From positions 111,764 through 175,763 of the IMG/VR virus record IMGVR_UViG_3300025679_000001: a DNA stretch of 64,000 nucleotides. One strand, 5' to 3'. Shown one piece after another: positions 1 through 64,000 of the stretch. The notes beneath the pieces are model-generated. The model did no database searches, was not told the origin of the DNA, and was given only the letters and a program-made list of their open reading frames with translations. The position numbers and the translations under genes are program-made. Source of the DNA: a virus. Numbering within the stretch: the stretch's first letter is position 1; each line of letters starts with the position of its first letter.

Positions 1-38
1 GAAGTCAATACCCTTCTCTTCGTCATCTTTTTTCATAA

Positions 39-120
39 TGGGCCTCACGGCAGGACTCGAACCCGCGTTTTCATTCCATCTACCTTTTTCGACGTTCGTA
101 GCGTCGAGGGATACGTGAGG
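39..120 (-). tRNA. tRNA-like element, candidate Arg anticodon ACG, D arm missing
   Basis: Read on the minus strand, a perfect 7-bp acceptor stem (CCTCACG with CGTGAGG) closes the element. A good T arm (GCGGG, loop TTCGAGT, CCTGC) and an encoded CCA after a C discriminator follow. A 6-bp hairpin TCGACG/CGTCGA with 7-base loop CTACGAA looks like an anticodon arm reading ACG (Arg). Only about six bases separate it from the acceptor, so there is no room for a D arm, and the stretch before the T arm is unusually long. It is last in the tRNA cluster. It may be a decayed tRNA, an armless tRNA or another tRNA-like RNA. Confidence 0.45.
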
Positions 121-157
121 ATCTATACGGCCAGTCAATCAATGTCAACTGGCAAGA

Positions 158-232
158 TGGTGGAGAATATCGGGAACGATCCGATGTCTACCGCTTGCAA
201 GGCGGGTGCTCTCCCAATTGAGCTAATTCCCC
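158..232 (-). tRNA. tRNA-Ala (anticodon TGC)
   Basis: The acceptor GGGGAAT pairs with ATTCTCC, the D arm TAGCTCAATTGGGAGAGC is canonical, the anticodon loop CTTGCAA gives TGC, and CCA is encoded. The T loop reads ATCGTTC instead of the usual TTCRANY, a clear departure from canonical tRNAs. The 5' end overlaps the last codons of the small gene upstream by about 10 bases. Confidence 0.85.
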
Positions 233-423
233 GGGTCTTTTACGTTCCTCGCCTTAAGAGGAGGTTCGTACTTTTTAGTTCTCATGACTTCGGAGAGTTC
301 TGCGTCTCTCTTTGTCCGCTCGAAGTTCATGTCATACTTCAAGTCCGAGAGACGGTTGATCCTCACGAGCCTGAACGCTACACCCATGTATTCGGGCGAG
401 AAATTACTAGTCATAGCCATCAT
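223..423 (-). CDS. Small hypothetical protein between tRNA genes
   Basis: A 66-residue reading frame lies between tRNA-Cys and tRNA-Ala. The chosen ATG has GGAG five bases upstream; a TTG three codons earlier lies inside that ribosome-binding site and is less likely. The product is basic, has no membrane segment and shows no motif I recognise. Its stop falls inside the 5' end of tRNA-Ala. Transcription would come from the tRNA promoter at 689-717. Whether it is translated is uncertain, but the good ribosome-binding site and the exact fit between two tRNAs favour a real gene. Confidence 0.5.
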   Translation of the reverse strand: MMAMTSNFSPEYMGVAFRLVRINRLSDLKYDMNFERTKRDAELSEVMRTKKYEPPLKARNVKDPGN

Positions 424-436
424 AAACTCCAAAAAT

Positions 437-510
437 TGGAGTTACCGGAAGGAATCGAACCTTCATAGGAGGATTTGCAATCCCCAGCGTAACCACTCCG
501 CCACGGCAAC
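437..510 (-). tRNA. tRNA-Cys (anticodon GCA)
   Basis: Acceptor GTTGCCG pairs with CGGTAAC (one G-T). The anticodon loop TTGCAAA gives GCA, the T arm carries GGTTCGATTCC, and the discriminator is T followed by CCA, as expected for tRNA-Cys. Confidence 0.93.
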
Positions 511-513
511 ATT

Positions 514-592
514 TGGTGATTCCGACAGGACTCGAACCTGCATACAACCGCTTAGAAGGCGGAGGCCTGTGTCCAGCTCGAGCCACGGAACC
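514..592 (-). tRNA. tRNA-Arg (anticodon TCT)
   Basis: Acceptor GGTTCCG pairs with CGGAATC; the anticodon loop CTTCTAA gives TCT; the T arm is GCAGGTTCGAGTCCTGT; CCA is encoded. The D arm is poorly paired. This tRNA reads AGA/AGG and is the first of the cluster after the promoter, four bases from tRNA-Cys. Confidence 0.9.
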
Positions 593-598
593 ATATAA

Positions 599-621
599 AC
601 CCGGGGCTGATGACCCCGGGT
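599..621 (-). terminator. GC-rich hairpin in the tRNA leader (terminator or attenuator)
   Basis: A perfect 8-bp stem ACCCGGGG/CCCCGGGT with a 7-base loop is followed on the minus strand by TTTATAT. It lies between the promoter at 689-717 and the first tRNA, so it is either a weak terminator for the upstream genes, an attenuator or a processing signal. Confidence 0.5.
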
Positions 622-688
622 CTTAGATTTGCCAGCGCCTTGCGGGTCTCAATAGTGCCCTCCCGAAAGCGATAGCAGTAGTTACTGT

Positions 689-717
689 AGTATATATAAG
701 AAAATCTAGGGTGTCAA
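689..717 (-). promoter_or_regulatory. Early (sigma70-type) promoter of the tRNA cluster
   Basis: On the minus strand TTGACA (717-712), exactly 17 bases, then TATACT (694-689). Both hexamers are near perfect. It sits directly after the stop of the methyltransferase gene and points at the tRNAs. Confidence 0.8.
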
Positions 718-720
718 CTG

Positions 721-1359
721 CTAAAACGACAGTTTCCTGTCCCTCATCGCCCACTCAGCGTAGTCCGCCTTGACGTCTACCCAGATCAATCGCGTCTGTG
801 GTTTACTTTGAGTCTTGTTCCACACCATGACGTTGTAGTCGATGAAGCCTCCGATTGGTTTCTCCCAGTACGCCTCGTCGCAATTAACGCGCCCGTAGAT
901 CATACAATAGGATGGTGGGACCTCCTGAAAGAGACCTTTGCCTCTCCTGGTAGACTGAAGATAGCTGTGCCTCAGGAACAGAGCGAGTGTCTTGCAACTC
1001 GACGCAGCCCAGTGTCTGATGATCTTCTCTGGGATGTTATCCGCGTAGGGTGGATTTGTGATCACCGAATCGTACTTAGAGTAGTCGTGATCTAAACAGT
1101 CGATGCCGTACGTGACTGGTTGAGTCTTGTCGTAAAGGTAAGTGTGCAGATCGTAGGATGTTACCTGATCGCCCATTCCTGAGGCGAGCCAACCTTTTCC
1201 AGCGCACGGTTCGAGTATCTGTCCTGGCTCGATGTTCAGGATTCGAAGTTGCTTGACTATCGAGTAGCCGACAAAAGGAGGAGTGGGATAGTAGTCGTTC
1301 TTGACACGTCCTTCAGTCTTCGCTCTTATGTGTATGGTGGCCACTCTAGAAGTCGACAC
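721..1359 (-). CDS. DNA adenine methyltransferase-like protein
   Basis: The 212-residue product has a SAM-binding motif I (EPCAGKGW, residues 50-57) and the catalytic NPPY motif of N6-adenine/N4-cytosine methyltransferases (residues 102-105). It lacks an obvious target-recognition domain and is short, like solitary phage enzymes. It probably modifies phage or host DNA in the cytoplasm. The listed start is a GTG that overlaps the end of the MazG-like gene by 14 bases; a second GTG lies just after that stop, and neither has a strong ribosome-binding site. Substrate and sequence specificity cannot be read. Confidence 0.75.
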   Translation of the reverse strand: MSTSRVATIHIRAKTEGRVKNDYYPTPPFVGYSIVKQLRILNIEPGQILEPCAGKGWLASGMGDQVTSYDLHTYLYDKTQPVTYGIDCLDHDYSKYDSVITNPPYADNIPEKIIRHWAASSCKTLALFLRHSYLQSTRRGKGLFQEVPPSYCMIYGRVNCDEAYWEKPIGGFIDYNVMVWNKTQSKPQTRLIWVDVKADYAEWAMRDRKLSF

Positions 1360-1780
1360 CGAAGTCGAAGTCGAGCTGGAGCGCAGCGTTGAGCGTTCCT
1401 AAGTTGTCCTCGTGAACCGGAGCTTCCCACCCTTCAGGCTTTACTAAGTCTGGGAGTCCTAAAGGATTCGGTCTGGACGCCTTGATGCCGACCTCCTTAG
1501 ACATGTTGGCCTCGTGAACCCTGTTCCACGCAACGTCAGCGTCAACGTGCATGAGGTCTAGCGTCCCGATAGCGACGACGCAGAGATCGATGAGGGAGTC
1601 CACAACGCCGTCCCCGTCCTTCTCGTCGATAGCATCACCCATCTCAGTCAACTCCTCCTTGAGAAAGTCGAACCTAAACTCGAGCATCTTCCTGAGGCTC
1701 TGCGGATCGAGCGCGTCGACCTTGTCGTGAAAGCCGTAGTGAAGGTGCATTTCGTGAATGTCTTGTGTCCATGAGCTCAT
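1346..1780 (-). CDS. MazG-like NTP pyrophosphohydrolase
   Basis: A 144-residue all-helical protein with the MazG/HisE pattern: EFRFDFLKEELTEM followed by a second acidic helix with DSLIDLCVVAIGTLDL, which would supply the Glu/Asp magnesium ligands, and a downstream VHEANMSK segment. Such enzymes hydrolyse nucleoside triphosphates to monophosphates and pyrophosphate; phage versions are thought to alter nucleotide or alarmone pools. The ATG has AGGAGG five bases upstream. It lies ten bases after the deformylase stop in the same transcript. Confidence 0.75.
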   Translation of the reverse strand: MSSWTQDIHEMHLHYGFHDKVDALDPQSLRKMLEFRFDFLKEELTEMGDAIDEKDGDGVVDSLIDLCVVAIGTLDLMHVDADVAWNRVHEANMSKEVGIKASRPNPLGLPDLVKPEGWEAPVHEDNLGTLNAALQLDFDFGVDF

Positions 1781-1789
1781 CCGAGCCTC

Positions 1790-2380
1790 CTATCTTGCTA
1801 GTTGTTTATTCTTCTGTCGTACAGTGTCCTCGAGCGTCATCTGAGTCTCTGCGGAGTCAAGGATCTGACTCATCGTCTTCTTCTCGAGCTTCGTCGGTTC
1901 ACCGCCGTTCCTCTTGAGGAGCTTGTCCCAGCGCTTCTTGGACATGAAGTCCTGCTTGGCGATAGTCTTGCCGTCGAGGTGGTCTATCTCGTGCTGGATG
2001 ACCCTGGCGGTGAAGTCCGAGAATTGCTTCGTCTCGACGACCCCGTTCGGCAGCGCATAGCGGACGCGTATCAATCGAGCCCTCTTCACTCGCACCACTA
2101 AGCCCGGGTAAGTTAGGCACGCTTCTTCTAGCGTAGAAGTTTCGTCGGACGCAGAGACTATTCTTGGGTTGAAGAGTACGCCAATAGGGTTCGACCCCAC
2201 GGCTATCACCCTATAAGGCAGGCCGACCTGCGGTGCGGCGAGGCCTACTGCCCTGTGCGCAGCTAATGTCTCACCTAAGTTTCTGGCCAGTTCTATCGGG
2301 TCGACGTCTCCGCCGAAGTCGAAGTCGCTAACTCCAGAACTAATGATGGGGTCGTCGTGTCTGACGAGGTCTAGTATCAT
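1790..2380 (-). CDS. def: Peptide deformylase
   Basis: All three deformylase motifs are present: GLAAPQ (residues 46-51), EACLTYPG with the metal-binding Cys88, and HEIDHLDG with His130, catalytic Glu131 and His134. The enzyme removes the formyl group from nascent N-terminal methionine. Viral deformylases are known from cyanophages, where they act on host photosystem proteins; the target here is unknown. The C-terminal tail of about 55 residues is longer than in the minimal phage forms. The ATG overlaps the stop of the exonuclease gene (ATGA), which decides this start over one eight codons earlier. Confidence 0.9.
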   Translation of the reverse strand: MILDLVRHDDPIISSGVSDFDFGGDVDPIELARNLGETLAAHRAVGLAAPQVGLPYRVIAVGSNPIGVLFNPRIVSASDETSTLEEACLTYPGLVVRVKRARLIRVRYALPNGVVETKQFSDFTARVIQHEIDHLDGKTIAKQDFMSKKRWDKLLKRNGGEPTKLEKKTMSQILDSAETQMTLEDTVRQKNKQLAR

Positions 2381-2907
2381 TTTCCCAGCGCCTCCCCAAG
2401 GCACCTGACCTGCGTCCTGCAGTCGTCGAGCGCGTTGTGGTGGGTCCCGTCCTTCGGTTGGGCGTGCCAGTCGTAGCCGAGGACGTTGTAGGCGGTGCGG
2501 AAGTCGCGAACGTCCATGAAGTGCCAGGGGTAGCGCATGCCGCAGAAGTTGTAGGCCGTCTCTAGGATAGGAAGGTCAAAGGCTGCACCGTTGGCCCAGA
2601 TGTTCTTGCCACCGACCCTGAAAAACCAGTCCTTGAGACTAGTCAGCGCCTCTGGAAGAGGGAACTGGTTCGACTGGAGGTCTGCCCAAGCCTGGGGATC
2701 TTTCTTCGACCACCAGTCGAGCGTCTTCTGGTCGACCGCAAGGCCGACCTCTTCGCAAGAGCTCCTGGTGACGTTGGCCAAGAAGGTGTTCTCGGAGACT
2801 GTGAAAGTGTGGTAGTCGAAGGCTACCGCGCCGATAGAGGCTATGACGGACCAGGGCTTGTTTCCTAGCGTCTCGATGTCGATCATGATGTCCATACTGT
2901 AGTCCAT
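2377..2907 (-). CDS. dexA: DexA-like 3'-5' exonuclease
   Basis: The product starts with MDYSMDIMIDIETLG, giving the DEDD-family first motif DxE at residues 10/12. It continues with the fold of T4 exonuclease A and related 3'-5' exonucleases, ending with a conserved HHNALDDC (Exo III) segment. It would degrade single-stranded DNA or RNA during recombination or host-DNA breakdown. Three in-frame methionines (2907, 2895, 2886) are possible starts; none has a strong ribosome-binding site, and the first lies right after a terminator, so the gene probably depends on read-through. The open frame continues upstream without a start that fits the genetic context. Confidence 0.8.
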   Translation of the reverse strand: MDYSMDIMIDIETLGNKPWSVIASIGAVAFDYHTFTVSENTFLANVTRSSCEEVGLAVDQKTLDWWSKKDPQAWADLQSNQFPLPEALTSLKDWFFRVGGKNIWANGAAFDLPILETAYNFCGMRYPWHFMDVRDFRTAYNVLGYDWHAQPKDGTHHNALDDCRTQVRCLGEALGK

Positions 2908-2910
2908 AAC

Positions 2911-2941
2911 AAAAAAAAGCCGGCGAGTATACCGCGCCGGC
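2911..2941 (-). terminator. Rho-independent terminator
   Basis: On the minus strand a 7-bp stem GCCGGCG/CGCCGGC with a 9-base loop is followed by eight T. It ends the late transcript of the membrane-protein gene at 2961-3212. Confidence 0.9.
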
Positions 2942-2960
2942 CGAAATAATTGTGTGTAGC

Positions 2961-3212
2961 TTAGACCTTTGGAGCCGGGGCTACTGTTGAGTCTACCGGA
3001 GCAGTCGCGGAGATCAGGCTGGTAAAGCCACCGAGCCCCTTGAGGATCAGGTGAGAAGCTCCGACGATCACCGTGACGACACCGAGAGTCTGTGCGTTCA
3101 GGAAGGGTACAGAGCAGTTCGCGCCAGTAGAGTCGCACCCAAAGAATAGGGTCGCGGCACCGACGACGGCCGTGAAGATGGCGATCAGGGTACGGATCAG
3201 GTTTGCGTTCAT
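2961..3212 (-). CDS. Small two-helix membrane protein, holin-like
   Basis: The 83-residue product has two hydrophobic stretches, about residues 5-24 and 41-62, separated by a short loop with two cysteines, and a Pro/Val-rich tail. Small two-helix proteins made late are often holins, but other roles (membrane modification, superinfection exclusion) are equally possible. It is a stand-alone late unit: TATAAATA 27 bases upstream, AAGGAAA before the ATG, and a strong terminator behind. A second holin-like gene lies at 11895. Confidence 0.6.
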   Translation of the reverse strand: MNANLIRTLIAIFTAVVGAATLFFGCDSTGANCSVPFLNAQTLGVVTVIVGASHLILKGLGGFTSLISATAPVDSTVAPAPKV

Positions 3213-3233
3213 GTTTTAGTTTCCTTGTTTGGT

Positions 3234-3650
3234 CTAGCTATTTATAGAGGCGCGTTTCCTGAGGTCGGTAGTACTCCAACCGTGGGCTCTAGATGTATAT
3301 CTAAGCTCTGGACCGGGGTTGTTCTGGTCGGTGTAAATGTCGCTCCCGGTGAATAACTTCCCGTGATATTCCCACCCGATGAATCGAAGGTGTTTCAAGG
3401 GAAGCATCTTCAGGAGTCGGTAGAGATCAGCTTCGGACTCGTAAGGGATGATCCTGTCGACCCACCTGACGGCCTCGAGCTGGACGTATCTCTCGAGAAC
3501 GGTTTGCACCGGTTGGTTCTTCTCTGGGCGGTCTGGGATTCCAGTCTGAAGACCAACCCAGAGCTCGTCGCAGTTCTGGCGGGCGAACTTGAGCATCTCA
3601 ACGTGCCCGGCGTGAAGCAGGTCAAAAGTTGAGCAGGTAAAACCGATCAT
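3234..3650 (-). CDS. Nucleotidyltransferase of the cytidylyltransferase (HxGH) family
   Basis: The 138-residue protein opens with FTCSTFDLLHAGH, the nucleotide-binding HxGH motif at residues 13-16, and ends with WSTTDLRKR, which matches the ISSTxIR motif of the family. The size fits a single-domain TagD-like enzyme that transfers a nucleotide onto a phosphorylated alcohol or sugar acid. The substrate is not visible. Similar genes occur in several large myophages. The start has GGAAG seven bases upstream. Confidence 0.75.
   Translation of the reverse strand: MIGFTCSTFDLLHAGHVEMLKFARQNCDELWVGLQTGIPDRPEKNQPVQTVLERYVQLEAVRWVDRIIPYESEADLYRLLKMLPLKHLRFIGWEYHGKLFTGSDIYTDQNNPGPELRYTSRAHGWSTTDLRKRASINS
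3239..3246 (-). promoter_or_regulatory. Late promoter TATAAATA
   Basis: A perfect T4-type late octamer 27 bases upstream of the membrane-protein ATG. It is embedded in the last codons of the nucleotidyltransferase gene. Confidence 0.8.
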
Positions 3651-3665
3651 GATGAATCTTCCGTG

Positions 3666-3899
3666 TTAACGTTTTGTTACGGCAGTCGTGAACTCTTCTA
3701 GGTTCTCCGGAGACTCATCCCCGTCGACCTCTTTAAGGAGCGTCGGCTCAGGGACGGCCGAAGTGAACTCTTCTAACTGCTGGCGCGACTCATCGTAGTC
3801 GTCGAAGCAGGGACGGATCTCGCCGCTGAAAGCCTTACCGCACTTGTCGCAGTAGTTCTCTCCTGATGGTTGTTTGGTAACTCGACAGTTTGTTCTCAT
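3666..3899 (-). CDS. Small zinc-ribbon-like hypothetical protein
   Basis: The 77-residue product has a single CDKCG pair plus an N-terminal and a downstream cysteine, suggesting a small zinc site. The C-terminal half is acidic and contains a short internal duplication, LEEFTSAV and LEEFTTAV, about 29 residues apart. A CATAAATA late-type octamer lies 19 bases upstream. No family recognised. Confidence 0.6.
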   Translation of the reverse strand: MRTNCRVTKQPSGENYCDKCGKAFSGEIRPCFDDYDESRQQLEEFTSAVPEPTLLKEVDGDESPENLEEFTTAVTKR

Positions 3900-3909
3900 G
3901 TAGGTTCCT

Positions 3910-4146
3910 TTATAAGATATTTATGTCAGTTCCATCGCACCACGAAAGATCTTTAGTCTCCTCGTCTTGGATGAGAACTCTATACGTGGGGTTGTCCCAG
4001 TCGTAGCTGTGAAACAAAGCTGTATCATAGATCTTCCCGTGTACCCATCGGAAAAATCTGTTGGGACCCTCATACTTCTTAAGCTTATAAGAAGGGATGG
4101 CCTGAACGACTGTTACCTCTCTTCCGTCAACTAGCGCCTTTGTCAT
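3910..4146 (-). CDS. Hypothetical protein downstream of gp46
   Basis: A 78-residue, Trp/Tyr-rich soluble protein. Its ATG overlaps the stop of the gp46 gene (ATGA), so it is translationally coupled to the recombination genes. I recognise no motif. Confidence 0.6.
   Translation of the reverse strand: MTKALVDGREVTVVQAIPSYKLKKYEGPNRFFRWVHGKIYDTALFHSYDWDNPTYRVLIQDEETKDLSWCDGTDINIL
3918..3925 (-). promoter_or_regulatory. Probable late promoter CATAAATA
   Basis: One mismatch to the late octamer, 19 bases upstream of the ATG at 3899. Confidence 0.55.
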
Positions 4147-5816
4147 ACTGATACTATCCTGCTGAAGTTGCCTGCTTTTTCGAACTTGATCACTCGGTCG
4201 AACTTGTCGAAGATCTGGTCTGTCCTGTGAGAGATGATGAACGTGTTGGTCCCAGTCACGAGCTTAGACATCATCGCAGTAAAGTCCTCCACTCCAGCCG
4301 AGTCGAGGCTCGAGTCGAAGATCTCGTCCATGATCACGATGTTGGTAGCCGCGGTGTTTCTCAGCTTCGCGATGGCCCGCCAGGTGAACAGCAGTGCCAA
4401 GTCGATCCTCATCTTCTCTCCCTGTGAGAAGCTGTGGTAGGTGAAACTGTCCCTGTGCCTCGATAGGATCTTCTCGTTGAACTCGTCGTCGAGCTCGAAA
4501 CTGACGAAGAAGTCTAGTGCGGCCAAGTACTTGTTGATCAACTTGTTGACGACTGGGATGTACTGTCGGACGATCATGGCCTTGACGCCCGAGTCCTTGA
4601 GGAGCTCAGCTACTACGTCCTCGACCTCCCTCTCCCTAGTGAGGACTGCCCTAGACTTGTCGAGGACGTCGAGCTGCGACGCATAGTCGGAGTCGTCGAC
4701 CGGCTTCTCGATCCTGACCTGCTCGAGCTCAGCCTTCAGGTTCTTAAGGTCCTTGGTGTGCCCCATGATCATGTTCTTAGTCAAGGCGATGGAGTTGTTG
4801 ACCGCTTCGAGCCGGCTCTTCTCCTTCTTCCACTTCTCTTCTTCGTCGAGCAATACAGTGCGACGAGTTTCTAGTTCGCTCTTCTCAGCGTTTAGTCCGG
4901 CGACATCGCGCTCTATGTCTTTGAGAGAGGAGTGCTTGTGTCCTGCGGTGATGCTCTGGCTGCACGTCGGGCACTCGTCGTTCTTGGAGAAGAACGACAG
5001 CCGGTCCCGGTGAAACTCTATCTGGCGGTTAATGCCACTGAGCTTTCCCTGAACGCTATTGATCTCGTCCCTAGGGTCAGCACTAAGGTTCTTCTCGATG
5101 TCCTGTTTAGCCTCAGTCATGTTGATGCCGTCGTCGACAAGCTTGTCGATCCTCGACTCCGCCACTTGGATCTTCCTGAGACGCTCCTCTATCATCTGAC
5201 CCTTGTACATCTTCTGTACTCCGGCGAGCCTCGACAATGGGTCTCGCTTAGCGTTCGCCTCGATCAGGTCCTTAGCCGTGCTAGACACCTTGGTCTTGAG
5301 GAGGTTGTTCATTGAGCTGATGATCTTAAGGTCGAGGATGTCCTCCATGACTTCTCTGCGGTGCCCCTTCGGCAGGTCCATGAAGGGAACGAACGAGGCG
5401 GCGCCGAGGACCACCACCTGCATGCAGGCGCGATGATTCATCTTGATGACGTTGCGCTCGAAGTACTCCTGGAGGTCGGCTACTGAACCGTGCTGGTCGA
5501 GAGCCGAGCCGTCCTGGAACACTTCAAAGACGTTAGGCTTCATTCCTCGCCTGACCGTGTACGAGACGTCACCGATCTGAAACTCCAGTTCGATCAAGCA
5601 GTCCTTCTGGTTGATGGTGTTCACCATCTGCGGTTTAGTGACGTCCCTGTATGGTTTACCATAGAGCGCCAATGACAGGGCGTCGAGCACAGTCGTCTTG
5701 CCGGCACCGTTGTCTCCGACTATGAGCGTCGTTCCTGGAAGGGAAAGGTCTATCTCGGTGAAGACGTTACCGGTCGACAGTAGGTTCTTCCAGCGAATGC
5801 GTCCAAATTTCAACAT
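4143..5816 (-). CDS. 46: gp46-like recombination endonuclease subunit (SbcC/Rad50 type)
   Basis: The 557-residue ATPase has Walker A GDNGAGKTT (residues 34-42), a long coiled coil broken by a zinc-hook CPTC near residue 280, then the ABC signature SFSQGEKMRIDLAL and a Walker B/D-loop region IVIMDEIFDSSLD. With gp47 it forms the nuclease-ATPase that resects DNA ends for recombination-dependent replication and degrades host DNA. The length is close to T4 gp46 (560). A coiled-coil gene separates it from gp47, an arrangement differing from T4. Confidence 0.95.
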   Translation of the reverse strand: MLKFGRIRWKNLLSTGNVFTEIDLSLPGTTLIVGDNGAGKTTVLDALSLALYGKPYRDVTKPQMVNTINQKDCLIELEFQIGDVSYTVRRGMKPNVFEVFQDGSALDQHGSVADLQEYFERNVIKMNHRACMQVVVLGAASFVPFMDLPKGHRREVMEDILDLKIISSMNNLLKTKVSSTAKDLIEANAKRDPLSRLAGVQKMYKGQMIEERLRKIQVAESRIDKLVDDGINMTEAKQDIEKNLSADPRDEINSVQGKLSGINRQIEFHRDRLSFFSKNDECPTCSQSITAGHKHSSLKDIERDVAGLNAEKSELETRRTVLLDEEEKWKKEKSRLEAVNNSIALTKNMIMGHTKDLKNLKAELEQVRIEKPVDDSDYASQLDVLDKSRAVLTREREVEDVVAELLKDSGVKAMIVRQYIPVVNKLINKYLAALDFFVSFELDDEFNEKILSRHRDSFTYHSFSQGEKMRIDLALLFTWRAIAKLRNTAATNIVIMDEIFDSSLDSAGVEDFTAMMSKLVTGTNTFIISHRTDQIFDKFDRVIKFEKAGNFSRIVSV

Positions 5817-5818
5817 GC

Positions 5819-6247
5819 TTACTTAGCGCCTGGGACGATCGTCTTCGCCATCGCAGCAGTATCGACCACGATCTCTTTCTCTCCGAGCTTGAGGTCCGAG
5901 ACGTCGACGCCGACCATCTCCGCCACCTTCTTGATCAAGTCGATCTTCTCGTCGAGCTCACAGTGAGGCTCGTTGTTGTCCGCGTCGTACTTCAGGGCAC
6001 GTTTGACGAGCTTCTTCATCTCCTCCATGTCGGCCTTCAGCTGGACCAGAAGACCGTTGTTCGTCTCGATCGCTGTGCGAAGCTGGTCTACCTGCCACGC
6101 TGAGGCCGCCGTTAACAGGGGCGATATACTGGTAGGACTGATATAACCCGGCGCCAGGAACCCCGGCGTCACCGTATTCGGCGATGTAGTAACGTATTCG
6201 TTGATCTTATCGCGATAGTGGTCCATGACCATCGATACTGTGCACAT
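5819..6247 (-). CDS. Hypothetical coiled-coil protein between gp47 and gp46
   Basis: The 142-residue product has a Pro/Thr-rich N-terminal part and a charged helical C-terminal half (about residues 58-115) that should form a coiled coil. GGAG lies nine bases before the ATG. Being embedded between the two nuclease subunits it may be an accessory factor of that complex; this is inference from position only. Confidence 0.6.
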   Translation of the reverse strand: MCTVSMVMDHYRDKINEYVTTSPNTVTPGFLAPGYISPTSISPLLTAASAWQVDQLRTAIETNNGLLVQLKADMEEMKKLVKRALKYDADNNEPHCELDEKIDLIKKVAEMVGVDVSDLKLGEKEIVVDTAAMAKTIVPGAK

Positions 6248-6253
6248 GCTTGC

Positions 6254-7318
6254 TTACTCCATTGTTTCTGAGTGTAGGTACCTGACCAACTCTTTGGCCA
6301 TGTTAGAGAGCTCAGGCCTTCCTGACCTGTCTATCATCTGTTCGAGCAGGGCTATCGTGTCCGACACTTCCACCATGATCTCCTCGTCGGAGATCTCGTC
6401 AATATGGTGATGGTCGTCGACGATCTTCAAGTCTCCCACACTAGCCTCTAGTCTGTCAACAACGCGGTCGTAAAGAACGTCGTCGGTCTTATTCTTGATG
6501 ATGAGCTTGACGAACTTGTTGTTGGCCCTTGCTTCGGACACAGTCTTGAGGATGTCGTCCGGGCTGTTCTCGACGTCGTCGTAGACTATCTTGGCGAAGT
6601 TCTCGAACGGGTTCGCGATGAACTCCGTCTCCAGCGTCTCTGTGTCCAGGACGGTGAAACCCCTCTCGTCGTCGTAGTCGCTCCACGAGTACTGGGCAGC
6701 AGCACCGACGTAGCGGATGTTACCCTTCACCGAAGGGGTGTGGAAGTGTCCTGACAAGCAGAGTTCGAACTTCCTGAGGTCCGAGGGCTTTATCCGGCCG
6801 TGTCCGGGAATCCCCTTGTGGAAGTCGAAGCCGTCGACGTCGAGGTGGCCGAGCAGGACCCTAGCTTTAGAAGTCTCGATGGCCTCAGCGTACTTCAGTT
6901 GCTCCTCGTCGTCCTTGGGGATGTAGGGGAACATTATGACTCTCAGTCCTTCCAGCTCGACGTCAACTGGGTCCTGGTAGAACCTAAACCCGTGACGATG
7001 TCCGTACATGATCACTGGAGAGTTGAGGTCGTTAGTATTCTTGAAATACGTGTCGTGGTTTCCTATCACGAAGCGCACGTCGTAGTTTCCGTTGATCATG
7101 GGTTCGATCATGTGCTTACGAGCGAGAGCGGCTATGCTGAAGTTGACGAACTTCCTGCGGTCGAAGACGTCACCGAGATGAACTATCGTGGTGATCTTGC
7201 GGCGCTCCAACTCCGGGAAGAACACCTCGTCGAAGAACTTAGCAGTCGACTCGGCAACTGGCAAGAGGTCGTTCCTGATTCCCCAGTGGGTGTCGGCGAT
7301 GATCGCGATCTTACTCAT
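6254..7318 (-). CDS. 47: gp47-like recombination endonuclease subunit (SbcD/Mre11 type)
   Basis: The metallophosphoesterase motifs appear in order: DTHWG (residues 9-13), GDVFDRR, GNHD, GHLD and GHFH. The 354-residue length fits T4 gp47 (339). It is the nuclease partner of gp46. The C-terminal 100 residues should form the capping/ATPase-contact domain. Confidence 0.95.
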   Translation of the reverse strand: MSKIAIIADTHWGIRNDLLPVAESTAKFFDEVFFPELERRKITTIVHLGDVFDRRKFVNFSIAALARKHMIEPMINGNYDVRFVIGNHDTYFKNTNDLNSPVIMYGHRHGFRFYQDPVDVELEGLRVIMFPYIPKDDEEQLKYAEAIETSKARVLLGHLDVDGFDFHKGIPGHGRIKPSDLRKFELCLSGHFHTPSVKGNIRYVGAAAQYSWSDYDDERGFTVLDTETLETEFIANPFENFAKIVYDDVENSPDDILKTVSEARANNKFVKLIIKNKTDDVLYDRVVDRLEASVGDLKIVDDHHHIDEISDEEIMVEVSDTIALLEQMIDRSGRPELSNMAKELVRYLHSETME

Positions 7319-7519
7319 TTAGAATCGATCGGCGTTAATTAGACTGATGATCTGGTCTGGGGTCTCCTCGACCTCTGATAAGACTTTCCCGATCGTTATC
7401 ACAGTACATGTGATGTCACCATACTTTATAGTTCTCATAGTAGAGATGTGTTCGGGGTTGACGTAGAATTTTTTCTTGTTGATGCCGTCCGTATTGTACG
7501 TAAGCTTAATAAAAAACAT
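7319..7519 (-). CDS. Small FlbD-like hypothetical protein
   Basis: The 66-residue product has the pattern of the FlbD family: an N-terminal strand, KKFYVNPEHISTM, a TVITIG segment, then EETPDQIISLIN. FlbD is a small protein of flagellar operons of unknown biochemistry. AGGAG precedes the ATG. It is packed without gap before gp47. The resemblance is by eye and needs a profile search. Confidence 0.55.
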   Translation of the reverse strand: MFFIKLTYNTDGINKKKFYVNPEHISTMRTIKYGDITCTVITIGKVLSEVEETPDQIISLINADRF

Positions 7520-7520
7520 G

Positions 7521-7955
7521 CTATGCTCCTGACTTAAATTTCACCCAGTCAATCGCGGACTTGATCGCGAAGTTCCTGTTCATCACCATTCTCACTATCG
7601 AGTCGAGGACGTCGACCTTCTCTTGCTGCAAGGCTATCCTCAACTTGAGGTCGATGACGTCACGGTCAGCGGCTATCGCATTATTTAGGTCCTCCTTGAG
7701 GAACCTCCTCGGTTCAGGCTCCCAGCCGCGGCGCTTGAGCTCCTCCTCGGGCATCTTTCCGGAGAGTCTGTCGATCTTAGCGGTCCTCAATTCGTCATGC
7801 TCGTACTGCAGTCGCTTAAGGATCATCCTCTCGTCGGACATCATGCGAAGGTACTTAGCGTGAAGGACTGGAATAGCCCTAGCCTCACGGTCGAGTTCCA
7901 GTTCGTCGATCGCCGAGTCCTTGGCCCAAGAACTATGAATGTCATCTAGTTTCAA
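7521..7955 (-). CDS. uvsY: UvsY-like recombination mediator
   Basis: The 144-residue helical, highly charged protein matches cyanophage-type UvsY: MKLDDIHSSWAKDSAIDELELD at the start, then alternating Lys/Glu helices. UvsY loads the UvsX recombinase onto ssDNA covered by gp32. The start is a TTG overlapping the upstream stop (TTGA) with GGAG six bases ahead. Length is close to T4 UvsY (137). Its place beside gp47, gp46 and gp55 supports the call. Confidence 0.8.
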   Translation of the reverse strand: MKLDDIHSSWAKDSAIDELELDREARAIPVLHAKYLRMMSDERMILKRLQYEHDELRTAKIDRLSGKMPEEELKRRGWEPEPRRFLKEDLNNAIAADRDVIDLKLRIALQQEKVDVLDSIVRMVMNRNFAIKSAIDWVKFKSGA

Positions 7956-8119
7956 TCACATCTCCAGTCGCCAGGCTTGTTAGGAATGAGCCACTTTTGC
8001 TCGAACACCTTGTTTTCGGAGCAAACGTAGTAGACGCACTTCTCGTCCTCGGAGTAGTGGAAGATGTAGGAATGCCCGTTGAGGTTCCAGTAGTTCTCCA
8101 AGATCGTCTTCTCGTTCAC
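7952..8119 (-). CDS. Small hypothetical protein between gp55 and UvsY
   Basis: The likely start is a GTG whose first base is the last base of the gp55 stop (TAGTG), with GGGGAG eight bases upstream; this gives 55 residues. An ATG at 8164 would add 15 residues but overlaps gp55 by 46 bases. The product is rich in Tyr and Trp (NLNGHSYIFHY) with two cysteines. No family recognised. Confidence 0.6.
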   Translation of the reverse strand: MNEKTILENYWNLNGHSYIFHYSEDEKCVYYVCSENKVFEQKWLIPNKPGDWRCD

Positions 8120-8688
8120 TATTTCTGCTCCCCACTCTTGATCCTGTTGCTCTTGGTCTTCCAAGTCGAGGTCTTCGCAGCCTTCTTCTCGTCACTGGTT
8201 CGCTCAAAGCTCTCTACTAGAGACATCATGTAGGGGTTCGTCAGGATGTCGGTGAGTGGCATCTCCTCTTGGGAGCCGTGCATCGCAGCTTCTACGCCAG
8301 GTCGCGCAAGCTCGGCGACTCTAAACTTCCCGACGAGGTGCTCCTTCTCCTTCTGGATCCTACGGATGAAAGCGTAGTAGATGCAGATGGAGAAGTAGCC
8401 GAACGGGTTGGTAGACTTGTCGACGTCGAAAGAGTACGCGGCGGCCACTGCGTTCAGCATCCCATCGCCCCTCATCTCGTCGTTGAAAGTGTAGCGCGAG
8501 AAGTTATACTTCGTCGCCATCCTGTCGGTGATCTGCTTTATCGCGAGCGCTATGTAATCGGGGACCCGAGGGCGCTCCTTACCGGCCGCAGTAGCCTCGT
8601 CCCTCACGACCCTCCACTTGACCAGTGCGGTGTACAGGGACTTGTTGTCGATGTAGTATCGATCCTTGTTAGATTTCTTTGGTGTCAT
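8119..8688 (-). CDS. 55: gp55-like sigma factor for late transcription
   Basis: The region YYIDNKSLYTALV near the N-terminus and NPFGYFSICIYYAFIRRIQKEK match the conserved core of T4 gp55, the divergent sigma that directs host RNA polymerase to TATAAATA promoters. Such octamers stand before many genes in this window. The chosen ATG has AAGGA eight bases upstream; a start three codons earlier overlaps that site. Co-activators gp33 and gp45 are not in the window. Confidence 0.92.
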   Translation of the reverse strand: MTPKKSNKDRYYIDNKSLYTALVKWRVVRDEATAAGKERPRVPDYIALAIKQITDRMATKYNFSRYTFNDEMRGDGMLNAVAAAYSFDVDKSTNPFGYFSICIYYAFIRRIQKEKEHLVGKFRVAELARPGVEAAMHGSQEEMPLTDILTNPYMMSLVESFERTSDEKKAAKTSTWKTKSNRIKSGEQK

Positions 8689-8780
8689 CCGACACATCCT
8701 TATGTTGATTAGTTTCTAACTAAATTCTTACTGAACGAACACCGCGCGTGCAAATAAAGTAAAAAAGTAAGCTCTCGTTG

Positions 8781-8809
8781 TTGACACGACCTCCGGAAGG
8801 GCCTATGCT
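8781..8809 (+). promoter_or_regulatory. Strong early-type promoter on the plus strand without a gene behind it
   Basis: TTGACA (8781-8786), exactly 17 bases, TATGCT (8804-8809). Downstream are the palindrome GCCGTACGGC and an AT-rich stretch with two near-identical repeats (AATACTACTAT, AATACTGCTAT), then the 3' end of uvsW in antisense. No plus-strand start codon follows before uvsW. Confidence 0.65.
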
Positions 8810-8887
8810 ATAAGAGCTGCTGCCGTACGGCCATCAATAATACTACTATCCATTACCTGAAATACTGCTATTAGTTGACTACGAAAC

Positions 8888-10393
8888 TTAGATCCTTACC
8901 TGATCCCAACTGTACTCAAATCCCTCTTTGGCATAGACCTCGCACCTGATCATAGCGTGCTTCCAGCAATAGTTGTCGTGTCTCTTCCACACTAGGTCGT
9001 CGACGAGGTCGTAGAAGTGGCAGACGTCCTTGCCCTCCATCTTCCTGATCCCCCTGCCGACGCTCTGCAGGACCCTGATGCTCTGCTTCATCGGGAAGCC
9101 GAAGACCACGTTCCTGATGTTGTTGACACTCATTCCTTCTGAGAACGTGCCGAGTGACGCCCAGACCTGGTTGTCGTCGCTGACCTCCATGAGCTTCTGG
9201 ATGGCGATTCGCTCGTCCCCGCCTACAGCCCCGTAAACCAGCGAGACGTTCTTGTGAGGGAACAACTCCTTGGCCCTCTCGTACATCGGGATCCCGAACG
9301 CCTCGTTCCTGTTGAAGAGTATGAGGGTGTTTCCCTCGAGCGTGTCGATGAGCTTCAAGATGAAGTTGCGGCGGCGCTCGTGAGTGATGACATGTTCCAC
9401 CTCCTCCGAGTAGTCCATAGGACGAGGGTTGCCCCGCTCGTTGGTGCCGAACTTGGCGCACAGCTTCTTGTCCTCGTCAGGGTAGACCAGCCTCGTCATG
9501 TGGAACACTGGCTTCGCGACGGTCCCGTCCGCGATCCTCTCCGCGTTCGAGCTGACGCGGACGATCGGCCCGAAGATCCCTTTGAGGATCATGGCGTTGA
9601 CCTTGGACCCGTCGAGAGTTCCGGTGAACCCGAAGCGGTAACGGTTGTTCTTCCACATCTCTGCGATCTTGATGAACGCTCCGGAGTCCCACGAGTGTGC
9701 CTCGTCTGCGATGATGCAGCCGAAGTTTTCGAACCACTTCTGATCAGCGTTCTGCGCGCTCTGCCAGGTGGAGACCAACACTTCAGACTCGACGCCGGTC
9801 GCCCGTGTGTCTCCGTCGCCGACGCCCTTGACTATCGTCTCACCGTCGGAGTATTCTTCTATGTCGTCCACGGCCTGCTTCACCAGGTTTGTTCTGGTCG
9901 TCAGGACTAGTGTCGGCTTGTTAGTCTTCTCAGCGTACCAGCGGGCCAGCAGGTAGATCATCAGGGTCTTGCCGGAGCTCGTGGAACTGAGGAAAACGTG
10001 ACGCTCGCCCCTCACCGCTTGAAGGAAGGCGTCGTGCTGGTAGTCCCTCACCGTCTTGTCGTTGGCCTTAAGAGCGCTGGAGGCCCACGCTGCGAGAAAG
10101 TCGTCCGACTCACCTGAGCCGACAGGGACCAATCCCTTCTCGAAGTGGACAGTGTAGCGCCGCGCACGGCAAAACTCGTAGATCTCGCTGATGAGCCCCC
10201 TGTACATGATAGGCTTCATCGGCTTGAACAGTTCGATCTTTCCGTCCCAGAAACCGGCCCTCACTTTAGGGTGCCACTTAGCGTTAGGGATCTCGTACTT
10301 AAACTCGTCAGCCAGCTCTTGGGCTATGGAGGGCTCAGTGACGATCTTAACGTGGACCTCGTTCACCCCGAATACGTTTACGTCGCGCAGCAT
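8888..10393 (-). CDS. uvsW: UvsW-like superfamily 2 helicase
   Basis: The 501-residue protein has a Walker A segment SSTSSGKT, a DEAH box in IIADEAHSWDS, motif III FTGTLDG and C-terminal motif VI QSVGRGIRK. This is the layout of T4 UvsW, an ATP-dependent DNA/RNA helicase that unwinds R-loops and branched recombination intermediates and drives the switch from origin-dependent to recombination-dependent replication. The ATG at 10393 has GAGGG six bases upstream. A CATAAATA late octamer lies 23 bases upstream; T4 uvsW is also a late gene. Confidence 0.93.
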   Translation of the reverse strand: MLRDVNVFGVNEVHVKIVTEPSIAQELADEFKYEIPNAKWHPKVRAGFWDGKIELFKPMKPIMYRGLISEIYEFCRARRYTVHFEKGLVPVGSGESDDFLAAWASSALKANDKTVRDYQHDAFLQAVRGERHVFLSSTSSGKTLMIYLLARWYAEKTNKPTLVLTTRTNLVKQAVDDIEEYSDGETIVKGVGDGDTRATGVESEVLVSTWQSAQNADQKWFENFGCIIADEAHSWDSGAFIKIAEMWKNNRYRFGFTGTLDGSKVNAMILKGIFGPIVRVSSNAERIADGTVAKPVFHMTRLVYPDEDKKLCAKFGTNERGNPRPMDYSEEVEHVITHERRRNFILKLIDTLEGNTLILFNRNEAFGIPMYERAKELFPHKNVSLVYGAVGGDERIAIQKLMEVSDDNQVWASLGTFSEGMSVNNIRNVVFGFPMKQSIRVLQSVGRGIRKMEGKDVCHFYDLVDDLVWKRHDNYCWKHAMIRCEVYAKEGFEYSWDQVRI

Positions 10394-10415
10394 CACTAAC
10401 ACCCTCTTACGGTGT

Positions 10416-10423
10416 TATTTATG
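10416..10423 (-). promoter_or_regulatory. Late promoter CATAAATA of uvsW
   Basis: A seven-of-eight match to TATAAATA, 22 bases upstream of the uvsW ATG. Confidence 0.65.
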
Positions 10424-10442
10424 CCTCGTTAAAACGGTCTAT

Positions 10443-10853
10443 TCAGTGCAGCTTCTTGTTCTTCATCTCAGTGAGGTCGAGGGCTGCCATCTGCGCTGCC
10501 AGCATCTCACCCGACTTTATGAGAACTGACCTGAAGCCGGAGATGCTGTTCTCGTCGAAACACTTGCTGACATTCTCCACCAAGGTGTCCATAGAGTCAA
10601 TGCAGGCCTGAAACTCTTTGCCGCGCGGGTCGTTCGACAAGAACTTCTTCAGGTTCTCGACCATTTCTACCTGCTCTCGAACGGCATCCTTAGCCCTGAC
10701 CAGCAGCTGGGACGTGAGCGACTGGAACTGCTTCTCGTCCTCCAGCTGTATCTTTTTCAGCTCGGCCGGGAGATCGATAATGTGACTCCACCTCTCTCCT
10801 AAGCTAGCCAGGGTGTAGATGAGTAACTGCTTGATCTCTGGGTTTACTTTCAT
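10443..10853 (-). CDS. Hypothetical helical protein with its own early promoter
   Basis: The 136-residue product is predicted all-helical and charged, with no motif I recognise. A sigma70-like promoter (TTGACA, 17 bases, TAGAGA) lies so close that the expected transcript start is within a base or two of the ATG, suggesting a leaderless or nearly leaderless early message. GAGAG stands in the non-transcribed part. The open frame extends further upstream, but that part overlaps the next gene in another frame. Confidence 0.6.
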   Translation of the reverse strand: MKVNPEIKQLLIYTLASLGERWSHIIDLPAELKKIQLEDEKQFQSLTSQLLVRAKDAVREQVEMVENLKKFLSNDPRGKEFQACIDSMDTLVENVSKCFDENSISGFRSVLIKSGEMLAAQMAALDLTEMKNKKLH

Positions 10854-10860
10854 GGCACTC

Positions 10861-10889
10861 TCTCTAACACACTCACTGGAGGATGTCAA
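10861..10889 (-). promoter_or_regulatory. Early promoter
   Basis: TTGACA (10889-10884), 17 bases, TAGAGA (10866-10861). The -35 hexamer overlaps the stop of the tail-tube-like gene. Confidence 0.6.
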
Positions 10890-11428
10890 CTGCCTGAAAC
10901 TGTGCCGCCCTTGGTCGAGACGAGGGTAAAGTGCCTGAACACGAACGAGGCCGAGACGTCCATGGGAACTATCCCGCTGTTGCGGGTGGTGAACGTGAGG
11001 TCCGAGATCGAGGTTATCCACGCGTCCTGGAACGTGAACGTGATGTTGGGGTTGGAGGCTGAGTCTTCTATGATCACTGATATGTCTGAGAGGACGCCGG
11101 AGCCGGTGATTCCCTGCGCCCTCAGCGCGGCGAACTGCGAGTACGAGTTCGGGTAGGTGAGGCCCACCGCCCAGTTGTAGAGCTCCATGTAGTTCTTTAG
11201 GTCCTCGTCCACTTTGAACTGGACGTCTAGGGTTCCCCTGGTGAGGGACTCTCCCGGGAGCGGGATGTTGTCGAGCTCAGTCTGAAAGTTGGCTTGTCCG
11301 ACGCGTATCGACGGGATCACGATGTCCTGAAGAAGGAACACCGTCGTCGGAGCCCTCCTCAGCACCATCCTGGCGCCGTTCTGCGGAAGCCCGTTGATGT
11401 TGAGAGGTTGGCTGGAGAGAGCCGTCAT
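10886..11428 (-). CDS. Probable virion protein with a tail-tube-like fold
   Basis: The 180-residue beta-rich protein shows the spacing of gp19-type tube subunits: an IPxxxxG-like strand (IVIPSIRVGQANFQ), LPGESLTRGTLDVQF, then VDEDLKNYMELYNW, comparable with gp19 at 21564 (GVTPVGYFGREIKTAGDR ... NDEDHLVRRVMERW). Candidate roles are tube initiator or tube-baseplate adaptor (gp48/gp54 type). It overlaps the next lysis-like gene by four bases. The assignment rests on pattern only. Confidence 0.5.
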   Translation of the reverse strand: MTALSSQPLNINGLPQNGARMVLRRAPTTVFLLQDIVIPSIRVGQANFQTELDNIPLPGESLTRGTLDVQFKVDEDLKNYMELYNWAVGLTYPNSYSQFAALRAQGITGSGVLSDISVIIEDSASNPNITFTFQDAWITSISDLTFTTRNSGIVPMDVSASFVFRHFTLVSTKGGTVSGS

Positions 11429-11898
11429 TTAGCCTCGCTCTGCGTAGGCTGCTTGACTGCTATAGTCTGAGTCGTCCAGAAGAGCGGTCCCCAGCAGTCG
11501 TGGTAGAACGTGATCATCATCGGTGAGTCCTTGAACGTCGACGGCGCAGCCATCACGACGGTGGACTCCCAGGACCCTACGGTCCTCGTGCGCTTGACTT
11601 CTTCTCCAGAGAATGGGGTGAAGACGTCGAACTGCGTCCAGTACTTCCTCGCGGTGTTGACCGACCAGACTGAGGCGACGATCTTGCAGTCTCTCACCTT
11701 GTCGTAGAGAAACGTGATCTCTACGCGATCGTCGACGGTGGCCTTCCTAGAGACGATCTCGAAGTTCTTGATCACTGGAAAGTAATCCCCTTCATAATTC
11801 CCTATGTTAGGAATCATCACGGTGAGCGCTAGAAGAATCGGGAACACCGCCCATTGGACTACGAAGTTCTTGACTGCTAGCGACACGATTGCTTTCAT
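11425..11898 (-). CDS. Membrane-anchored periplasmic protein next to the holin-like gene
   Basis: The 157-residue product has one N-terminal membrane anchor (about residues 10-30) followed by a soluble domain with two cysteines (RDCKIV and HDCWG) likely to form a disulfide outside the cytoplasm. The ATG overlaps the stop of the upstream four-helix membrane gene (ATGA). This pairing suggests an antiholin or lysis-timing partner, or a membrane-bound virion accessory protein. No catalytic motif is visible. Confidence 0.55.
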   Translation of the reverse strand: MKAIVSLAVKNFVVQWAVFPILLALTVMIPNIGNYEGDYFPVIKNFEIVSRKATVDDRVEITFLYDKVRDCKIVASVWSVNTARKYWTQFDVFTPFSGEEVKRTRTVGSWESTVVMAAPSTFKDSPMMITFYHDCWGPLFWTTQTIAVKQPTQSEAK

Positions 11899-12281
11899 TC
11901 TGCTTTTTTCTCTATCCTGATCTCCGAGAAGCGTGTCCAGATGTCGTCGAAGACGCCGAGTACCGAGACGCCGAGGAACGCAAGCACCAGAGTGTTGACC
12001 CTCCACAGTGAGTCCGCCGATGCTATCTCAGCGATGCCTGGGACCTGAATGCCGTTACCGAATATAGCTACTCCCATTCCAGCCGCGACTGTGATGAGAC
12101 CCTTCTTAAGAGGGTTTTGGGCGACCGACCACCTGAGCAGGCCGCCGATCAGACCGATGATCGCCGCGCCGACTGGGTCCGGCGGGAGCCACGTGATCGG
12201 CAACAGCGCTGCCGCCAGGACGATAGCGGCTTGCCAGGTGTTCTTGACTATGATAACTGAGATAGATCCGAGCAAGCTCAA
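11895..12281 (-). CDS. Holin-like four-helix membrane protein
   Basis: Four hydrophobic segments are visible at about residues 15-32, 36-53, 61-78 and 95-111 of 128, with a charged C-terminal tail (EIRIEKKAE). The start is a TTG with AGGGGGAA about eight bases upstream and a CATAAATA late promoter behind it. Late timing, small size and coupling to a single-anchor periplasmic protein point to a lysis role, but there is no endolysin gene beside it. Confidence 0.55.
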   Translation of the reverse strand: MSLLGSISVIIVKNTWQAAIVLAAALLPITWLPPDPVGAAIIGLIGGLLRWSVAQNPLKKGLITVAAGMGVAIFGNGIQVPGIAEIASADSLWRVNTLVLAFLGVSVLGVFDDIWTRFSEIRIEKKAE

Positions 12282-12309
12282 TTCGACTTCCCCCTAACGG
12301 TGTGTGAGC

Positions 12310-12317
12310 TATTTATG
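12310..12317 (-). promoter_or_regulatory. Late promoter CATAAATA of the holin-like pair
   Basis: A late octamer 28 bases upstream of the TTG start. It lies two bases from the -35 hexamer of the divergent early promoter. Confidence 0.6.
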
Positions 12318-12319
12318 GA

Positions 12320-12348
12320 TTGACAGAATCACGAGAATGATGTATTGT
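12320..12348 (+). promoter_or_regulatory. Early promoter of the 12.4-kb plus-strand genes
   Basis: TTGACA (12320-12325), 17 bases, TATTGT (12343-12348). It rules out the GTG and ATG codons inside it and sets the downstream gene start at 12370. Confidence 0.75.
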
Positions 12349-12369
12349 TTGGATCATTCTGAGGGTGAG

Positions 12370-12678
12370 ATGAAAAAACATTTGGGACAGACGATTGAAT
12401 TATTTCCACCGACACTGGCGTATCCGACCCCCAAAGGTGTAAAGGCTGGAATATATGATGACGAAGTAGTTTCTATCGTCTACTACGAAAAGCCTTATTA
12501 TATCGGATGGAAGTGCACTTTGTTGAAAAATGGCAAGCTCGAACACCCAGCATACAAAAGACCGCTGAAGTCAAATGATCCGCGCCTTTTCAAACCAAAA
12601 GGTGCCAACAAACTGTCAGATCCAACAGCAATGATCAAGAAAGACTCTCATTGGAGCTTCAAGAGAGCTCCATTATGA
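12370..12678 (+). CDS. Early hypothetical protein
   Basis: The 102-residue basic product contains several Tyr/Trp-rich strands (IYDDEVVSIVYYEKPYYIGWKC) and a Lys-rich C-terminus. The ATG has GAGGGTGAG directly upstream and lies about 22 bases after the -10 hexamer. It is coupled to the next gene by ATGA. Position and promoter mark it as an early, probably host-directed gene. Its AT content is higher than the neighbours. Confidence 0.65.
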   Translation: MKKHLGQTIELFPPTLAYPTPKGVKAGIYDDEVVSIVYYEKPYYIGWKCTLLKNGKLEHPAYKRPLKSNDPRLFKPKGANKLSDPTAMIKKDSHWSFKRAPL

Positions 12679-12974
12679 GTAACGTGAGTCATCCTACGAT
12701 CAAGAAGGAATCAAAAGAAGTCAGCGCAGCGAACTGGGAGATGTTCGACGATCTTCCTGTTGAGCTCAAACGAGTCCTGGCGTCGTCTCCGTTCAACTGG
12801 AGCGTGAGAGCTTTTCATGTTCTGTACTTTATCAACAAAATGCACGTGAACCGGATCGTGGACCTGATCATACACTTAGACGACATTGCCTCTAACGACT
12901 GGATCTGTAAGGACGACTCACCGTGCCTGCTGACCAGCGTGCCTGTATTGAGAAGTCGATACAGGACTGCTTAA
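12675..12974 (+). CDS. Early hypothetical protein
   Basis: A 99-residue protein whose ATG overlaps the preceding stop. The central part, DDLPVELKRVLASSPFNWSV followed by FHVLYFINKMHV, looks helical. Its stop codon overlaps the stop of the convergent HNH gene in a shared TTAA. No family recognised. Confidence 0.6.
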   Translation: MSNVSHPTIKKESKEVSAANWEMFDDLPVELKRVLASSPFNWSVRAFHVLYFINKMHVNRIVDLIIHLDDIASNDWICKDDSPCLLTSVPVLRSRYRTA

Positions 12975-13738
12975 ACGTTCTCATTCGCTCTCTTGTTATC
13001 CCAGTACTTCTTGCGAGCTTCGGCCATCTTCTTCTTAGTTTCTTCTGAACGGGTCTTACCGACCCAGTGAGAACCGAAACCAGAAGCCACGATCTTGGCT
13101 TTGTGGGCCTCGGAGAGAGGTTTTCCAGTGAGAGCAACAGAGATCTTCTCGCCTCTGGCGGCCATAGTCTCTGGCGTCATCACGTCCGCGTGCTTCTTTC
13201 CTGTCATGCCGGTATGGCGACCCTCGGCGTGGGCCAACTTGAGGGACTCTGCTCTCTTTGCTTTAGTGGCGTCTGACGGCTTGACGCCGAGATGTGCTTG
13301 ACGGAGAGCTTCCTTGTGCTCGTCGGAGAACTTGACGCCCTTCTTAGTGGCTGAGATCTTGGCGCCTCTGCTAAGATCTCCACGAACTGCTTCTGAGAGT
13401 GCTTTTCTAGCTCTCTCATATTCTAATGGTGACCAAGATCTCCTACCACCTGCAGTAGTAGCCATGTTATTAAGGGCATACAGCATCTTTTTCTGATGTT
13501 TCCCTGAGGTGAACTTAATCAGCAACCAATGACACACGAAATGTTCTTTTGCCGTAAGAAGAACAGTGTCTTGATTCGGCTCAAACAATGCCAATGGATA
13601 GATGTGATGAGACTCAAAATAGAGGTTAGAACTTTTCACCCTAGACTGAAACAACGCTTGGTGAATGATTCTAAAGTACTTTCTCATGTACTTGTTGTCG
13701 GCGAATACGTTTGCGAAATTCTCAAGTTTTTCTTTCAT
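12971..13738 (-). CDS. HNH homing endonuclease with NUMOD3 repeats
   Basis: The N-terminal domain has ESHHIYPLALF and a later HFVCHW, the HNH-type metal/catalytic core seen in phage homing endonucleases. From about residue 110 on come NUMOD3-like DNA-binding repeats (KKGVKFSDEHKEAL, GKPLSEAHKAKI, GKTRSEETKKKM). It sits directly downstream of the gp23 terminator, so it is expressed by read-through or from an unrecognised start. The ATG is preceded by GATGT, like other endonuclease genes of this phage. It probably cuts an allele of a neighbouring gene, most likely gp23. Confidence 0.85.
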   Translation of the reverse strand: MKEKLENFANVFADNKYMRKYFRIIHQALFQSRVKSSNLYFESHHIYPLALFEPNQDTVLLTAKEHFVCHWLLIKFTSGKHQKKMLYALNNMATTAGGRRSWSPLEYERARKALSEAVRGDLSRGAKISATKKGVKFSDEHKEALRQAHLGVKPSDATKAKRAESLKLAHAEGRHTGMTGKKHADVMTPETMAARGEKISVALTGKPLSEAHKAKIVASGFGSHWVGKTRSEETKKKMAEARKKYWDNKRANENV

Positions 13739-13750
13739 ACATCATCCTAT

Positions 13751-13781
13751 AAAAAAAACTCCGGGGAAGTAAACCCCGGAG
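13751..13781 (-). terminator. Rho-independent terminator of gp23
   Basis: Perfect 8-bp stem CTCCGGGG/CCCCGGAG with a 7-base loop, followed by eight T on the minus strand. Confidence 0.93.
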
Positions 13782-13816
13782 CTATTTAACAGACAATTAT
13801 GACTGAATTGTGTCTT

Positions 13817-15184
13817 TTAAAGGATGTTGTCGATCAGGATACGCCTATAATAAAGGTTGGAGTCCTTGGTGAGGGTCAGTGCCATGTTGCCGACCGCACC
13901 GTTCTGCCTGCCCAGAGAGAATGGGTTCTGAGCCATCGCATACCTTGTCTTGAAGGCGATGTTCGGCTGGTGGGTTGCAGGATCGACGACCCTTGAGAAT
14001 TGCAGCGGAACGTAAGGGCAGTAGTAGATGCCGGCGTCCATCGGGCCTGTGCCCTTATAGCCGAGAGTCAGGTAGTTGCCCGTGGTGTATGGGTCGATGT
14101 AGACCCTGTAGCGCTTCATTGCGACTCCGGCGAATGTGTTGCCGGTGTCGTCGACCGCCAAGCCTTCGTTGTTGAGGGCAGGTGTGTAGTCGAGGACTCC
14201 CGCCATCTGGAGGGCGGATGCCACGTTGGACGAGCAGATGATGATGTTAGCCTTACCGCGCCTAGTGTCCTTCGCGACTTGGTTAGCTTCGAGGTCGAGG
14301 AAGAAGCAGAGGCCTTTCAGCTTTTCACCCAGCCACCTACCGTTGGAGTCGGTGTCGAGGTCGAAGCGTCCGACCGTGGTCGTGCCAGTGGTCGCACCGC
14401 GTACGGCGGTGATGTTGATCGTGCGGATGAGTTCGCGGTTGATGTCGGAGACGATCTCAGTGGAGAGGATCTCGGAGAGGAGCTTTTCAGCGTCCATACC
14501 GTGAACCTTCTGAAGGTCGTGCGCGAGTTCTACCGAGTATTGAGCCTTGAGTGCGCGGCCACCAGGAGAGACCGTCATACGGTCGATGGTGAACGACATT
14601 TCAGGGAACGCTGCGGTGTTAGAACCGAGGGACTCGAGCGATGACGTTGACATTCCAGCGCCATAGTTGTAGAGGCCAGACTGCGCGAGGTTAGAGGTGG
14701 TGGTCGAGTTACCTGGGAAGGTACCGACGTTCTTGTGACCCTGTGTGTTGGCGTTGTCCACGATGGTGGACCATGAGGTGTCCGGCTCTGCGTAGAAAGC
14801 TTCGTTACCGGAGTTGTTACCGTAGAGTGCGCGTAGGGCGAAGACCAATCCGGAAGGACCGTTCATCGGCTGAACACCTGCGATGTCGTAGGCCATGAGG
14901 TTAGGCATGGAACGACGGAGCATGGTGATCAGGATAGGATCCTGGTACTGCACCTGGCCGGAGCCGAAGTTGTTGGTCGGGGCGTCTTCGAACAGTGACA
15001 TCGGAGACATACCGCGCTGAGACTTCATCTCAGAGACAGTGTTCTCGATGATCTGTGCTAGACCACCGCGAGCCCATTCGCTCTTGATGGCTGGGAGGTT
15101 AGGAGCATCGATGATGTCCTTCCACTTCTCGACGAGCGACTGGTTGATGCCATACTCGCCAGTCTTTGCAGTTGTTGCGTCCAT
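13817..15184 (-). CDS. 23: gp23-like major capsid protein
   Basis: The 455-residue protein has the T4-family HK97-fold sequence, with the N-terminal region rich in helices, then SLFE at residues 63-66 followed by DAPTNNFG. The LFE fits the LxE rule of the prohead protease and sits where T4 gp23 is cut (after residue 65). The mature protein forms the capsid lattice. An AATAAATA late promoter lies 42 bases upstream and a strong terminator directly downstream, so high expression is expected. No separate gp24 vertex gene is seen in the window. Confidence 0.96.
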   Translation of the reverse strand: MDATTAKTGEYGINQSLVEKWKDIIDAPNLPAIKSEWARGGLAQIIENTVSEMKSQRGMSPMSLFEDAPTNNFGSGQVQYQDPILITMLRRSMPNLMAYDIAGVQPMNGPSGLVFALRALYGNNSGNEAFYAEPDTSWSTIVDNANTQGHKNVGTFPGNSTTTSNLAQSGLYNYGAGMSTSSLESLGSNTAAFPEMSFTIDRMTVSPGGRALKAQYSVELAHDLQKVHGMDAEKLLSEILSTEIVSDINRELIRTINITAVRGATTGTTTVGRFDLDTDSNGRWLGEKLKGLCFFLDLEANQVAKDTRRGKANIIICSSNVASALQMAGVLDYTPALNNEGLAVDDTGNTFAGVAMKRYRVYIDPYTTGNYLTLGYKGTGPMDAGIYYCPYVPLQFSRVVDPATHQPNIAFKTRYAMAQNPFSLGRQNGAVGNMALTLTKDSNLYYRRILIDNIL

Positions 15185-15225
15185 TTTATAGTTTCTCCCT
15201 TAGGAATTTTTTTATTTCTTACTGT

Positions 15226-15233
15226 TATTTATT
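15226..15233 (-). promoter_or_regulatory. Late promoter AATAAATA of gp23
   Basis: One mismatch to the octamer, 41 bases upstream of the gp23 ATG. Confidence 0.7.
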
Positions 15234-15259
15234 CGAAGGCAATCTTCACTGCCGTCGGG

Positions 15260-16012
15260 TTATTGGCGACTCTTAAAGCCCTTTAGAATGTGTGCTACCA
15301 TCGGGTCACCGCTCTGAACAACCTTGGAGCCCGAAGCTCCTTCGTTGATCTCTCCGCCGTCCACTGGGTTTCTATTCTGCTCCGTGATCGGCGCCTTGAA
15401 GAGGGTCTCCTTCAGGGAGGAGAGCTTCTTCTTAAAGTCTGCGGCGTCCTTGAACCTTACGTTCTCGGCGAGCTCCTTGAGTTTAGCCGCTTGGGTGTCT
15501 GGTAGGCCGGCAGCAGCTTCTGTGACTGACTGTTCGACCTGCCTCATCTCCTCGCGCTCGGCGAGGGCGATGTTCTGGTTGATCTGCTCGTTCAGCTTAG
15601 ACGTGAGTTCCTCGTTGCGATCAGCCAGGCTCTCGAGGATGCCTTCGGCCTCTTCAGGAACTTCTAGGTTGTGCTCGACGAAGAGGTTAGCCAGACCGCC
15701 CATGAGCGACTCTGCCATGTCGACCTTCATCGAGGACTCGATGGCAATCTCGTTCTCGCTGAGCCACTCTTCTGCTACGTAGGACACGTACCTGTCAAAT
15801 GCGTCTTCCAGGAGGGCCGAAGCTTCTGTCAAGCGCTCTTCGACGATGTCGTCGATAGTAGAGTCGATCTCCTCGATCATCTGCTGGGCCTTGGCCTCTA
15901 CGGCTGCCTCGAAGATCGTCCTAACGCTCTCCTTGGCTTCATCGGAGGTGTTCTCGTTGAAGAGCACCGAGAGGTCGGCGTTCTCCTCGATCTTCTTTTT
16001 TTCGTCAGCCAT
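15260..16012 (-). CDS. 22: gp22-like prohead scaffold protein
   Basis: A 250-residue, very acidic, almost entirely helical protein lying between the protease and the capsid gene, as in T4. Several potential LxE/IxE sites (for example ILESLAD, ALAERE) fit the known destruction of the scaffold by gp21 before packaging. It has its own AATAAATA promoter. Confidence 0.92.
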   Translation of the reverse strand: MADEKKKIEENADLSVLFNENTSDEAKESVRTIFEAAVEAKAQQMIEEIDSTIDDIVEERLTEASALLEDAFDRYVSYVAEEWLSENEIAIESSMKVDMAESLMGGLANLFVEHNLEVPEEAEGILESLADRNEELTSKLNEQINQNIALAEREEMRQVEQSVTEAAAGLPDTQAAKLKELAENVRFKDAADFKKKLSSLKETLFKAPITEQNRNPVDGGEINEGASGSKVVQSGDPMVAHILKGFKSRQ

Positions 16013-16044
16013 TGTAAGTATCTCCTATTGGAATCTGTTACGGG

Positions 16045-16052
16045 TATTTATT
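16045..16052 (-). promoter_or_regulatory. Late promoter AATAAATA of gp22
   Basis: Octamer 32 bases upstream of the gp22 ATG. Confidence 0.7.
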
Positions 16053-16064
16053 TGTTAGTGATTT

Positions 16065-16289
16065 TTAGGCTTTGAGGCGGTACTCGGCCTTGTCGATACC
16101 AAGGTTCCGCTTCTCCCACTTATCGTAGTGTTTGGTCGCGGCCTCACCGTTCTGGTTCTTTTCTCTCTGGCCCTTGGCGAAGTGGTTTTGCTGGTTCAGA
16201 GTGGCCTTCCTGACGTAGCGCTTGAGGAGCTTGTCAGATACTTCCGCCAGCTGGAAGGTCTCTTCTAGAAATTGGTGTAGCGTTTTCAT
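16065..16289 (-). CDS. Small internal head protein with capsid-targeting N-terminus
   Basis: The 74-residue basic product begins MKTLHQFLEE, very close to the T4 internal-protein capsid-targeting sequence, and LEE is a gp21-type cut site. A second site, QLAE, is followed by VSDKLLKRYVRKA, the helical module repeated in the polyprotein at 22445-26221. Cleavage would leave a Lys/Gln-rich peptide of about 57 residues in the head. The ATG shares a base with the gp21 stop. Confidence 0.7.
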   Translation of the reverse strand: MKTLHQFLEETFQLAEVSDKLLKRYVRKATLNQQNHFAKGQREKNQNGEAATKHYDKWEKRNLGIDKAEYRLKA

Positions 16290-16960
16290 TACTTGATCAG
16301 CGCCTTCATGTACTTGTTGAACGAAGAGATTGCCTGCTCCTCGAGCTCCCTCTTGGACATCTTCTTCACCGACTCGACGATCTGTTCGACCCTCTGCCAG
16401 TGACCAGACGGGTCACAGACCCAGTCAGCGTTCTCCATGATGCCGTTGACGAAGGCGTCCGGGGCGGATGGGTCAGCCACGATGTCTGCTGCGGCGGCTA
16501 GTCTGAAGTCTTTTTGGACCTCCATGATGCCGGACTTGTTAGCGACCACGTTGCCGAGACCCCTCGAGGAGACTCCCAGGCGGGCGCCGGACTCGTGGAG
16601 ACCCTTGGCGATGTTGCCGTACGGGGTGTCGGCGAGTCGAGCCTTGCCCATGAAGTTGTTGCCGTCTCGCTTTAGAGACGTAGTCATGTGCGAGACGCGC
16701 TCGAGGTTGATCATAGGACCCTGCGGGTGTCCCAGCTCGCCGTAGCCCTGACCCTTGGCGATGCGCTCCTCGTTGTAACGGTTGACCTCTCCCTCGAGGA
16801 CCTCGAGAGGGTACATTCGTTTGTTACGGTTCACGATGCCACCCTGAAGAAAGATACCCTCGATGTGAAGGTGCTTCTTCTGTACTCCGGCTGACCCGGC
16901 CAGCTCGACGAGCTCTTCGGTGAACTTGACTTCTTCGGTGATCTCTGAGATGAGGCGCAT
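16289..16960 (-). CDS. 21: gp21-like prohead core protease
   Basis: The 223-residue serine protease has the catalytic His78 in GELGHPQG and the Ser in GVSSRG (131/132), the arrangement of T4 gp21 (His85, Ser140). It cuts capsid, scaffold and internal proteins after (L/I)xE. In this genome potential substrates are unusually numerous (see the CTS genes and the polyprotein). The C-terminal helical tail (KKMSKRELEEQ) should be removed by self-cleavage. It overlaps its neighbours by one base on both sides. Confidence 0.95.
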   Translation of the reverse strand: MRLISEITEEVKFTEELVELAGSAGVQKKHLHIEGIFLQGGIVNRNKRMYPLEVLEGEVNRYNEERIAKGQGYGELGHPQGPMINLERVSHMTTSLKRDGNNFMGKARLADTPYGNIAKGLHESGARLGVSSRGLGNVVANKSGIMEVQKDFRLAAAADIVADPSAPDAFVNGIMENADWVCDPSGHWQRVEQIVESVKKMSKRELEEQAISSFNKYMKALIK

Positions 16961-17547
16961 TATAGTTTCTTACCTAATAGACCGTGAATGATTTCTGCGT
17001 GAGCCTTGTGCGCGACGTTAGGCGTGCCATAGCTCCTGACTGAGATGATGTGCTTTCCGTCGTGATCCTTGCCACGCTGGTAGACCGAGTGGTGTGTCAC
17101 TGCCCCAGTCTTATTGTTCTCGACCCTGAAGCGAACGCGAGGACCGTAGTCGTCCTCTTCGTGGTGAGGAACTTTCCAGGCTTTCATCTTGCCGCGCGTA
17201 GCATGGCCGTGAGTGATGTCTCCAGCTTCCATATCGCCCATCAGACCTCCCTTGTGAACGGATATGGCGTGATCGGCGCCGAAGTTGAAGCGCTTGAGTT
17301 CGGAACTCTTCTTGACTGCCTCGTCGATTTGCTCGGACTCTTCTAGTTCTGTGTGGTGCACCTGTACCTTGTAGCGACCCTTCTGGACCAGAACTGAGCC
17401 GTCCAATCGCTTGGCACCGACTACTCTAACGCGGTCGCCGTGCTGAACCACCCTGGAGCCGGGACCCTTGTAGGTCTTGATGCTTCCGTCACCGGGCATG
17501 TGATCGGACTTCATAGACTCATCTAGGAACTGATAGAACGTTTTCAT
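16960..17547 (-). CDS. Internal head protein with two protease-site modules
   Basis: The 195-residue protein starts MKTFYQFLDE (capsid-targeting sequence ending in LDE). A second site lies in EESEQIDE at about residue 70-77, followed by AVKKSSELKRF. The remainder is basic and His-rich with beta-like segments (VRFRVENNKTGAVTHHSV). It should be packaged and cut into peptides of about 67 and 118 residues. It directly precedes gp21. Confidence 0.65.
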   Translation of the reverse strand: MKTFYQFLDESMKSDHMPGDGSIKTYKGPGSRVVQHGDRVRVVGAKRLDGSVLVQKGRYKVQVHHTELEESEQIDEAVKKSSELKRFNFGADHAISVHKGGLMGDMEAGDITHGHATRGKMKAWKVPHHEEDDYGPRVRFRVENNKTGAVTHHSVYQRGKDHDGKHIISVRSYGTPNVAHKAHAEIIHGLLGKKL

Positions 17548-17551
17548 TGAC

Positions 17552-18124
17552 TTATAGCGTCCATTGCGTGTTGCTCCACTGACGAGACTTCTTCGACACG
17601 TTGATGAGCAGCGTGCCGGTCGAGGTCACCGTGAAGGCCAGGTTGTTGGCGCTGTTCTCCTTGAGGATCATGGCGTCCGACTGGAGGTTCCAGTTGTCGT
17701 TGCCTAATAGAGTGATGAGTGGGTTAGCACCCCTGGCTATCGCGATCGAGCCATTCGTCGACCACTTCAGCCCGATGATGCTGACGGAGTCGATGCTCTC
17801 TGATACGCCGTAGGTGGTTCCTAGAGTGTTGGCCGCGCTGAACGCGGTGGTCGTGTTCATGAAGGTGCCGTTGACCACCTGGTTGATGACCCTGGTGTCC
17901 GTCACCGTGGAGTTGGAGACCACGTAGAAGAAGTCGCCGTTGGCGAACGACGTGGCGAACGAGGTGTTCGTACCGGTGACGTTGCCTGCCGCCGTCGTGA
18001 TGACCGTTCCCTGCTGGGCGCCGCCGTAGTTGACTGACAGGTCGGTGAACTCCACGTTGCTCGTGGCGCTGATCCTGATGGTGGCGTCGCCACCGAGCTT
18101 GTTGGAGTTGATGTTGATTGGCAT
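17552..18124 (-). CDS. Probable virion protein sharing a domain with the giant tail protein
   Basis: The 190-residue Thr/Asn/Ser-rich protein is beta-rich. Residues about 48-105 (VTGTNTSFATSF ... RVINQVVNGTFMNTTTAFS) closely resemble a segment of the 1933-residue tail protein at 45681 (VVGTSTSFSTQF ... RLINQVVNTTFMNVTSAFS). It lies among head genes between gp20 and gp21, so a capsid decoration or fibre role is possible. No capsid-targeting sequence is present. Confidence 0.6.
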   Translation of the reverse strand: MPININSNKLGGDATIRISATSNVEFTDLSVNYGGAQQGTVITTAAGNVTGTNTSFATSFANGDFFYVVSNSTVTDTRVINQVVNGTFMNTTTAFSAANTLGTTYGVSESIDSVSIIGLKWSTNGSIAIARGANPLITLLGNDNWNLQSDAMILKENSANNLAFTVTSTGTLLINVSKKSRQWSNTQWTL

Positions 18125-18133
18125 TGTTTATCC

Positions 18134-18988
18134 TTACTTAGCCGGGACTTTAGCAGTGCCAGCGAGCTTATCGACAGCCTGATGGGTTCCCTTTAAGCGG
18201 TTCCATGCCTTCTTGGTGTGACGATCGATCTTCTTGCCATAGTAAGTGTTGACGTTGTCGCGCATCTTGCTCGCCGCGTCGCCGCCAGCCCAGTTGCGGT
18301 TACCGGCATCTATGTTGTCGTGTGCAGCTCTTCTTTCAGTCTCATTCTCACCCTGTCGTTGTGAGTGGCGCTGTCCGCTCTCGGCAGCGCCCCTGAGGTA
18401 CCTGTGAGCGAGGTCCTTGGAGATCTCGTTGACCTCTGTCGACTCCCTCGTCAACCTACCGACTGCCTTCTTGATTCCGTCATGGCGCTTCGCCGACCTG
18501 CGAAGATGATCTTCTTCACGTTTGTGGAGCAGTTCAGCATCTGGGTCGCTTCCGAACCCTCCGGAGTGAGACGACGGAAGGGCCCTACCTTTGTTTGCGT
18601 CGTGGGAAGCGTCGTTCTTAGCGCGACTCAGATCGTCGCGCGCCTTGGCGGTGGACATCCTGCGGTGATGGGCGTAAGCCATGTCGTCACCGGCTTTTTG
18701 AATATAACTGCCGAGCGTCTTCTTGGAGAGCTCGTTGATCTCCTCGGACTCGTCTAGGAACTGGTGTAACGTTTTCATCTTCTTCTCTTCCTTGATCCTT
18801 GCGATCTGTCTGGAGACGACGCCCGCTTTTCGCTGGGCCTCGCCCTTTAGTCTCTTAATGTGTTTCCAGTCCCTCGAGGACCGAGCGCCGTCCTGTACTG
18901 CACTCTTGAGGTCGTCGACCACCCTCATTCGGGAGTCGTGCGACCTCTTGAACGCTATCAGAGCGCTCTGTCCCCTCTCAGAAGCCAT
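18134..18988 (-). CDS. Internal head protein with an internal capsid-targeting start
   Basis: The 284-residue frame contains MKTLHQFLDE at residue 71 (ATG at 18778), a complete capsid-targeting sequence, followed by EINELSKKTLGSYIQKA and later EVNEISKDLAHRYLRGA, two copies of the cut-site-plus-helix module. The N-terminal 70 residues are highly basic and begin six bases after the preceding stop, without a clear ribosome-binding site. Either the real start is 18778 (214 residues, GGAAGAG upstream) or both forms are made. Packaged peptides are the likely end product. Confidence 0.65.
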   Translation of the reverse strand: MASERGQSALIAFKRSHDSRMRVVDDLKSAVQDGARSSRDWKHIKRLKGEAQRKAGVVSRQIARIKEEKKMKTLHQFLDESEEINELSKKTLGSYIQKAGDDMAYAHHRRMSTAKARDDLSRAKNDASHDANKGRALPSSHSGGFGSDPDAELLHKREEDHLRRSAKRHDGIKKAVGRLTRESTEVNEISKDLAHRYLRGAAESGQRHSQRQGENETERRAAHDNIDAGNRNWAGGDAASKMRDNVNTYYGKKIDRHTKKAWNRLKGTHQAVDKLAGTAKVPAK

Positions 18989-18994
18989 GCGGGA

Positions 18995-19816
18995 TTAGCC
19001 GCTCAGCCCTGACGGGTTCTTCATGATGCTGTCCGGGATAGCCTTGAAGTTTACGTCCATCTTCTCCTGAGGAGAAAGGTTGCGACCCTTCAGCTTCATG
19101 GCGTCGCGCATCTTCCTGATAGAAGACTTGCTCTCGGTGTCTGATGGACCCACACCAGTGTCGTTCGGGATGCTAACGCCGTCGTCGCCCTCCTCGGACG
19201 CCTCGTCTTCAGCTCCACCACCTTCGTCCTCTTCACCGAAGAGGATGGCGTCGATCTTGGCGCGGATAGCAGAGTTAAAGACCTCGGCCAGGGCGACGTG
19301 GTCGCCGGCCAAGACCGCTGAGGTCACCGACTCCAGGTAGTTAGGATCCCACTTCCCGTCGTCGGGAATGGCGTCCATCTTCGGGCGTGTGCGTCCCATC
19401 TTCTCTCCTTCAAATCCTTTTGGTTGCGCGTCGTAGCGGCCGTTGAGGTCCGCCGGGGGTTCTGAGCCCGGTACGACGCTGGTCTCGTTCGAGTAGCTGA
19501 CGTCTCCTTGACCGTGCCAGTCGTTGTTCGGCAGACCGTCGAGTCTCGGCTTGTTCTTGCCGAACGTAGCGTCCGGGTCTTCCTTTACGAGCTTCTTTGT
19601 AGCCATCGCAATTCCCTTTTTTCTCTTGAGAGCCTTCTCATAGTTGTTAGTATCACCGTCTGCATGAAAGGCTCGACTTCTGTCGGATTTCACGTAACCG
19701 ATCATTACGCGGTGCAACCCAGCCTTGTCGGCGTGCTGGATGGCAGTGTCTGTCGCGCGGTTAATGTAACGGCCGAGCGTCTTCTTGGACAGCTCGTTTA
19801 TAGTGTTCTTCGTCAT
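18995..19816 (-). CDS. 67: gp67-like prohead core protein fused to an internal-peptide module
   Basis: The 273-residue product starts TINELSKKTLGRYINRA, the same INE-site helix module as its neighbour. Residues about 163-215 (LESVTSAVLAGDHVALAEVF then a Glu/Asp/Gly-rich run) resemble T4 gp67 (PIP), an acidic 80-residue core protein encoded next to the portal. The gene position, between gp20 and gp21, matches T4. TATAAATA lies 17 bases upstream. A fusion of PIP with an internal peptide would be a lineage-specific feature. Confidence 0.6.
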   Translation of the reverse strand: MTKNTINELSKKTLGRYINRATDTAIQHADKAGLHRVMIGYVKSDRSRAFHADGDTNNYEKALKRKKGIAMATKKLVKEDPDATFGKNKPRLDGLPNNDWHGQGDVSYSNETSVVPGSEPPADLNGRYDAQPKGFEGEKMGRTRPKMDAIPDDGKWDPNYLESVTSAVLAGDHVALAEVFNSAIRAKIDAILFGEEDEGGGAEDEASEEGDDGVSIPNDTGVGPSDTESKSSIRKMRDAMKLKGRNLSPQEKMDVNFKAIPDSIMKNPSGLSG

Positions 19817-21546
19817 CTAGAATCCTTCGAACTATTTATAACTTGGGGCTGTTGTGGAAGGTTCGGGTCCTGGGCTGGGTTGCCCATCTGACCGTTGTCG
19901 GGCATCACTGGCGCGCCGAGCTGTGATGGGTCACCGTCCTGGAATCCCTGAGGCGGGAAGTCACCGCCTCCGCCGCCCATGTCGACTCCGTTGCCCTCGG
20001 GCTTCGGCGAGTAGCGCGGGTCCATCTTCTCGTTGGCGATGTCAGTGTCGAGCTTCTCGAGGTCGTCGTCCGTCTGGCGAAGGATCTTGCGGCGGACGTA
20101 GTCGTGCGAGAAGTAGATGCCGACGAAGTCCTGGACGTCCTTGGCCACCTCGACGCGCCTCGACAGGATCTCGTTGTCCTTGACCTCGGCGAAGTGGTTG
20201 TCGTTGGCGAACTCGAACCAGCCTCCGCGGTAGAGCTCGGAGATCTCCTGTTTGGCGATGATGTTCTTGAGTACCAACTGCTTCGAGAGGGCCTCGAACA
20301 GGAGGAGGGAGAACCTGCGGCGCAGGCGGTCTATGAAGCGGGAGAACTTGACCTCGTCGCGGGAGATCTCGGCGGCTTTCGAGAAGGTGAACCCTGACGT
20401 CTCCGGGTTCATTCTTGAGATGGGAACGTGGAGGGCCCTGTAGAGCTTCTTCTGGAAGTACTCGACGTCCGTCAACTCGCCGAGGTTCTGACCGGCAGGC
20501 AGCGTCTCGATCTGGGTTCCCTTGGAGCCTTCGCGCCTCGGCAGCCAGTAGTCCTCGAACATCGTCATGAACCTACGGTCGTCGCGGATCTGGCCGTTGG
20601 ACTGGTCGTAGACGAGCTTGTTCTTGTGCTTGATCATCATGTCGTTCATGTACTGCTCTGCCTTCTGGCGGGGCAGGTTGCCGACGTCGATGTAGAAGAT
20701 CCTGCGCTCTGGTGCGCGGACGAACCTGTAGATGACGAGCGAGTCCTCGAGGGACCTCAGCGCGTTCAGTACCCTGATGGCGCTGTGAAGGTAGCTCAGG
20801 ATCATGTTGTTGTTGGGGTCGGTGACCCCGGAGTGCGCGTAGATGATAGAGTCGGAGGCGATCTTGAGTCCGTAGACACCGGCGTCACCGGCCTGCGAGA
20901 AGCTCTGGGAACCGGGAGGCATCTTGCCGAACCCTGCGGAGGAGTAGACGAAGTACTCTGACTTGAGTTGCGTGAGGTTCATCGCCACGCCCTGAGGGTC
21001 CCTGACCCTCTGGACCTCCTTGATCTTACGGATCTTGCGAGGGTCTATGTAGCGAAACTCCTTGATGCCCTCGTCGGGCGCCTTGTCGTCGATGATCACG
21101 TGATAGTAGAGCCTGCCGTCCACGTACCAGCGCTTGAAGATCTCGTACGCGGTGTGGTTGAAGTCGAGGAGCTCGATGACTTTCTTGAACTCTTCGTTGA
21201 TCTTGTCCTGGATGGCCTTGTTGGCGAAGACCGAGGAGTCCTCGAAGGACTCCATGTTGAAGCTGACCACGTCGGAGTCGCTGTCCAGAGTGACAGCCTC
21301 GCAGACGATGTCGTCGACCGCGTACTCTACGTCAGGGTAGAGGATCATCTCCCTGTACTTGGTGATGAGCTCCGACTCTGAGGAGATGGACCCATTGAGG
21401 TCCATGTAGGTGCCGTAGAAGTTACCTTCGGCGACGACTGTTGAGCCGTCGTCGTTCGGCGGCGGGGTGAAACTGGCGCGCTTCTCCTTCTCGTCGTCCG
21501 CCTGGTTACGGCGCTGTATCTCAAACCCGAAAAGTTGCCATGCCAT
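19813..21546 (-). CDS. 20: gp20-like portal vertex protein
   Basis: The 577-residue protein follows T4 gp20 throughout: FNHTAYEIFKRWYVDGRLYYH, the FRYIDPRKIRKIKEV crown region, RFVRAPERRIFYIDVGNLP and the MNPETSGFTFSKAAEISRDE clip. It forms the dodecameric ring that nucleates the prohead and conducts DNA. The C-terminus is Gly/Pro/Asn-rich. T4 gp20 is 524 residues; the extra length is in the termini. Confidence 0.96.
   Translation of the reverse strand: MAWQLFGFEIQRRNQADDEKEKRASFTPPPNDDGSTVVAEGNFYGTYMDLNGSISSESELITKYREMILYPDVEYAVDDIVCEAVTLDSDSDVVSFNMESFEDSSVFANKAIQDKINEEFKKVIELLDFNHTAYEIFKRWYVDGRLYYHVIIDDKAPDEGIKEFRYIDPRKIRKIKEVQRVRDPQGVAMNLTQLKSEYFVYSSAGFGKMPPGSQSFSQAGDAGVYGLKIASDSIIYAHSGVTDPNNNMILSYLHSAIRVLNALRSLEDSLVIYRFVRAPERRIFYIDVGNLPRQKAEQYMNDMMIKHKNKLVYDQSNGQIRDDRRFMTMFEDYWLPRREGSKGTQIETLPAGQNLGELTDVEYFQKKLYRALHVPISRMNPETSGFTFSKAAEISRDEVKFSRFIDRLRRRFSLLLFEALSKQLVLKNIIAKQEISELYRGGWFEFANDNHFAEVKDNEILSRRVEVAKDVQDFVGIYFSHDYVRRKILRQTDDDLEKLDTDIANEKMDPRYSPKPEGNGVDMGGGGGDFPPQGFQDGDPSQLGAPVMPDNGQMGNPAQDPNLPQQPQVINSSKDSR
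19833..19840 (-). promoter_or_regulatory. Late promoter TATAAATA
   Basis: Perfect octamer 16 bases upstream of the gp67-like ATG, within the last codons of the portal gene. Confidence 0.8.
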
Positions 21547-21563
21547 TATGAATTATCCTTGTT

Positions 21564-22172
21564 TTAGACCGTCTGCCCGTCGCTGGAGAGGATGTCGACG
21601 TCGTTCATCCAGTAGTCGAACTGCATCTGGACTTGAAACTCTGTGATCTTGTCGCGGTCGTCCCAGCTCAGGTCGATCGGGGCTACGACCGAAGGCCAGC
21701 AGCCGACGAGCTGGTAGGTCCTCAAGAGAGAACCGTCCTTGCCGTACTTGTAGACGAAACCGTCAGTCTTGTAGGTGGCAGGGTTGGACCCGAACGGTGC
21801 GGCCGTCGTGTTCAGGCGCGCAGTGTTGATGTTGTGGGACCAGCGCTCCATCACCCTGCGGACGAGGTGATCCTCGTCGTTGATGATAGTGAGGCTCCAG
21901 TCCGGGTAGGTGCGGTCTCCGGCGGTCTTGATCTCACGACCGAAGTAGCCGACCGGCGTCACGCCGAGGATCATCGGTGGGATGGACGCACCCTTGCAGG
22001 TGAACGTCAACTTTTGGTTGGCCGAGGCGTCACCGCTGGCGACTCCCGGGATAGTCATGCGAACCTCAAACTTGGAGGGGCGATCACCGCCTCCACTGAG
22101 TGCTGACTTAAATTGTTCTACGTCGAATGCGATGTCACACCTTCCCTCATCCGGCCATAAGTAGCAGGACAC
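21564..22172 (-). CDS. 19: gp19-like tail tube protein
   Basis: Residues FTCKGASIPP, TPVGYFGREIKTAGDRTYPDWSL, NDEDHLVRR and the terminal FQVQMQFDYW match T4 gp19. The 202-residue length exceeds T4 (163) because of an N-terminal extension of about 30 residues (SCYLWPDEGRCDIAF). It polymerises into the inner tube of the contractile tail. TATAAATA stands 15 bases upstream. Confidence 0.93.
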   Translation of the reverse strand: MSCYLWPDEGRCDIAFDVEQFKSALSGGGDRPSKFEVRMTIPGVASGDASANQKLTFTCKGASIPPMILGVTPVGYFGREIKTAGDRTYPDWSLTIINDEDHLVRRVMERWSHNINTARLNTTAAPFGSNPATYKTDGFVYKYGKDGSLLRTYQLVGCWPSVVAPIDLSWDDRDKITEFQVQMQFDYWMNDVDILSSDGQTV

Positions 22173-22187
22173 TTATTGTTCTTGAGA

Positions 22188-22195
22188 TATTTATA
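22188..22195 (-). promoter_or_regulatory. Late promoter TATAAATA of gp19
   Basis: Perfect octamer 15 bases upstream of the gp19 ATG. Confidence 0.8.
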
Positions 22196-22202
22196 TGAAC
22201 GG

Positions 22203-22445
22203 TTAGTACCCAATAGGATCCTTAAGAGAGCGCTGCTTGGTCATGTAGGCGCGCTTCTTAGCTCCTTTGTGTTTTGTTGCCTGGATGAGGGCCATGGCAC
22301 GGCGCTTCTGGACCCTCCAGACGAAGGCGTCTTCGCTGTCTTTTCTGCCCATGGAGGATTTCTCCTCGTCCTCGTAGTGCTTCTTGATGCCAGGAAGGGA
22401 ACCTTTCCCGTAGATCTCCGCGAGAAACTGGTGAAATGACTTCAT
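22203..22445 (-). CDS. Small internal head protein with capsid-targeting N-terminus
   Basis: The 80-residue product begins MKSFHQFLAE, ending in an LAE cut site, followed by a strongly basic, Lys/Arg/Met-rich body. Removal of the first ten residues would leave a 70-residue DNA-binding-type peptide. The ATG shares its first base with the polyprotein stop (TAATG). The sequence after the cut, IYGKGSLPG, resembles LYGKGKLDD after the IDE site in the polyprotein. Confidence 0.7.
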   Translation of the reverse strand: MKSFHQFLAEIYGKGSLPGIKKHYEDEEKSSMGRKDSEDAFVWRVQKRRAMALIQATKHKGAKKRAYMTKQRSLKDPIGY

Positions 22446-25400
22446 TACTTGACCTTCTTGAAGAGCTTGTCGGACTTGGCCTTCTGGACCCTCAGCTGGG
22501 CGAGTGTCTTGCCAGCCTTCACCTCGTCAGCCTCGTAGTCCTGCTGGGTCTTGACCTTCTCGTTCACATCTTCTTTGAGTTTTCTAGAGGCGATGAGTTT
22601 GTTCTTCATACGATCAGTCTTTTTCCTGTTGTTGTTCCACGTGCGAATATCGCCAACTCTTTCCCAAGAAGCTCGGTGTTTACGAGCACTCTCACGATCA
22701 CCTTTCTTGTCAGAATCGTTTGCAGCATCATAGTGGTGTGCTGCTATATCATCCAATTTTCCTTTGCCATAAAGCTCGTCGATCTGAGTCTCTTCAGTAG
22801 CAGCAACCTTAGCCCAGTACGGCCTCTTAGTCATCCCTTTACCCTTACCGTTGTCTAAGTGACTAAGCGGGATGCTGTGCTTGTTCGCGTCTTCAGGAGA
22901 GAGGTGACCGAAGCGACCGCGCTGGTGATCTCCAGCCAGCTTAGCAGCGGCTAGTTGGATGCCGCCGGAGCGGTTGCCGTGTTTGCGTCCCAGCGCCCTT
23001 TGACTGTCTCTACCAGCTTGCGTCTCTCGAGTCCCGTCGTGGTTCATCCTGTCGTGATCCATAGCCTTATATGATTTGTCTATAGAAGCACCCTGAATGT
23101 AACTCAATGCTGTAGCTTTCGAGATCTCGTCGAGTTGATCGTACTCCTCGTAACGGGTTTTCTTGTACAGGTCGAGGTGCGTAGAGTGATCGCGCTTGTA
23201 GTCCTGGGAGGATGACCTGTGGAGAGGTCCGCCCTGCTTGTAGAGGTGGGCGTGGGGATTGTCCTTGCCTAGGCGCCCGCGGACCCTGAGTGAACCGTGT
23301 TCCTTCTTCGCGGCGTCGATGTGTACCTGGGCGTGCTCGTCGTTCTTAACGCGCTTGATGAAGTGACTGCCACCGTGATAGCCGTCCGCCTTGCCGTGCT
23401 TGGCGAAATAGTCGTCGCGCTGGGTCTTGCGCGTTGCTTTATGAGCCATCTCTCTCGCGTGCAGCTCTGCCTCGCGCTTGACAGGAGCCTGGGTGAGCGC
23501 CTTGGCGATACCTGAAGCCCTGTTGATAGTCTTCCTGGTGTGGTTCTTGACGTCCTTGTCGAGAAAAGATCGCCTGCGATCGTCGTTGTGGTACTTGATC
23601 GAGTTGGCCGCTTGATTGGCGTAGGAGTAGAGGGTCTTTGATGATACTTCGTCGAGCTGCGTCTCCTCGGCGTAGCTGTCCTTGTACTTACCGGTGTACT
23701 TGAATGGCGGGTACTTACGACCGGCGATCTTGCCGCCGGCGTTGGCGGCCTGTTTCATGAGGTGGATCCTGCGACGGGTCTTCTCGCCGTTGCCGTGAAT
23801 TTGTGTGAGCAGGCCGCGCCTGACTGGGTTCGAGTGTGTGTTCTTGTCCTTAAGGTCACTCTCTAGATCGCGAGCCTTAAAGGCGTAGTACTTGGCCTTG
23901 ATGTCCGCGGTGTGCGGGGTGTTGGATTCGTTCACGTCTTCTTTAGCCAACCTTCTCACTGCTTGAGCTAATCCAGAGATGCGCTTCTCTGTCTTTTTTG
24001 CATGATGCTTAGCGGCATTCTGATACACGTCTGATTCACCGTGAGCATAAGAAGCGTATGCGTGCATGCGTGAGGACGCTTCTGCTTCTGCCCTGTTAGC
24101 GTACCTCTTGAGAGTCGCTTTAGAGAGTTCGTTGATCTCAGTTTCTTCTTTCATCTTGATCTCGTGCTTGCTCGCTATGGTCTTACCGTGAACGCCGTGC
24201 TTGCCAGTCTTGACCATGAAGGGGTGCATATCCATCTCATGGCCGTAGTTGACGGCTTGACGGTGGCTTCCCTTGACGTGCATGTGAAGGCGCTCTGAGC
24301 CGTTGTCTTGGACAACAGTGTGCCATTCGCCAGCGGCTTCGTCAAGATCTTCTTTAGTCCACTCGCCTTTCCCGTACTTCTTATCAAGAAAAGAAGATGA
24401 AACTCTTGGTCTTACTCCTGTTCGTCTAGTAGTATCTTTACCCATGTCCAATTCTCTTTGCTTCTTGACATTGACTTTGCCGTGTTTGTCCATAGCACCA
24501 AACACGCTGCCTGCCATTCTCGAAATGTCGTCAGCAAATGGATTCTTAGCTTCGTTCTTAGACTTCTCATTTTTTAGACGGTTTAATGCAGCTACAGTTA
24601 GTGTCTCACCACTCAAATCGTCTGGCTTCTTATTAGACTTTCCAATTCGTGTGTATGATGGACGAGCATGAGCTTCGACCACGCTCTCGTAACGCTGGCG
24701 GCTCTTGTTGGCCCTGATCCTGTCGAGTAGTCCTTGTGCTCTGTTCAACGCCATGTCGTGCTTTCCTGCTACTCTGTTGTGATAGTCTGACTGACGATCG
24801 TGCTCGTCCTCGGCCTTTCGATTGCCGGACTCGAGGTGCTTGATCGCGATCTTGTTGTGGGTGATGGCCTTCGACACGTGATTGACGTAGCCGTCCCTGT
24901 GACGCTCGATAGCGGTCTTCAGTTGGGCCTCGTTGTGGACCTCGGCGAGCTGGGTCTCTTCTTTAGCCATCTTGAGCCCACGGTTTCTCTTATCGATAAC
25001 GTCGCTGGCGTCGTCGTACTTGTGTATGTTGTGCATATAAGCCCTAGAGCGCTTCGAGTAGGCCGCGCCTCTGGACTTCTTAGCCTTGGCGAGGTAGCGG
25101 TTCTTGAGTTCCCTAGAGATCTCGTCGAGCTGCGTCTCTTCGTCGAAGCGCACTCTCTTGTACTTCTTGGTCTGGTGATCAAAGATGTAGTGCTTATCTG
25201 TCAGTCCTGGACCACTGTGCGCCTGTGTGTACTTTTTACCGTTCTCATTGTGTTGAGTAAAGTTCACCCTAGAGTGCAGAGTTTGCATCCTGTCTATGAA
25301 ACGGTCATAATTTGTATAAGGATTCTTCACTTCGTCGAGCTGCGCCTCTTCCTTATAATCCTTGGCCAAGTGGCTCGTCCAGTCTTTACCACTCTTCTGT

Positions 25401-26221
25401 GCGTTCATCGACTGTTCCCACGACCAGTTGGCCCCTTGTTTATCGCCACCGGCCTTCTTCTTGCCGGCGTTAGCAGCATGACTTTGAGCGTCCCTGTGCT
25501 TGTTCTTGAATGAATAGTGTGGCTTCTTAAAGTCGTCGACTGGAGCCAAACGATGCACTACGCGGTCAAGTCCCGCGTTGCGCTTAACGTGTGTCTGTGT
25601 CTTCCCAGTGTCTCTTCCTGCCTGAGCGTCACGAACGCCCTTCTTGCCGGCTTCCAAAGAAGCCTGGTCGATGGACTTATCGTAGTACGCTTTCATCTTG
25701 CCGGCTGAGATCTCGTCGAGCCGCGTCTCTTCGTTCATGTTCTTATAAGCTGCCCTGTGCTCGTCTGCCTTCTTCATGTGGGACATCGCCTTTGGGCTGC
25801 GCTTCTTTGACCAAGAATAGGTCTTGGAGTTGAAGTCCGCGACCTCTGCCTTGTGTTCGTGATGGCGCTCCATGGCACGGTGATAGCCGATCATGTAGCC
25901 GTTCTTCTTGTGTTGCCTGGCGAGGTTCAAGTATTCGTCACCTGCACTCTCGTCGAGCTGCGTCTCCTCGTGCACGCTCGGGTGAGCGTACCTGCAAGTG
26001 TGCGCGTCGGACCCGGTGTTGCCGTCGCTCTTGACGACGAGACCGGGCTTGTCGTTGTCGCGGTGCTCGTAGTAGTGCCCAGCACCGCGCCTGCCGACTA
26101 GTCTGAAGCCCTTCTGGAGCATGTGCTTGTGTGCCGAGACTTTGTCCGGAAACTTTTTCCTAACACCATCGAGCAGACCGTCTGGGTTCTCAGAGAGTTC
26201 GTTGTTCATCTTCTTCACCAT
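22445..26221 (-). CDS. Giant basic protein, candidate capsid-targeted polyprotein cut by gp21
   Basis: About 1258 residues, Lys/Arg/His-rich and predicted mostly helical. Repeated sites EETQLDE, EETRLDE, EEAQLDE, EETQLAE, KEDLDE, EETEINE, EYDQLDE, EETQIDE and two KEDVNE divide it. Counting from a TTG at 26242, cuts would fall after residues 18, 98, 177, 304, 374, 434, 635, 705, 772, 865, 1039, 1156 and 1228, giving pieces of 37-201 residues. Many sites are followed by (I/L/V)SxxxLxxYxxxA. T4 gp21 cuts after (L/I)xE, so maturation into a dozen basic packaged peptides is the simplest reading. Starts at 26221 (AGGG upstream, overlapping the HNH stop) and 26209 are both possible. The N-terminus lacks the full MKTFxQF pattern but has NELSE. 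Confidence 0.75.
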   Translation of the reverse strand: MVKKMNNELSENPDGLLDGVRKKFPDKVSAHKHMLQKGFRLVGRRGAGHYYEHRDNDKPGLVVKSDGNTGSDAHTCRYAHPSVHEETQLDESAGDEYLNLARQHKKNGYMIGYHRAMERHHEHKAEVADFNSKTYSWSKKRSPKAMSHMKKADEHRAAYKNMNEETRLDEISAGKMKAYYDKSIDQASLEAGKKGVRDAQAGRDTGKTQTHVKRNAGLDRVVHRLAPVDDFKKPHYSFKNKHRDAQSHAANAGKKKAGGDKQGANWSWEQSMNAQKSGKDWTSHLAKDYKEEAQLDEVKNPYTNYDRFIDRMQTLHSRVNFTQHNENGKKYTQAHSGPGLTDKHYIFDHQTKKYKRVRFDEETQLDEISRELKNRYLAKAKKSRGAAYSKRSRAYMHNIHKYDDASDVIDKRNRGLKMAKEETQLAEVHNEAQLKTAIERHRDGYVNHVSKAITHNKIAIKHLESGNRKAEDEHDRQSDYHNRVAGKHDMALNRAQGLLDRIRANKSRQRYESVVEAHARPSYTRIGKSNKKPDDLSGETLTVAALNRLKNEKSKNEAKNPFADDISRMAGSVFGAMDKHGKVNVKKQRELDMGKDTTRRTGVRPRVSSSFLDKKYGKGEWTKEDLDEAAGEWHTVVQDNGSERLHMHVKGSHRQAVNYGHEMDMHPFMVKTGKHGVHGKTIASKHEIKMKEETEINELSKATLKRYANRAEAEASSRMHAYASYAHGESDVYQNAAKHHAKKTEKRISGLAQAVRRLAKEDVNESNTPHTADIKAKYYAFKARDLESDLKDKNTHSNPVRRGLLTQIHGNGEKTRRRIHLMKQAANAGGKIAGRKYPPFKYTGKYKDSYAEETQLDEVSSKTLYSYANQAANSIKYHNDDRRRSFLDKDVKNHTRKTINRASGIAKALTQAPVKREAELHAREMAHKATRKTQRDDYFAKHGKADGYHGGSHFIKRVKNDEHAQVHIDAAKKEHGSLRVRGRLGKDNPHAHLYKQGGPLHRSSSQDYKRDHSTHLDLYKKTRYEEYDQLDEISKATALSYIQGASIDKSYKAMDHDRMNHDGTRETQAGRDSQRALGRKHGNRSGGIQLAAAKLAGDHQRGRFGHLSPEDANKHSIPLSHLDNGKGKGMTKRPYWAKVAATEETQIDELYGKGKLDDIAAHHYDAANDSDKKGDRESARKHRASWERVGDIRTWNNNRKKTDRMKNKLIASRKLKEDVNEKVKTQQDYEADEVKAGKTLAQLRVQKAKSDKLFKKVK

Positions 26222-26799
26222 TTGTCCCTGTTGTCCTTCCAAGGGAGCATCTGTAGGTTGTCCTTACCGCCGATGATCTCTGGTGAGATGTTGTCTAAGA
26301 ATCCCTTCTTGACGGAGATCCTGTGGTCTAGTTGCCAACCACCATCGACACCACATCGGGTTCTTGGGTGAGCGGCTGGATTGATTTCAGTCTTATACAA
26401 ATTGTAGTTTCTCTTAGTGATAGAAGCGACCTTGTTCCAATACTTCTTGAACTCAGTCTTTTTAGGATTCCAGCGAGGGTGTTTTTCGCCTTGTAAATGT
26501 GGATAAGTTCTACCTTTAGTAGCAGATCCGTAGTTGTTTCCGATCATCGTTTTTGTCTTGCGACACTTATAGCATGTATCAGTGTTCCTGGAGAAACGCT
26601 GTACATATTCGTTCTTGCACTCATCACACTTACACTTGACGTTTACGTTAGATTCTGAAAGAAGATCTTTCACGTCTACTTCTATAGTGTCAATGTTTAA
26701 GTTACGTCGATCCAAATTAGAAACAACATAACCCTTTGATTTCCAATGTGCTATATTAGAGGAGCACACTTTTATAGTTACATGCTGGCTGATGATCAT
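26215..26799 (-). CDS. HNH homing endonuclease inserted between gp18 and the polyprotein
   Basis: The 194-residue protein has a zinc-binding N-terminal part (KCKCDECKNEYVQRF ... CYKCRKTK) and a C-terminal HNH domain (GGWQLDHRISVKKGF ... GGKDNLQMLPWKDN). Its codons are AT-rich compared with both neighbours, a sign of transfer. TATAAATA stands five bases before the ATG, so the message would be leaderless. The 3' end overlaps the polyprotein start by a few bases. Confidence 0.88.
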   Translation of the reverse strand: MIISQHVTIKVCSSNIAHWKSKGYVVSNLDRRNLNIDTIEVDVKDLLSESNVNVKCKCDECKNEYVQRFSRNTDTCYKCRKTKTMIGNNYGSATKGRTYPHLQGEKHPRWNPKKTEFKKYWNKVASITKRNYNLYKTEINPAAHPRTRCGVDGGWQLDHRISVKKGFLDNISPEIIGGKDNLQMLPWKDNRDKW

Positions 26800-26804
26800 A
26801 CATC

Positions 26805-26812
26805 TATTTATA
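26805..26812 (-). promoter_or_regulatory. Late promoter TATAAATA abutting the HNH gene
   Basis: Perfect octamer followed by GATGT and the ATG. The spacing places the expected transcript start on the start codon. Confidence 0.75.
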
Positions 26813-26837
26813 CGTCATCAAGCCAGCGAGAACTATT

Positions 26838-28886
26838 TTAGAACTTATTCACGACTTCATCAAATTCCACACCAGTGCGTACTGCTACGAAGCGGAGCGT
26901 AATAAAATTTATTGAGCGCGCAGGTTTTATGTATATGTCTCCGACGAACTCGTTGCCGTCGATGACGTCGGGAGTGTTGTTGGTCTCGTCGCAGACGACC
27001 TTGTAGTCGTAGATGCCGCGGCGACCCTCGATGTCCCTCAGGTACGGTTCGACCATGTTGACGAAGGACGCCCTGGTGAACTCGTCGTTGAACTCGAACA
27101 GGGTGAACTTAGCGGCCGTGCTGATCGCCTTCTCTAGGACGATGAACAGTCTGCGGACGTTGATCCTGTCGAAAGCACTAGGCTTGTTGAGGAGAGTCTT
27201 GTCCCCGAAGAGGACGGTGCCCTGTCCTGGGAAGGTGACGACCGGGTTGACCCCGTTCTTGTAGAGGACGTCCCTCTGGGCTTGGTTCGGGTTGAACGCT
27301 AGGCGGATGATGTTCTTGATCTCGCCGCGGTTGAAGCCGCCTGGAGACCACCACGCGTCCCTCACTTCCTCTGTCCTGATGATCAGGCCAGCGGTGTCGC
27401 CGTTGAGCGGGACCCAGCGGAAGACGTCGTTGTACTTGTCGTACATGTACTTGTAGCCGGAGTCGAGGACGCCGTAGCTAGTAGTCCTCAGCTGGTTCCT
27501 GAACGCGACCACGTCGTCGGTGACCGAGAACGCGTTGTTCACGACGTCGTTGATGTCCGGGGAGATCAGGACGATGCAGTCCTTGCGGGTCTCGCAAATG
27601 TTGTCGATGATGTAGTTTGCCAACTGCTCGCCCGCCACTCCGCCACGGGCTTTGCCTGCGATGATCAGCGAGACGTCCACGTCCTCGGCGGACGCGAACT
27701 GGTCGTAGGCGCGGCACAGGTTCGAGACCGCGATGGCGGACTCGGTGTCCGGTTGCGTTCCGTTGACGAATGAGGCTGAGAACGGGATGGCGTTGGTCTG
27801 AGGGGACACTAGGAGAGAGTTGGCGGAGACTGCCCCGGCCCTGTCATTGGTCACCCAGACGAACTTGGAGCCGTTGTCTAGGACGTTCTTATAGTACAAG
27901 GTTCCGCCCTGGTCAGCGGTGGCGTCGGTGGCGCGGGAAAGGTTCTTCCAGACTTCGAGGATCGTGTTGACCTCTCCGGTGAACTGCCCGTCCTGATCGA
28001 CGACGACCACGTGCATCTCGTCACCGGCGCTAGTGTCATTGGCCGAGCGCGCGGCGACGAAGTTGGAGGTCGTCGGTGGTCCGTCGACGGTGTCGTAGTA
28101 CTCCCAGAGCCTAGTGATCGCTGAGCTCGTAGAGTTGGTGGACTGGACGGTCACGTTGTCCGAGAGGAAGTACTTGGTCGCGAACGACAGAGTAGCCGTG
28201 GCAGTCGCGTTGGCGGTCACGGACGGGGTACCAATCGAGGTGATCTTGAGGTACTGGCTCCCGACAGTAGAGTTGCCGCCGACGACGTAGTCGCCTACTG
28301 ACAGTTTGCTCAGTACGAACTGTGCTGTCGAGTTGACGGAAGTGTTGGTGGCCGACCCCGAGTTGGCGGTCAGCGTGGCTGTGTTCGAGCCGACCCCGAA
28401 CGCCAGAGAGACCGTGATGGTCGAGTCGTTGGAGTAGAGGTTGCTGGAGTACTGAGCGGCTGACTCGCAGGTGGAGACCTTGAGTGAGTTGCCCTTAGTA
28501 CCGGGCCACTTTGCGTAGTAGTAGGAGTTCGCGTCGTAGGAACCGGCCATCGCCAAGAAGGCGGCCTCGTTCTTGATCTGGACTGCGAAACCGTTCGAGA
28601 CGAAAGCGACCGCGTTGAGAGCGGTGTTGGAGGCTGCGCGGGAAACGTAGAGGCTGTCGCCATAGGCGAACACGGAGGACGCCGTGAGCCAGGTCTCCCC
28701 GTTCGAGTTCGTAGGTTGACCGTACAGGAGGACTAGTTCGTCCTCGCTGGTCACGAGCTGGCGCTCTTCTACCGGTCCCCACTCGAAGACTCCACCGATA
28801 GCGGCTTGCGTGGTTGATACTGCAGGGATCGCCGTAGTGAGGTCGATCTCCTGAATTTGAACGCCTGGCGAGACCATGAATCCCAT
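26838..28886 (-). CDS. 18: gp18-like tail sheath protein
   Basis: The 682-residue protein begins MVSPGVQIQEIDLT, continues with AAIGGVFEWGPVEERQLVTS and ends with the conserved C-terminal sheath domain (FTRASFVNMVEPYLRDIEGRRGIYDYKVVCDETNN). It forms the contractile sheath. Length is close to T4 gp18 (659). The middle (residues about 130-330) is the variable outer domain, Ser/Thr/Asn-rich. Confidence 0.97.
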   Translation of the reverse strand: MGFMVSPGVQIQEIDLTTAIPAVSTTQAAIGGVFEWGPVEERQLVTSEDELVLLYGQPTNSNGETWLTASSVFAYGDSLYVSRAASNTALNAVAFVSNGFAVQIKNEAAFLAMAGSYDANSYYYAKWPGTKGNSLKVSTCESAAQYSSNLYSNDSTITVSLAFGVGSNTATLTANSGSATNTSVNSTAQFVLSKLSVGDYVVGGNSTVGSQYLKITSIGTPSVTANATATATLSFATKYFLSDNVTVQSTNSTSSAITRLWEYYDTVDGPPTTSNFVAARSANDTSAGDEMHVVVVDQDGQFTGEVNTILEVWKNLSRATDATADQGGTLYYKNVLDNGSKFVWVTNDRAGAVSANSLLVSPQTNAIPFSASFVNGTQPDTESAIAVSNLCRAYDQFASAEDVDVSLIIAGKARGGVAGEQLANYIIDNICETRKDCIVLISPDINDVVNNAFSVTDDVVAFRNQLRTTSYGVLDSGYKYMYDKYNDVFRWVPLNGDTAGLIIRTEEVRDAWWSPGGFNRGEIKNIIRLAFNPNQAQRDVLYKNGVNPVVTFPGQGTVLFGDKTLLNKPSAFDRINVRRLFIVLEKAISTAAKFTLFEFNDEFTRASFVNMVEPYLRDIEGRRGIYDYKVVCDETNNTPDVIDGNEFVGDIYIKPARSINFITLRFVAVRTGVEFDEVVNKF

Positions 28887-28913
28887 TTAGAACACTCCCT
28901 ATTTTCTTTCGGG

Positions 28914-28921
28914 TATTTATT
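28914..28921 (-). promoter_or_regulatory. Late promoter AATAAATA of gp18
   Basis: Octamer 27 bases upstream of the gp18 ATG. Confidence 0.7.
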
Positions 28922-28982
28922 AAATCAGCCACTTCACGGTCGCCGATGAGGTCAAAGAGCCAAAGTGTCCTATAGATAAAGC

Positions 28983-29222
28983 ATGCGGCACAGCACGTCG
29001 GCCAAGTTCAAGATGAGCAGGGCAAAGAAGAAGATCTATGAGGGTGAGGGCAACCCTATGTGGGGAAAGAAGCACTCCGACGAGGCTAAGAGAGCGGTGT
29101 CAGCGTCCAGGAAGGACACCGTCTGGATAACTAACGAAGCCCGGAGTCGCCTGGTGAAGCGGTCCGAGCTAGAAGACTGGGTGATGGCTGGGTGGACTAG
29201 GGGACGAACCACCAAGAAATGA
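28983..29222 (+). pseudogene. Remnant of a NUMOD3 homing endonuclease
   Basis: On the plus strand 79 codons encode a NUMOD3 motif (EGNPMWGKKHSDEAKRA) and a typical endonuclease C-terminus (WITNEARSRLVKRSELEDWVMAGWTRGR). No catalytic domain precedes it. An adjacent frame just upstream (about 28930-29000) reads DEVKEPKCPIDKACGTA, a possible earlier part joined by a frameshift. It lies in opposite orientation between gp18 and a small gene, with no promoter visible. Confidence 0.6.
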
Positions 29223-29334
29223 TGTTGTACTTCGGGTCGTCGAGAATATCCGTGTGCACGAGTTCAAAGTTTTCATAGAAGTATACATAGGTTCCGTCGA
29301 AGCACCTCACGTAGTATACGAACCCGTTGTTCAT
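29197..29334 (-). CDS. Very small hypothetical protein (45 residues)
   Basis: The ATG overlaps the stop of the upstream gene (ATGA), giving a coupled 45-residue aromatic-rich product, starting MNNGFVYYVRCFDG and ending SWWFVP. Its 3' end overlaps the plus-strand endonuclease remnant by 26 bases. Coupling supports a real gene; function unknown. Confidence 0.55.
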   Translation of the reverse strand: MNNGFVYYVRCFDGTYVYFYENFELVHTDILDDPKYNIISWWFVP

Positions 29335-29627
29335 GCTACGTACTTCACGAACCAGCGACCGGTAGTCGCGACCTTAACCTGTAACTTATGTCCGAGTTTG
29401 CACTTGACCGTATAGCCGAAGGGAGACTTGTTCGCCTTCACGAACTCGTAACCTTCAGGGACGTGCTTCTTCATGACCTCTACGTACTCGTCGAAGTCTT
29501 CGTACTCGCGCTCGTCGAGCCAGCGGCTCTGGAGAGCGAAAAGATTATCGAGAGCCTTTCCACTCTCGACCAAGCCCATGAAAGTCTTGATCTCGGCCTT
29601 GATGATTCCTACGGTTTCTGGTGTCAT
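29331..29627 (-). CDS. Early hypothetical protein
   Basis: The 98-residue product has helical N-terminal and beta-like C-terminal parts (PEGYEFVKANKSPFGYTVKCKLGHKLQV). GGAGG eight bases before the ATG at 29627 decides the start; a TTG five codons earlier lies in that site. A sigma70-type promoter stands immediately upstream, divergent from the plus-strand cassette. No family recognised. Confidence 0.65.
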   Translation of the reverse strand: MTPETVGIIKAEIKTFMGLVESGKALDNLFALQSRWLDEREYEDFDEYVEVMKKHVPEGYEFVKANKSPFGYTVKCKLGHKLQVKVATTGRWFVKYVA

Positions 29628-29653
29628 GCTTAATTCCTCCAATTGTGATTCTC

Positions 29654-29682
29654 AATCTACACCATTATGAAGAGGATGTCAA
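29654..29682 (-). promoter_or_regulatory. Early promoter (minus strand)
   Basis: TTGACA (29682-29677), 17 bases, TAGATT (29659-29654). It resembles the promoter at 10861-10889 also after the -35 (TTGACATCCTC). Confidence 0.7.
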
Positions 29683-29696
29683 CCGTCATTTTCTTG

Positions 29697-29725
29697 TTTA
29701 CAAAGATGTTTTCCCGTGGTAGACT
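29697..29725 (+). promoter_or_regulatory. Early promoter of the plus-strand cassette
   Basis: TTTACA (29697-29702), 17 bases, TAGACT (29720-29725), divergent from the minus-strand early promoter 15 bases away. Confidence 0.7.
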
Positions 29726-29751
29726 GGACCTATTAAACAATGGAGGACTAT

Positions 29752-30045
29752 ATGAAACCGCTTTTTCTTGATCTCGAATCTCTCTTTACTTTCACGACCG
29801 ACTACGCTGACGAGGAGGGAAAGGGTTTCAAACCCTTCGTTCCTCACTTGGTCAAGAACAATGGGTTCATCCTGAACCTTCTTGAGATTGGACCAGGTGG
29901 CGGGAATCCCTGCATCACCTTCGCTTTCGTCTCCGAGAAGAGTGCCAAGACGTTCATCGACGACATCGACGAACTCATGGGGTTCTCCGCCACTGACGGG
30001 CTCAAGTTCTATAAGGATCGCATCCAGAGGGTCTCCCTCGTCTAG
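29752..30045 (+). CDS. Early hypothetical protein
   Basis: The 97-residue product is soluble, with a Gly-rich turn (EIGPGGGNPCITFAFVS) between two helical/charged parts. The ATG at 29752 has GGAGG five bases upstream; the ATG twelve bases earlier overlaps that site. First gene of the 29.7-31.0 kb early cassette. I do not recognise a family. Confidence 0.65.
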   Translation: MKPLFLDLESLFTFTTDYADEEGKGFKPFVPHLVKNNGFILNLLEIGPGGGNPCITFAFVSEKSAKTFIDDIDELMGFSATDGLKFYKDRIQRVSLV

Positions 30046-30070
30046 TTTAAGAAGAGGCCTAGGTCACCTG

Positions 30071-30099
30071 TTTACAAGCCTTTCGGGATAGTTTATGGA
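30071..30099 (+). promoter_or_regulatory. Second early promoter of the cassette
   Basis: TTTACA (30071-30076), 17 bases, TATGGA (30094-30099). The spacer contains one arm of the inverted repeat described next. Confidence 0.55.
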
Positions 30100-30112
30100 A
30101 CCTCCCGAAAGG
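30079..30112 (+). promoter_or_regulatory. Inverted repeat overlapping promoter and ribosome-binding site
   Basis: A perfect 9-bp inverted repeat CCTTTCGGG (30079-30087) and CCCGAAAGG (30104-30112). The right arm contains part of the AAGGAG ribosome-binding site of the next gene and the left arm lies inside the promoter spacer. It can act as an RNA hairpin on read-through transcripts or as a protein-binding operator. Confidence 0.6.
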
Positions 30113-30124
30113 AGTACACACCGC

Positions 30125-30595
30125 ATGTACAGTGGACCTACTAAGAAGATGCTCGAGCTGGCTGACTTTCTCGAGAAGTGCTCGCCTCCGGTCGCGATGA
30201 ACGCTTTCATCACGATGAAGGAACGTTACGGTATCAATGGGAGGAATGTCATGAAGTGGTACCCTGACGAATATGTTCCCAAGCCTAAAGACCGAACTCT
30301 TATCAAGAAAGACGTCGTCGAGAACGGGAACGAGTGCGGTACGGCTTGCTGCATCGCTGGGTGGACTGCAGTTCGCTGGGGCACTGGCAAACACGCTGGT
30401 GATGACATCCATGGTTTTGCGGTGGAGAAGTTGGGTATAGACGATGAAATTGCTCACAATCTCTTCTACCCTAATGATTTCGAACATTCTAATAAGATCC
30501 ATCCAACCGTCCAGCGAAAGCGGGCCATCCAAGTTCTCCGCGGCGAGATTGAGCTCAACAAGAATTGGCTTCACCGTCCAACCAAGAGGAAGTAA
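30125..30595 (+). CDS. Early protein with CGTACCIAGW motif, first of a tandem pair
   Basis: The 156-residue product contains ECGTACCIAGWTAVRWG near its middle and ends with RAIQVLRGEIELNKNW. The next gene has the same two motifs (ECGTACCIAGWAM and RAVQVLRGQIKLTDKW), so the pair arose by duplication. The CGTACCIAG motif recurs in uncharacterised phage proteins. AAGGAG ten bases upstream sets the ATG. Function unknown; expression timing is early. Confidence 0.7.
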   Translation: MYSGPTKKMLELADFLEKCSPPVAMNAFITMKERYGINGRNVMKWYPDEYVPKPKDRTLIKKDVVENGNECGTACCIAGWTAVRWGTGKHAGDDIHGFAVEKLGIDDEIAHNLFYPNDFEHSNKIHPTVQRKRAIQVLRGEIELNKNWLHRPTKRK

Positions 30596-30597
30596 AC

Positions 30598-31002
30598 ATG
30601 GACACTAAGAAGATGTGCGAGCTGGCTACCTTCATCGAGGGACGTCGCGTCAGGATGATAGACTGGTTCACTGATTCATCCCCATCAATGAGTACGAGCA
30701 AACCGCGCAACAGTTCTGACAGGGAAACCTTTCTTGACAAGCAGAAGAGCGAGGAGTGTGGTACTGCGTGCTGCATCGCTGGGTGGGCCATGCTCATGAA
30801 TCCTGATTTAAGCTGCAGCGATAAAGTCGCAGAACACTTGGGTCTCAATGCGGAAGAAAAAGACTTACTCTTCTTTCCTTTCGAAGGCGATCGCCCGACA
30901 GAGTTCGTAGAACCTCATGAACAGTCGAAACGCGCCGTTCAGGTTCTCAGGGGTCAGATCAAGCTTACTGATAAGTGGGTCACGGAGCCAGAAGAGACTT
31001 AG
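30598..31002 (+). CDS. Early protein with CGTACCIAGW motif, second of a tandem pair
   Basis: The 134-residue paralogue of the preceding product begins MDTKKMCELATFIEG (compare TKKMLELADFLEK) and keeps the CGTACCIAGW motif. GAGGAAG precedes the ATG, two bases after the previous stop. It ends in overlapping stops with the convergent gp17 gene. Confidence 0.7.
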   Translation: MDTKKMCELATFIEGRRVRMIDWFTDSSPSMSTSKPRNSSDRETFLDKQKSEECGTACCIAGWAMLMNPDLSCSDKVAEHLGLNAEEKDLLFFPFEGDRPTEFVEPHEQSKRAVQVLRGQIKLTDKWVTEPEET

Positions 31003-32672
31003 TTTTCAAAGATAGTCCAGGCACGACCGTCTTCGTCTACAGCCTCAACGTCCGGCTGTCCGTCGTTCATTCCGAACGGTACCAAGTCGTCTTCTCCCCA
31101 CGCGTCCCCAGCCGTAGCCAGGTACGCGGCCCTAACGTCTGAGTTTATCGACTCCTTGAAGAACTGCTGATCTGTCATCCACGCGAAGATCACTAGGCAC
31201 ATTACTAGGTCGTCGTGAGACCCTTCCTCGGCCTCGAACTTTACGCCCTTCTTCGAGAACCTTGCCAGTTCCCAGAGTATGTTCTTGTCGTTGAGGACTA
31301 ACTGCCCTCTCTCCACCAGCGACTTGAGCATGGTGCAGCCGATCTTTCTAGTCTGCGGGTTGGTCTTGAGACCGATCCTGGAGTTCTGTCCGAACCCTCC
31401 CCCAAGCCTAGTCCCGTGCTTTCCCTTGACCGTCGTCGAGATGACGTTGTCGTACTCGCTGACGTGCATGAGGTTGACTGACACCATGTAGCCGACGTCG
31501 TTCGACTCGATGAGGACCATGGCGCGGTTGTAGTACTTAGCTGCGTCGTGGACCACCTCGTGCAGGAACTCCGGCGGGAGCTTGTTGTCCCTGTAGCTGG
31601 CGACGACCTTGTACGGCATCGAGGTGATGTCGATGACGGTGAACGCCTGGTAGTCGAGGAGCACGCCGCGAGACACGTCGCACGTGATAACGTAGGAGTT
31701 TCCCTGAACTGGACGCTCGAACACCGTGATGTTGGTTCCGACGATCTCGATCGGAGGGACCGGTGTGAGCGTCGACAGGACTCGACCGTTGATGAGGGTT
31801 CCTGACGAACCGAGGAACTCGCACTCGTACTCTTGGGCGAAGCCTTCCTCTCCCAGCCTAGCGCGCTCTGCGTCGCCCCAAGCCTCGTCCCTTCCGGGTT
31901 TCTCGCTCCAGTGGGAGTCGATGCGGGCGAAGTTGTTCTTACCGAGCTCTGAGTCTCTCCAGATGTCGTAGAACATCTCTAGCCCGTTCGGGGTGGAGGT
32001 CATGAACAGCTTGGTCTTCTTACCAGCGGTGATGGCCGGGTACACGGAGTTGTAGAACTTGCGCTGCATGTTCGGGTGGATGTGGGCTACCTCGTCCATG
32101 TAGATGATGGCGAACGACTGACCACGAATACCTGACGAGCTCGTGGCCGCTGCAGAGAGGCTCGACTTGTTCTCGAACGAGATTCTCTGTGCTCTCCAGA
32201 CCCTGATGCCCTGTTGGAGCCATACCGGGACGAACTCGATCATGGACTTGATGCGGTCGATGATCTCGACGGCTTGCATCAGCTTGTTAGCCGTGATGCC
32301 GATCTTGAAGCGCCTGTTGAACAGCGCGTTCCAGAGGAGCACTGCTGCTACGATCGTTGTTTTGCCTGCCTGACGTGCCAATTTTACAATGACGAAGCGG
32401 TTGTTGATAGAAGCGTCCACAAAGCGCTGCTGGTAGGGGTATGGGTCGAACCTGACCAGTTCGCCGTCCGGGGTCTCTACCCTGATGTACTTGTCGATGA
32501 AGTACTTGAGGCCAGTCTCCGGGTGGGCGCACCTGAGGTACTCCTCGATGTGAATCGCCTCGAAGGCGAACTCGACCCCCATCTTCCTGAGTCTCGGATT
32601 ACCGTTGAACCCCATCTCTCCCGCCACGATTGCGGGCATCGGGATAAAGTCTCTGTTTACAGTTTTTTCCAC
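30999..32672 (-). CDS. 17: gp17-like large terminase (ATPase and nuclease)
   Basis: The 557-residue motor protein has Walker A LARQAGKTT (residues 98-106), Walker B IIYMDEVAHI (about 190-197) and a C-terminal RNase H-like nuclease with ITCDVSRG, LIESNDVG and SHDDLVMCL acidic residues. It cuts concatemers and pumps DNA through the gp20 portal. T4 gp17 is 610 residues. The start overlaps the preceding gene by 16 bases. Confidence 0.97.
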   Translation of the reverse strand: MEKTVNRDFIPMPAIVAGEMGFNGNPRLRKMGVEFAFEAIHIEEYLRCAHPETGLKYFIDKYIRVETPDGELVRFDPYPYQQRFVDASINNRFVIVKLARQAGKTTIVAAVLLWNALFNRRFKIGITANKLMQAVEIIDRIKSMIEFVPVWLQQGIRVWRAQRISFENKSSLSAAATSSSGIRGQSFAIIYMDEVAHIHPNMQRKFYNSVYPAITAGKKTKLFMTSTPNGLEMFYDIWRDSELGKNNFARIDSHWSEKPGRDEAWGDAERARLGEEGFAQEYECEFLGSSGTLINGRVLSTLTPVPPIEIVGTNITVFERPVQGNSYVITCDVSRGVLLDYQAFTVIDITSMPYKVVASYRDNKLPPEFLHEVVHDAAKYYNRAMVLIESNDVGYMVSVNLMHVSEYDNVISTTVKGKHGTRLGGGFGQNSRIGLKTNPQTRKIGCTMLKSLVERGQLVLNDKNILWELARFSKKGVKFEAEEGSHDDLVMCLVIFAWMTDQQFFKESINSDVRAAYLATAGDAWGEDDLVPFGMNDGQPDVEAVDEDGRAWTIFEN

Positions 32673-32989
32673 TTTTTTCCGTGCTTATACTCGACGTGGT
32701 GTGCGGGCACATCGTGATGAGTTCTCACGTATCCAGCGATAGGATCGTGCATAGGTTCTTTCAAGTGCTCAACTTTCACCCGATAGACGTGACCATCTTT
32801 AGCGTACTCAGAGGCTTCTTTAGCTTTGTGGGCGAAATTGATAGGAACCTTGTACTTATTCCCGTTCTTAGCCACGCCGTGCCGCGACGTGATTCCGTTC
32901 TTCTTGATACTATCATGATTCTCGGAAGGGCTAGCGTGATAAACATACTGCTCTCCTAGAAACTCTCCGAAAGTCTTAATCAATGTCAT
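32657..32989 (-). CDS. Capsid-targeted protein with an ADP-ribosyltransferase-like start
   Basis: The 110-residue product begins MTLIKTFGEFLGE, a variant capsid-targeting sequence with LGE cut site at residues 11-13. The remainder opens VYHASPSENHDSIKKNGI, the pattern of the first strand and helix of ART-fold proteins (His18). It continues with NFAHKAKEASEYAKDG and a late Glu (HHVEY). If real this would be a packaged and injected ART-like effector, comparable in logic with T4 Alt, but very small. It overlaps gp16 and gp17. The fold call is by pattern only. Confidence 0.6.
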   Translation of the reverse strand: MTLIKTFGEFLGEQYVYHASPSENHDSIKKNGITSRHGVAKNGNKYKVPINFAHKAKEASEYAKDGHVYRVKVEHLKEPMHDPIAGYVRTHHDVPAHHVEYKHGKKWKKL

Positions 32990-33428
32990 CCTCACCGTCC
33001 TCGATGCCATGAGACTTATTGATCATCTTCAATAGGTCGTCGGTGGACCCTACCATCACCACGTTCTGGGTGTTGTTCACTACCTTGTCAGCGCCGGGTG
33101 TTCCCTTGGCGTTGACTACGTCCTGCTTCTTCTTGTTCAGGTCCACCAGCTTGTCGAGGGCGAAAGTCAGTTTGTCGATCATGGTGGCCACGACCTCGTA
33201 AGCCCTCGGAGCCTCCGACGCGTCAGCGACCTCTTGGACGGCGGCGAGGGAGTCGCGACCCTGCTCCACCATCTCACGGATGTTCCTGCGGGCGAACTCG
33301 AAGTCGTCCTCTTGTGAAGTCTGGGTGACCTGTTGGTTGCTGTGACCTCTGGACGGCGGGATCACCTCTACTGAGGGAACCGCGTGCTTGGGGCCTAGGC
33401 CTAAGTGTTCGTCGATCCTATCTGCCAT
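32976..33428 (-). CDS. 16: gp16-like small terminase
   Basis: The 150-residue protein contains DDFEFARRNIREMVEQGRDSL and ASEAPRAYEVVATMIDKL, the coiled-coil DNA-recognition core of T4-type gp16, followed by a charged C-terminal part. It regulates gp17 and recognises the packaging substrate. The position upstream of gp17 matches T4. Confidence 0.93.
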   Translation of the reverse strand: MADRIDEHLGLGPKHAVPSVEVIPPSRGHSNQQVTQTSQEDDFEFARRNIREMVEQGRDSLAAVQEVADASEAPRAYEVVATMIDKLTFALDKLVDLNKKKQDVVNAKGTPGADKVVNNTQNVVMVGSTDDLLKMINKSHGIEDGEDDID

Positions 33429-33681
33429 GCGTGTACCCCCACTTCTTCAGCTGGGAGTGGGCCTTTTCTTTGTTCTTTTCAACGAAGTCGAACTTGTTCG
33501 TGTGCCCGTACACTGCCCCGTTGTGGAGGTGGTGCACGGTCATCTCGTGGTTGTCGTCGTCCTCGTCGTTTGTGTTCGACCAGTACTCGGTGTGCTTGAT
33601 GCGCTGGAGCTTACCCTCGTGATCCCTCGCGTGGGTCTCCTCCACGTCGCCCTCTGCTAGGAAGTCGCTAAAGGTTTTCAT
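33418..33681 (-). CDS. Small internal head protein with capsid-targeting N-terminus
   Basis: The 87-residue product begins MKTFSDFLAE (LAE cut site), followed by an Asp/His/Asn-rich body. Unlike its siblings the mature part is acidic to neutral (NTNDEDDDNHEM) with several His. It overlaps gp16 by 11 bases and gp15 by 4. Confidence 0.65.
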   Translation of the reverse strand: MKTFSDFLAEGDVEETHARDHEGKLQRIKHTEYWSNTNDEDDDNHEMTVHHLHNGAVYGHTNKFDFVEKNKEKAHSQLKKWGYTHGR

Positions 33682-34493
33682 GTGTTACTCGGCTCCGTGA
33701 TCTGGATGATGTAGTCCCAGCTGTCCGTCTCCTCGATGTTCTGATACGGGACTGTGACCGAGACGTTGGACGTAGCGTTACCGTTAGCGTCCATTCCAGG
33801 CTGCGTCGTGATGACTGCAGAAGGACCGCTGTTGTTCGTGAGGGTGTCCCCGTAGATGTTGACGGTGGCGAACTTGATGACTTTCTTCGGTGACACTGGC
33901 CCGTAGAAGTAGGTCTGAACCTTGAGCGAGAGCCGCCAGATCACGGCCTGCCTCGACTGAAAGTCCGGCGACGACTGGTCTTCTGGAGTTATGTTCACGA
34001 GGTCGATGTAGACGTCAGTGGAGAGGTCCGGGAGCTCGTCGAGAAGGTGAACGGTAGCGTTCCACGACGGGGTGAAGAACGGAAGGATCTGTTCGATCAG
34101 CCTCGCGCCGTCCTCTACGCTAGCCGCGTAGAGGTTGACGTCGTAGTTGATGTTGTACGGGACTGGGACGTACACCCCGTCGTACTGACTCGTGGCCGGA
34201 GTCTTGGAGATGATCCTGCGCGTCTTCTGGAGGTGTCTGGTGGTGTCGTACTCGAGTCCAGTGATCTCAAAGCTGATCATCGGGAGGTTTATCGCGATCT
34301 TCTTAGCGTCTCCCGGCTGGACGTCGAGGCGGGCCAGGAACTTCTCGCGAGGGGCGAAGATGATGGGCACGGAGATGCGCTGCGCGACGGAGCCGTCGTC
34401 GTTGTAGTGGTAGACCCTGAGGTCGTTGAACATAGTTCCAATTAAAGCATTAGTTTTTCTTAATCCTTCATGATAAAAATCATTTCCGAACAT
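33678..34493 (-). CDS. 15: gp15-like tail sheath stabiliser / tail terminator
   Basis: The 271-residue protein matches T4 gp15 (272) in layout: MFGNDFYHEGLRKTNALIGTMFNDL at the N-terminus, ISVPIIFAPREKFLARL, RLIEQILPFFTPSWN and RRLSLKVQTYFYGPV-like segment. It caps the tail tube and sheath before head attachment. The N-terminal codons overlap the 3' end of the GIY-YIG gene. Confidence 0.88.
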   Translation of the reverse strand: MFGNDFYHEGLRKTNALIGTMFNDLRVYHYNDDGSVAQRISVPIIFAPREKFLARLDVQPGDAKKIAINLPMISFEITGLEYDTTRHLQKTRRIISKTPATSQYDGVYVPVPYNINYDVNLYAASVEDGARLIEQILPFFTPSWNATVHLLDELPDLSTDVYIDLVNITPEDQSSPDFQSRQAVIWRLSLKVQTYFYGPVSPKKVIKFATVNIYGDTLTNNSGPSAVITTQPGMDANGNATSNVSVTVPYQNIEETDSWDYIIQITEPSNT

Positions 34494-35145
34494 ATTTTTT
34501 CCCCTTGTGTGCGAGTGACATTTTTCTCTTAGTTTCGTCAGAAAGCTTTCGTCCTTTTTTAGCTTCAGACATCTTTTGTCTAGCTTCTAAAGATGCTACT
34601 TGACGCTTACTAGCTGCGCTAAGTTTAGCTCTAGTTTCTTCTGAAACAACTCGCCCCATCATGCTCATTGATCTTTTTAGCTTTGTTTCTTCTGATTGTT
34701 TCTGATTACGAAGAGTGTTAGCTATTTTTTCTCGATGTTCTATAGAAAGAGTTCTACCCTTCTGCGCTTCAGACATTTTCTTACATTGTTCATCTGAACG
34801 TCTTTGTCCAGTATTAGACCTTGAGATCTTTTCGGCCACGCTTAGTTTTTTCTCATCTATCTGGTACCAAAGGTTTGATCTACAATTCCTCATGTTGTAG
34901 TACTTTTTTCCTAGTTCACTTTGACCTATCATCTGCAGCCACTTAAACTCTTCGTCAAGCAGCATGTTAGATGGTATGTTTCTTTTTAAGATTCGTCGCT
35001 TAAAATCTTCAGGTCTGTGTTTATACGCCTGTTTCATCCAAGATGAAGAACAGACATAGCTATCGTTTTCTTCTCCTAGATGACTTCCGACATAATAACG
35101 ATTATGTTTCTTATCTCGCCAGATGTAGATGAAACCAGTTTTCAT
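34480..35145 (-). CDS. GIY-YIG homing endonuclease with NUMOD3 repeats
   Basis: The 221-residue protein has the GIY-YIG core FIYIWRDKKHNRYYVGSH and four to five NUMOD3 repeats (for example GRTLSIEHREKI, GRKLSDETKRKM). Codons are AT-rich compared with the neighbours. A perfect late octamer stands five bases before the ATG. It is a paralogue of the enzyme at 36815-37495. Insertion at the gp15 start suggests that neighbouring gp15 DNA is the cut target. Confidence 0.9.
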   Translation of the reverse strand: MKTGFIYIWRDKKHNRYYVGSHLGEENDSYVCSSSWMKQAYKHRPEDFKRRILKRNIPSNMLLDEEFKWLQMIGQSELGKKYYNMRNCRSNLWYQIDEKKLSVAEKISRSNTGQRRSDEQCKKMSEAQKGRTLSIEHREKIANTLRNQKQSEETKLKRSMSMMGRVVSEETRAKLSAASKRQVASLEARQKMSEAKKGRKLSDETKRKMSLAHKGKKYVRK

Positions 35146-35150
35146 ACATC

Positions 35151-35158
35151 TATTTATA
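35151..35158 (-). promoter_or_regulatory. Late promoter TATAAATA abutting the GIY-YIG gene
   Basis: Octamer, GATGT, then ATG: the same 16 bases as before the HNH gene at 26799. Confidence 0.75.
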
Positions 35159-35170
35159 CCTAAGAGCCGC

Positions 35171-35686
35171 TTAACTCCTCATCTTTCCGTTGTGGTAGAC
35201 CGGGCGGTCCAGCTTAGCGACGTGGTCTTGGACTACGTCTGCCGGCTTCTTGATCTTAAAACCATTGCCATGCTGGTTAGAAAAAGTGTGGTGCATGTCG
35301 TCGTGGCCATGCCAACGCTCGGGAACGTCGTCTCTCTGGGCTGGTCCCTTCAGGTAGACGTGCATGGAGTCGTGGCCGGCGTTGATCAACGCCGCGGCCC
35401 GGTGTCGTCCCTCGTGGGTTACGACCTTGCCCTTCTCGTTCACGCCCAGGTGAGGTGCGTTGAGGCTGCTCCCCTCGGCTGAGTACTTGTTGTAGTCTCC
35501 GAGGGACCTCGCCGCCCCTTTGATCTCATCGTAGTGGCCCTCGTGAGCGGTAGTCAGCTTGAGGAAGTCCTTAGGGTGCATCCTGACGAGAGAGTGCATC
35601 TTATTGCTGACCGCGCTCTCGCGGTGTGTGTCCGTCAAGTTGAGGCCGGTCTCGACGTGCTCTAAGAACTGCTTGAAGTTCATCAT
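35171..35686 (-). CDS. Capsid-targeted protein with a ParB/sulfiredoxin-like segment
   Basis: The 171-residue product begins MMNFKQFLEH, a divergent capsid-targeting sequence. The body contains HLGVNEKGKVVTHEGRHRAAALINAG, resembling the GRHRxxA loop of ParB-N/sulfiredoxin-fold proteins (phosphate binding), followed by a His-rich C-terminus. The next ATG (35683) is an equal start. A packaged ParB-like nucleotide-binding effector is possible; only the short motif supports it. Confidence 0.6.
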   Translation of the reverse strand: MMNFKQFLEHVETGLNLTDTHRESAVSNKMHSLVRMHPKDFLKLTTAHEGHYDEIKGAARSLGDYNKYSAEGSSLNAPHLGVNEKGKVVTHEGRHRAAALINAGHDSMHVYLKGPAQRDDVPERWHGHDDMHHTFSNQHGNGFKIKKPADVVQDHVAKLDRPVYHNGKMRS

Positions 35687-35687
35687 T

Positions 35688-36419
35688 CTAGTAGTGTCCC
35701 TTCTCTGAGAACGGGTCAGCCTCTGACCAGTCGATCTCAGCGTCGGCCTCTGTCTCGAAGATCTTGGACTGGTCGAAGCTGAGTTCAGGAGTGTCGTCGA
35801 ACCTCTCGATCTCGAACGGCCAGTCGGTGCGCTCGTCATGCAACTCATTACCGTCCTCGGTGAAGAGGGACGTTACTAGTTCGTCCATGGTGGCGGCCTT
35901 GTAGTAGGCGTCGATCTCCGGGACTCCGGTGTTGAACACCTCTGACTGCGCCTCGTAGAGTTCTAGCGACAGGTCGTACGCCTGCAGGTCTCCGAGCTGG
36001 TAGAAGAACGCCTTCTTGTCGACGTACTTGATAGTGAACAGGGACCCGATCATTGGGATGTACATCAGGTCGCCCTCTCGTGGACGCAGTATGTCTGGCC
36101 TGCGGTCGAGGATCTCCTCCTTGAACTCCAGCTTCGCCATAGTGACCACGAGCTCGTCGCGCAGCTCGAAGCCGAACTTCGACATGAGTGCTCCCTCACC
36201 GCCCATCTGGAGCTGCGTCTTGAAGTAGATGGCGATCAGGAAAGCGCTGTCGTACGTCGCGTACTCAGGCTCGGTGAAGACCAAGTCTCGGTTGACCACC
36301 GTCCTCGGCACGTACCAAACGTCATGCCCGAACGTAGAGATAGCCTCCTGCACCATCTCCTGCAGCTGCTGCTGTTCAGAGTCTTCGGTAAAAAAATCAA
36401 AAAACACACTCACCGGCAT
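35688..36419 (-). CDS. 14: gp14-like neck protein
   Basis: The 243-residue protein has FGHDVWYVPRTVVNRDLVF near the N-terminus and REGDLMYIPMIGSLFTIKYVD, the pattern of T4 gp14 (256). With gp13 it forms the collar that seals the packaged head. The C-terminal 70 residues are acidic and probably flexible. Confidence 0.88.
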   Translation of the reverse strand: MPVSVFFDFFTEDSEQQQLQEMVQEAISTFGHDVWYVPRTVVNRDLVFTEPEYATYDSAFLIAIYFKTQLQMGGEGALMSKFGFELRDELVVTMAKLEFKEEILDRRPDILRPREGDLMYIPMIGSLFTIKYVDKKAFFYQLGDLQAYDLSLELYEAQSEVFNTGVPEIDAYYKAATMDELVTSLFTEDGNELHDERTDWPFEIERFDDTPELSFDQSKIFETEADAEIDWSEADPFSEKGHY

Positions 36420-36425
36420 TAGCTT

Positions 36426-36818
36426 CTATCTTCCTAGGATCCTGTGAAGGAGCCCCTGCTTCTTTGGCGCTGGCGCTGAGCCCCTACGGGCCACGCTCTT
36501 AGCAAAGTCAGCTAAGGCCGTGCTCTTCTCTGGTTCAGCAGCTGGTTTAGTCGTGTTCTGGAGGTGTTCTGCTGGCTTCGGTTCCGGTCTCGGCGCCTTT
36601 CCGGCTTCCTTGACGCGACGCTTCTGGTCAGCGTCCCGGCGAGCTATCTCGACGTTGTCGTCTGGCGTCAGCTTGTGGTAGGAGATCTTACCGTCCGAAT
36701 GGTGGACTAACTTCGCCCCTTCGGAGTTGGTGTCGCCCTTACCGAAGGCGTGCTTGCCGATGTACTCGGTGCTGACTTCGGTGCGCTCGGCTTCTAGTAG
36801 TTGCTTGAATGTTTTCAT
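36426..36818 (-). CDS. Small internal head protein with capsid-targeting N-terminus
   Basis: The 130-residue product begins MKTFKQLLEAE, a capsid-targeting sequence with an LLE/LEAE cut site. The rest is basic with a Pro/Ala/Lys linker (KAPRPEPKPAEH) and a basic tail (RRGSAPAPKKQGLLHRILGR). GATAAATA stands four bases before the ATG. Confidence 0.65.
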   Translation of the reverse strand: MKTFKQLLEAERTEVSTEYIGKHAFGKGDTNSEGAKLVHHSDGKISYHKLTPDDNVEIARRDADQKRRVKEAGKAPRPEPKPAEHLQNTTKPAAEPEKSTALADFAKSVARRGSAPAPKKQGLLHRILGR

Positions 36819-37495
36819 GAGATATTTATCCGTTCGGTTTTCTTTCTTCTGGAGAATGCGCTCATCTTGGCACGATACTCAGGATCCTGCCACATCTCGC
36901 GGAGCTTGGCAGAGACTGCTGCTTTCTGGCGCTCGGAGCTCCTACCAGTAGGAACACCAGTTCTCTTTGCGTTAGCAGCTCTCATGTTCTCGAGGTGTTT
37001 TCCCACTAGAGAAACACCTTTTTTCTCTTTACTTAGTCGAGTTCGATATTCGTCAGAATGGGTCTTACCGGTCATCCCCTTCATCCGACCTTCCTCCCAG
37101 GCCTTCTTCATTGATACGGCTCGTTTTGCTTTTGTTTCTTCTGACTGTTTCTGGCCAGTCAGCGTCTTGGAGATCTTAGCTTTTACGTCGAGATTGTTCT
37201 CGTTTATGGACCAGTTTCCAAAGCGATGATTACGTTGATTGTAATATCGCACACCTTTAAGTTCTTCAGGTTTCATCATCTGGAGCCATCGGTGTTCTAT
37301 TTCGTTGATCTTAGAGCGATCTTTAAAACGCTCGATGATCCTGCGCTTGAAATCTTGAATCCGTCTTTCGTAGGCTCTCTTCATGTGTACAGAAGAACAT
37401 ACGTAACCATCGTCTTCTGTTCCCCAATGGGAACCAACATAGTAGCGATCGTGTTTCTTGTCGCGCCAAATGTAAATAAAGCCGTAATTTTCCAT
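36815..37495 (-). CDS. GIY-YIG homing endonuclease with NUMOD3 repeats (second copy)
   Basis: The 226-residue protein has GFIYIWRDKKHDRYYVGSHWG and NUMOD3-like repeats (GQKQSEETKAKR, GKTHSDEYRTRL). It is clearly related to the enzyme at 34480-35145 over the catalytic domain but has a different repeat region. TATAAATA stands five bases before the ATG. It sits between gp13 and gp14. Confidence 0.9.
   Translation of the reverse strand: MENYGFIYIWRDKKHDRYYVGSHWGTEDDGYVCSSVHMKRAYERRIQDFKRRIIERFKDRSKINEIEHRWLQMMKPEELKGVRYYNQRNHRFGNWSINENNLDVKAKISKTLTGQKQSEETKAKRAVSMKKAWEEGRMKGMTGKTHSDEYRTRLSKEKKGVSLVGKHLENMRAANAKRTGVPTGRSSERQKAAVSAKLREMWQDPEYRAKMSAFSRRKKTERINIS
36823..36830 (-). promoter_or_regulatory. 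Probable late promoter GATAAATA
   Basis: Seven of eight bases match; only four bases separate it from the ATG. Confidence 0.5.
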
Positions 37496-37500
37496 ACGAC

Positions 37501-37508
37501 TATTTATA
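37501..37508 (-). promoter_or_regulatory. Late promoter TATAAATA abutting the second GIY-YIG gene
   Basis: Octamer, GTCGT, then ATG; expected transcript start at the A of ATG. Confidence 0.75.
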
Positions 37509-37519
37509 ATGTGGCCAAG

Positions 37520-38284
37520 CTACCCGATGAAGTCGTTTGAGATAGGTGAGAACGTGGTAATGAGCTCGTCCTCCAGCTTGGTGATCTCTTCAGTCGCCGC
37601 AGCAATCATCTGAACGCCGGTCGTGGTGATGCCTCCGGGAAGAGTGATGCCGGCGTAGGCCGAAAGGTTCTGACCCCACTGCTTGCGCACCAGCTCTGTG
37701 GTGTACTTTTGGAGCCAGATGTCGCTCCAGATGTTCGGGAAATCGTCTGGGACGATAGCTTTATAACCCTCGATGATTATGAAGCCCCCGGGGATCAAGG
37801 TCTCTGGGGCGACGTCCAAGAAGAGTTGGTTAGTCTTGTCGTTGTAACGGATCGGGAACCTACCGATCATCCACTGCTCCACCATGCACAGGTTCTGGCG
37901 CATGATGACGTAGTCGGACATGCCGCTCTGCATCATGCCGGCCCCATTGGTCCCAAAGATCTCTGAGAGCATGACCTGATATGGGACGTTGAAGAGGAGA
38001 CCACCTCCGCTGAGGGACGTAGAGAACCCGATAGGCCAGACGTTGGTGACGCCGATGATCCCGGCGTCCATGGTGACCATCTTGGCCGAGCACTCGGGGA
38101 CGGTGAGGACGTGGGCTAGGTAGGTCTTCTCGGACCCGTCGTAGTGCTGGAGGATGTACTTGTCCAGGGCGTCGTCCACCCTGTCGTCGAGCTGCTCGTC
38201 GGTGACCCTCACCTTGACGGTTGGGAAACCTAGGCGCCTGAGTACGTATTGTTTAAAGTCGCTGCGCGTTGCTGGGATGGCCAT
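37520..38284 (-). CDS. 13: gp13-like neck protein
   Basis: The 254-residue protein has FKQYVLRRLGFPTVKVRVTDEQLDDRVDDAL at the start and the conserved IWSDIWLQKYTTELVRKQWGQNLS, as in T4-type gp13. It binds the portal after packaging. A CATAAATA octamer lies nine bases before the ATG. It is the first gene of the neck-to-capsid series. Confidence 0.9.
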   Translation of the reverse strand: MAIPATRSDFKQYVLRRLGFPTVKVRVTDEQLDDRVDDALDKYILQHYDGSEKTYLAHVLTVPECSAKMVTMDAGIIGVTNVWPIGFSTSLSGGGLLFNVPYQVMLSEIFGTNGAGMMQSGMSDYVIMRQNLCMVEQWMIGRFPIRYNDKTNQLFLDVAPETLIPGGFIIIEGYKAIVPDDFPNIWSDIWLQKYTTELVRKQWGQNLSAYAGITLPGGITTTGVQMIAAATEEITKLEDELITTFSPISNDFIG

Positions 38285-38293
38285 TTCAAGCCA

Positions 38294-38301
38294 TATTTAT
38301 G
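38294..38301 (-). promoter_or_regulatory. Probable late promoter CATAAATA of gp13
   Basis: Seven of eight bases match; nine bases before the gp13 ATG. Confidence 0.55.
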
Positions 38302-38336
38302 TTTAGTAACGCCCTATAGTGTGATTAAACCTATGT

Positions 38337-38621
38337 TCATTTTAACGGGATCTCCATGCCTAGCTGCTTTGCGAAAGTCATTAAGGCATCTAGTTTTTCG
38401 GAATCACTCAGGACGACCTTCACTGGCTCATCCATGTACCATTCGCACAAATTCCATTCACCAACCGACCCTACTCCAGTGAGACCAAGAACATGATCAC
38501 CATTAGGCAGGATGATCGGGTTTGGAACGCCGCACATCTGGCCCCAAATGCCGCCCCACGATTGAACGACTTCACCGTCCTTATCGACCAATTGATACCC
38601 AACTACTTGCCTATTTGCCAT
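38337..38621 (-). CDS. Hypothetical protein downstream of the Gly-rich fibre gene
   Basis: The 94-residue product begins MANRQVVGYQLVDKDGEVVQSWGG and ends with a helix. Its location right behind a Gly-rich tip gene suggests a tail-fibre assembly factor or chaperone, an arrangement common in T4-like phages. The long in-frame extension upstream overlaps the Gly-rich gene and is not real. No promoter of its own. Confidence 0.6.
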   Translation of the reverse strand: MANRQVVGYQLVDKDGEVVQSWGGIWGQMCGVPNPIILPNGDHVLGLTGVGSVGEWNLCEWYMDEPVKVVLSDSEKLDALMTFAKQLGMEIPLK

Positions 38622-38625
38622 GTTT

Positions 38626-39711
38626 TCACATTCCCAACATCGATTGACCGAAGCCGTACTGTATAACCGGCACATAGATGATAACGATAATGCCCCCAGC
38701 GCCAGCACCAGACGTGCTAGTACTGGACATACCACCGCCGCCTCCGCCATAATTGCCAGCTGAGCCGGCGGGGCTTGCAGTAGTTTGACCACCACCACCG
38801 CCGCCTGCGCCATGTGTGCCGTCCCACTCTGTACCTGCACCACCTGTTCCGCCAGAACTAGCGCCACCCGTGCCTGCACCTGTACCTCCCACGTCGGCAG
38901 CACCACCTGCCGTGCTAACTGCTGAACCGGCATCAGTCCCATTGGCACCTGCCGCTGTTGGACCGCCTGCGCCGCCGCCGCCTGACGCACTGGGGTTTCT
39001 GCCGTTGGCCAAGCCGCCTGCACCACCACCGTTATGCGTGCCTATGCCAGCACTGGCATGGCCGCCAAGACCACCGGTTGCGCTACTGCTACTGCTGCCG
39101 CCGCCCTGGCCGCCGCCACCTGCATTGCTGTCGAACGAGGTGAAGGCGCCATTATTGCCATTTATTGAACCAGAAACAGCAGTGCCACCAGCTCCCACTG
39201 AGTAGGTCGCTGAGTAGGTGCCAGGGCTGGCAAATATGTAATTGGTGAGCTTGCAATATTCACCTCCGCCACCGCCTGCGGCATGTCCAGCGGAGTGTGC
39301 ACCGCCTGAACCACCGCTTCCGATTAGTTCAACACTGTTATTGCTATTGTTCCAGTCCACTGGGACGGCGTAGACCAGGGTTCCCGATGTTATAAACCTG
39401 ACAGTGGCGAAGTCATAGGAGAGGCCCGTCCCAAAATCGGGGTGCCAGTTCCACACAGGCAGACGCCATAAGGCAGGTTCTTGCGATAAGGTACCCCGCA
39501 CAATCGCCCAGAAGAAAGCATCGGCATCATCGCGATCGTCGAACCAACCGCACCATGCCACGTGCCCATCGGACAGTTTTCCTCTTATTCTAAAGCGGGT
39601 TTGGTTTTCATTGCCAAACTCATCCTTCGACTGCGCCGCCGATGCCGTGCGCCATTGCCACTTGGGTACCGGCATCAGCAACTTTGGGACTGTTGGGTTT
39701 AAGATGATCAC
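38626..39711 (-). CDS. Glycine-rich tail fibre tip / adhesin
   Basis: The 361-residue protein has an N-terminal mixed domain (residues 1-120, with WCGWFDDRDDADAFFWAIV and WRLPVWNWHPDFG) and a long run of Gly/Ala/Ser-rich segments (GGGGAGGPTAAGANGTDAG), followed by a hydrophobic end (GIIVIIYVPVIQYGFGQ). Such polyglycine sandwiches are typical of exchangeable receptor-binding tips. The GTG start overlaps the previous stop (GTGA) with AAAGG upstream. Codon use is unlike the structural block, suggesting transfer. Confidence 0.7.
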   Translation of the reverse strand: MIILNPTVPKLLMPVPKWQWRTASAAQSKDEFGNENQTRFRIRGKLSDGHVAWCGWFDDRDDADAFFWAIVRGTLSQEPALWRLPVWNWHPDFGTGLSYDFATVRFITSGTLVYAVPVDWNNSNNSVELIGSGGSGGAHSAGHAAGGGGGEYCKLTNYIFASPGTYSATYSVGAGGTAVSGSINGNNGAFTSFDSNAGGGGQGGGSSSSSATGGLGGHASAGIGTHNGGGAGGLANGRNPSASGGGGAGGPTAAGANGTDAGSAVSTAGGAADVGGTGAGTGGASSGGTGGAGTEWDGTHGAGGGGGGQTTASPAGSAGNYGGGGGGMSSTSTSGAGAGGIIVIIYVPVIQYGFGQSMLGM

Positions 39712-41330
39712 TGCAGTGCCTTTACCCAATATGTCGAAACACCATTGAGCCTTACGATTTGCAACAGGAACACACTAGCGTTGGTCGTGGTGAAGGCATC
39801 GCCAATAGCAGCGCCCACGGTAAAGCCAGACATAGTGATTGCTCCTGCTGTTGCGTCATTAGTAACCATGAGTGTTACGGCACAGTCGCTGGTAGGCGCA
39901 GTGATCGTCACAGCCGCGTGATTAGTGCCATACTGGTAGTTGCCCACCGTAGGGTCGATCGTAAAGTTTGTCATGTTGCCGAGGTTGGGGGGTGTGAGGG
40001 TATAACCTTTAGCGATAGTCGACGTGGCGTTAGTTGTCAGAACAGATCCAGTCGTGCCGAAGGACACCGTCGTCGAGTTCACTGTGGCGTTGACCGTGGA
40101 GTTACCCACGAACATTATCGTAGCGTTCGTGATGAGCTGGGACGTCGCTATAGAGAAGGTCTCGGACACACCAGTCGACACCGAGTTCACGGTGGAGTTT
40201 CCAGCGGACATACCAGTCACGTTAGCGGTCATGGTCGCTATGGAGTTCTGCACGAAGAACGTGCTAGAATTCATCAGCGCGTTGACCGTGGAGTTACCCA
40301 CGAACACCACTGTAGCATTAGTGATCAACTGTGACGTGGCGATCGAGAAAGTCTCAGAAGTGCTCGAAGTGACTGCGTTCACGGTCGAGTTGCCGCTCCA
40401 GAACGTGCTGGAGTTCATCAGCGAGTTGACCGTCGAGTTGCCGATGAAGAGCGTAGTAGCGTTCGTGATCAGTTGGGAAGTGGCGATCGAGAATGTCTCG
40501 GACACGCCAGTCGACACTGAGTTCACGGTCGAGTTTCCAGCGGTCATGCCAGTCACGTTCACAGTCATGGTGGCCGTAGAGTTCTGAACTAATGTCGTCG
40601 TGGAGTTCGAGATTGAGTTGACTGTGGAGTTGCCAAAGCGAAGGTCTACTGCGCCGAGTGTCGAGTTAGCGCCGACTGCGACTGTTGCTGGTCCAACTTT
40701 GATAGTGAGAGTAGAGTTAGCGATAGAGAACGAGGTAGAGTTCTGAACGGTGTTGACCGTCGAGTTACCTATGAACATCCTTGTAGCTTCTACACCGACG
40801 TTAGAACCGACGTTGATCTGTGATGGACCCATCGACACTATCAGCGTAGAGTTCTGGACCAAGGTCGTCGTGGAGTTTGAGATCGAGTTGACTGTGGAGT
40901 TGCCGAACCTAAGATCTATTGCTCCTAAGATCGAGTTGGCGCCAACTGCAACTGTGGCCGGACCGACATGAACTGCTAGCGTAGAGTTAGCGACCGTGAA
41001 CGATGTTGTGTTCTGTACAGTGTTGACCGTCGAGTTGCCGACGATCATGGTATTAGACGTCGTCAGGTTGTTAGAGGTCTTGTCGAACACCAGTCCGGCT
41101 GATCCTCCCATCGCCCCCGAATCATTGAACTGCACCTGGGTGTTGGAGCCGCCAGGAGTGCTGCCACCGCCTCCGCCAGCGTTGATCTGGATGACGGTCC
41201 CGTTAGCCATCTTAGAGTAGAGCTTGCCGTCCCCCGTGTTGATCGCTAACTCGGCGATCTGGAGCGAGCCCGTCGCCGGGACGGTCCCGCCGGTCGTGTT
41301 CGATCTGAGGGTGAAGACTGTGTTCGTCAT
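39708..41330 (-). CDS. Tail fibre protein with ten GNSTVN repeats
   Basis: The 540-residue protein starts with a fibre-type adaptor region (SLQIAELAINTGDGKLYSKMANG ... TQVQFNDSGAMGGSAGLVFDKTSN). Then come ten copies of (V/I/F/A/S)GNSTVN at 25-50-residue spacing, alternating with SxSTTTLVQNST-type strands, a repetitive beta-shaft. The last 100 residues form a different, probably globular domain. It is translated directly before the Gly-rich tip. Confidence 0.75.
   Translation of the reverse strand: MTNTVFTLRSNTTGGTVPATGSLQIAELAINTGDGKLYSKMANGTVIQINAGGGGGSTPGGSNTQVQFNDSGAMGGSAGLVFDKTSNNLTTSNTMIVGNSTVNTVQNTTSFTVANSTLAVHVGPATVAVGANSILGAIDLRFGNSTVNSISNSTTTLVQNSTLIVSMGPSQINVGSNVGVEATRMFIGNSTVNTVQNSTSFSIANSTLTIKVGPATVAVGANSTLGAVDLRFGNSTVNSISNSTTTLVQNSTATMTVNVTGMTAGNSTVNSVSTGVSETFSIATSQLITNATTLFIGNSTVNSLMNSSTFWSGNSTVNAVTSSTSETFSIATSQLITNATVVFVGNSTVNALMNSSTFFVQNSIATMTANVTGMSAGNSTVNSVSTGVSETFSIATSQLITNATIMFVGNSTVNATVNSTTVSFGTTGSVLTTNATSTIAKGYTLTPPNLGNMTNFTIDPTVGNYQYGTNHAAVTITAPTSDCAVTLMVTNDATAGAITMSGFTVGAAIGDAFTTTNASVFLLQIVRLNGVSTYWVKALQ
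40094..41039 (-). repeat. Degenerate tandem repeat array in a fibre gene
   Basis: The DNA carries ten imperfect copies of the GNSTVN codons (plus strand gttgaccgtggagttgcc-type units) at irregular spacing with larger duplicated blocks. Such an array can change length by recombination. Confidence 0.75.
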
Positions 41331-41713
41331 TACTTCTTCTTAGGCGCCTTGCCACTGGCTAGGATCTCTTCGTCCTTCTGACCTATGACTTGGTGAAGCG
41401 TCTCGAGCTCTCGAGCGTGATTGTCCGCAGCGTTCTTGTAAGCAACGAGCTCGTGCCCGAGCGCCAGGCAGTCGCTCTTGACTCTGGCGAGTTCTCTCTC
41501 GAGGTCTTCTATATTAGTAAATTGCTCGGCCAGTTTTGCGTTACTTTCAGCCGCTAGTTTGTTAGACGTAGAGGTGAGGACGCGCTCTAGTTCGGCTATC
41601 TTTTCTGTGGCTATCTCGAGCTGAAGCTCCTGGACCACGCTAGTCGTCCAAGCTTCGTCCAGCTTCTTCTTGATCTTGACGTGGTAGCGGTTGAAGAATT
41701 CAGTGTCTTCCAT
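41330..41713 (-). CDS. Coiled-coil protein within the fibre locus
   Basis: The 127-residue product is almost fully helical with heptads (ELERVLTSTSNKLAAESNAKLAEQF, DLERELARVK) and a Lys-rich end. It is placed between two fibre genes with an abutting stop/start (one-base overlap). A fibre trimerisation or chaperone role is possible. Confidence 0.6.
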   Translation of the reverse strand: MEDTEFFNRYHVKIKKKLDEAWTTSVVQELQLEIATEKIAELERVLTSTSNKLAAESNAKLAEQFTNIEDLERELARVKSDCLALGHELVAYKNAADNHARELETLHQVIGQKDEEILASGKAPKKK

Positions 41714-41737
41714 AACGATCTTTCCTGTGTTAGTCGG

Positions 41738-43240
41738 TTAAAATACTCCGCCGTCCAGCGTGGCGAATGCTGGAACGCCGGAGCCGTTGATCTGGAGAAC
41801 CGTACCAGTTACTCCAGCTGCGGCTACTGCCAATGCAGAAGTGTTCTGTCCGTAGAGGACGCCGTTGTTGGCGAAGCCCGCGGCACCGGTTCCGCCGTCT
41901 GGGACGGTGAGCGTGGTAGTCATCGAGCCGGCAGTGATGTTGACCTTGGTCGAGTTAGCGGTGAACACCTCCGTGACGAAGTTCGCCAGCATGCTCGCCC
42001 TGGTGAACGAGGTGTTCGATGTGTCGACGGTGGTTGCTGGTTCAAGGCTGAGACCCTGGAACAGGGTGTAAATGCCGCCGTTCGAGGTGTCCCTGAAAAT
42101 GCCGCTGTACGAGGTGACCGTCGAGTTGCCGTAGACACCGTAGAGACCGATGTCGATGGTGTTTGAGGTTCCATTGTTGGACGCCAGCTTGATGAGCGAG
42201 TCGGTAACAGTGACCGTGGCCACGTTGATCGTCGTAGCCGTGCCGTTGATGGTCAGGTTGCCCGCCATCGTGACGTCGGAGTTGAAGAGTACTGTGCCAG
42301 TGTAGGTGTGTGCAGTACCGGTGACGGTAACGTTGGAGGCGATGTTGGTGTTCGTCGAAGTGATCAGGACGTTAGCGCCTGAGAAGGTGGCGTTCGCCGA
42401 GGAGTTGAGAGCGGTTCCCGAGAAGGTCACCGATCCAGTGACCGCAGTGTTCGTCGAAGAGATCAGGACGTTGGCGCCGGAGAAGGTGGCGTTGGAAGAC
42501 ACTGCTAGCGTCGTGCCGGCTAAGTTGGTGGTCGTCGACACGACGTTGGTCACGCCAGCTCCGACGCCGACGAGGACGTAGGTAGCTGTGGTGTTGCCCG
42601 TGATCTGGAGACCCGTGACGGTCGAGTTGGCTTTATATGCCTGTGTGTTCGACGTCACCGTGAAGGTGGTGTCAGTTATCGCTACGTTGGCAGTGATGTT
42701 GTGGGTAGTACCTACGACGTTAGGAACAGAGATGGTGTTAGCCACGGTGAGGGTGTTGGACGTCTTGTCGAACACCAGTCCTGCTGTACCGCCGAACGAG
42801 CCGGAGTCGTCGAACTGGACATAAGTGTTCGCGCCAGCAGGAGTACCAGCTGCGGCTGCGACCTTGCCGTCGACGTAGGTCTTGATTCCCCAGGACGGCA
42901 CAATCTCATTGTTTGAACCGGCGGCAGAAGCGCCGAGCTGCGTGGAGTTGGCCAGGTAGGATATAGAGGTGATGTTCTGGGTAGCTACGCCGTCAGTACC
43001 GATGATGAGCAGGCCGGTCTGTAAAGCGTTGACCCATGAGTTAGCGTCAGTGACGATCGACTGGTTAGCCGTGAGGACACCTGGGAAACGCGCTCCGCCG
43101 ATCGCGATGACGTTGGAGGTGTTGGCCGCGTCTTGACCGATCCAGAGGATGCTGCCGTTCGTGGTGTACGCTTGCTCGCCAAAGTTGGCTGTTGGCGTCC
43201 TCGTTACGGTCGATCGCTTGATCTGAATCTGGTTTGCCAT
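41738..43240 (-). CDS. Tail fibre protein
   Basis: The 500-residue protein begins MANQIQIKRSTVTRTPTANFGEQAYTTNG, a start shared by many T4-like fibre/structural proteins. It contains the same TYVQFDDSGSFGGTAGLVFDKTSNTLTVANT block as the other two fibre genes, followed by repeated TxANVxVTGT strands and ends FATLDGGVF. The ending NLDGGIF of the next upstream small protein is similar. Confidence 0.7.
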   Translation of the reverse strand: MANQIQIKRSTVTRTPTANFGEQAYTTNGSILWIGQDAANTSNVIAIGGARFPGVLTANQSIVTDANSWVNALQTGLLIIGTDGVATQNITSISYLANSTQLGASAAGSNNEIVPSWGIKTYVDGKVAAAAGTPAGANTYVQFDDSGSFGGTAGLVFDKTSNTLTVANTISVPNVVGTTHNITANVAITDTTFTVTSNTQAYKANSTVTGLQITGNTTATYVLVGVGAGVTNVVSTTTNLAGTTLAVSSNATFSGANVLISSTNTAVTGSVTFSGTALNSSANATFSGANVLITSTNTNIASNVTVTGTAHTYTGTVLFNSDVTMAGNLTINGTATTINVATVTVTDSLIKLASNNGTSNTIDIGLYGVYGNSTVTSYSGIFRDTSNGGIYTLFQGLSLEPATTVDTSNTSFTRASMLANFVTEVFTANSTKVNITAGSMTTTLTVPDGGTGAAGFANNGVLYGQNTSALAVAAAGVTGTVLQINGSGVPAFATLDGGVF

Positions 43241-43248
43241 TTACTTCC

Positions 43249-43506
43249 CTAAAAGATTCCGCCGTCGAGGTTGAGCGTTTCTACTATGTATTTATCGGTG
43301 GCTTTGTTATAGACTGGAACGTCTCCAGTCTGCGGAGAGACCTCCACGACGTCGCTGAGGCCGTCGAAACTGCCAGCTGTGGGGACTACGATCATGTTAG
43401 TGGTGATCGCGACGTCCGACTTGTCGGACGGGGTGAACGAGCCATTGTTGTTCACGACCGTTACGGTGAGGGACTTTCTTGGAACTAGGGTGACCGACTG
43501 GTTCAT
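43249..43506 (-). CDS. Small virion-associated hypothetical protein
   Basis: The 85-residue beta-rich product ends YIVETLNLDGGIF, echoing the C-terminus of the neighbouring fibre (TLDGGVF). It is likely a fibre hinge or adaptor. Its gene abuts the next by two bases. Confidence 0.55.
   Translation of the reverse strand: MNQSVTLVPRKSLTVTVVNNNGSFTPSDKSDVAITTNMIVVPTAGSFDGLSDVVEVSPQTGDVPVYNKATDKYIVETLNLDGGIF
43289..43296 (-). promoter_or_regulatory. Probable late promoter GATAAATA
   Basis: Octamer inside the small gene, 48 bases upstream of the fibre ATG at 43240. Confidence 0.45.
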
Positions 43507-43508
43507 GT

Positions 43509-43838
43509 TTACCTCGTGACCTCTGGGGTGACCCTGAGCTTTCCCTCTAGGATCCTGGAGACCGTGTTCGAGGACGTGTCAGTGAGCAGCACGTCGTACA
43601 TGTAGTAGCCGGGATCGAGCATGGCCGTCTGGGAGGCCGGCATCGACAGGGTGACTGACCCGTCGCTCGCCGTCACTACTGTGAACGCGTATGACGTGTT
43701 CGAGGCCCAGTGTTTTCTCGCCTGAGCCACTCCAGTAAAGCTGTTCAGGGGCACGGGTATGCCGTTCACGTCTCTCACGATGAACGTGAAAGTGAAGTCC
43801 GTAGACTGGTCCATTAACATTGGGGCTGATGAAGACAT
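43509..43838 (-). CDS. Small beta-sandwich-like structural protein
   Basis: The 109-residue product has the alternating hydrophobic pattern of an Ig-like/BppU-type N-terminal domain (DFTFTFIVRDVNGIPVPL ... GYYMYDVLLTD). Such domains attach receptor-binding structures to baseplates. CCTAAATA lies seven bases before the ATG, a weak late octamer. Confidence 0.55.
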   Translation of the reverse strand: MSSSAPMLMDQSTDFTFTFIVRDVNGIPVPLNSFTGVAQARKHWASNTSYAFTVVTASDGSVTLSMPASQTAMLDPGYYMYDVLLTDTSSNTVSRILEGKLRVTPEVTR

Positions 43839-43896
43839 TGTGACCTATTTAGGAACTGCGTGATCTAGCAGGACTGTAACTCTTTTGTTAAATTAG

Positions 43897-45480
43897 TCAT
43901 GAGAGTTTCGTGATTTCAACGTGGGAATAAACTTCATTACGCCCATCGCCTATGGCTACGCCGCCCGCACCACCGTTAATAGTCATATCTAATTCAAACG
44001 TCTTGGAAGCGGCGATTGTAAAAACACCCGCGCCAGTGCATGTGAACCCAACATCGTTAGACCCAGAAACGTTGTAATAAACACCCGCACTAACTCTCGG
44101 CCCTAAAATTGGGTACGTTGTATCTGTGACATTTTTTATATACGCTCTTGCTATTGATGGCTGACTAACTCCTGAAAACGCAGTCCAGAATGAAATATAG
44201 TATGTCCCTGCTGGAAGCGTGAATTGATTAGAAGTAAGGCTTGCCAAGCTGCCGTGATTGTAAGCAAGCGTGTTCAAATTCCTTTGGACGGGTGATGTAC
44301 CAAATGCGCCCGGCCCTGTCCCGCTGGCTTTTTGATCTTCAATGATGACGTGTGGACCAAGTGACGAAAGTGGCGGCACTAACCAAGTGCCGTCAGCCTT
44401 AAGAAATTTCCCAGCAGCAGCGTCTCCGGCTGCCGGTGCGGGCACTAGCCCTTTCGTGCCGCCAGAGCCCGAGTCGCCAACTACGCTGTTAACTAAGGTC
44501 GTAAGCGACGTATTAGTTAAACCATCAAACACTCCAGCGTTGTTCCACTGGACGTTAGTGTTAAACCCACCGGGTGCCACGACTGGAGGGAGTGACCACG
44601 AACCATTGGCGTTGAGGTACTTAGTGCCCAGTGCCCAGTCAGCGGCCGTTGGAATCGTGAACGTTGCGTTTGACGTTGAATTTGCTAGTTTTAAAGATGT
44701 GGAGGTTAAAATCGCGTTGACAGTCGAGTTGCCTATAGCGTAGTTCAGAGTATTCATCGTGGCGGCGACCGTGGAGTTCTGCACCAGCACGCTCGTGGGC
44801 ACTACCTGAACGTTAGAGGTGCCTGAACCAACGACTGCACTGGTGGTCAATGATGCGGTGTTCGCTACTACGTTAGCGGTGACCGTAGTAGCAGACACTG
44901 TGATTGCTGCTATAGTGTTCGCTACTGTCAGTGTGTTGCTGGTCTTCGCGAACGTCAGTCCGCCTGTACCATTCAAGACGCCCCCGTCGTTGAACTGGAC
45001 CTGTGTGTCCGTACCGCTGACAGGCGCGAGACCGGCCGTCCACGCGTTCTGGGACGCGATAAAAGTTAGGACCGTACCGTTGGCCGGCGTGCTCACGACG
45101 TTGGCGTCCGAGTGGTCAGCGAAGGTGATCTTGGTGGCGTAGGTGGAGAAGCCTGCAGCTGAGTTCACCGCGAGGACGCGAACAGTGCTATTGCCCGTCC
45201 TCACGATCACGTTGGCGCCATAGCCGAGGTCGACTACGGCCGCGAAGACTGCGTTAGAGGAGACTGCTAGGTTAGCCGTGGAGGTGTTGTTGCCGCCGGA
45301 GATAGTCTGGACTCTAGCAGTGTTGACCTCTATTGAACCTATGATAGAAGCGTTGCCCACCGCTGAGTTCGAGTTCACCGTCACGACCACTGTGGACATC
45401 GCTCCCGCCAGTTCGTTGGTGCGGGTGCGCCAATATTGCACAGTGTTCGTGTTGGCGGTGTTTGCTACTGCTACTGTCAT
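43897..45480 (-). CDS. Tail fibre protein with a C-terminal jelly-roll receptor domain
   Basis: Of 527 residues the first 370 are fibre shaft with TQVQFNDGGVLNGTGGLTFAKTSNTLTVANT and two further VQWNNAG-type blocks. The last 150 (from HVIIEDQKASGTGPG through LPAGTYYISFWTAF to HVEITKLS) form a C1q/TNF-like jelly roll common at phage fibre tips. Base composition and codon choice change at about 44750, suggesting that the C-terminal part was acquired separately. Confidence 0.75.
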   Translation of the reverse strand: MTVAVANTANTNTVQYWRTRTNELAGAMSTVVVTVNSNSAVGNASIIGSIEVNTARVQTISGGNNTSTANLAVSSNAVFAAVVDLGYGANVIVRTGNSTVRVLAVNSAAGFSTYATKITFADHSDANVVSTPANGTVLTFIASQNAWTAGLAPVSGTDTQVQFNDGGVLNGTGGLTFAKTSNTLTVANTIAAITVSATTVTANVVANTASLTTSAVVGSGTSNVQVVPTSVLVQNSTVAATMNTLNYAIGNSTVNAILTSTSLKLANSTSNATFTIPTAADWALGTKYLNANGSWSLPPVVAPGGFNTNVQWNNAGVFDGLTNTSLTTLVNSVVGDSGSGGTKGLVPAPAAGDAAAGKFLKADGTWLVPPLSSLGPHVIIEDQKASGTGPGAFGTSPVQRNLNTLAYNHGSLASLTSNQFTLPAGTYYISFWTAFSGVSQPSIARAYIKNVTDTTYPILGPRVSAGVYYNVSGSNDVGFTCTGAGVFTIAASKTFELDMTINGGAGGVAIGDGRNEVYSHVEITKLS

Positions 45481-45496
45481 CTGGGTTCCTGTGACC

Positions 45497-45504
45497 TATT
45501 TATG
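45497..45504 (-). promoter_or_regulatory. Late promoter CATAAATA of the jelly-roll fibre
   Basis: Seven of eight bases match, 16 bases upstream of the ATG at 45480. Confidence 0.6.
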
Positions 45505-45712
45505 CCAGCTTCTCGAAGATCTTTTGGAGCAGCGCCTTGATCTCGGTCACTTCCTCCTTGAGCTGGTCGATCTCCCTGAACTTGGCCTTTCTCTTCTTGT
45601 ACGCCGCGAGGCCGGTGCTGTCCGTGTTCAGGACAGCACCCTTGTTGTGCTTTGACCTCTTTAGCGCCGACTCCTGCACGCTACGCCTGCAAAGATATAG
45701 CTCTGACGTCAT
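45500..45712 (-). CDS. Small coiled-coil protein
   Basis: The 70-residue frame ends in REIDQLKEEVTEIKALLQKIFEKLA, a clear coiled coil after a basic region. Two starts are possible: ATG at 45712, overlapping the giant tail gene by 32 bases, or GTG at 45679, two bases after its stop with GCAGG upstream. It resembles small virion-associated coiled-coil proteins of cyanophages. Confidence 0.6.
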   Translation of the reverse strand: MTSELYLCRRSVQESALKRSKHNKGAVLNTDSTGLAAYKKRKAKFREIDQLKEEVTEIKALLQKIFEKLA

Positions 45713-48700
45713 CCAAGAACGGCACGATGGCCGCGTTGGTAGAGGTCAGGACTATCTTGATCGAGAAGGTCTTGTAGGTCTGGAAGAGAGCCCCGTCGGT
45801 CCTCGTGTAAGACAAGATGCCGGTGTTGGCGTCGATGTAGGCCGCAGTCGGGTTAGTATTAGGGGCTGCTGCTGGTATACCGTAGTCGTAGTCGATGTAG
45901 TTGGCCGTGTTGGACGTGCTCGAGTAGTTGAAGCTCCCGTTCGGCGACAGTTGGGTCCAAGCTTTCAAGTCAAACGCCTCGCCGTCCTCGGAGTTGAGAA
46001 CTTTTAGGTAGACCTGAACGTCGGTCCCAGATGGTCTGTAGGCCGAGACTGTGACGTGCATGTCGTCGGACTCCTGCCCGTCAGCAAGGATCACGTTCTG
46101 GCACAAGTACTTAGTGGAGGCCCCGCCGTAGCGCGAGTTGGCTTCGCCCGTAGTGTTGGCGTTGATCAGGTTCTCGATGAACAACGTCGTCTTGCGTCTC
46201 AGGTCGATGACTGGGGAGACATAAGTGTCGTTCGTGCTGAACGTCACGTAGTGGGTGGACGACTTGGCGCCCCCGAGCTGTGTGAGCTCGTTGGAGTAGC
46301 TCTTAGCGAGCCTGGTCGTGTCCCTGAACTCGTACTCAGTGTCGTTGATGGTCTGGAACGCCGCACTGTCGATGGCGTTGGCGTTGGAGGTCCCAGCGAA
46401 GGCGAACGCCAGGGTCGTCCTGATCGGTGAGATCACGGAGAACCTCGGGACGACGGCGTGGTAGTTATAGTCGTTGACGCTCGCCACGGTGGCGTTGGCC
46501 ATGAGAGTGTTGGCGTTGATGAGGCTGGTGTTTCCTGCCGCAGATGGCCTGAAGAACTGGATCTGCTGGCTCGCGGCCCACCCTCCGGTAGAAGAGTCGA
46601 TGGTCAGCGTTCCGGACGTCTCGTCAACATAATGGACTATGCCGTACGGTTGTGCGGTGTTAGCGCCGAAGAGGGTGTTCGTGGCGTTAGCAGTGTAGCA
46701 GAGGTCGCCCGCCTGGAGGGGTGAGCCGTTCGCTCCTCTGATCAGGCCGGAGAAGGTGAGGAACTCGTCGGTCTCGTTGACGAACACCGCTGTGGCAGAG
46801 CCTACGTTGAAGTTGGCCCTGTAGAGGTTGAACTTGATGTCCTCGGTCTGGAGCGCTGTCCACGTGTCCATGTTGGCCGAGACGAAGGCGACTCCGGCGT
46901 AGGGGTTCTGGTAGATCTGGGATCCGGAGGCCACGTCGTAGCCGCCAGTCTCTCCCAACCAGATCCTATACTCTGGGGAGTCTCCGTCTGGCTTGACCAT
47001 GAAAGCGTACGTTGAAGCCGCGTTGATGAAGATCGGGTGGTTGAAAACGAAAGTAGTCGCCGCTGACGCGTCATTCGACGAGACCACGTTGGTCGCGTTC
47101 ATGTAAGCCTTACCCAGGATCTTGGTCGTGTCTGGGTTACCGAGCCTCATCTCGCAGAGGATCAATGTAACGCCAAGCGTGGGGTCGGTCTGCTGGAAGA
47201 AGAGGTCGACTTTGCTGACGAACATGCCGGAAGAACCAGACGGTATGATCGAAAAGAACGACTGGGCGATAGGGTCGTTCCAACTGGGATTCATCGTCTT
47301 GCTACCGTAACTCGTTTCCTGCGGTCCATTGCCATTGGGAGTTGTCGGTGGAATCTGTGTCGTCGTGGACGCGACAGTCGTGATGGTGTTGGTCGACTGA
47401 ACCACCGAGACTTCCGGTTCGATAGTGGTCAGGGTTCTTCCCTGCGTGGTGATGGCGATGTTAGACGCCGAGTAGCGCGCGTCTGCGCCGGTCACAGAGG
47501 CGTCTGCCCCAGTGACGAGGTCGGCTACGTCTGTAACCCTGAACGTCCTGTCACCCACCCTGAAGGTTGCGTCCGGGATGAGGAAGATTCCCAGGATGGT
47601 TCCAGAGGAGTCGGACGTCATCGGAGCTCCAAAGTCTCCAGTCCTGTTGAGGATCTTGTCCTCTCTTCCAGCCTCGACGTTAGTCAGGTTCGAGTAGGCG
47701 CCGGCCGCGATGTAGGCGTCGACGTTGACGTTATCAAAGAAGAAGTGCAGCGCAGTGTTAGGCTTTAGGTTGGTAGCAGTGAAAGCCACGAGCCTCGACC
47801 TCATGTAAGGCTCGATCGAGACGTCCTGTACGTACGTTCCGAGGTCGTAGGTGTTGGTCATCGTGGTGACGTTGATTTTGCTGGCCGTCTGCTGCGACGT
47901 CGTCGTGGTGGTGCTCGTTACAGCGGTTCCACCGCTGCCGCTAGGAGCAGACGTGGTGACGGTGTTAGAAGAGACGGTTCGCCAGTCGCCGTACTGGGTG
48001 CCGTATGGAGAGTTTGCGAAGTCTTCCCAGGCCGCAGTCAGGTCGATAGTGGTGTTGATGTTTGGAAGTTCGGTCTCGTCGCGATAGTCGTCGTACGATG
48101 GATAGAGGTTTAGCTTGCCAGTCCAGTTCCAGTTCGACTCGGTGCAGTTCCTGTACTTGGAGGCGTAGGGCTGGCTGATGAAGAGCTCGTGCGAGTAAGG
48201 GAGCGTGACGTAGTTGCCGGTGTTCTGGGTCGTGCTGCTGTTCGACAAGTAGACGAAGTCGGTCTGATGCCTGGCGAAGTACGGGCGAGCGATACTCTTG
48301 GCTTGGTCGATGGAGATCTTGTACTCGAAGTCAGTGACCTTGCCGAACGCGTGAGAGTTGAACGGGTCAGCGAAGATACCGTTCTTGAAGCGGTCGAGCC
48401 CATTTGAGTCTGGAACGTTGAAGTTCGCGGCAGCTTGTTCTAGAGCGTTGAGCACCGTGTAGTATTCGATCCTCGTCAGCCTTTGGTCGAGGGACCCGAT
48501 GTCCTTCATGGTGTAGCGGCGGTTGGTCTTTATGTTCTGCGTGACCTTCAGGTCTGGGCGTCCGACGTCGACAGACTCGCGCTGGGTCAGTGTCGGCCAC
48601 GGCGTCACGTAGGCCTCGGCGATGACCATGACGTCGTTGTCGGCCTGAGGGGTGACTGGGTTAACTGCAGGTTGGCCCTGCATCACGGCGAGATCGCCGC

Positions 48701-51482
48701 TCTTGTTCATGACGACCAAGTCGCGCCTCGGAAGGTAATATCTGATGTCCGTCTGGAAGTTAGTGTCTGGCGCAGGCTGGTAGCCGAGCGTCGCGGTGGA
48801 GAAGGTGTTGACTGAACCCATGGTCGGGTTGATAGTGGCGGCCGCGTCGGTCGTGGCTGCGACGGCGGTGTTGGCGACTCGCGCCCTGAAGTCGACGCAG
48901 TCTCTGAGGTCGTAGAAGGTACCGTCCTGTGAGGTGTACGATGGGATCTCAGACCACAGGATCGTGGTGTTGGAGACGGTGTTGCTGGTCGGGTAGGAGT
49001 CGACCGAGAAGAAGCCTATACCGTTAGCGGTGTTGGAACCAAAACGGTTCAGCGCGATGAGCATCTTCGTAGTGCCGCTTATCTGGGAGGCGTACTGTGG
49101 GTTGATCGACAGTGTGGAGATGTCGTAGTAGCTGTCTTTCTGGCCAGAGTTGAGGGTAAACCAACTCGAGACGTCCTGGTTAGTGTTGGAGTAGGTCGCT
49201 CCAACGTAGACGTTGGAGATCGAGTAGACGTCGATCAGACCGAGAGACCATGGTCCAGCTGACCCTGCAGCGTTGTTCGAGCAGTCGATCTTGACGTAGA
49301 TGTTCTTCTGGACGTCCTTTCCAGCCGGGTTGGTGTTGTGCTTCAGCACTGGGTACGTCACGCGAACGGTGGAGGTTGCGTTGACCACGCCTCCCAGGTT
49401 CAGGAAGGTACTGATGTTCATCGTGGTGTTAGAGGTGATCACCACGTTGGCCGACGTCGAAGTTATGTCGATGTGGCTTCCCTCGAGGTACTGCCTGGCG
49501 TAGTTCGCGGACGCGTTGGTGACTGAGAACGCGCTGGTGACGTTCATGAAGGTGGTGTTGACCACCTGGTTGATCAGTCGTGAGTCGGTACCGATCCTGA
49601 TATACGATCCGGTAATGAACTGGGTAGAGAACGAGGTGGACGTGCCGACGACGTTAGTGGTCGTAGTGTTGACTGACACCGTGCCTGACAAGTTGGCAGT
49701 GAAGACGTCAGTGGTCAGGACGACGTCATAGTTCTCTTTGTCTCCTATGCTCGTTATGTTGCCAGAACCGTTGATCCTTTCGGCGCCGCCTGGTCCAGCT
49801 GGGTTGATGGTGACCGAGATGAAGCCGTTGACTTGCAGGGTAGCGTTAGCCACGTCCTGGAACACGAACTGTGTCGTCGTCGCCCCGGTGTTGTCAGCCA
49901 GCGACTTCACTGCCCTGGTGCCGAGAGGGAAGATCATGGTCCTCAGTGTGGAGTCGACGAGCTGCGCCGCCTGGTAGGTGCTGTTGTTGGCGTAGAAGTT
50001 AGAGACGGTGACGACGTCGGCGCGCGCCGCGCCGTAGGTGCCAGACATGTAGATGGACTTGACGCCGGAGCCGAAGGCCTTGCCGGTGTTCATCCTGATG
50101 TTCTCGAGGTAGACGATGTACCTTCCCGTAGGTATTCCCTTGGTACCAGTCAAGTACTCGACGGCGCGAACGTTGGCGTAGCCGATGATGTTGCCGGCCC
50201 TAGCTCCAGAAGCTTTCGTACCGCTAGTGATCGTCGTCTGGGCAGTGTCGTAGAGAGTCACCTCGGCGTACGTCTTCCAGTCAAAGTGTCCCATCATCTC
50301 TGAGACCACGACGTAGTTGCCGTAGTTCGCGGTGACTATCTGTGACTGCGCAGTGGCGCTGGTGATTCCCCTCGGAGCCACGACGTTGGAGGTTCCGATC
50401 TTCTCGACCCTGTAGCCCTTGACGTACGCGATGCCGGTAGAGAGCGAGTACGCAAAGAGGTTGGCGTCCACCAGGTTGGAGTTAGCGTTGACTCCCGGGA
50501 ACGTCTCGATGGAGAACGGCTTGACTACGTAGTCGCCAGCCTCCTCTGAAGTCCTCGTGGCGAACTCGTCCCCGAGCGCGTCATAGGAGGCCGTGGTGTT
50601 CTGTTCCGTAGGAGTTGAGCCGTCGAACTCTATAATGGAGAAGAAGTTAGGATTGTTGATGACGTCGGCTTTGAGCTTGACCACTAAGCTCGGCACCAGC
50701 TTAAGGCGGTGGGCACCCGGCGCTGAGAAGTTAGGATAGCCTAAGGCGTTGTCAGTCAGCGACGAGTCGACGTCCTCGGTGACGATCGACTCAGCGGTGT
50801 CGAAACCTACTCTATAACCGGTCGGGTCCGTGTCGAAGTCCTTGACGACGACTGTCTGGGACGCTACTGTCTCGAAGTAGCCCTTGTGATAGATGATGCC
50901 GTCTGATACCGTAACACCGTAAGCGTTGCCAGTAGTGGCCACGTTGTCGATGACCATGATCTTGTCGACGAAGTTACCCTCGTTGAGGACGTCGAGGGTG
51001 TTCTGGTTCGAGTTGTAGACCCGCACATACTCGCCGCGCTGGAACTCGGTGTAGACGTTGCCGCTGTAGACGTAGTTGACGTAGAACCTGTTGGAGTTCG
51101 GGAAGGTAGCTTCGAAGCCCGTCTTAGATGTCAGGACTACTGCGCGCACGCCAGAGGTGTTACCCACCAGCGTGTAGCTGTCGTCGATGCTGTTAATCTG
51201 TAGGGCGTTGTTGGCGAAGAACGAGTTGACCACTGACACGTACTTCATCGGGGTTTGATAGGTCACGTGGATCCCGTCGACGACAGAACCGTTGTCGAAG
51301 ACGTGGTTCCCGAAGCGCTGGATCTGCTTCTGAATCATGGTCTGGATCTGAGTGAGCTCACGAGCCTGGACCGGGACGCGCGGCCTGAAGAGGATGCGGT
51401 AGAAGTCCTTCGACTCGTCGAAGTCGTCAAAGAATGGATTTACGTTCAGGTTTGTGCTGAGATCGCTCACGCTAGGTTCCAA
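45681..51482 (-). CDS. Giant DUF4815-type tail / baseplate protein
   Basis: The N-terminus NVNPFFDDFDESKDFYRILFRP, VQARELTQIQTMIQKQIQRFGNHVF is the DUF4815 signature found in large virion proteins of T4-like cyanophages. The 1933 residues include many beta segments and, near residue 630, a segment (GTSTSFSTQF ... LINQVVNTTFMNVTSAFS) shared with the small protein at 17552. A central YTMKDIGSLDQRLTRIEYYTVLNALEQAA helix is also typical. It probably connects baseplate and fibres. TTG at 51482 or GTG at 51470 could be the start. It is the longest gene seen. Confidence 0.8.
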   Translation of the reverse strand: MEPSVSDLSTNLNVNPFFDDFDESKDFYRILFRPRVPVQARELTQIQTMIQKQIQRFGNHVFDNGSVVDGIHVTYQTPMKYVSVVNSFFANNALQINSIDDSYTLVGNTSGVRAVVLTSKTGFEATFPNSNRFYVNYVYSGNVYTEFQRGEYVRVYNSNQNTLDVLNEGNFVDKIMVIDNVATTGNAYGVTVSDGIIYHKGYFETVASQTVVVKDFDTDPTGYRVGFDTAESIVTEDVDSSLTDNALGYPNFSAPGAHRLKLVPSLVVKLKADVINNPNFFSIIEFDGSTPTEQNTTASYDALGDEFATRTSEEAGDYVVKPFSIETFPGVNANSNLVDANLFAYSLSTGIAYVKGYRVEKIGTSNVVAPRGITSATAQSQIVTANYGNYVVVSEMMGHFDWKTYAEVTLYDTAQTTITSGTKASGARAGNIIGYANVRAVEYLTGTKGIPTGRYIVYLENIRMNTGKAFGSGVKSIYMSGTYGAARADVVTVSNFYANNSTYQAAQLVDSTLRTMIFPLGTRAVKSLADNTGATTTQFVFQDVANATLQVNGFISVTINPAGPGGAERINGSGNITSIGDKENYDVVLTTDVFTANLSGTVSVNTTTTNVVGTSTSFSTQFITGSYIRIGTDSRLINQVVNTTFMNVTSAFSVTNASANYARQYLEGSHIDITSTSANVVITSNTTMNISTFLNLGGVVNATSTVRVTYPVLKHNTNPAGKDVQKNIYVKIDCSNNAAGSAGPWSLGLIDVYSISNVYVGATYSNTNQDVSSWFTLNSGQKDSYYDISTLSINPQYASQISGTTKMLIALNRFGSNTANGIGFFSVDSYPTSNTVSNTTILWSEIPSYTSQDGTFYDLRDCVDFRARVANTAVAATTDAAATINPTMGSVNTFSTATLGYQPAPDTNFQTDIRYYLPRRDLVVMNKSGDLAVMQGQPAVNPVTPQADNDVMVIAEAYVTPWPTLTQRESVDVGRPDLKVTQNIKTNRRYTMKDIGSLDQRLTRIEYYTVLNALEQAAANFNVPDSNGLDRFKNGIFADPFNSHAFGKVTDFEYKISIDQAKSIARPYFARHQTDFVYLSNSSTTQNTGNYVTLPYSHELFISQPYASKYRNCTESNWNWTGKLNLYPSYDDYRDETELPNINTTIDLTAAWEDFANSPYGTQYGDWRTVSSNTVTTSAPSGSGGTAVTSTTTTTSQQTASKINVTTMTNTYDLGTYVQDVSIEPYMRSRLVAFTATNLKPNTALHFFFDNVNVDAYIAAGAYSNLTNVEAGREDKILNRTGDFGAPMTSDSSGTILGIFLIPDATFRVGDRTFRVTDVADLVTGADASVTGADARYSASNIAITTQGRTLTTIEPEVSVVQSTNTITTVASTTTQIPPTTPNGNGPQETSYGSKTMNPSWNDPIAQSFFSIIPSGSSGMFVSKVDLFFQQTDPTLGVTLILCEMRLGNPDTTKILGKAYMNATNVVSSNDASAATTFVFNHPIFINAASTYAFMVKPDGDSPEYRIWLGETGGYDVASGSQIYQNPYAGVAFVSANMDTWTALQTEDIKFNLYRANFNVGSATAVFVNETDEFLTFSGLIRGANGSPLQAGDLCYTANATNTLFGANTAQPYGIVHYVDETSGTLTIDSSTGGWAASQQIQFFRPSAAGNTSLINANTLMANATVASVNDYNYHAVVPRFSVISPIRTTLAFAFAGTSNANAIDSAAFQTINDTEYEFRDTTRLAKSYSNELTQLGGAKSSTHYVTFSTNDTYVSPVIDLRRKTTLFIENLINANTTGEANSRYGGASTKYLCQNVILADGQESDDMHVTVSAYRPSGTDVQVYLKVLNSEDGEAFDLKAWTQLSPNGSFNYSSTSNTANYIDYDYGIPAAAPNTNPTAAYIDANTGILSYTRTDGALFQTYKTFSIKIVLTSTNAAIVPFLDDVRAISLQA

Positions 51483-52962
51483 TTATGATCTTGATCATTT
51501 CTTTGGACACTGTCGTCCTAGTTATGACCTGAAAGTTGTTAAGGTAGAAGACGCTGCCGGTATACTTCTGCAGCTGCGGTGTATTTATTGACGATAGAAC
51601 GGCTATCGTAGACGACGTGTTGGAGATGATGGCCTCTCCGGGGACGAAAGTTCCGCGCATGTCTCCCATCAGGAATGACGTAGTGTTGGCGAGTATGACG
51701 GTTGCAGTCGCTGAGGAAGACTGACCAGTAACGCGCTCTGTAGGAGTCGGTGGAGTCGGCGTGCTGATCGACAGCGTTACGTTAGCAGTGTAGTAGACGG
51801 AATAGGCGTTCGCTGTGGCTGGGGAACCGTTGGCCTGGTTTGGACTAGCTATGATCGAGGTTGTCCTGAACGAGACGTTCGCTGGGATAGAGTCAGTGTT
51901 GGAAGTCTGGACGACCACCTTGATGACGTGCGCTCCGAGTTCGTTGACAGGGTCGAACCCGTGACCTCCCGGGGGAGCAATCATGGGGGTGACGACGGCC
52001 ATCGTGTTGGAAGTAAGTAGGCCCGCTGAGAATGCGGCATTAGCCCACGTGTACCCGCTGCCTGAGTTGATCACCGTGACTCCAGTGATGACGCCGAGGG
52101 TCGTGTTGACAGTGCTGTACGCTCTGGCCCCGCTACCGTCACCGACGATGGAAACGTACGGTGAGATGTAGTAGCTGGAACCGAACGAGGCGGCGTTAGA
52201 ACCATCGTTGAGGACGACATAGTTCCCTTGCGTGTTCGACACGTAGGACGAGATCTGGGACAGGAAGCCGGCCCCGTTTCCGGATTGGACGTAGAACGCC
52301 GACTGGTCGTAGTAGCTGTTAGTGGACACCGCGTTGGACGAGATCTGCATCACCGTGGGTGAGACTACGCTCTGCACGACACCACTGTGGACCGCTCCCC
52401 AGTTGTTGCCGGACTGCTCTACCAGGACGATGTCGATAGTTCCAGGTTGGGCTTGACTGGTGATGGTAGAGTTAGCCACGTACGGGATGTACGTCAGGTC
52501 GCCGAATTTGTCGATGGAGGCTTGGTCCGGAGTGAACATATACTTCCAGACGTAGCCATCGGCGCTGGTGAAGGGCACGTTAGCGGTCACTGTGGGCTTG
52601 GACGTGCTCGGGACGCCGTTGGCGTTGAAGAGGCACTTGTAGACGTTGCGCTGGTCGGTGATGACGTAGTCGCCCTGCTCTGTCGTTCGATGATCGTAGG
52701 AAGTGTAAACTGTGTTCGTCGTCCAAGGGGTGTTGTCTAGCAGGATAGAGACGTCCGTGGGTTGAACCTTCTTGGCATAGATCATCTGCTCCCAGTTCTT
52801 ATTGTAGGAGTCGACAGAGTCTATAGCAGTTGGAGGATTGAGTTCGTCGGGCCAACCCATGTACTGGGAATAGCACACGTAGTAACCGCCGTTCGCCGTA
52901 ATGTCGCTGACCAGGTTAAGAAGAAGGGTGCTCCTGGCGTACCTAGTTAGTGTTGATGTCAA
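51472..52962 (-). CDS. 8: gp8-like baseplate wedge protein
   Basis: The 496-residue protein has WEQMIYAKKVQPTDVSILLDNTPW, GDYVITDQRNVYKCLF and SADGYVWKYMFTPD, which parallel the T4 gp8 segments (VYRCLD, GDGYVWEYLFEI). It is longer than T4 gp8 (334) through Ser/Thr-rich C-terminal insertions. The start is TTG overlapping the preceding stop (TTGA). It lies between the gp7-position gene and the giant tail gene. Confidence 0.75.
   Translation of the reverse strand: MTSTLTRYARSTLLLNLVSDITANGGYYVCYSQYMGWPDELNPPTAIDSVDSYNKNWEQMIYAKKVQPTDVSILLDNTPWTTNTVYTSYDHRTTEQGDYVITDQRNVYKCLFNANGVPSTSKPTVTANVPFTSADGYVWKYMFTPDQASIDKFGDLTYIPYVANSTITSQAQPGTIDIVLVEQSGNNWGAVHSGVVQSVVSPTVMQISSNAVSTNSYYDQSAFYVQSGNGAGFLSQISSYVSNTQGNYVVLNDGSNAASFGSSYYISPYVSIVGDGSGARAYSTVNTTLGVITGVTVINSGSGYTWANAAFSAGLLTSNTMAVVTPMIAPPGGHGFDPVNELGAHVIKVVVQTSNTDSIPANVSFRTTSIIASPNQANGSPATANAYSVYYTANVTLSISTPTPPTPTERVTGQSSSATATVILANTTSFLMGDMRGTFVPGEAIISNTSSTIAVLSSINTPQLQKYTGSVFYLNNFQVITRTTVSKEMIKIIIGT
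51581..51588 (-). promoter_or_regulatory. Possible late promoter AATAAATA of the giant tail gene
   Basis: Octamer about 98 bases upstream, inside the gp8-like coding region. Confidence 0.4.
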
Positions 52963-54689
52963 GACTGGTCAACCTCTGATAGTGTTGTGTACGCGTTGAT
53001 GGATCCTCCGGAGAGGATGGCCGTACCAAACAGTTCGGCGCCGGCTGGGTGATAAACTTTCTTGAGGAAAGCTTCGTAGTCTCCCAAGGACCTAGAGGAA
53101 CCTACGTCATAGGAGTAGTCTTGATAGTAGAAGCTGTCCTGAATGTATTTATCGGCGTTCAAAAACCCGTTCGTAGTGGTCCATTGACCTTGTCCTGACC
53201 CGATTGCCGAAAGGTTAACTTTACCCGTGAACGTGATGTCAACACCGCTTTCATCAGTAAACTCCAGTCCCTCGATGCCGTCTACGGTGTAGTAGAAGGT
53301 CACTGGCTCTCCGTCAGAGTAACCGAATCCTGAGTCGGAGACTACAGCTCCGTCCATGATGTTGACGCCGGCGATGACTGATGCCGTCGCTACGGCGTCG
53401 CTACCGATGTAGCCTCCCAATCCGTCATTGACAAACAACGTCGTGGAGTTCAGTTCTGTAATGATGACGTCCGCGTCAGCGATGTAGCCGGATCCGTTTC
53501 CAGCGTTGAGAATGGAGGTGATAGTTCCTCCTTGGAAAGTGTACAGTCCTTCCCAGTCAGAAATGAGGACCAAGTCGTTGATTGTGGACCCTATGCCCTC
53601 TGTCAGTAAGACGTCACCAGCCGTGGTGGTCAGCATGGTAGTGTCCTCACCCATGATCTCGAGGTTGTATAGGATAGTACTGTCGGAGAGGCTGTCACCG
53701 TCATACGGTGCTATGATTACTGTGTCGTAGACGTAGGATGCTAGGTTAGTTATTCCACTGATAGTAAAGCTTGCGCCAGTGCCGGGAAGGATGTCGAGGT
53801 ACTCATTGCTCTCGTCCAAGATAAACTCGCCGGTCTCGTCCAGTAGGCCTCCAGCGACGACGTCGACTGTCGAGGTGAGCGTATAGCCGAACCCTCCGAA
53901 TACTAGAGCGAAGTTTAAGTAGCCGTCTCCGGAAGTGGTGAGGTCGGACGCTCTAGTTTGAAGTCCCAGGCCTAATCCAGAGTCGTCGTAGGCGTTGTAA
54001 GGGTCACCGAGAGCCGAGTTGATAGAACCAGAAGTGACTTCGACGCTGGTCACTGATCCTAGGATGATCGGGGCAGTCCCTTTGAAACCGAAGAAGGACA
54101 ACCCTTCATAGAGATCGAAGTCCCCATCGATGTTCGATAGGTATAACACGTACACTGACTTTCCGCGAACGCTCCTGACGATGTAGTCCTCGACGATCGC
54201 GGTCGCTCCCGAGCTCACGCCATAGATGTTCTGGAGGAAGAACGAGGGACTATCCGGGCTGTAAGAGATCTCCATGTATCGCGGGATCGCCCACGTGCCG
54301 TCGGAGGGAGCGAGCATGTCCCTCGACGGGATGTAGATCTCGATCTCCTCGCCGTAGAGGAACCTGAAGAGGAGCCTAAGTCCCTCGACTGAACCTTTGG
54401 ACCTATAAATGTCAAGGATGTGCTTCTGTAGAAACCTCTTGTCGCCAAGGCGCTCGACTGGGATGCCGACCATGTACTTGGAGACGAAGTACTTGACTAG
54501 GTCGTCGGTCGTCTCGTCGATGTCCCTGAGCTCGAAGAGTCGACGGGCCTTGTAGTTGGGACCCTGAAGGTCCATCCAGCCGTAGAAGGACTTGACGAAT
54601 TGTACGAACTGCGGTCCATCAGTGAGGTAGAGGGAGGGAAACTGTTCTGGTACGAACTGGGAAGTCTGCTTGAGGAGGTCCTTAACCAT
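52959..54689 (-). CDS. Baseplate wedge protein in the gp7 position
   Basis: Of 576 residues the first 160 (LFELRDIDETTDDLVKYFVS, RFLQKHILDIYRSKGSVEGLRLLFRFLYGEEIEIYIPSRD) form the conserved head of a baseplate protein family seen in cyanophage-type genomes between gp6 and gp8. The rest is beta-rich with repeated GSGYIADADVIIT/ GFGYSDGEPVTFY-type strands. T4 gp7 is much longer (1032) and not clearly similar, so the wedge role is from position and family. Confidence 0.65.
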   Translation of the reverse strand: MVKDLLKQTSQFVPEQFPSLYLTDGPQFVQFVKSFYGWMDLQGPNYKARRLFELRDIDETTDDLVKYFVSKYMVGIPVERLGDKRFLQKHILDIYRSKGSVEGLRLLFRFLYGEEIEIYIPSRDMLAPSDGTWAIPRYMEISYSPDSPSFFLQNIYGVSSGATAIVEDYIVRSVRGKSVYVLYLSNIDGDFDLYEGLSFFGFKGTAPIILGSVTSVEVTSGSINSALGDPYNAYDDSGLGLGLQTRASDLTTSGDGYLNFALVFGGFGYTLTSTVDVVAGGLLDETGEFILDESNEYLDILPGTGASFTISGITNLASYVYDTVIIAPYDGDSLSDSTILYNLEIMGEDTTMLTTTAGDVLLTEGIGSTINDLVLISDWEGLYTFQGGTITSILNAGNGSGYIADADVIITELNSTTLFVNDGLGGYIGSDAVATASVIAGVNIMDGAVVSDSGFGYSDGEPVTFYYTVDGIEGLEFTDESGVDITFTGKVNLSAIGSGQGQWTTTNGFLNADKYIQDSFYYQDYSYDVGSSRSLGDYEAFLKKVYHPAGAELFGTAILSGGSINAYTTLSEVDQS

Positions 54690-56490
54690 TGATGTCCTCG
54701 ATGGTGGCAGCAGCGTCGGCTGCGTCCACTGTCAGGAACAGGTTGGCCTTGACAGAAACGTCAGCTTTTTCTGGCTTTCCGTAGATCTTGATGCGGGTGT
54801 CGTAGGAGTAGACGTTCGCTGAGATCGTAACGTCCCCTGTGTCGTAGTCGACGGATCCGACGTCGTTCTCGATGACAGTGGTCGTCCCGTCGTTCTTAGT
54901 GGTGTAGATGACTAGCGTCCCATCGCCGTCGTCCTTGATGATCGACTGGTAGTTCGCGCCGTTCTTCCTGTAGGTGAACGACGAGGAGTAGACGATGGCG
55001 TCGTGGTTGAGCGCGTCAGCGACCCTAGTCTCCTGCAGGAGCTGGTTGCCAAATGAGAACACTATGGACTGGGTGGACCCAGTCAGAGGGCGCCAGCGCT
55101 TGATAAGGCTGATCCTCGTGTCGTTGGAGACGATCGACGGGTCGGCGGCGTTGATAGCCTCGCTGAGGCGTGACGTGTGAAAGTTGATCCCGAAGTCGTT
55201 GAGCTGGTCGTTCGTGTAGGCCAACGCCGCCTGGAGCGCGAGGACTCGTACCTGCTCGGCCGAGCTAGAAGTGACGGCCGAGTCGAAGATGACATCGCTG
55301 TCGACTTTTACGTACATGTACTCGGCGTCGACGATGACTGGCTGCGTGACGATGTTCTTACCCGTGAGGAAGCTTATGATGTCGGACTTCACCTTGTCGC
55401 TGATGATCTCGGCGCCGTACGGTTTTACTGAGATGACGACCTTTCCGTACTGCTTGGGAACGATCTCTTCGCCCCCGTAGACGGCCACAGCTTCCAACTG
55501 TGAAAACTGTTCGCGCACCAGGTTCTCAAAGTCGGACTTGACGACGGCGCGCTCCTGCGTCGTAAAGTGGCGCGGTGCGTAGAACCTGATCGAGTCGTTA
55601 GACTCCTCCTCGGCCCCGCCGTAAGCCCTAGTGACCGTGACGATGTTGCCGACTGCGTAGCCTTCGACCTCAAGGTCTGCAGTGAACTTGAAAGCGCCGT
55701 TGGGGGCGGCGCCAGTGGAGTCGCGGTAGTCTACGCGGACCAAGTTTCCCGTAGAGACGGCTTGACCGATGACGCCGTCGCCGAACACGACCTCGTAGCG
55801 ACCGTCGTAGGCTCCCTGAAGAAAGTAGACTGGGTCAGTGCCCTTGACGCCGTACAGACTGTCAGCTAAGGTGAACACGGTGTTGGTGGAGTCGTTGTTG
55901 GATGCCTGGACTATGACTTGGATGCTGGAGGTGTCGACGTTGGCCGACTGAAGGACGTACTTGGACGAGGCGTTCACGACGTAGACTTCTTTGACCTGGC
56001 GACCCTCGTAGATGGAGACGTTGGAGGCGGTGAAGTTTCCTAGGGCGTCCGGCGTGACGACGACTTCTACGTCAGTGTTGAAGCCGTACTGCACCTGGTT
56101 CCCGCTACTGTCTAGCGTGGTGGTGGTGACCTGGTAAAACTTAGGTATAGTTATCGTGGACGGGTTGAAGCTGCCGGGGTCGATACTGATGTCCACTATA
56201 GCCCTGGCCGAGGACTTGGAGCGCGGTAGGTAGTTGAGTTCCTTAGCGTGGGAGAAGAGCGAGTCTTGGAGCTGCGCCGTGTCAACCCACATCTCTGAGC
56301 CGACCATGTTCAAGTAGTGGGCGCCAAGGTGAGAGTTCCAGGCGAGCAGATCGAGGAGCACGCTGATGTTGCTTCCTGTGAAGTCGTAGTCTTTGATCAC
56401 GTCCTGCTGCGACAAGAACGTAGTCATAGCTTGGCGAAGCGCTATGAAGTCCATCTCGGAGACGTTGAGGAATGTCTTGGTAGTGGCCAT
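54682..56490 (-). CDS. 6: gp6-like baseplate wedge protein
   Basis: The 602-residue protein contains DYDFTGSNISVLLDLLAWNSHLGAHYLNMVGSEMWVDTA and SHAKELNYLPRS, the hallmark of T4 gp6 (660), which forms the inner ring of the baseplate and shares the gpJ-like fold. It overlaps the following gene by eight bases and stands four bases after gp25. Confidence 0.95.
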   Translation of the reverse strand: MATTKTFLNVSEMDFIALRQAMTTFLSQQDVIKDYDFTGSNISVLLDLLAWNSHLGAHYLNMVGSEMWVDTAQLQDSLFSHAKELNYLPRSKSSARAIVDISIDPGSFNPSTITIPKFYQVTTTTLDSSGNQVQYGFNTDVEVVVTPDALGNFTASNVSIYEGRQVKEVYVVNASSKYVLQSANVDTSSIQVIVQASNNDSTNTVFTLADSLYGVKGTDPVYFLQGAYDGRYEVVFGDGVIGQAVSTGNLVRVDYRDSTGAAPNGAFKFTADLEVEGYAVGNIVTVTRAYGGAEEESNDSIRFYAPRHFTTQERAVVKSDFENLVREQFSQLEAVAVYGGEEIVPKQYGKVVISVKPYGAEIISDKVKSDIISFLTGKNIVTQPVIVDAEYMYVKVDSDVIFDSAVTSSSAEQVRVLALQAALAYTNDQLNDFGINFHTSRLSEAINAADPSIVSNDTRISLIKRWRPLTGSTQSIVFSFGNQLLQETRVADALNHDAIVYSSSFTYRKNGANYQSIIKDDGDGTLVIYTTKNDGTTTVIENDVGSVDYDTGDVTISANVYSYDTRIKIYGKPEKADVSVKANLFLTVDAADAAATIEDING

Positions 56491-56493
56491 GTG

Positions 56494-56898
56494 CTAACGT
56501 ATCCTGCTTATAATTTGTGTAATTTCTACTGTATCGGGAAGATTGAGAATTGCGAACTTTACTGTAGCTGAATAGGAGTTCATATCAGGATCTACCGTGA
56601 CGATGACGCTGATGAGCTGAGCTCGGGGCTCGAAGTTCTGGATAGTAGTGACTATCGAGTCCTGGATGAGTTGCGCGGTGACTGGACTGACGTTCTCAAA
56701 CAGGTACTTCTGGAGACCAGACCCGATGTATGGGCGGAACCTTCGCTCATACGTTCCGGTCAGCATGAGGTTCCTGATCGACCTCTTGACCGCGTCGGCG
56801 TTGGTGTCCAGCGCGACGTCGCTCGAGAGCGGGTGCTCGTCAAGGTTGGTCTTGAAGTCTGAGTAACGGGTTCTTACCTTCTGGAGCTCGCCTGCCAT
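56494..56898 (-). CDS. 25: gp25-like baseplate wedge / sheath initiator
   Basis: The 134-residue protein (T4 gp25: 132) has DFKTNLDEHPLSSDVALDTNADAVKRSIRNLMLTGTYERRF, LQKYLFENVSP, typical of the gp25/GPW lysozyme-like family that starts sheath assembly. The ATG at 56898 is preferred over one at 56955 because an AATAAATA late promoter lies between them. Confidence 0.93.
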   Translation of the reverse strand: MAGELQKVRTRYSDFKTNLDEHPLSSDVALDTNADAVKRSIRNLMLTGTYERRFRPYIGSGLQKYLFENVSPVTAQLIQDSIVTTIQNFEPRAQLISVIVTVDPDMNSYSATVKFAILNLPDTVEITQIISRIR

Positions 56899-56905
56899 CG
56901 TCAAG

Positions 56906-56913
56906 TATTTATT
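56906..56913 (-). promoter_or_regulatory. Late promoter AATAAATA of the gp25-gp6-baseplate operon
   Basis: Octamer seven bases before the gp25 ATG, overlapping by two bases the -35 hexamer of the divergent early promoter. Confidence 0.65.
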
Positions 56914-56940
56914 GACACTAGAAAGCTTTTGTGGTAGGGT
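56912..56940 (+). promoter_or_regulatory. Early promoter of the 57-kb cassette
   Basis: TTGACA (56912-56917), 17 bases, TAGGGT (56935-56940). Confidence 0.7.
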
Positions 56941-56966
56941 AAGAGAGTCTATCACAGGAGGATTCT

Positions 56967-57104
56967 ATGGACAGGTTCATTTCAAAGTACGATAAGGACG
57001 CTACTTTCATGCTCGCTGCGACTCGCGACTACTTCGATCGCTTGATCGACGACATCAAGGAAGCCCGGGCTCGCAGAGGAGCCGCTCCCGAGAAGAAGGA
57101 CTGA
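56967..57104 (+). CDS. Very small early protein (45 residues)
   Basis: A 45-residue frame follows AGGAGG six bases before the ATG and the promoter by 27 bases. The product is charged and helical (MDRFISKYDKD at the start, EARARRGAAPEKKD at the end). First gene of the early cassette; function unknown. Confidence 0.7.
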   Translation: MDRFISKYDKDATFMLAATRDYFDRLIDDIKEARARRGAAPEKKD

Positions 57105-57109
57105 CCCCA

Positions 57110-57655
57110 GTGAGGTACTCACTCAAGGACGCCCGGATGGGCGACGGCCGCTTCTACTGCGGGCCGACCGTGGTTGCCAGCATCACCGGGGTCCCGGTGG
57201 AGAAGGTCACTAAGTGGATGCTCAACAGGGACCGTAGAGATCACGCGCAATGGGTTAAGTCCAGGTTCGGGAGGGTCGATTCCTTTCAACGGAAGCGGAT
57301 GAGACGAATGAAGATCACATCAACTACTTTCTCAACGCTGAAGGCTTCTATCCTCCACTACATGAAGTACCGCAAGGTCACTTTCGACCACTTCGACTTC
57401 TCGCTGCTCTTCAAGCAGGACAAGAAACGGTTTACTGTGGAAGACTGGTTGTCTACTCCTTCGACCATAGGAGGTCCAGTCAAGAAGAAGGTCTACATAG
57501 TCCACTGCCCGGGTCACTGGATGGTCTGTTACGATGGGATGTTGAACGACACTCACGTGAAGGGAAAGCCGGTGAAGTATCACCTTCATCCTCTCCGGAA
57601 CAGAACTATCAAAGGGGCCTATGTCGTCAACATCGAGGCGAAAACATGCTCGTAG
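57110..57655 (+). CDS. Papain-like cysteine-protease-type early protein 1
   Basis: The 181-residue basic product has FYCGPTVVASITG (Cys17), then CPGHWMVCYDG (His136) and NDTHV (Asp147), the order Cys-His-Asp of papain-like peptidases and amidases (C39/NlpC-type). The next gene has the same layout, so the pair is a tandem duplication. GTG start with AAGGA about nine bases upstream. Early expression suggests action on a host protein or peptide. The family is not identified. Confidence 0.65.
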   Translation: MRYSLKDARMGDGRFYCGPTVVASITGVPVEKVTKWMLNRDRRDHAQWVKSRFGRVDSFQRKRMRRMKITSTTFSTLKASILHYMKYRKVTFDHFDFSLLFKQDKKRFTVEDWLSTPSTIGGPVKKKVYIVHCPGHWMVCYDGMLNDTHVKGKPVKYHLHPLRNRTIKGAYVVNIEAKTCS

Positions 57656-58203
57656 AGGTCAAGGCACCTAAAGGAACCTACTGTGGTCCTTTAGTCCTCG
57701 CTGCGATGACTGGAGAGGACATCAAGAACGTCGAGGACGAAGTGATCAAGCTTCGCTACCGTCTGTACCCTGACAACGACCGAGCAGACAAGCTGTGTCG
57801 CTCAGTGATAGCCAAAGCTGGCGTCAAGACCATGCTCTCTAGCGAGATCATCGAACTGGTCGGGATCAAGACTGGTATGAGGCGGGGTCAGTACACCGAC
57901 CACGACAAGAGCGTCAGCATCGGTAGTTTCGTGAGGACCGCTCCAAAGAACACCCTCTACCTGATCAACTCAAACTCTCACTTCCTGACTGCCTTCGACG
58001 GAAAGATACTGGACACTTACTCGGACGGAAAGCTCGTCGACGCCGCGGACCACCCGTGGGCGGGCGTACCCCTCGAGTTCACGTGGAGCTTCGTTAAAAA
58101 AAACTTAGGTTGGAACGTCCCACTCGAGAGCGGTCTGGTCGCCGCGCTGTGTAGAGACCTGGGAAAGTTGCTGTGTGTCAGAAGCCTTCGCGATCTTATT
58201 TGA
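57646..58203 (+). CDS. Papain-like cysteine-protease-type early protein 2
   Basis: The 185-residue product has TYCGPLVLAAMTG (Cys13), NSNSHFLTAFDG (His112) and ILDTYSDG (Asp123). It overlaps the first copy by ten bases. The last 33 codons follow a run of eight A (58090-58097) and overlap the convergent virion gene by 99 bases; a shift by one base at this run would end the protein at a TAG within four codons, close to the neighbour's stop. The true C-terminus is therefore uncertain. Confidence 0.65.
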   Translation: MLVEVKAPKGTYCGPLVLAAMTGEDIKNVEDEVIKLRYRLYPDNDRADKLCRSVIAKAGVKTMLSSEIIELVGIKTGMRRGQYTDHDKSVSIGSFVRTAPKNTLYLINSNSHFLTAFDGKILDTYSDGKLVDAADHPWAGVPLEFTWSFVKKNLGWNVPLESGLVAALCRDLGKLLCVRSLRDLI

Positions 58204-60270
58204 CGTGTCGCCGGCTCCTGACTTCTGTGCGTAGGAGATAAGTCCCGCCGCTATCCAGTTCGTGCCGGAACTTCCCCACTTCGTGTTGAAGTGGTCGAAG
58301 TTCGTGATGGGGTTGAAGGTCTCGGCCGACCCTCGCTGGGCAGTGTCGGTAGTGTTCTTAGTCTCTTTGCCCTGGGAAGAAGTCCTGGACCCGGTGGCCA
58401 CGCTCGGCTGCCCCTCCTGCACCGGGAGCTGCGCCCCAGTCGAGTTCCTCTGTAGGCTTTGGTTCGGCGTGTTCTTCATGATCTGGTACGCCGACGCCCA
58501 CTCGTCATGGGTGAGCGGGGAGGTGGACAGCCCGGAGACGCTCGTGCTCACCGCGGCGGCATAGTTGACCGTAGACTCCATCGAGCTCGGGTTCACAGTG
58601 GCGCACTCCTGGAGCAAGCCTGACGGATCACCCACTCCGAAGATGCTCTGGCTGATGTTCTGGAAGATCTTCGCCGGCGTCATCGCCGTGATGTCGTCGC
58701 CGAACCCAGACGTCGTGCCGGCGCCGAGGATGGACTTAGTCACGCTGCCGAGAGTCGATCCGCCCATGCTCTTGAGGTAATTTAGTCCAGCGGCGGCCCC
58801 TCCTACGTGGTCCCTGTATACCGCGAAACCTTCGGCCTCGCCGAGAAAGCCGAACAGCTCCTTGAGGTCAGTGACTCCTGGGATCTTCTTAACCTTGAGA
58901 GGGTTGTTCGCCCTGATAGGAAATGGCAACTGGTCCTGCGTCGTGGTGTCATCCATCTGGGTGACATCCGATAGCGAGCGGTGCGCTGGGTGCGAGGCGG
59001 TCGGAAAGTTCCTTGGGTTTGAACTGCTGGCCGGCGGGCAGGTGAGCGCTGACTGGATAGTGCTCAGGACGCTCGGTACGACTGAACTGGCTGACCCGAC
59101 GCCGGAGGATGTCACGGCCTGCGAGATTGCTGAGATGAACGGGTTTCCGCCTGCGCCGAGCTGGGTGAGGATGCTCGTCGCCATCTGGATCCCGCCGAAA
59201 AGGTTAGGGTTCTGCGTGATCATGGTGACGATGCCTGAGTAGTCGTCACCGGGGTTGTACGTGACCCCTGGGTCGAAGGCCGAGGTGTTGGCTCCGACGA
59301 CGGAGACGTCGACCTCGTCCGTGTTCCTGGAAAGGTTCAAGAACTTTCCGTCAGCCACCACCACGCCGTCGTAACGGGTGGCAATCTTCTTGAGTTGGGA
59401 CCCAGACTTGGAGACTACGGTGATCGTCTGCGGACTAGTAACTGAGCTGTAGTCGAGGTACATGGCGTCGAACGGGAGTTTGATAGCCATGTCGATCGCC
59501 TTCTGGTAGACTGACCCGAACGTGCCGCTTGGAAAAGAGAGCGTGACGGCCTCGCCGAGATGAGCAGTAGTGTCAACGGCGTAGTTGTCCGACTCTACGT
59601 ACCCGCTCAAGACTTGAAAGCTGAGAGGCGCGTCGGTGTACGCGCTATTGGCGTCGATGAACTCGTTCGTCGAGTTGATCATGGTCAGGACGTTCGTGAC
59701 GACGTACTCGAGGGCTAGCACGGCGTCCAGCGCCGTCCCGTACGTCGAGTCAGCGAGGACCTGGGGAGTGTTGTTCTGGACGAGAAGGCTCTGCAGGGTA
59801 TAGCCGTACCCGAGGTCATAATGAGCTGGGTCCGAGAAGTCTCCAGAGGTGAGGGAGACCGGCGTTTCGCTCCTAAGGTCGCTCGGGACCGCCTCGAAGA
59901 ATCCCGGGTCTACCTGATCGGCGAGGGTGTCCGCGATCAGGACTGGGAGGGCGTTCTCTACAGACCTGAGGAACTTCTGGGCGTCTAGCGATCTTGAGAA
60001 GTTCGAGAAGTCGTACGTCCCGGAGTAGCTCTCTCCCGGGTTGTAGTCGGTGACGGGAGCTCTCTGCGTCGTGCTGAGAGCGCCGGTGACGGCGTCGACG
60101 TAGAGCTTCTGCGCCACGTCGGTGGAGATCTTCAGGGTTCCCGGGTTCTTCACCGTGGTGATCGGTACTGCTATGAACGCCCACGTCGGGAGCTTGGTGC
60201 CGTTGCTCAGGGTGACTACGTCGACGGCAGTCTGCGTGGCTCCGGCCGGAAGAAAAAGTTTGTTAGTCAT
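58105..60270 (-). CDS. Large virion protein, possibly baseplate hub, with a glycosidase-like segment
   Basis: The 721-residue protein is Ser/Thr-rich. Repeated YNPGESYSGTYDF / YNPGDDYSGIVTM motifs occur near residues 75 and 345. Around residues 455-505, PFPIRANNPLKVKKIPG with EGFAVYRDHVGGAAAGLNYL resembles the NNPxNI ... GFAxF ... G(x)A pattern of phage structural transglycosylase-like proteins, but no clear catalytic residue can be named. It directly follows the gp5-like gene (four bases), suggesting a hub or needle partner. Confidence 0.55.
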   Translation of the reverse strand: MTNKLFLPAGATQTAVDVVTLSNGTKLPTWAFIAVPITTVKNPGTLKISTDVAQKLYVDAVTGALSTTQRAPVTDYNPGESYSGTYDFSNFSRSLDAQKFLRSVENALPVLIADTLADQVDPGFFEAVPSDLRSETPVSLTSGDFSDPAHYDLGYGYTLQSLLVQNNTPQVLADSTYGTALDAVLALEYVVTNVLTMINSTNEFIDANSAYTDAPLSFQVLSGYVESDNYAVDTTAHLGEAVTLSFPSGTFGSVYQKAIDMAIKLPFDAMYLDYSSVTSPQTITVVSKSGSQLKKIATRYDGVVVADGKFLNLSRNTDEVDVSVVGANTSAFDPGVTYNPGDDYSGIVTMITQNPNLFGGIQMATSILTQLGAGGNPFISAISQAVTSSGVGSASSVVPSVLSTIQSALTCPPASSSNPRNFPTASHPAHRSLSDVTQMDDTTTQDQLPFPIRANNPLKVKKIPGVTDLKELFGFLGEAEGFAVYRDHVGGAAAGLNYLKSMGGSTLGSVTKSILGAGTTSGFGDDITAMTPAKIFQNISQSIFGVGDPSGLLQECATVNPSSMESTVNYAAAVSTSVSGLSTSPLTHDEWASAYQIMKNTPNQSLQRNSTGAQLPVQEGQPSVATGSRTSSQGKETKNTTDTAQRGSAETFNPITNFDHFNTKWGSSGTNWIAAGLISYAQKSGAGDTSNKIAKASDTQQLSQVSTQRGDQTALEWDVPT

Positions 60271-63200
60271 TTAGTTGCTTCCCCACTGGCGGATTTTACC
60301 GTGATTGCCTTCGATGTAGTACGATACGTGTGTGAACGTCGGGTAGCGGCCGACGCCGGCCACGAACGGCAGGTTCTGCAGGACCCAGTCGGCGACGACC
60401 CTCGGAGGTACGCCAGTAACCTTGATGTCCGTGGCGCGGCCATAAATGTGGTCTGAGTTGTAAGCGACGCCCGAGGACCTGGACCTGAGCCCATTGTTGT
60501 AGGCGAGTGAGCGGTAGCCGCACATGACGTGACAGTTGCCGAAGTGGCTCCTGAGAGCTTCGACGACGTTGACCGCGCAGCCGGAAAGGTTGGTGATCAG
60601 TTGGGTCGCCGTGATGGAGCCGTGCGGCGTCGGTTCAATGTCCCTGTCGATCTTGCAGGTAGGGGTAAGGTCGCCAAGGGTGTAGTGGTCCGACAGCTTC
60701 TGACCCAAGTCTCTCCACGAGCCGTTTCCGGTCACGAGCGGGGCCTTAGTTCCGGACGGTTTTCCCTGGTCGTTCATGCCAGTGGATACGCTGTTCGAGT
60801 CTGTACCATTGCCACCTCCCGGAGCACCGCCAGTACCGGTGCCGGCGGTACTTGTCCCGCTGGAACTAGCGCCGGTTCCGCCGCCTGGGTAGCCCGAGAT
60901 GTTCGCATTCGCAGCAGACTGACCTCCCACGCTGGTGACGTTGCCGCCGAAGCAGACGTTGTAGACGCCGAGGGCGTTGGAAGCCCTGTTTCCATTGTTG
61001 TTCTCCCAAGCCTCTCCGGTGAACGGGTGCTTGTAGCCCTTGAAGACCTCAAAGTTTGCGGCAGCGATGATGGCCGACTCCATGTCGGAGGCGTTGATCA
61101 TGCCGCCGCCAGAGGTCGACATGGTAGTGCGTGCTTCTTGGTCAAGGAAGCCGATTTGGGCCTCCACGGTGCTCGGGTTGAGACCGTGCGCGGCGGCGTA
61201 GTTTCGCATAGCAGTGAGTCGAGCCCCGTTCCATTGAATGAGGCCTCCGGACGAGAGGCCGTTGACGTCGACGTGGTCCGGGACGGTCGGGTTGAGCGAG
61301 GACTCGTTGATCATGTTGCCCACGATTGCTGAAGCGCCCTGCTGCGACCATCCCTTGGCGACGAGCATGCCGGCGATGCTGCAGGCGCTCTCTTTGTAGT
61401 TCTTGAGAGACGGCGCCGCGTCGACCTGACCGCTGCTCGTGGCAGGGTTGAACGTTGGGCTGGAGGAGCTAGACGCTCCAGAAGAGTTGAGACCGCCTGA
61501 CGGGGTCTGCCCGCCGCCGCCAGATCCCGACGCTTCGCCTTGCGCGTCCTGCGCCGCGAGGTCGTCGATCTCTCCCATCGTCACCTGCTCGGCGTTAAGG
61601 TTGCCTCCGGAGTCTGCGTTATTCGACTCCCTGGTGACGACCTGGGCTGGTGGAGCTTCTACGTCTGACGGGGTGGTGCCGGTAGCCGCAGAAGCCCTGG
61701 AGCCTGCAGATCCACCGAGAGGAATAGTCGTGGTGGAGAAGATGCTCGATCCCGCTAGGTCCAGTTCTCCGTCGGCCGTGATCTTAGTCGATGCGCCGAT
61801 GACAGTAGCTTGACCACCAGCTGACAACTTGGCTGCCCCGGACGCTACGATGTCAACCTCACCGCCGGAGGCAGTAACGTTGACGCCGCTCGCTCCGATG
61901 AGCTTCGTGCTTCCTTGAGACTGAACTAGTACGTCCCCGGCACCGACGACCGTGATCTTGCCTTTGGCCGACTGCATGATGTTGCCGCCGGAGACACTCA
62001 TAGTGTCACCCTCGGCCTGCGCTATTATGTTCTGTGCGTGGGTGTGGTCTGAAGCCATGAGCAGGCTCGACCTGTTTCCCATGCCATAGAAGTAGGTCTC
62101 ACCTCGGTTAGTGGTAGTAGACGTTCCCTCGGTAACGTCATGGCGGGTCGACCTGACCGCGGTGTTGAGCTTGCCGCCCACGTGCGTGGACATGTCCTTG
62201 CCGACGCGCTGGGACATGTTCTTCTTGGCCTGGATGAGGTGGCTACCCTCAGTGACTGTAGTCCTGTTTCCCCTGATCAGCTCGTGCATGTCCGAGGCAC
62301 CGTTGAGCGTGATCTTACCGGTAGCGTCAACGACCCAGTCGCCCTTTACGGACATCTTCAACGAGCCTCCGACCGACATGTGTAAGTCTCCCTGGACTCC
62401 GATGAACTTGTCCCCAATGACGACCTCGTGGTTGTCCTTCTTCACGTAGAAGTGTCCGGAACCGTCGGCCCTGATCTGCAGCATCGACCCGGAGGAGTGC
62501 ATGATCTCCACCTTCTCTCGCCCGCCAGTGTCGTCGAGCAGGATGTGGTGACCGCCCTCGGTAGACCTGACGACGTGCGCCTGCCCGTACTCCCCGCCGT
62601 GAGAGCTAACCGGGACGCTCCACGTGTTGGGAACTGCTCGTGCTTCGAGGGTGTCCGACATGCGGGCCTTGAAGAAGTTCCAGAGCGATGACTCTTCTAT
62701 CTTGGCTAGGTACTGCTGGAGAGGACCGCCTTGCGCGGCCCCGATGGACGAGTCGCCGGAACCGGTCGTGAGGGCGTTGCCCCTGGCGAAGGCCGGGACG
62801 TCCGACTGCTGCTTGGAGGCGTATGATGGGCGAGGGTGCGACGGTCCTCCCTGGAAGCCGCGCTTGTTGCCCGTGTAGTTGGGTTGGTTCTGCGTAGCCT
62901 CGTCCGTAGACGTGGTACTAGCACCGCTTGACGTCACCTGAGTGACTGCTGACAGAAGGGCCGCGCCGACTGTGCCGGTCGCTGTGCCGGTGATCTGCTT
63001 GTCGCCGCCGGTTGTCGTGTTGACGTTGTTCGGCCAAAGCGCTTTGGCCCATTCGGAGACGTTGAAACCTGGTGATCCAGTGGCGGCGATCTCGTTAGCG
63101 CCGGAGATCACAGCTTTCGGGAACTTGCGAATGAAGGCACCGATGAGCTTGTCGAGCGTGGCCAACTGGACCGGGTAAAACTTAGACGTGAGAGTCCCGG

Positions 63201-64000
63201 ACTCCCCGCCCTCGGAGTCTTGTCCGCCGATGAGGGTGATGCCAATGTTCTGCATCGACGTGCCGCCGACCGTAGGAGTGTTCATGCCTGCGGTGTGGTC
63301 CCCAGTAGCAGTGAGTGGCTTGATCTGGAGTATCTGCCCAGTCTGGTCGATGGCGAGGTGACCACCGGCCGGGTTCGACGTGGCACCTGGATTGCTGGCG
63401 CTGTTGAGAGCGGCTAGAGTGTAGCGGGCGGTCTTTGGTGTACCGGTCGAGTGAACGGTGATCATGCCAGTGTTGTCCGGAGCGGATCCCGCCAGTTGCT
63501 CGTAGTCGGTCTTGACGTCGACTGTGACGTTGTTGGAGTTGACCTCGCTGCCTGGTGCTGCAGTAGTACCAAACGAGGCGGACGAGAGTGGTGATCCGCC
63601 GATGCCGTCGGGTATTCCTGTGGCTCCTCCAGAAGAGAAGATGCCGAGTAGGACTTGGGGAAGCTGGAGCGCGGCGGCTCCGAGACCCGGGACCGCGGCG
63701 GCTGCAGCTACTGTAGCAGTCTTGATCGAGTCGGCGGTCGCCGCGTCGATCACGGATGACAGGGCCGGGACACTCTGGCCAGTCGGTCCCAGACCCATGA
63801 CTTGCGTGAGAGTCTGTACGGCGTCGTCGTTCTTGAAAAGGTTTGCGAGGGAGAGCATGGAGCCGATAGTGGTACCGAACTTAGTAGCCTCACCCAGGCC
63901 TCCGGCAACGCTGGATTTGATGGTCTGGAAGGCCGCTGAGAGGCCTCCGGGGGCCGTGGAGGATATTCCTAGTCCCGAGTTTAGGTATTCACCCTGGAGG
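60271..64000 (-). CDS. 5: gp5-like baseplate hub with several cell-wall hydrolase domains (5' end off the window)
   Basis: The frame is open to the right edge, so the N-terminus is missing; at least 1243 residues are seen. Numbering from the methionine at 63858: residues about 115-275 are an amidase_2-like domain; 400-700 a needle-type repeat region (SVGGSLKMSVKGDWVVDATGKITLNG) like the T4 gp5/VgrG beta-helix; about 845-935 a phage tail-lysozyme domain (GNMINESSLNP with a probable catalytic Glu); and about 1090-1195 an M15 D-Ala-D-Ala carboxypeptidase-like domain (CGYRSLAYNN, SDHIYGRATDIKV, FTHVSY). Linkers are Gly/Ser-rich. It would pierce and digest the cell wall. The amidase zinc ligands look incomplete. 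Confidence 0.8.
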   Translation of the reverse strand, partial: LQGEYLNSGLGISSTAPGGLSAAFQTIKSSVAGGLGEATKFGTTIGSMLSLANLFKNDDAVQTLTQVMGLGPTGQSVPALSSVIDAATADSIKTATVAAAAAVPGLGAAALQLPQVLLGIFSSGGATGIPDGIGGSPLSSASFGTTAAPGSEVNSNNVTVDVKTDYEQLAGSAPDNTGMITVHSTGTPKTARYTLAALNSASNPGATSNPAGGHLAIDQTGQILQIKPLTATGDHTAGMNTPTVGGTSMQNIGITLIGGQDSEGGESGTLTSKFYPVQLATLDKLIGAFIRKFPKAVISGANEIAATGSPGFNVSEWAKALWPNNVNTTTGGDKQITGTATGTVGAALLSAVTQVTSSGASTTSTDEATQNQPNYTGNKRGFQGGPSHPRPSYASKQQSDVPAFARGNALTTGSGDSSIGAAQGGPLQQYLAKIEESSLWNFFKARMSDTLEARAVPNTWSVPVSSHGGEYGQAHVVRSTEGGHHILLDDTGGREKVEIMHSSGSMLQIRADGSGHFYVKKDNHEVVIGDKFIGVQGDLHMSVGGSLKMSVKGDWVVDATGKITLNGASDMHELIRGNRTTVTEGSHLIQAKKNMSQRVGKDMSTHVGGKLNTAVRSTRHDVTEGTSTTTNRGETYFYGMGNRSSLLMASDHTHAQNIIAQAEGDTMSVSGGNIMQSAKGKITVVGAGDVLVQSQGSTKLIGASGVNVTASGGEVDIVASGAAKLSAGGQATVIGASTKITADGELDLAGSSIFSTTTIPLGGSAGSRASAATGTTPSDVEAPPAQVVTRESNNADSGGNLNAEQVTMGEIDDLAAQDAQGEASGSGGGGQTPSGGLNSSGASSSSSPTFNPATSSGQVDAAPSLKNYKESACSIAGMLVAKGWSQQGASAIVGNMINESSLNPTVPDHVDVNGLSSGGLIQWNGARLTAMRNYAAAHGLNPSTVEAQIGFLDQEARTTMSTSGGGMINASDMESAIIAAANFEVFKGYKHPFTGEAWENNNGNRASNALGVYNVCFGGNVTSVGGQSAANANISGYPGGGTGASSSGTSTAGTGTGGAPGGGNGTDSNSVSTGMNDQGKPSGTKAPLVTGNGSWRDLGQKLSDHYTLGDLTPTCKIDRDIEPTPHGSITATQLITNLSGCAVNVVEALRSHFGNCHVMCGYRSLAYNNGLRSRSSGVAYNSDHIYGRATDIKVTGVPPRVVADWVLQNLPFVAGVGRYPTFTHVSYYIEGNHGKIRQWGSN

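What the first reader, a model, noticed from the sequence alone, without database searches (positions are those of the whole stretch)
22445..26221. Candidate capsid-targeted polyprotein with about twelve prohead-protease sites
The ~1260-residue basic protein is punctuated by (L/I/V)xE motifs in a fixed context: [K/H/D]EE[T/A][Q/R/E](L/I)(D/A/N)E, at residues 98, 177, 304, 374, 434, 635, 705, 865, 1039 and 1156 (from 26242), plus KEDVNE at 772 and 1228. Most are followed by (I/V/L)SxxxLxxYxxxA. T4 gp21 cuts after (L/I)xE and matures internal proteins in the head. Here one gene could supply a dozen small basic peptides packaged with the DNA, for condensation or as effectors injected into the host. 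T4 internal proteins are single-copy products; I know of no description of such a polyprotein in this form, though similar sequences may exist as hypothetical proteins.
Basis: partly seen in the sequence, partly recalled or inferred. Interest (0 to 1): 0.9.

Follow-up and report, generated by a model that had tools for sequence, protein, structure and literature searches.

The report
Phage polyprotein cut inside the head
A T4-like phage, and many relatives in water and soil, string together a dozen small, mostly basic protein modules separated by sites that look like targets of the phage's own capsid-maturation protease, so one gene could fill the virus head with many separate proteins, some of them probably injected into the host.

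Summary
ORF 22445-26221(-), 1258 aa, net about +75, carries all twelve listed sites. EExx[LIV][DNA]E occurs 8 times against 0.009 expected (0 of 20,000 shuffles reach it). The genome is a T4-type myovirus with gp17-gp23 and an intact-looking gp21 protease.

Comparative evidence strongly favours a prohead-protease polyprotein. Small genes in the same genome carry T4-like capsid-targeting leaders; gene E is MKTLHQFLEE|TFQLAE| plus one such module. In the closest relative the modules are reordered and one lies in a different gene, most alignments starting at the predicted cut. The commonest module (xE|(L/I)SKKTLGSYxxKA, a basic helical hairpin) occurs in at least 119 IMG/VR stretches, attached to targeting leaders, to gp67, or inside scaffold gp22; the last two are known gp21 substrates. 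Of 56 copies not selected by the search, 51 have the site directly upstream. Some inter-site modules are HicA-toxin or DUF192 domains. Distant relatives (S-CREM2 ORF160, S-SCSM1_29) are in virions by published mass spectrometry.

Not shown: cleavage itself, product fate in this phage, and a convincing targeting leader on this ORF. No description was found in the open-access papers searched. It extends T4 internal proteins and 'polyvalent proteins'.

The parts
22445..26221 (-). polyprotein ORF, 1258 aa, basic, 12 internal prohead-protease-like sites
   Evidence: coordinates include the stop codon
25949..26221 (-). predicted product 1 (91 aa) with short leader MVKKMNNELSE|N; ends HEETQLDE|
   Evidence: leader only weakly CTS-like
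25712..25948 (-). predicted product 2 (79 aa), SAGDEYLN...; ends NEETRLDE|; resembles L018 SAGDKLLQ module by eye
25331..25711 (-). predicted product 3 (127 aa), ISAGKMK...; ends KEEAQLDE|
25121..25330 (-). predicted product 4 (70 aa); homologous to the first module of L007 polyA, 28/52 identical
24941..25120 (-). predicted product 5 (60 aa), ISRELKNRYLAKA...; looks like the hairpin type
24338..24940 (-). predicted product 6 (201 aa; may be cut again at VVE|A); homologous to L007 polyA 354-502
24128..24337 (-). predicted product 7 (70 aa), WHTVVQDNGSERLHMHVKG...; homologous to L007 polyA 177-260
23927..24127 (-). predicted product 8 (67 aa), SK-type module LSKATLKRYANRA...; AlphaFold2 helical hairpin
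23648..23926 (-). predicted product 9 (93 aa), ends AEETQLDE|
23126..23647 (-). predicted product 10 (174 aa), VSSKTLYSY... + GRLGKDNP domain; in L007 this unit sits in a different gene (polyB)
22775..23125 (-). predicted product 11 (117 aa), ISKATALSYIQGASIDKS...; homologous to L007 polyA 261-353
22559..22774 (-). predicted product 12 (72 aa), LYGKGKLDDI...; resembles the mature 22203 product
   Evidence: z 5.2, 12/30 identical
22448..22558 (-). predicted product 13 (37 aa, lysine-rich tail)
22203..22445 (-). 80-aa stand-alone gene: T4-like leader MKSFHQFLAE| then IYGKGSL...; start overlaps the polyprotein stop
18995..19816 (-). gene A: MTKNTINE|LSKKTLGRY... module followed by an acidic gp67-like part; at the T4 gene 67 position after gp20
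   Evidence: the gp67 likeness of A itself is by eye (phrog_1064 not hit)
18134..18988 (-). gene B: internal MKTLHQFLDE|SEEINE|LSKKTLGSY... and TEVNE|ISKDLAHRY modules
16960..17547 (-). gene D: leader MKTFYQFLDE|S, second site SEQIDE|A
16065..16289 (-). gene E: MKTLHQFLEE|TFQLAE|VSDKLLKRY..., targeting leader plus a single SK-type module
33418..33681 (-). small protein with leader MKTFSDFLAE|G
36426..36818 (-). small basic protein with leader-like start MKTFKQLLEAE
16289..16960 (-). gp21 prohead protease, His78 and Ser131/132 conserved with T4
15260..16012 (-). gp22 scaffold
   Evidence: phrog_237
13817..15184 (-). gp23 major capsid protein
   Evidence: phrog_138
19813..21546 (-). gp20 portal
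   Evidence: phrog_213
21564..22172 (-). gp19 tail tube
   Evidence: phrog_45
26838..28886 (-). gp18 tail sheath
   Evidence: phrog_23
26805..26812 (-). T4-type late promoter element TATAAATA ahead of the HNH-like ORF/polyprotein/22203 unit
   Evidence: 6 in the window, 0.2 expected
26215..26799 (-). HNH-endonuclease-like ORF whose stop overlaps the polyprotein start (ATGGTGA)
   Evidence: (phrog_5104); HNH assignment by eye

Best explanation
ORF 22445-26221 is a late-expressed precursor polyprotein of head-internal proteins. It enters the prohead core with the scaffold. The T4-type protease gp21 cuts it after Glu at (L/I/V)-x-E sites embedded in KEExE(L/I)DE linkers. It falls into about 13 products of 4-23 kDa, mostly basic, several of them helical hairpins. 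They stay with the packaged DNA, where the basic ones neutralise and condense it, and at least some are ejected into the host as accessory or effector proteins, as T4 IPI-III and Alt are. The modules are interchangeable cassettes: the same kind of unit exists as a stand-alone gene with a targeting leader, as a string in a polyprotein, or spliced onto core proteins gp67 and gp22. Shown here: the sites, their excess, module exchange at site boundaries, an intact-looking gp21, late-promoter context, and fusion to core proteins in relatives. Shown by others: distant relatives are in virions. Inferred: cleavage at these sites, entry of this particular protein, retention, condensation and injection.
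For: Sites far above chance. Site PSSM 5.5 per 1000 aa in family ORFs against 0.05 shuffled and 0.29 in other ORFs. 51 of 56 module copies not selected by the search pattern (49 of 49 in family ORFs) have [LIVM]xE directly upstream, background 0.023. Five T4-like targeting leaders on small genes of the same genome; gene E is leader plus one module. Targeting-like starts in 36/120 family ORFs against 35/1019 other ORFs, p 5e-19. Module order shuffled, and one unit moved between genes, relative to L007. Modules fused to gp67 (phrog_1064) and inside gp22 (phrog_237, E to 3e-82). gp21 present in 16/22 records, the six without it all being fragments under 76 kb. gp21 His and Ser kept. Late promoter. 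T4 rule L/I-x-E, CTS, and multi-cut core proteins (PMC9026906). Virion MS of relatives: S-CREM2 ORF160 and the CTS-bearing cytidylyltransferase ORF154 (PMC10665884); S-SCSM1_29 annotated 'virion protein'.
Against: No cleavage data for any member. The ORF's own leader is weak, and L007 polyA and the L136 ORF lack an obvious one, so its route into the prohead is unproven. The MS-detected relatives share other modules with P-TIM68's polyprotein, not the window's modules, and their coverage (13% for ORF160) does not tell cut from uncut. Core proteins gp22/67/68 are also cut many times but mostly expelled. Some modules are not basic.
Confidence: 0.7

Rival explanations
1. Disposable core polyprotein: it is an extra scaffold component like T4 gp22/67/68, shredded by gp21 so that its fragments leave the head before packaging. 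The sites are real; the products have no job in the virion or host.
For: T4 gp22, gp67 and gp68 are cut into many fragments that mostly exit (PMC9026906). SPN3US propeptides are multiply cut and mostly lost (PMC10052503). Modules are spliced onto gp67 and gp22.
Against: Module bodies are conserved, folded-looking and basic, unlike the acidic scaffold. Domains such as HicA and DUF192 sit between sites. The same kind of unit exists as a stand-alone gene with a targeting leader. Relatives are detected in purified virions.
Confidence: 0.17
2. The xE motif is a binding or assembly repeat rather than a cleavage site: the KEExxLDE linkers dock the protein to the core or shell and it works as one long chain.
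For: The motif is longer and more acidic than T4 gp21 needs (PMC9026906 gives only L/I-x-E). In the window the linker is often kept while neighbouring content differs.
Against: P1 Glu and P3 aliphatic match the gp21 rule in 51 of 56 unselected copies. The same xE boundary follows canonical targeting leaders (FLAE|, FLDE|, FLEE|). Module exchange breaks there.
Confidence: 0.08
3. A polyvalent-type effector string that is injected whole and works, or is processed, in the host by another protease.
For: Polyvalent proteins of phages and conjugative elements are multi-domain and often injected (PMC5512222). Toxin-like modules occur in relatives.
Against: No peptidase domain was found in the window ORF. 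The sites match the phage's own head protease, which acts before packaging.
Confidence: 0.05

Closest known systems
T4 internal proteins IPI-III and Alt with capsid targeting sequence (CTS), processed by gp21
   Same: Head-internal cargo; L/I-x-E processing by gp21; CTS-like leaders on sister genes of this genome; mostly basic; likely ejected.
   Different: T4 makes one mature protein per gene; here one ORF would give about 13, and this ORF lacks a strong CTS.
T4 prohead core proteins gp22, gp67, gp68
   Same: Multi-site gp21 substrates of the core; modules of this family are fused to gp67 and gp22 in relatives.
   Different: Core proteins are scaffolding and largely expelled; the modules here are mostly basic, diverse and domain-like.
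Polyvalent proteins of phages and conjugative elements (PMC5512222)
   Same: Several conflict or effector domains in one polypeptide delivered to the host.
   Different: Processing there is proposed through embedded peptidase domains; here by external gp21 sites between modules; no shared domains found.
phiKZ/SPN3US head protease system (gp175/gp245) and ejection proteins (PMC10052503)
   Same: Prohead protease cuts many head-internal proteins after Glu, some at several sites.
   Different: Removes propeptides from one mature protein; no strings of separate modules in the passages read.
PHROG 5709 (unknown function) and hypothetical proteins of Cr30 (AGS80949.1), P-TIM68 (AIR93496.1), S-SKS1 (SWZG_00082)
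   Same: Same SK module and site pattern.
   Different: Annotated only as hypothetical; no function or processing assigned.

Membership tests
T4-type CTS internal proteins | N-terminal targeting leader of about 10 aa ending (L/I)-x-E | tested here: inconclusive
   Window ORF: MVKKMNNELSE|N only. Sister genes 22203, B, D, E and 33418 have clear leaders
T4-type CTS internal proteins | gp21 present with catalytic His and Ser | tested here: met
T4-type CTS internal proteins | present in mature virion | not testable with these tools
   Only distant relatives S-CREM2 ORF160 and S-SCSM1_29 have virion MS support
T4-type CTS internal proteins | cleaved after the motif Glu | not testable with these tools
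   needs N-terminomics
Prohead-protease polyprotein (proposed here) | several gp21-type sites beyond chance | tested here: met
Prohead-protease polyprotein (proposed here) | inter-site segments behave as separate evolutionary units | tested here: met
Prohead-protease polyprotein (proposed here) | occurs together with a T4-type gp21 | tested here: met
   All 12 module-bearing records of 80 kb or more have gp21; the six records without it are fragments under 76 kb
gp22/gp67 core scaffold | sequence match to phrog_237 or phrog_1064 | tested here: not met
   Window ORF has no PHROG hit; relatives of the module are fused to these
Polyvalent proteins | recognisable effector domains, often with an embedded peptidase | tested here: not met
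   No significant Pfam or PHROG domain in the window ORF; HicA/DUF192 only in relatives

The most novel reading that the evidence does not exclude
A widespread class of T4-like phages uses prohead-protease polyproteins as loading cassettes: one ORF delivers many independent head-internal proteins, including toxin-like effectors such as HicA, in equal amounts into the capsid and then the host, with modules swapped at cut sites between genes and phages and grafted onto core proteins gp67 and gp22 as alternative tickets into the prohead.
Probability: 0.5. Interest if true: 0.9.

Novelty: new variant of a known kind. Interest (0 to 1): 0.78.

Why it matters
If right, a dsDNA phage uses the cleaved-polyprotein trick of RNA viruses to load its head, with the maturation protease as the processing enzyme. 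It would give a rule, readable from sequence, for finding hundreds of packaged and probably injected phage proteins now filed as hypothetical, and modular cargo carriers for protein delivery. Cultured phages (Caulobacter Cr30, cyanophages) make it directly testable.

Tried and rejected
Full-length searches: no tblastn hit in 50,697 phage records and no IMG/VR hit with the single sequence; the family became visible only through the module pattern. Chance motif: rejected. First module clustering collapsed into one giant cluster and was redone without the site motif and with mutual coverage. A strict leader regex was too narrow and was replaced. PDB fold search of the hairpin gave nothing. The second structure job was not used. 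The pattern for module 11 was written one codon short and found nothing: uninformative. The product 4 pattern found only the L007 contig again. Portal-selected sample: 15 of 80 neighbourhoods have an ORF with at least 2 sites, but several of these are gp22 or portal, so the true share is nearer 10. The phiM12 proteome paper is not held; supplements could not be opened.
Full report
1. Setting. The window is 111764-175763 of a 175,763-base IMG/VR virus record. On the minus strand it carries the T4 head and tail block: gp17 (30999-32672), gp18 (26838-28886), gp19 (21564-22172), gp20 (19813-21546), gp21 (16289-16960), gp22 (15260-16012), gp23 (13817-15184). The nearest cultured phage by gp23 is Stenotrophomonas phage DLP6, 55% identical. 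The ORF in question lies between gp18 and gp19. A T4-type late promoter element TATAAATA sits at 26805-26812(-), one of six in the window against 0.2 expected. The ORF's ATG overlaps the stop of an HNH-like ORF, and its own stop overlaps the start of an 80-aa gene, so it looks like part of a late, translationally coupled unit.

2. The observation. Shuffling the protein shows that bare [LIVM]xE is only modestly enriched, but EExx[LIV][DNA]E is present 8 times against 0.009 expected, with none of 20,000 shuffles reaching it. The follow-on motif (I/V/L)SxxxLxxYxxxA holds for about 4-5 of 12 sites, not most. The predicted products are 37-201 aa; eleven of thirteen are net +2 or more.

3. The same genome shows what the sites mean. 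T4 gp21 cuts after L/I-x-E; T4 internal proteins enter the prohead by a leader of about 10 residues that gp21 removes (PMC9026906). This genome has five small genes with such leaders: MKSFHQFLAE|, MKTLHQFLDE|, MKTFYQFLDE|, MKTLHQFLEE|, MKTFSDFLAE|. Gene E (16065-16289) is the minimal case: MKTLHQFLEE|TFQLAE|VSDKLLKRYVRKAT...KRNLGIDKAEYRL, a leader, a site and one module, which scores z 5.9 against the polyprotein module LSKATLKRY.... The mature part of gene 22203 (IYGKGSLPGI...) resembles the polyprotein unit that follows site 1156 (LYGKGKLDDI..., z 5.2, 12/30 identical).

4. The closest relative shows module exchange. L007 (portal 78% identical in its best segment) has a 631-aa protein at the same place and a 634-aa one after gp20. 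Four window units match units of the first, in a different order; the unit at 859-1032 matches the N-terminal unit of the second gene; window genes A and B, separate here, correspond to units of that one gene. Most of these alignments begin at or within a few residues of the first residue after the predicted cut. A second relative, L136, has another multi-site basic ORF at the same place with different content (EEVELDE|, ESVEVDE|, ESVELDE|).

5. The module family is widespread. Because the pattern itself fixed P1 as Glu, I tested copies it could not have selected: of 56 such matches to the module body, 51 have Glu at P1 and an aliphatic residue at P3, against a background of 0.023. That is 49 of 49 in ORFs with another sign of the family and 2 of 7 in other ORFs, where the five misses are probably chance matches to the short body pattern. 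Sites of this kind occur 5.5 per 1000 aa in these ORFs, 0.05 in shuffled versions and 0.29 in other ORFs of the same loci; the PSSM was trained on the SK sites, so part of this is by construction, but 130 of 361 sites are not followed by the SK body. Median site spacing is 77 aa; 130 ORFs have two or more sites; the window ORF and one other have the most, nine at this threshold. The same module family occurs next to many different neighbours, and in L067 one site-to-site unit is duplicated in tandem.

6. Links to the prohead. Among family ORFs with a complete 5' end, 36 of 120 begin with a targeting-like leader against 35 of 1019 other ORFs (p 5e-19; many of those controls may be packaged proteins too). 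Other family ORFs carry the T4 gp67 core protein (phrog_1064: L101 8.5e-6, L114 5.1e-6, L115 4.7e-5, L112 1.8e-4), and in L076, L024 and L112 the module lies in the scaffold protein gp22 (phrog_237, E down to 3e-82). gp67 and gp22 are known gp21 substrates of the core (PMC9026906). gp21 is present in 16 of 22 records with the module; the six without it are fragments under 76 kb. The window's gp21 matches the solved T4 enzyme (5jbl, E 5e-22) and keeps the conserved His and Ser.

7. What the modules are. The commonest is a basic hairpin of two helices (67 sequences, pLDDT 81.5, pTM 0.39), median net charge +9 over about 71 residues, with no fold match in the PDB. Others are recognisable domains: HicA toxin directly after VEQL(D/E)E| in five loci (Pfam above cut-off in L029, L023 and L061), DUF192 in L010 (E 4e-28), DUF3008 and DUF5824. 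This favours a mixed cargo: basic packing peptides plus effectors. The toxin annotation is by family, not tested.

8. Virion evidence from relatives. The P-TIM68 polyprotein carries an SK module and other units; it has homologues, over parts of its length, in 367 phage records. In S-CREM2 the matching gene is ORF160, detected in purified virions with 7 unique peptides and 13.1% coverage (PMC10665884 Table 3); it is basic (+30) with several xE sites including EETEISE|G. In S-SCSM1 the match is SSCSM1_29, annotated 'virion protein' from a phage whose virions were analysed by MS (PMC9602691). S-CREM2's virion-detected cytidylyltransferase ORF154 begins MKNFSSFLTE|A, a textbook leader. These proteins are linked to the window ORF through shared architecture, not direct homology, and the data do not say whether they are cut.

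9. Judgement. A gp21-processed head polyprotein is the best reading (0.7). The step most likely to be right is that the sites are protease sites; the least certain are how this ORF enters the prohead (its leader is weak) and whether products are kept and injected or expelled. No open-access paper found in ten searches describes it; subscription papers are mostly not held, so novelty is provisional. I file it as a new variant: T4 internal proteins combined with multi-site cutting, in a form I could not find described.

Noticed in passing
L019 4145-5584, also L068, L105, L109, L118; S-CREM2 ORF154 (L216 9609-10469): Cytidylyltransferase-like proteins with CTS-type leaders (MIGSFKQYLVE|E, MKNFSSFLTE|A); ORF154 is in the S-CREM2 virion proteome. 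Probably a packaged, perhaps injected nucleotidyltransferase.
   Followed up: partly
L029, L035, L061, L119, L023: HicA-toxin-like domain directly downstream of a VEQL(D/E)E site; no antitoxin search was made.
   Followed up: partly
L076 3269-4432, L024 2677-3849, L112 1177-2475: Scaffold protein gp22 with one or more SK modules near its N-terminus.
   Followed up: partly
window 17552-18124: 190-aa Asn/Thr/Ser-rich protein with almost no Lys/Arg between gp20 and gp21; similar-looking proteins in DLP6 (L128 13538) and L136 (13399). Possible head decoration protein.
   Followed up: no
window 12971-13738 and 26215-26799: Homing-endonuclease ORF next to gp23 (phrog_655) and an HNH-like ORF (phrog_5104) between gp18 and the polyprotein; L007 has an unrelated ORF at the latter place.
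   Followed up: partly
L007 1308-1703: 131-aa protein with leader MKTFGQFLSE| and conserved-looking Cys/His residues; possible packaged enzyme. No Pfam hit.
   Followed up: no
phiM12 ORF SmphiM12_070 (L132 5852-6259): Small protein before gp21 sharing the MKSFKxLxE-VxxP N-terminal region with IMG/VR polyproteins such as L067.
   Followed up: partly
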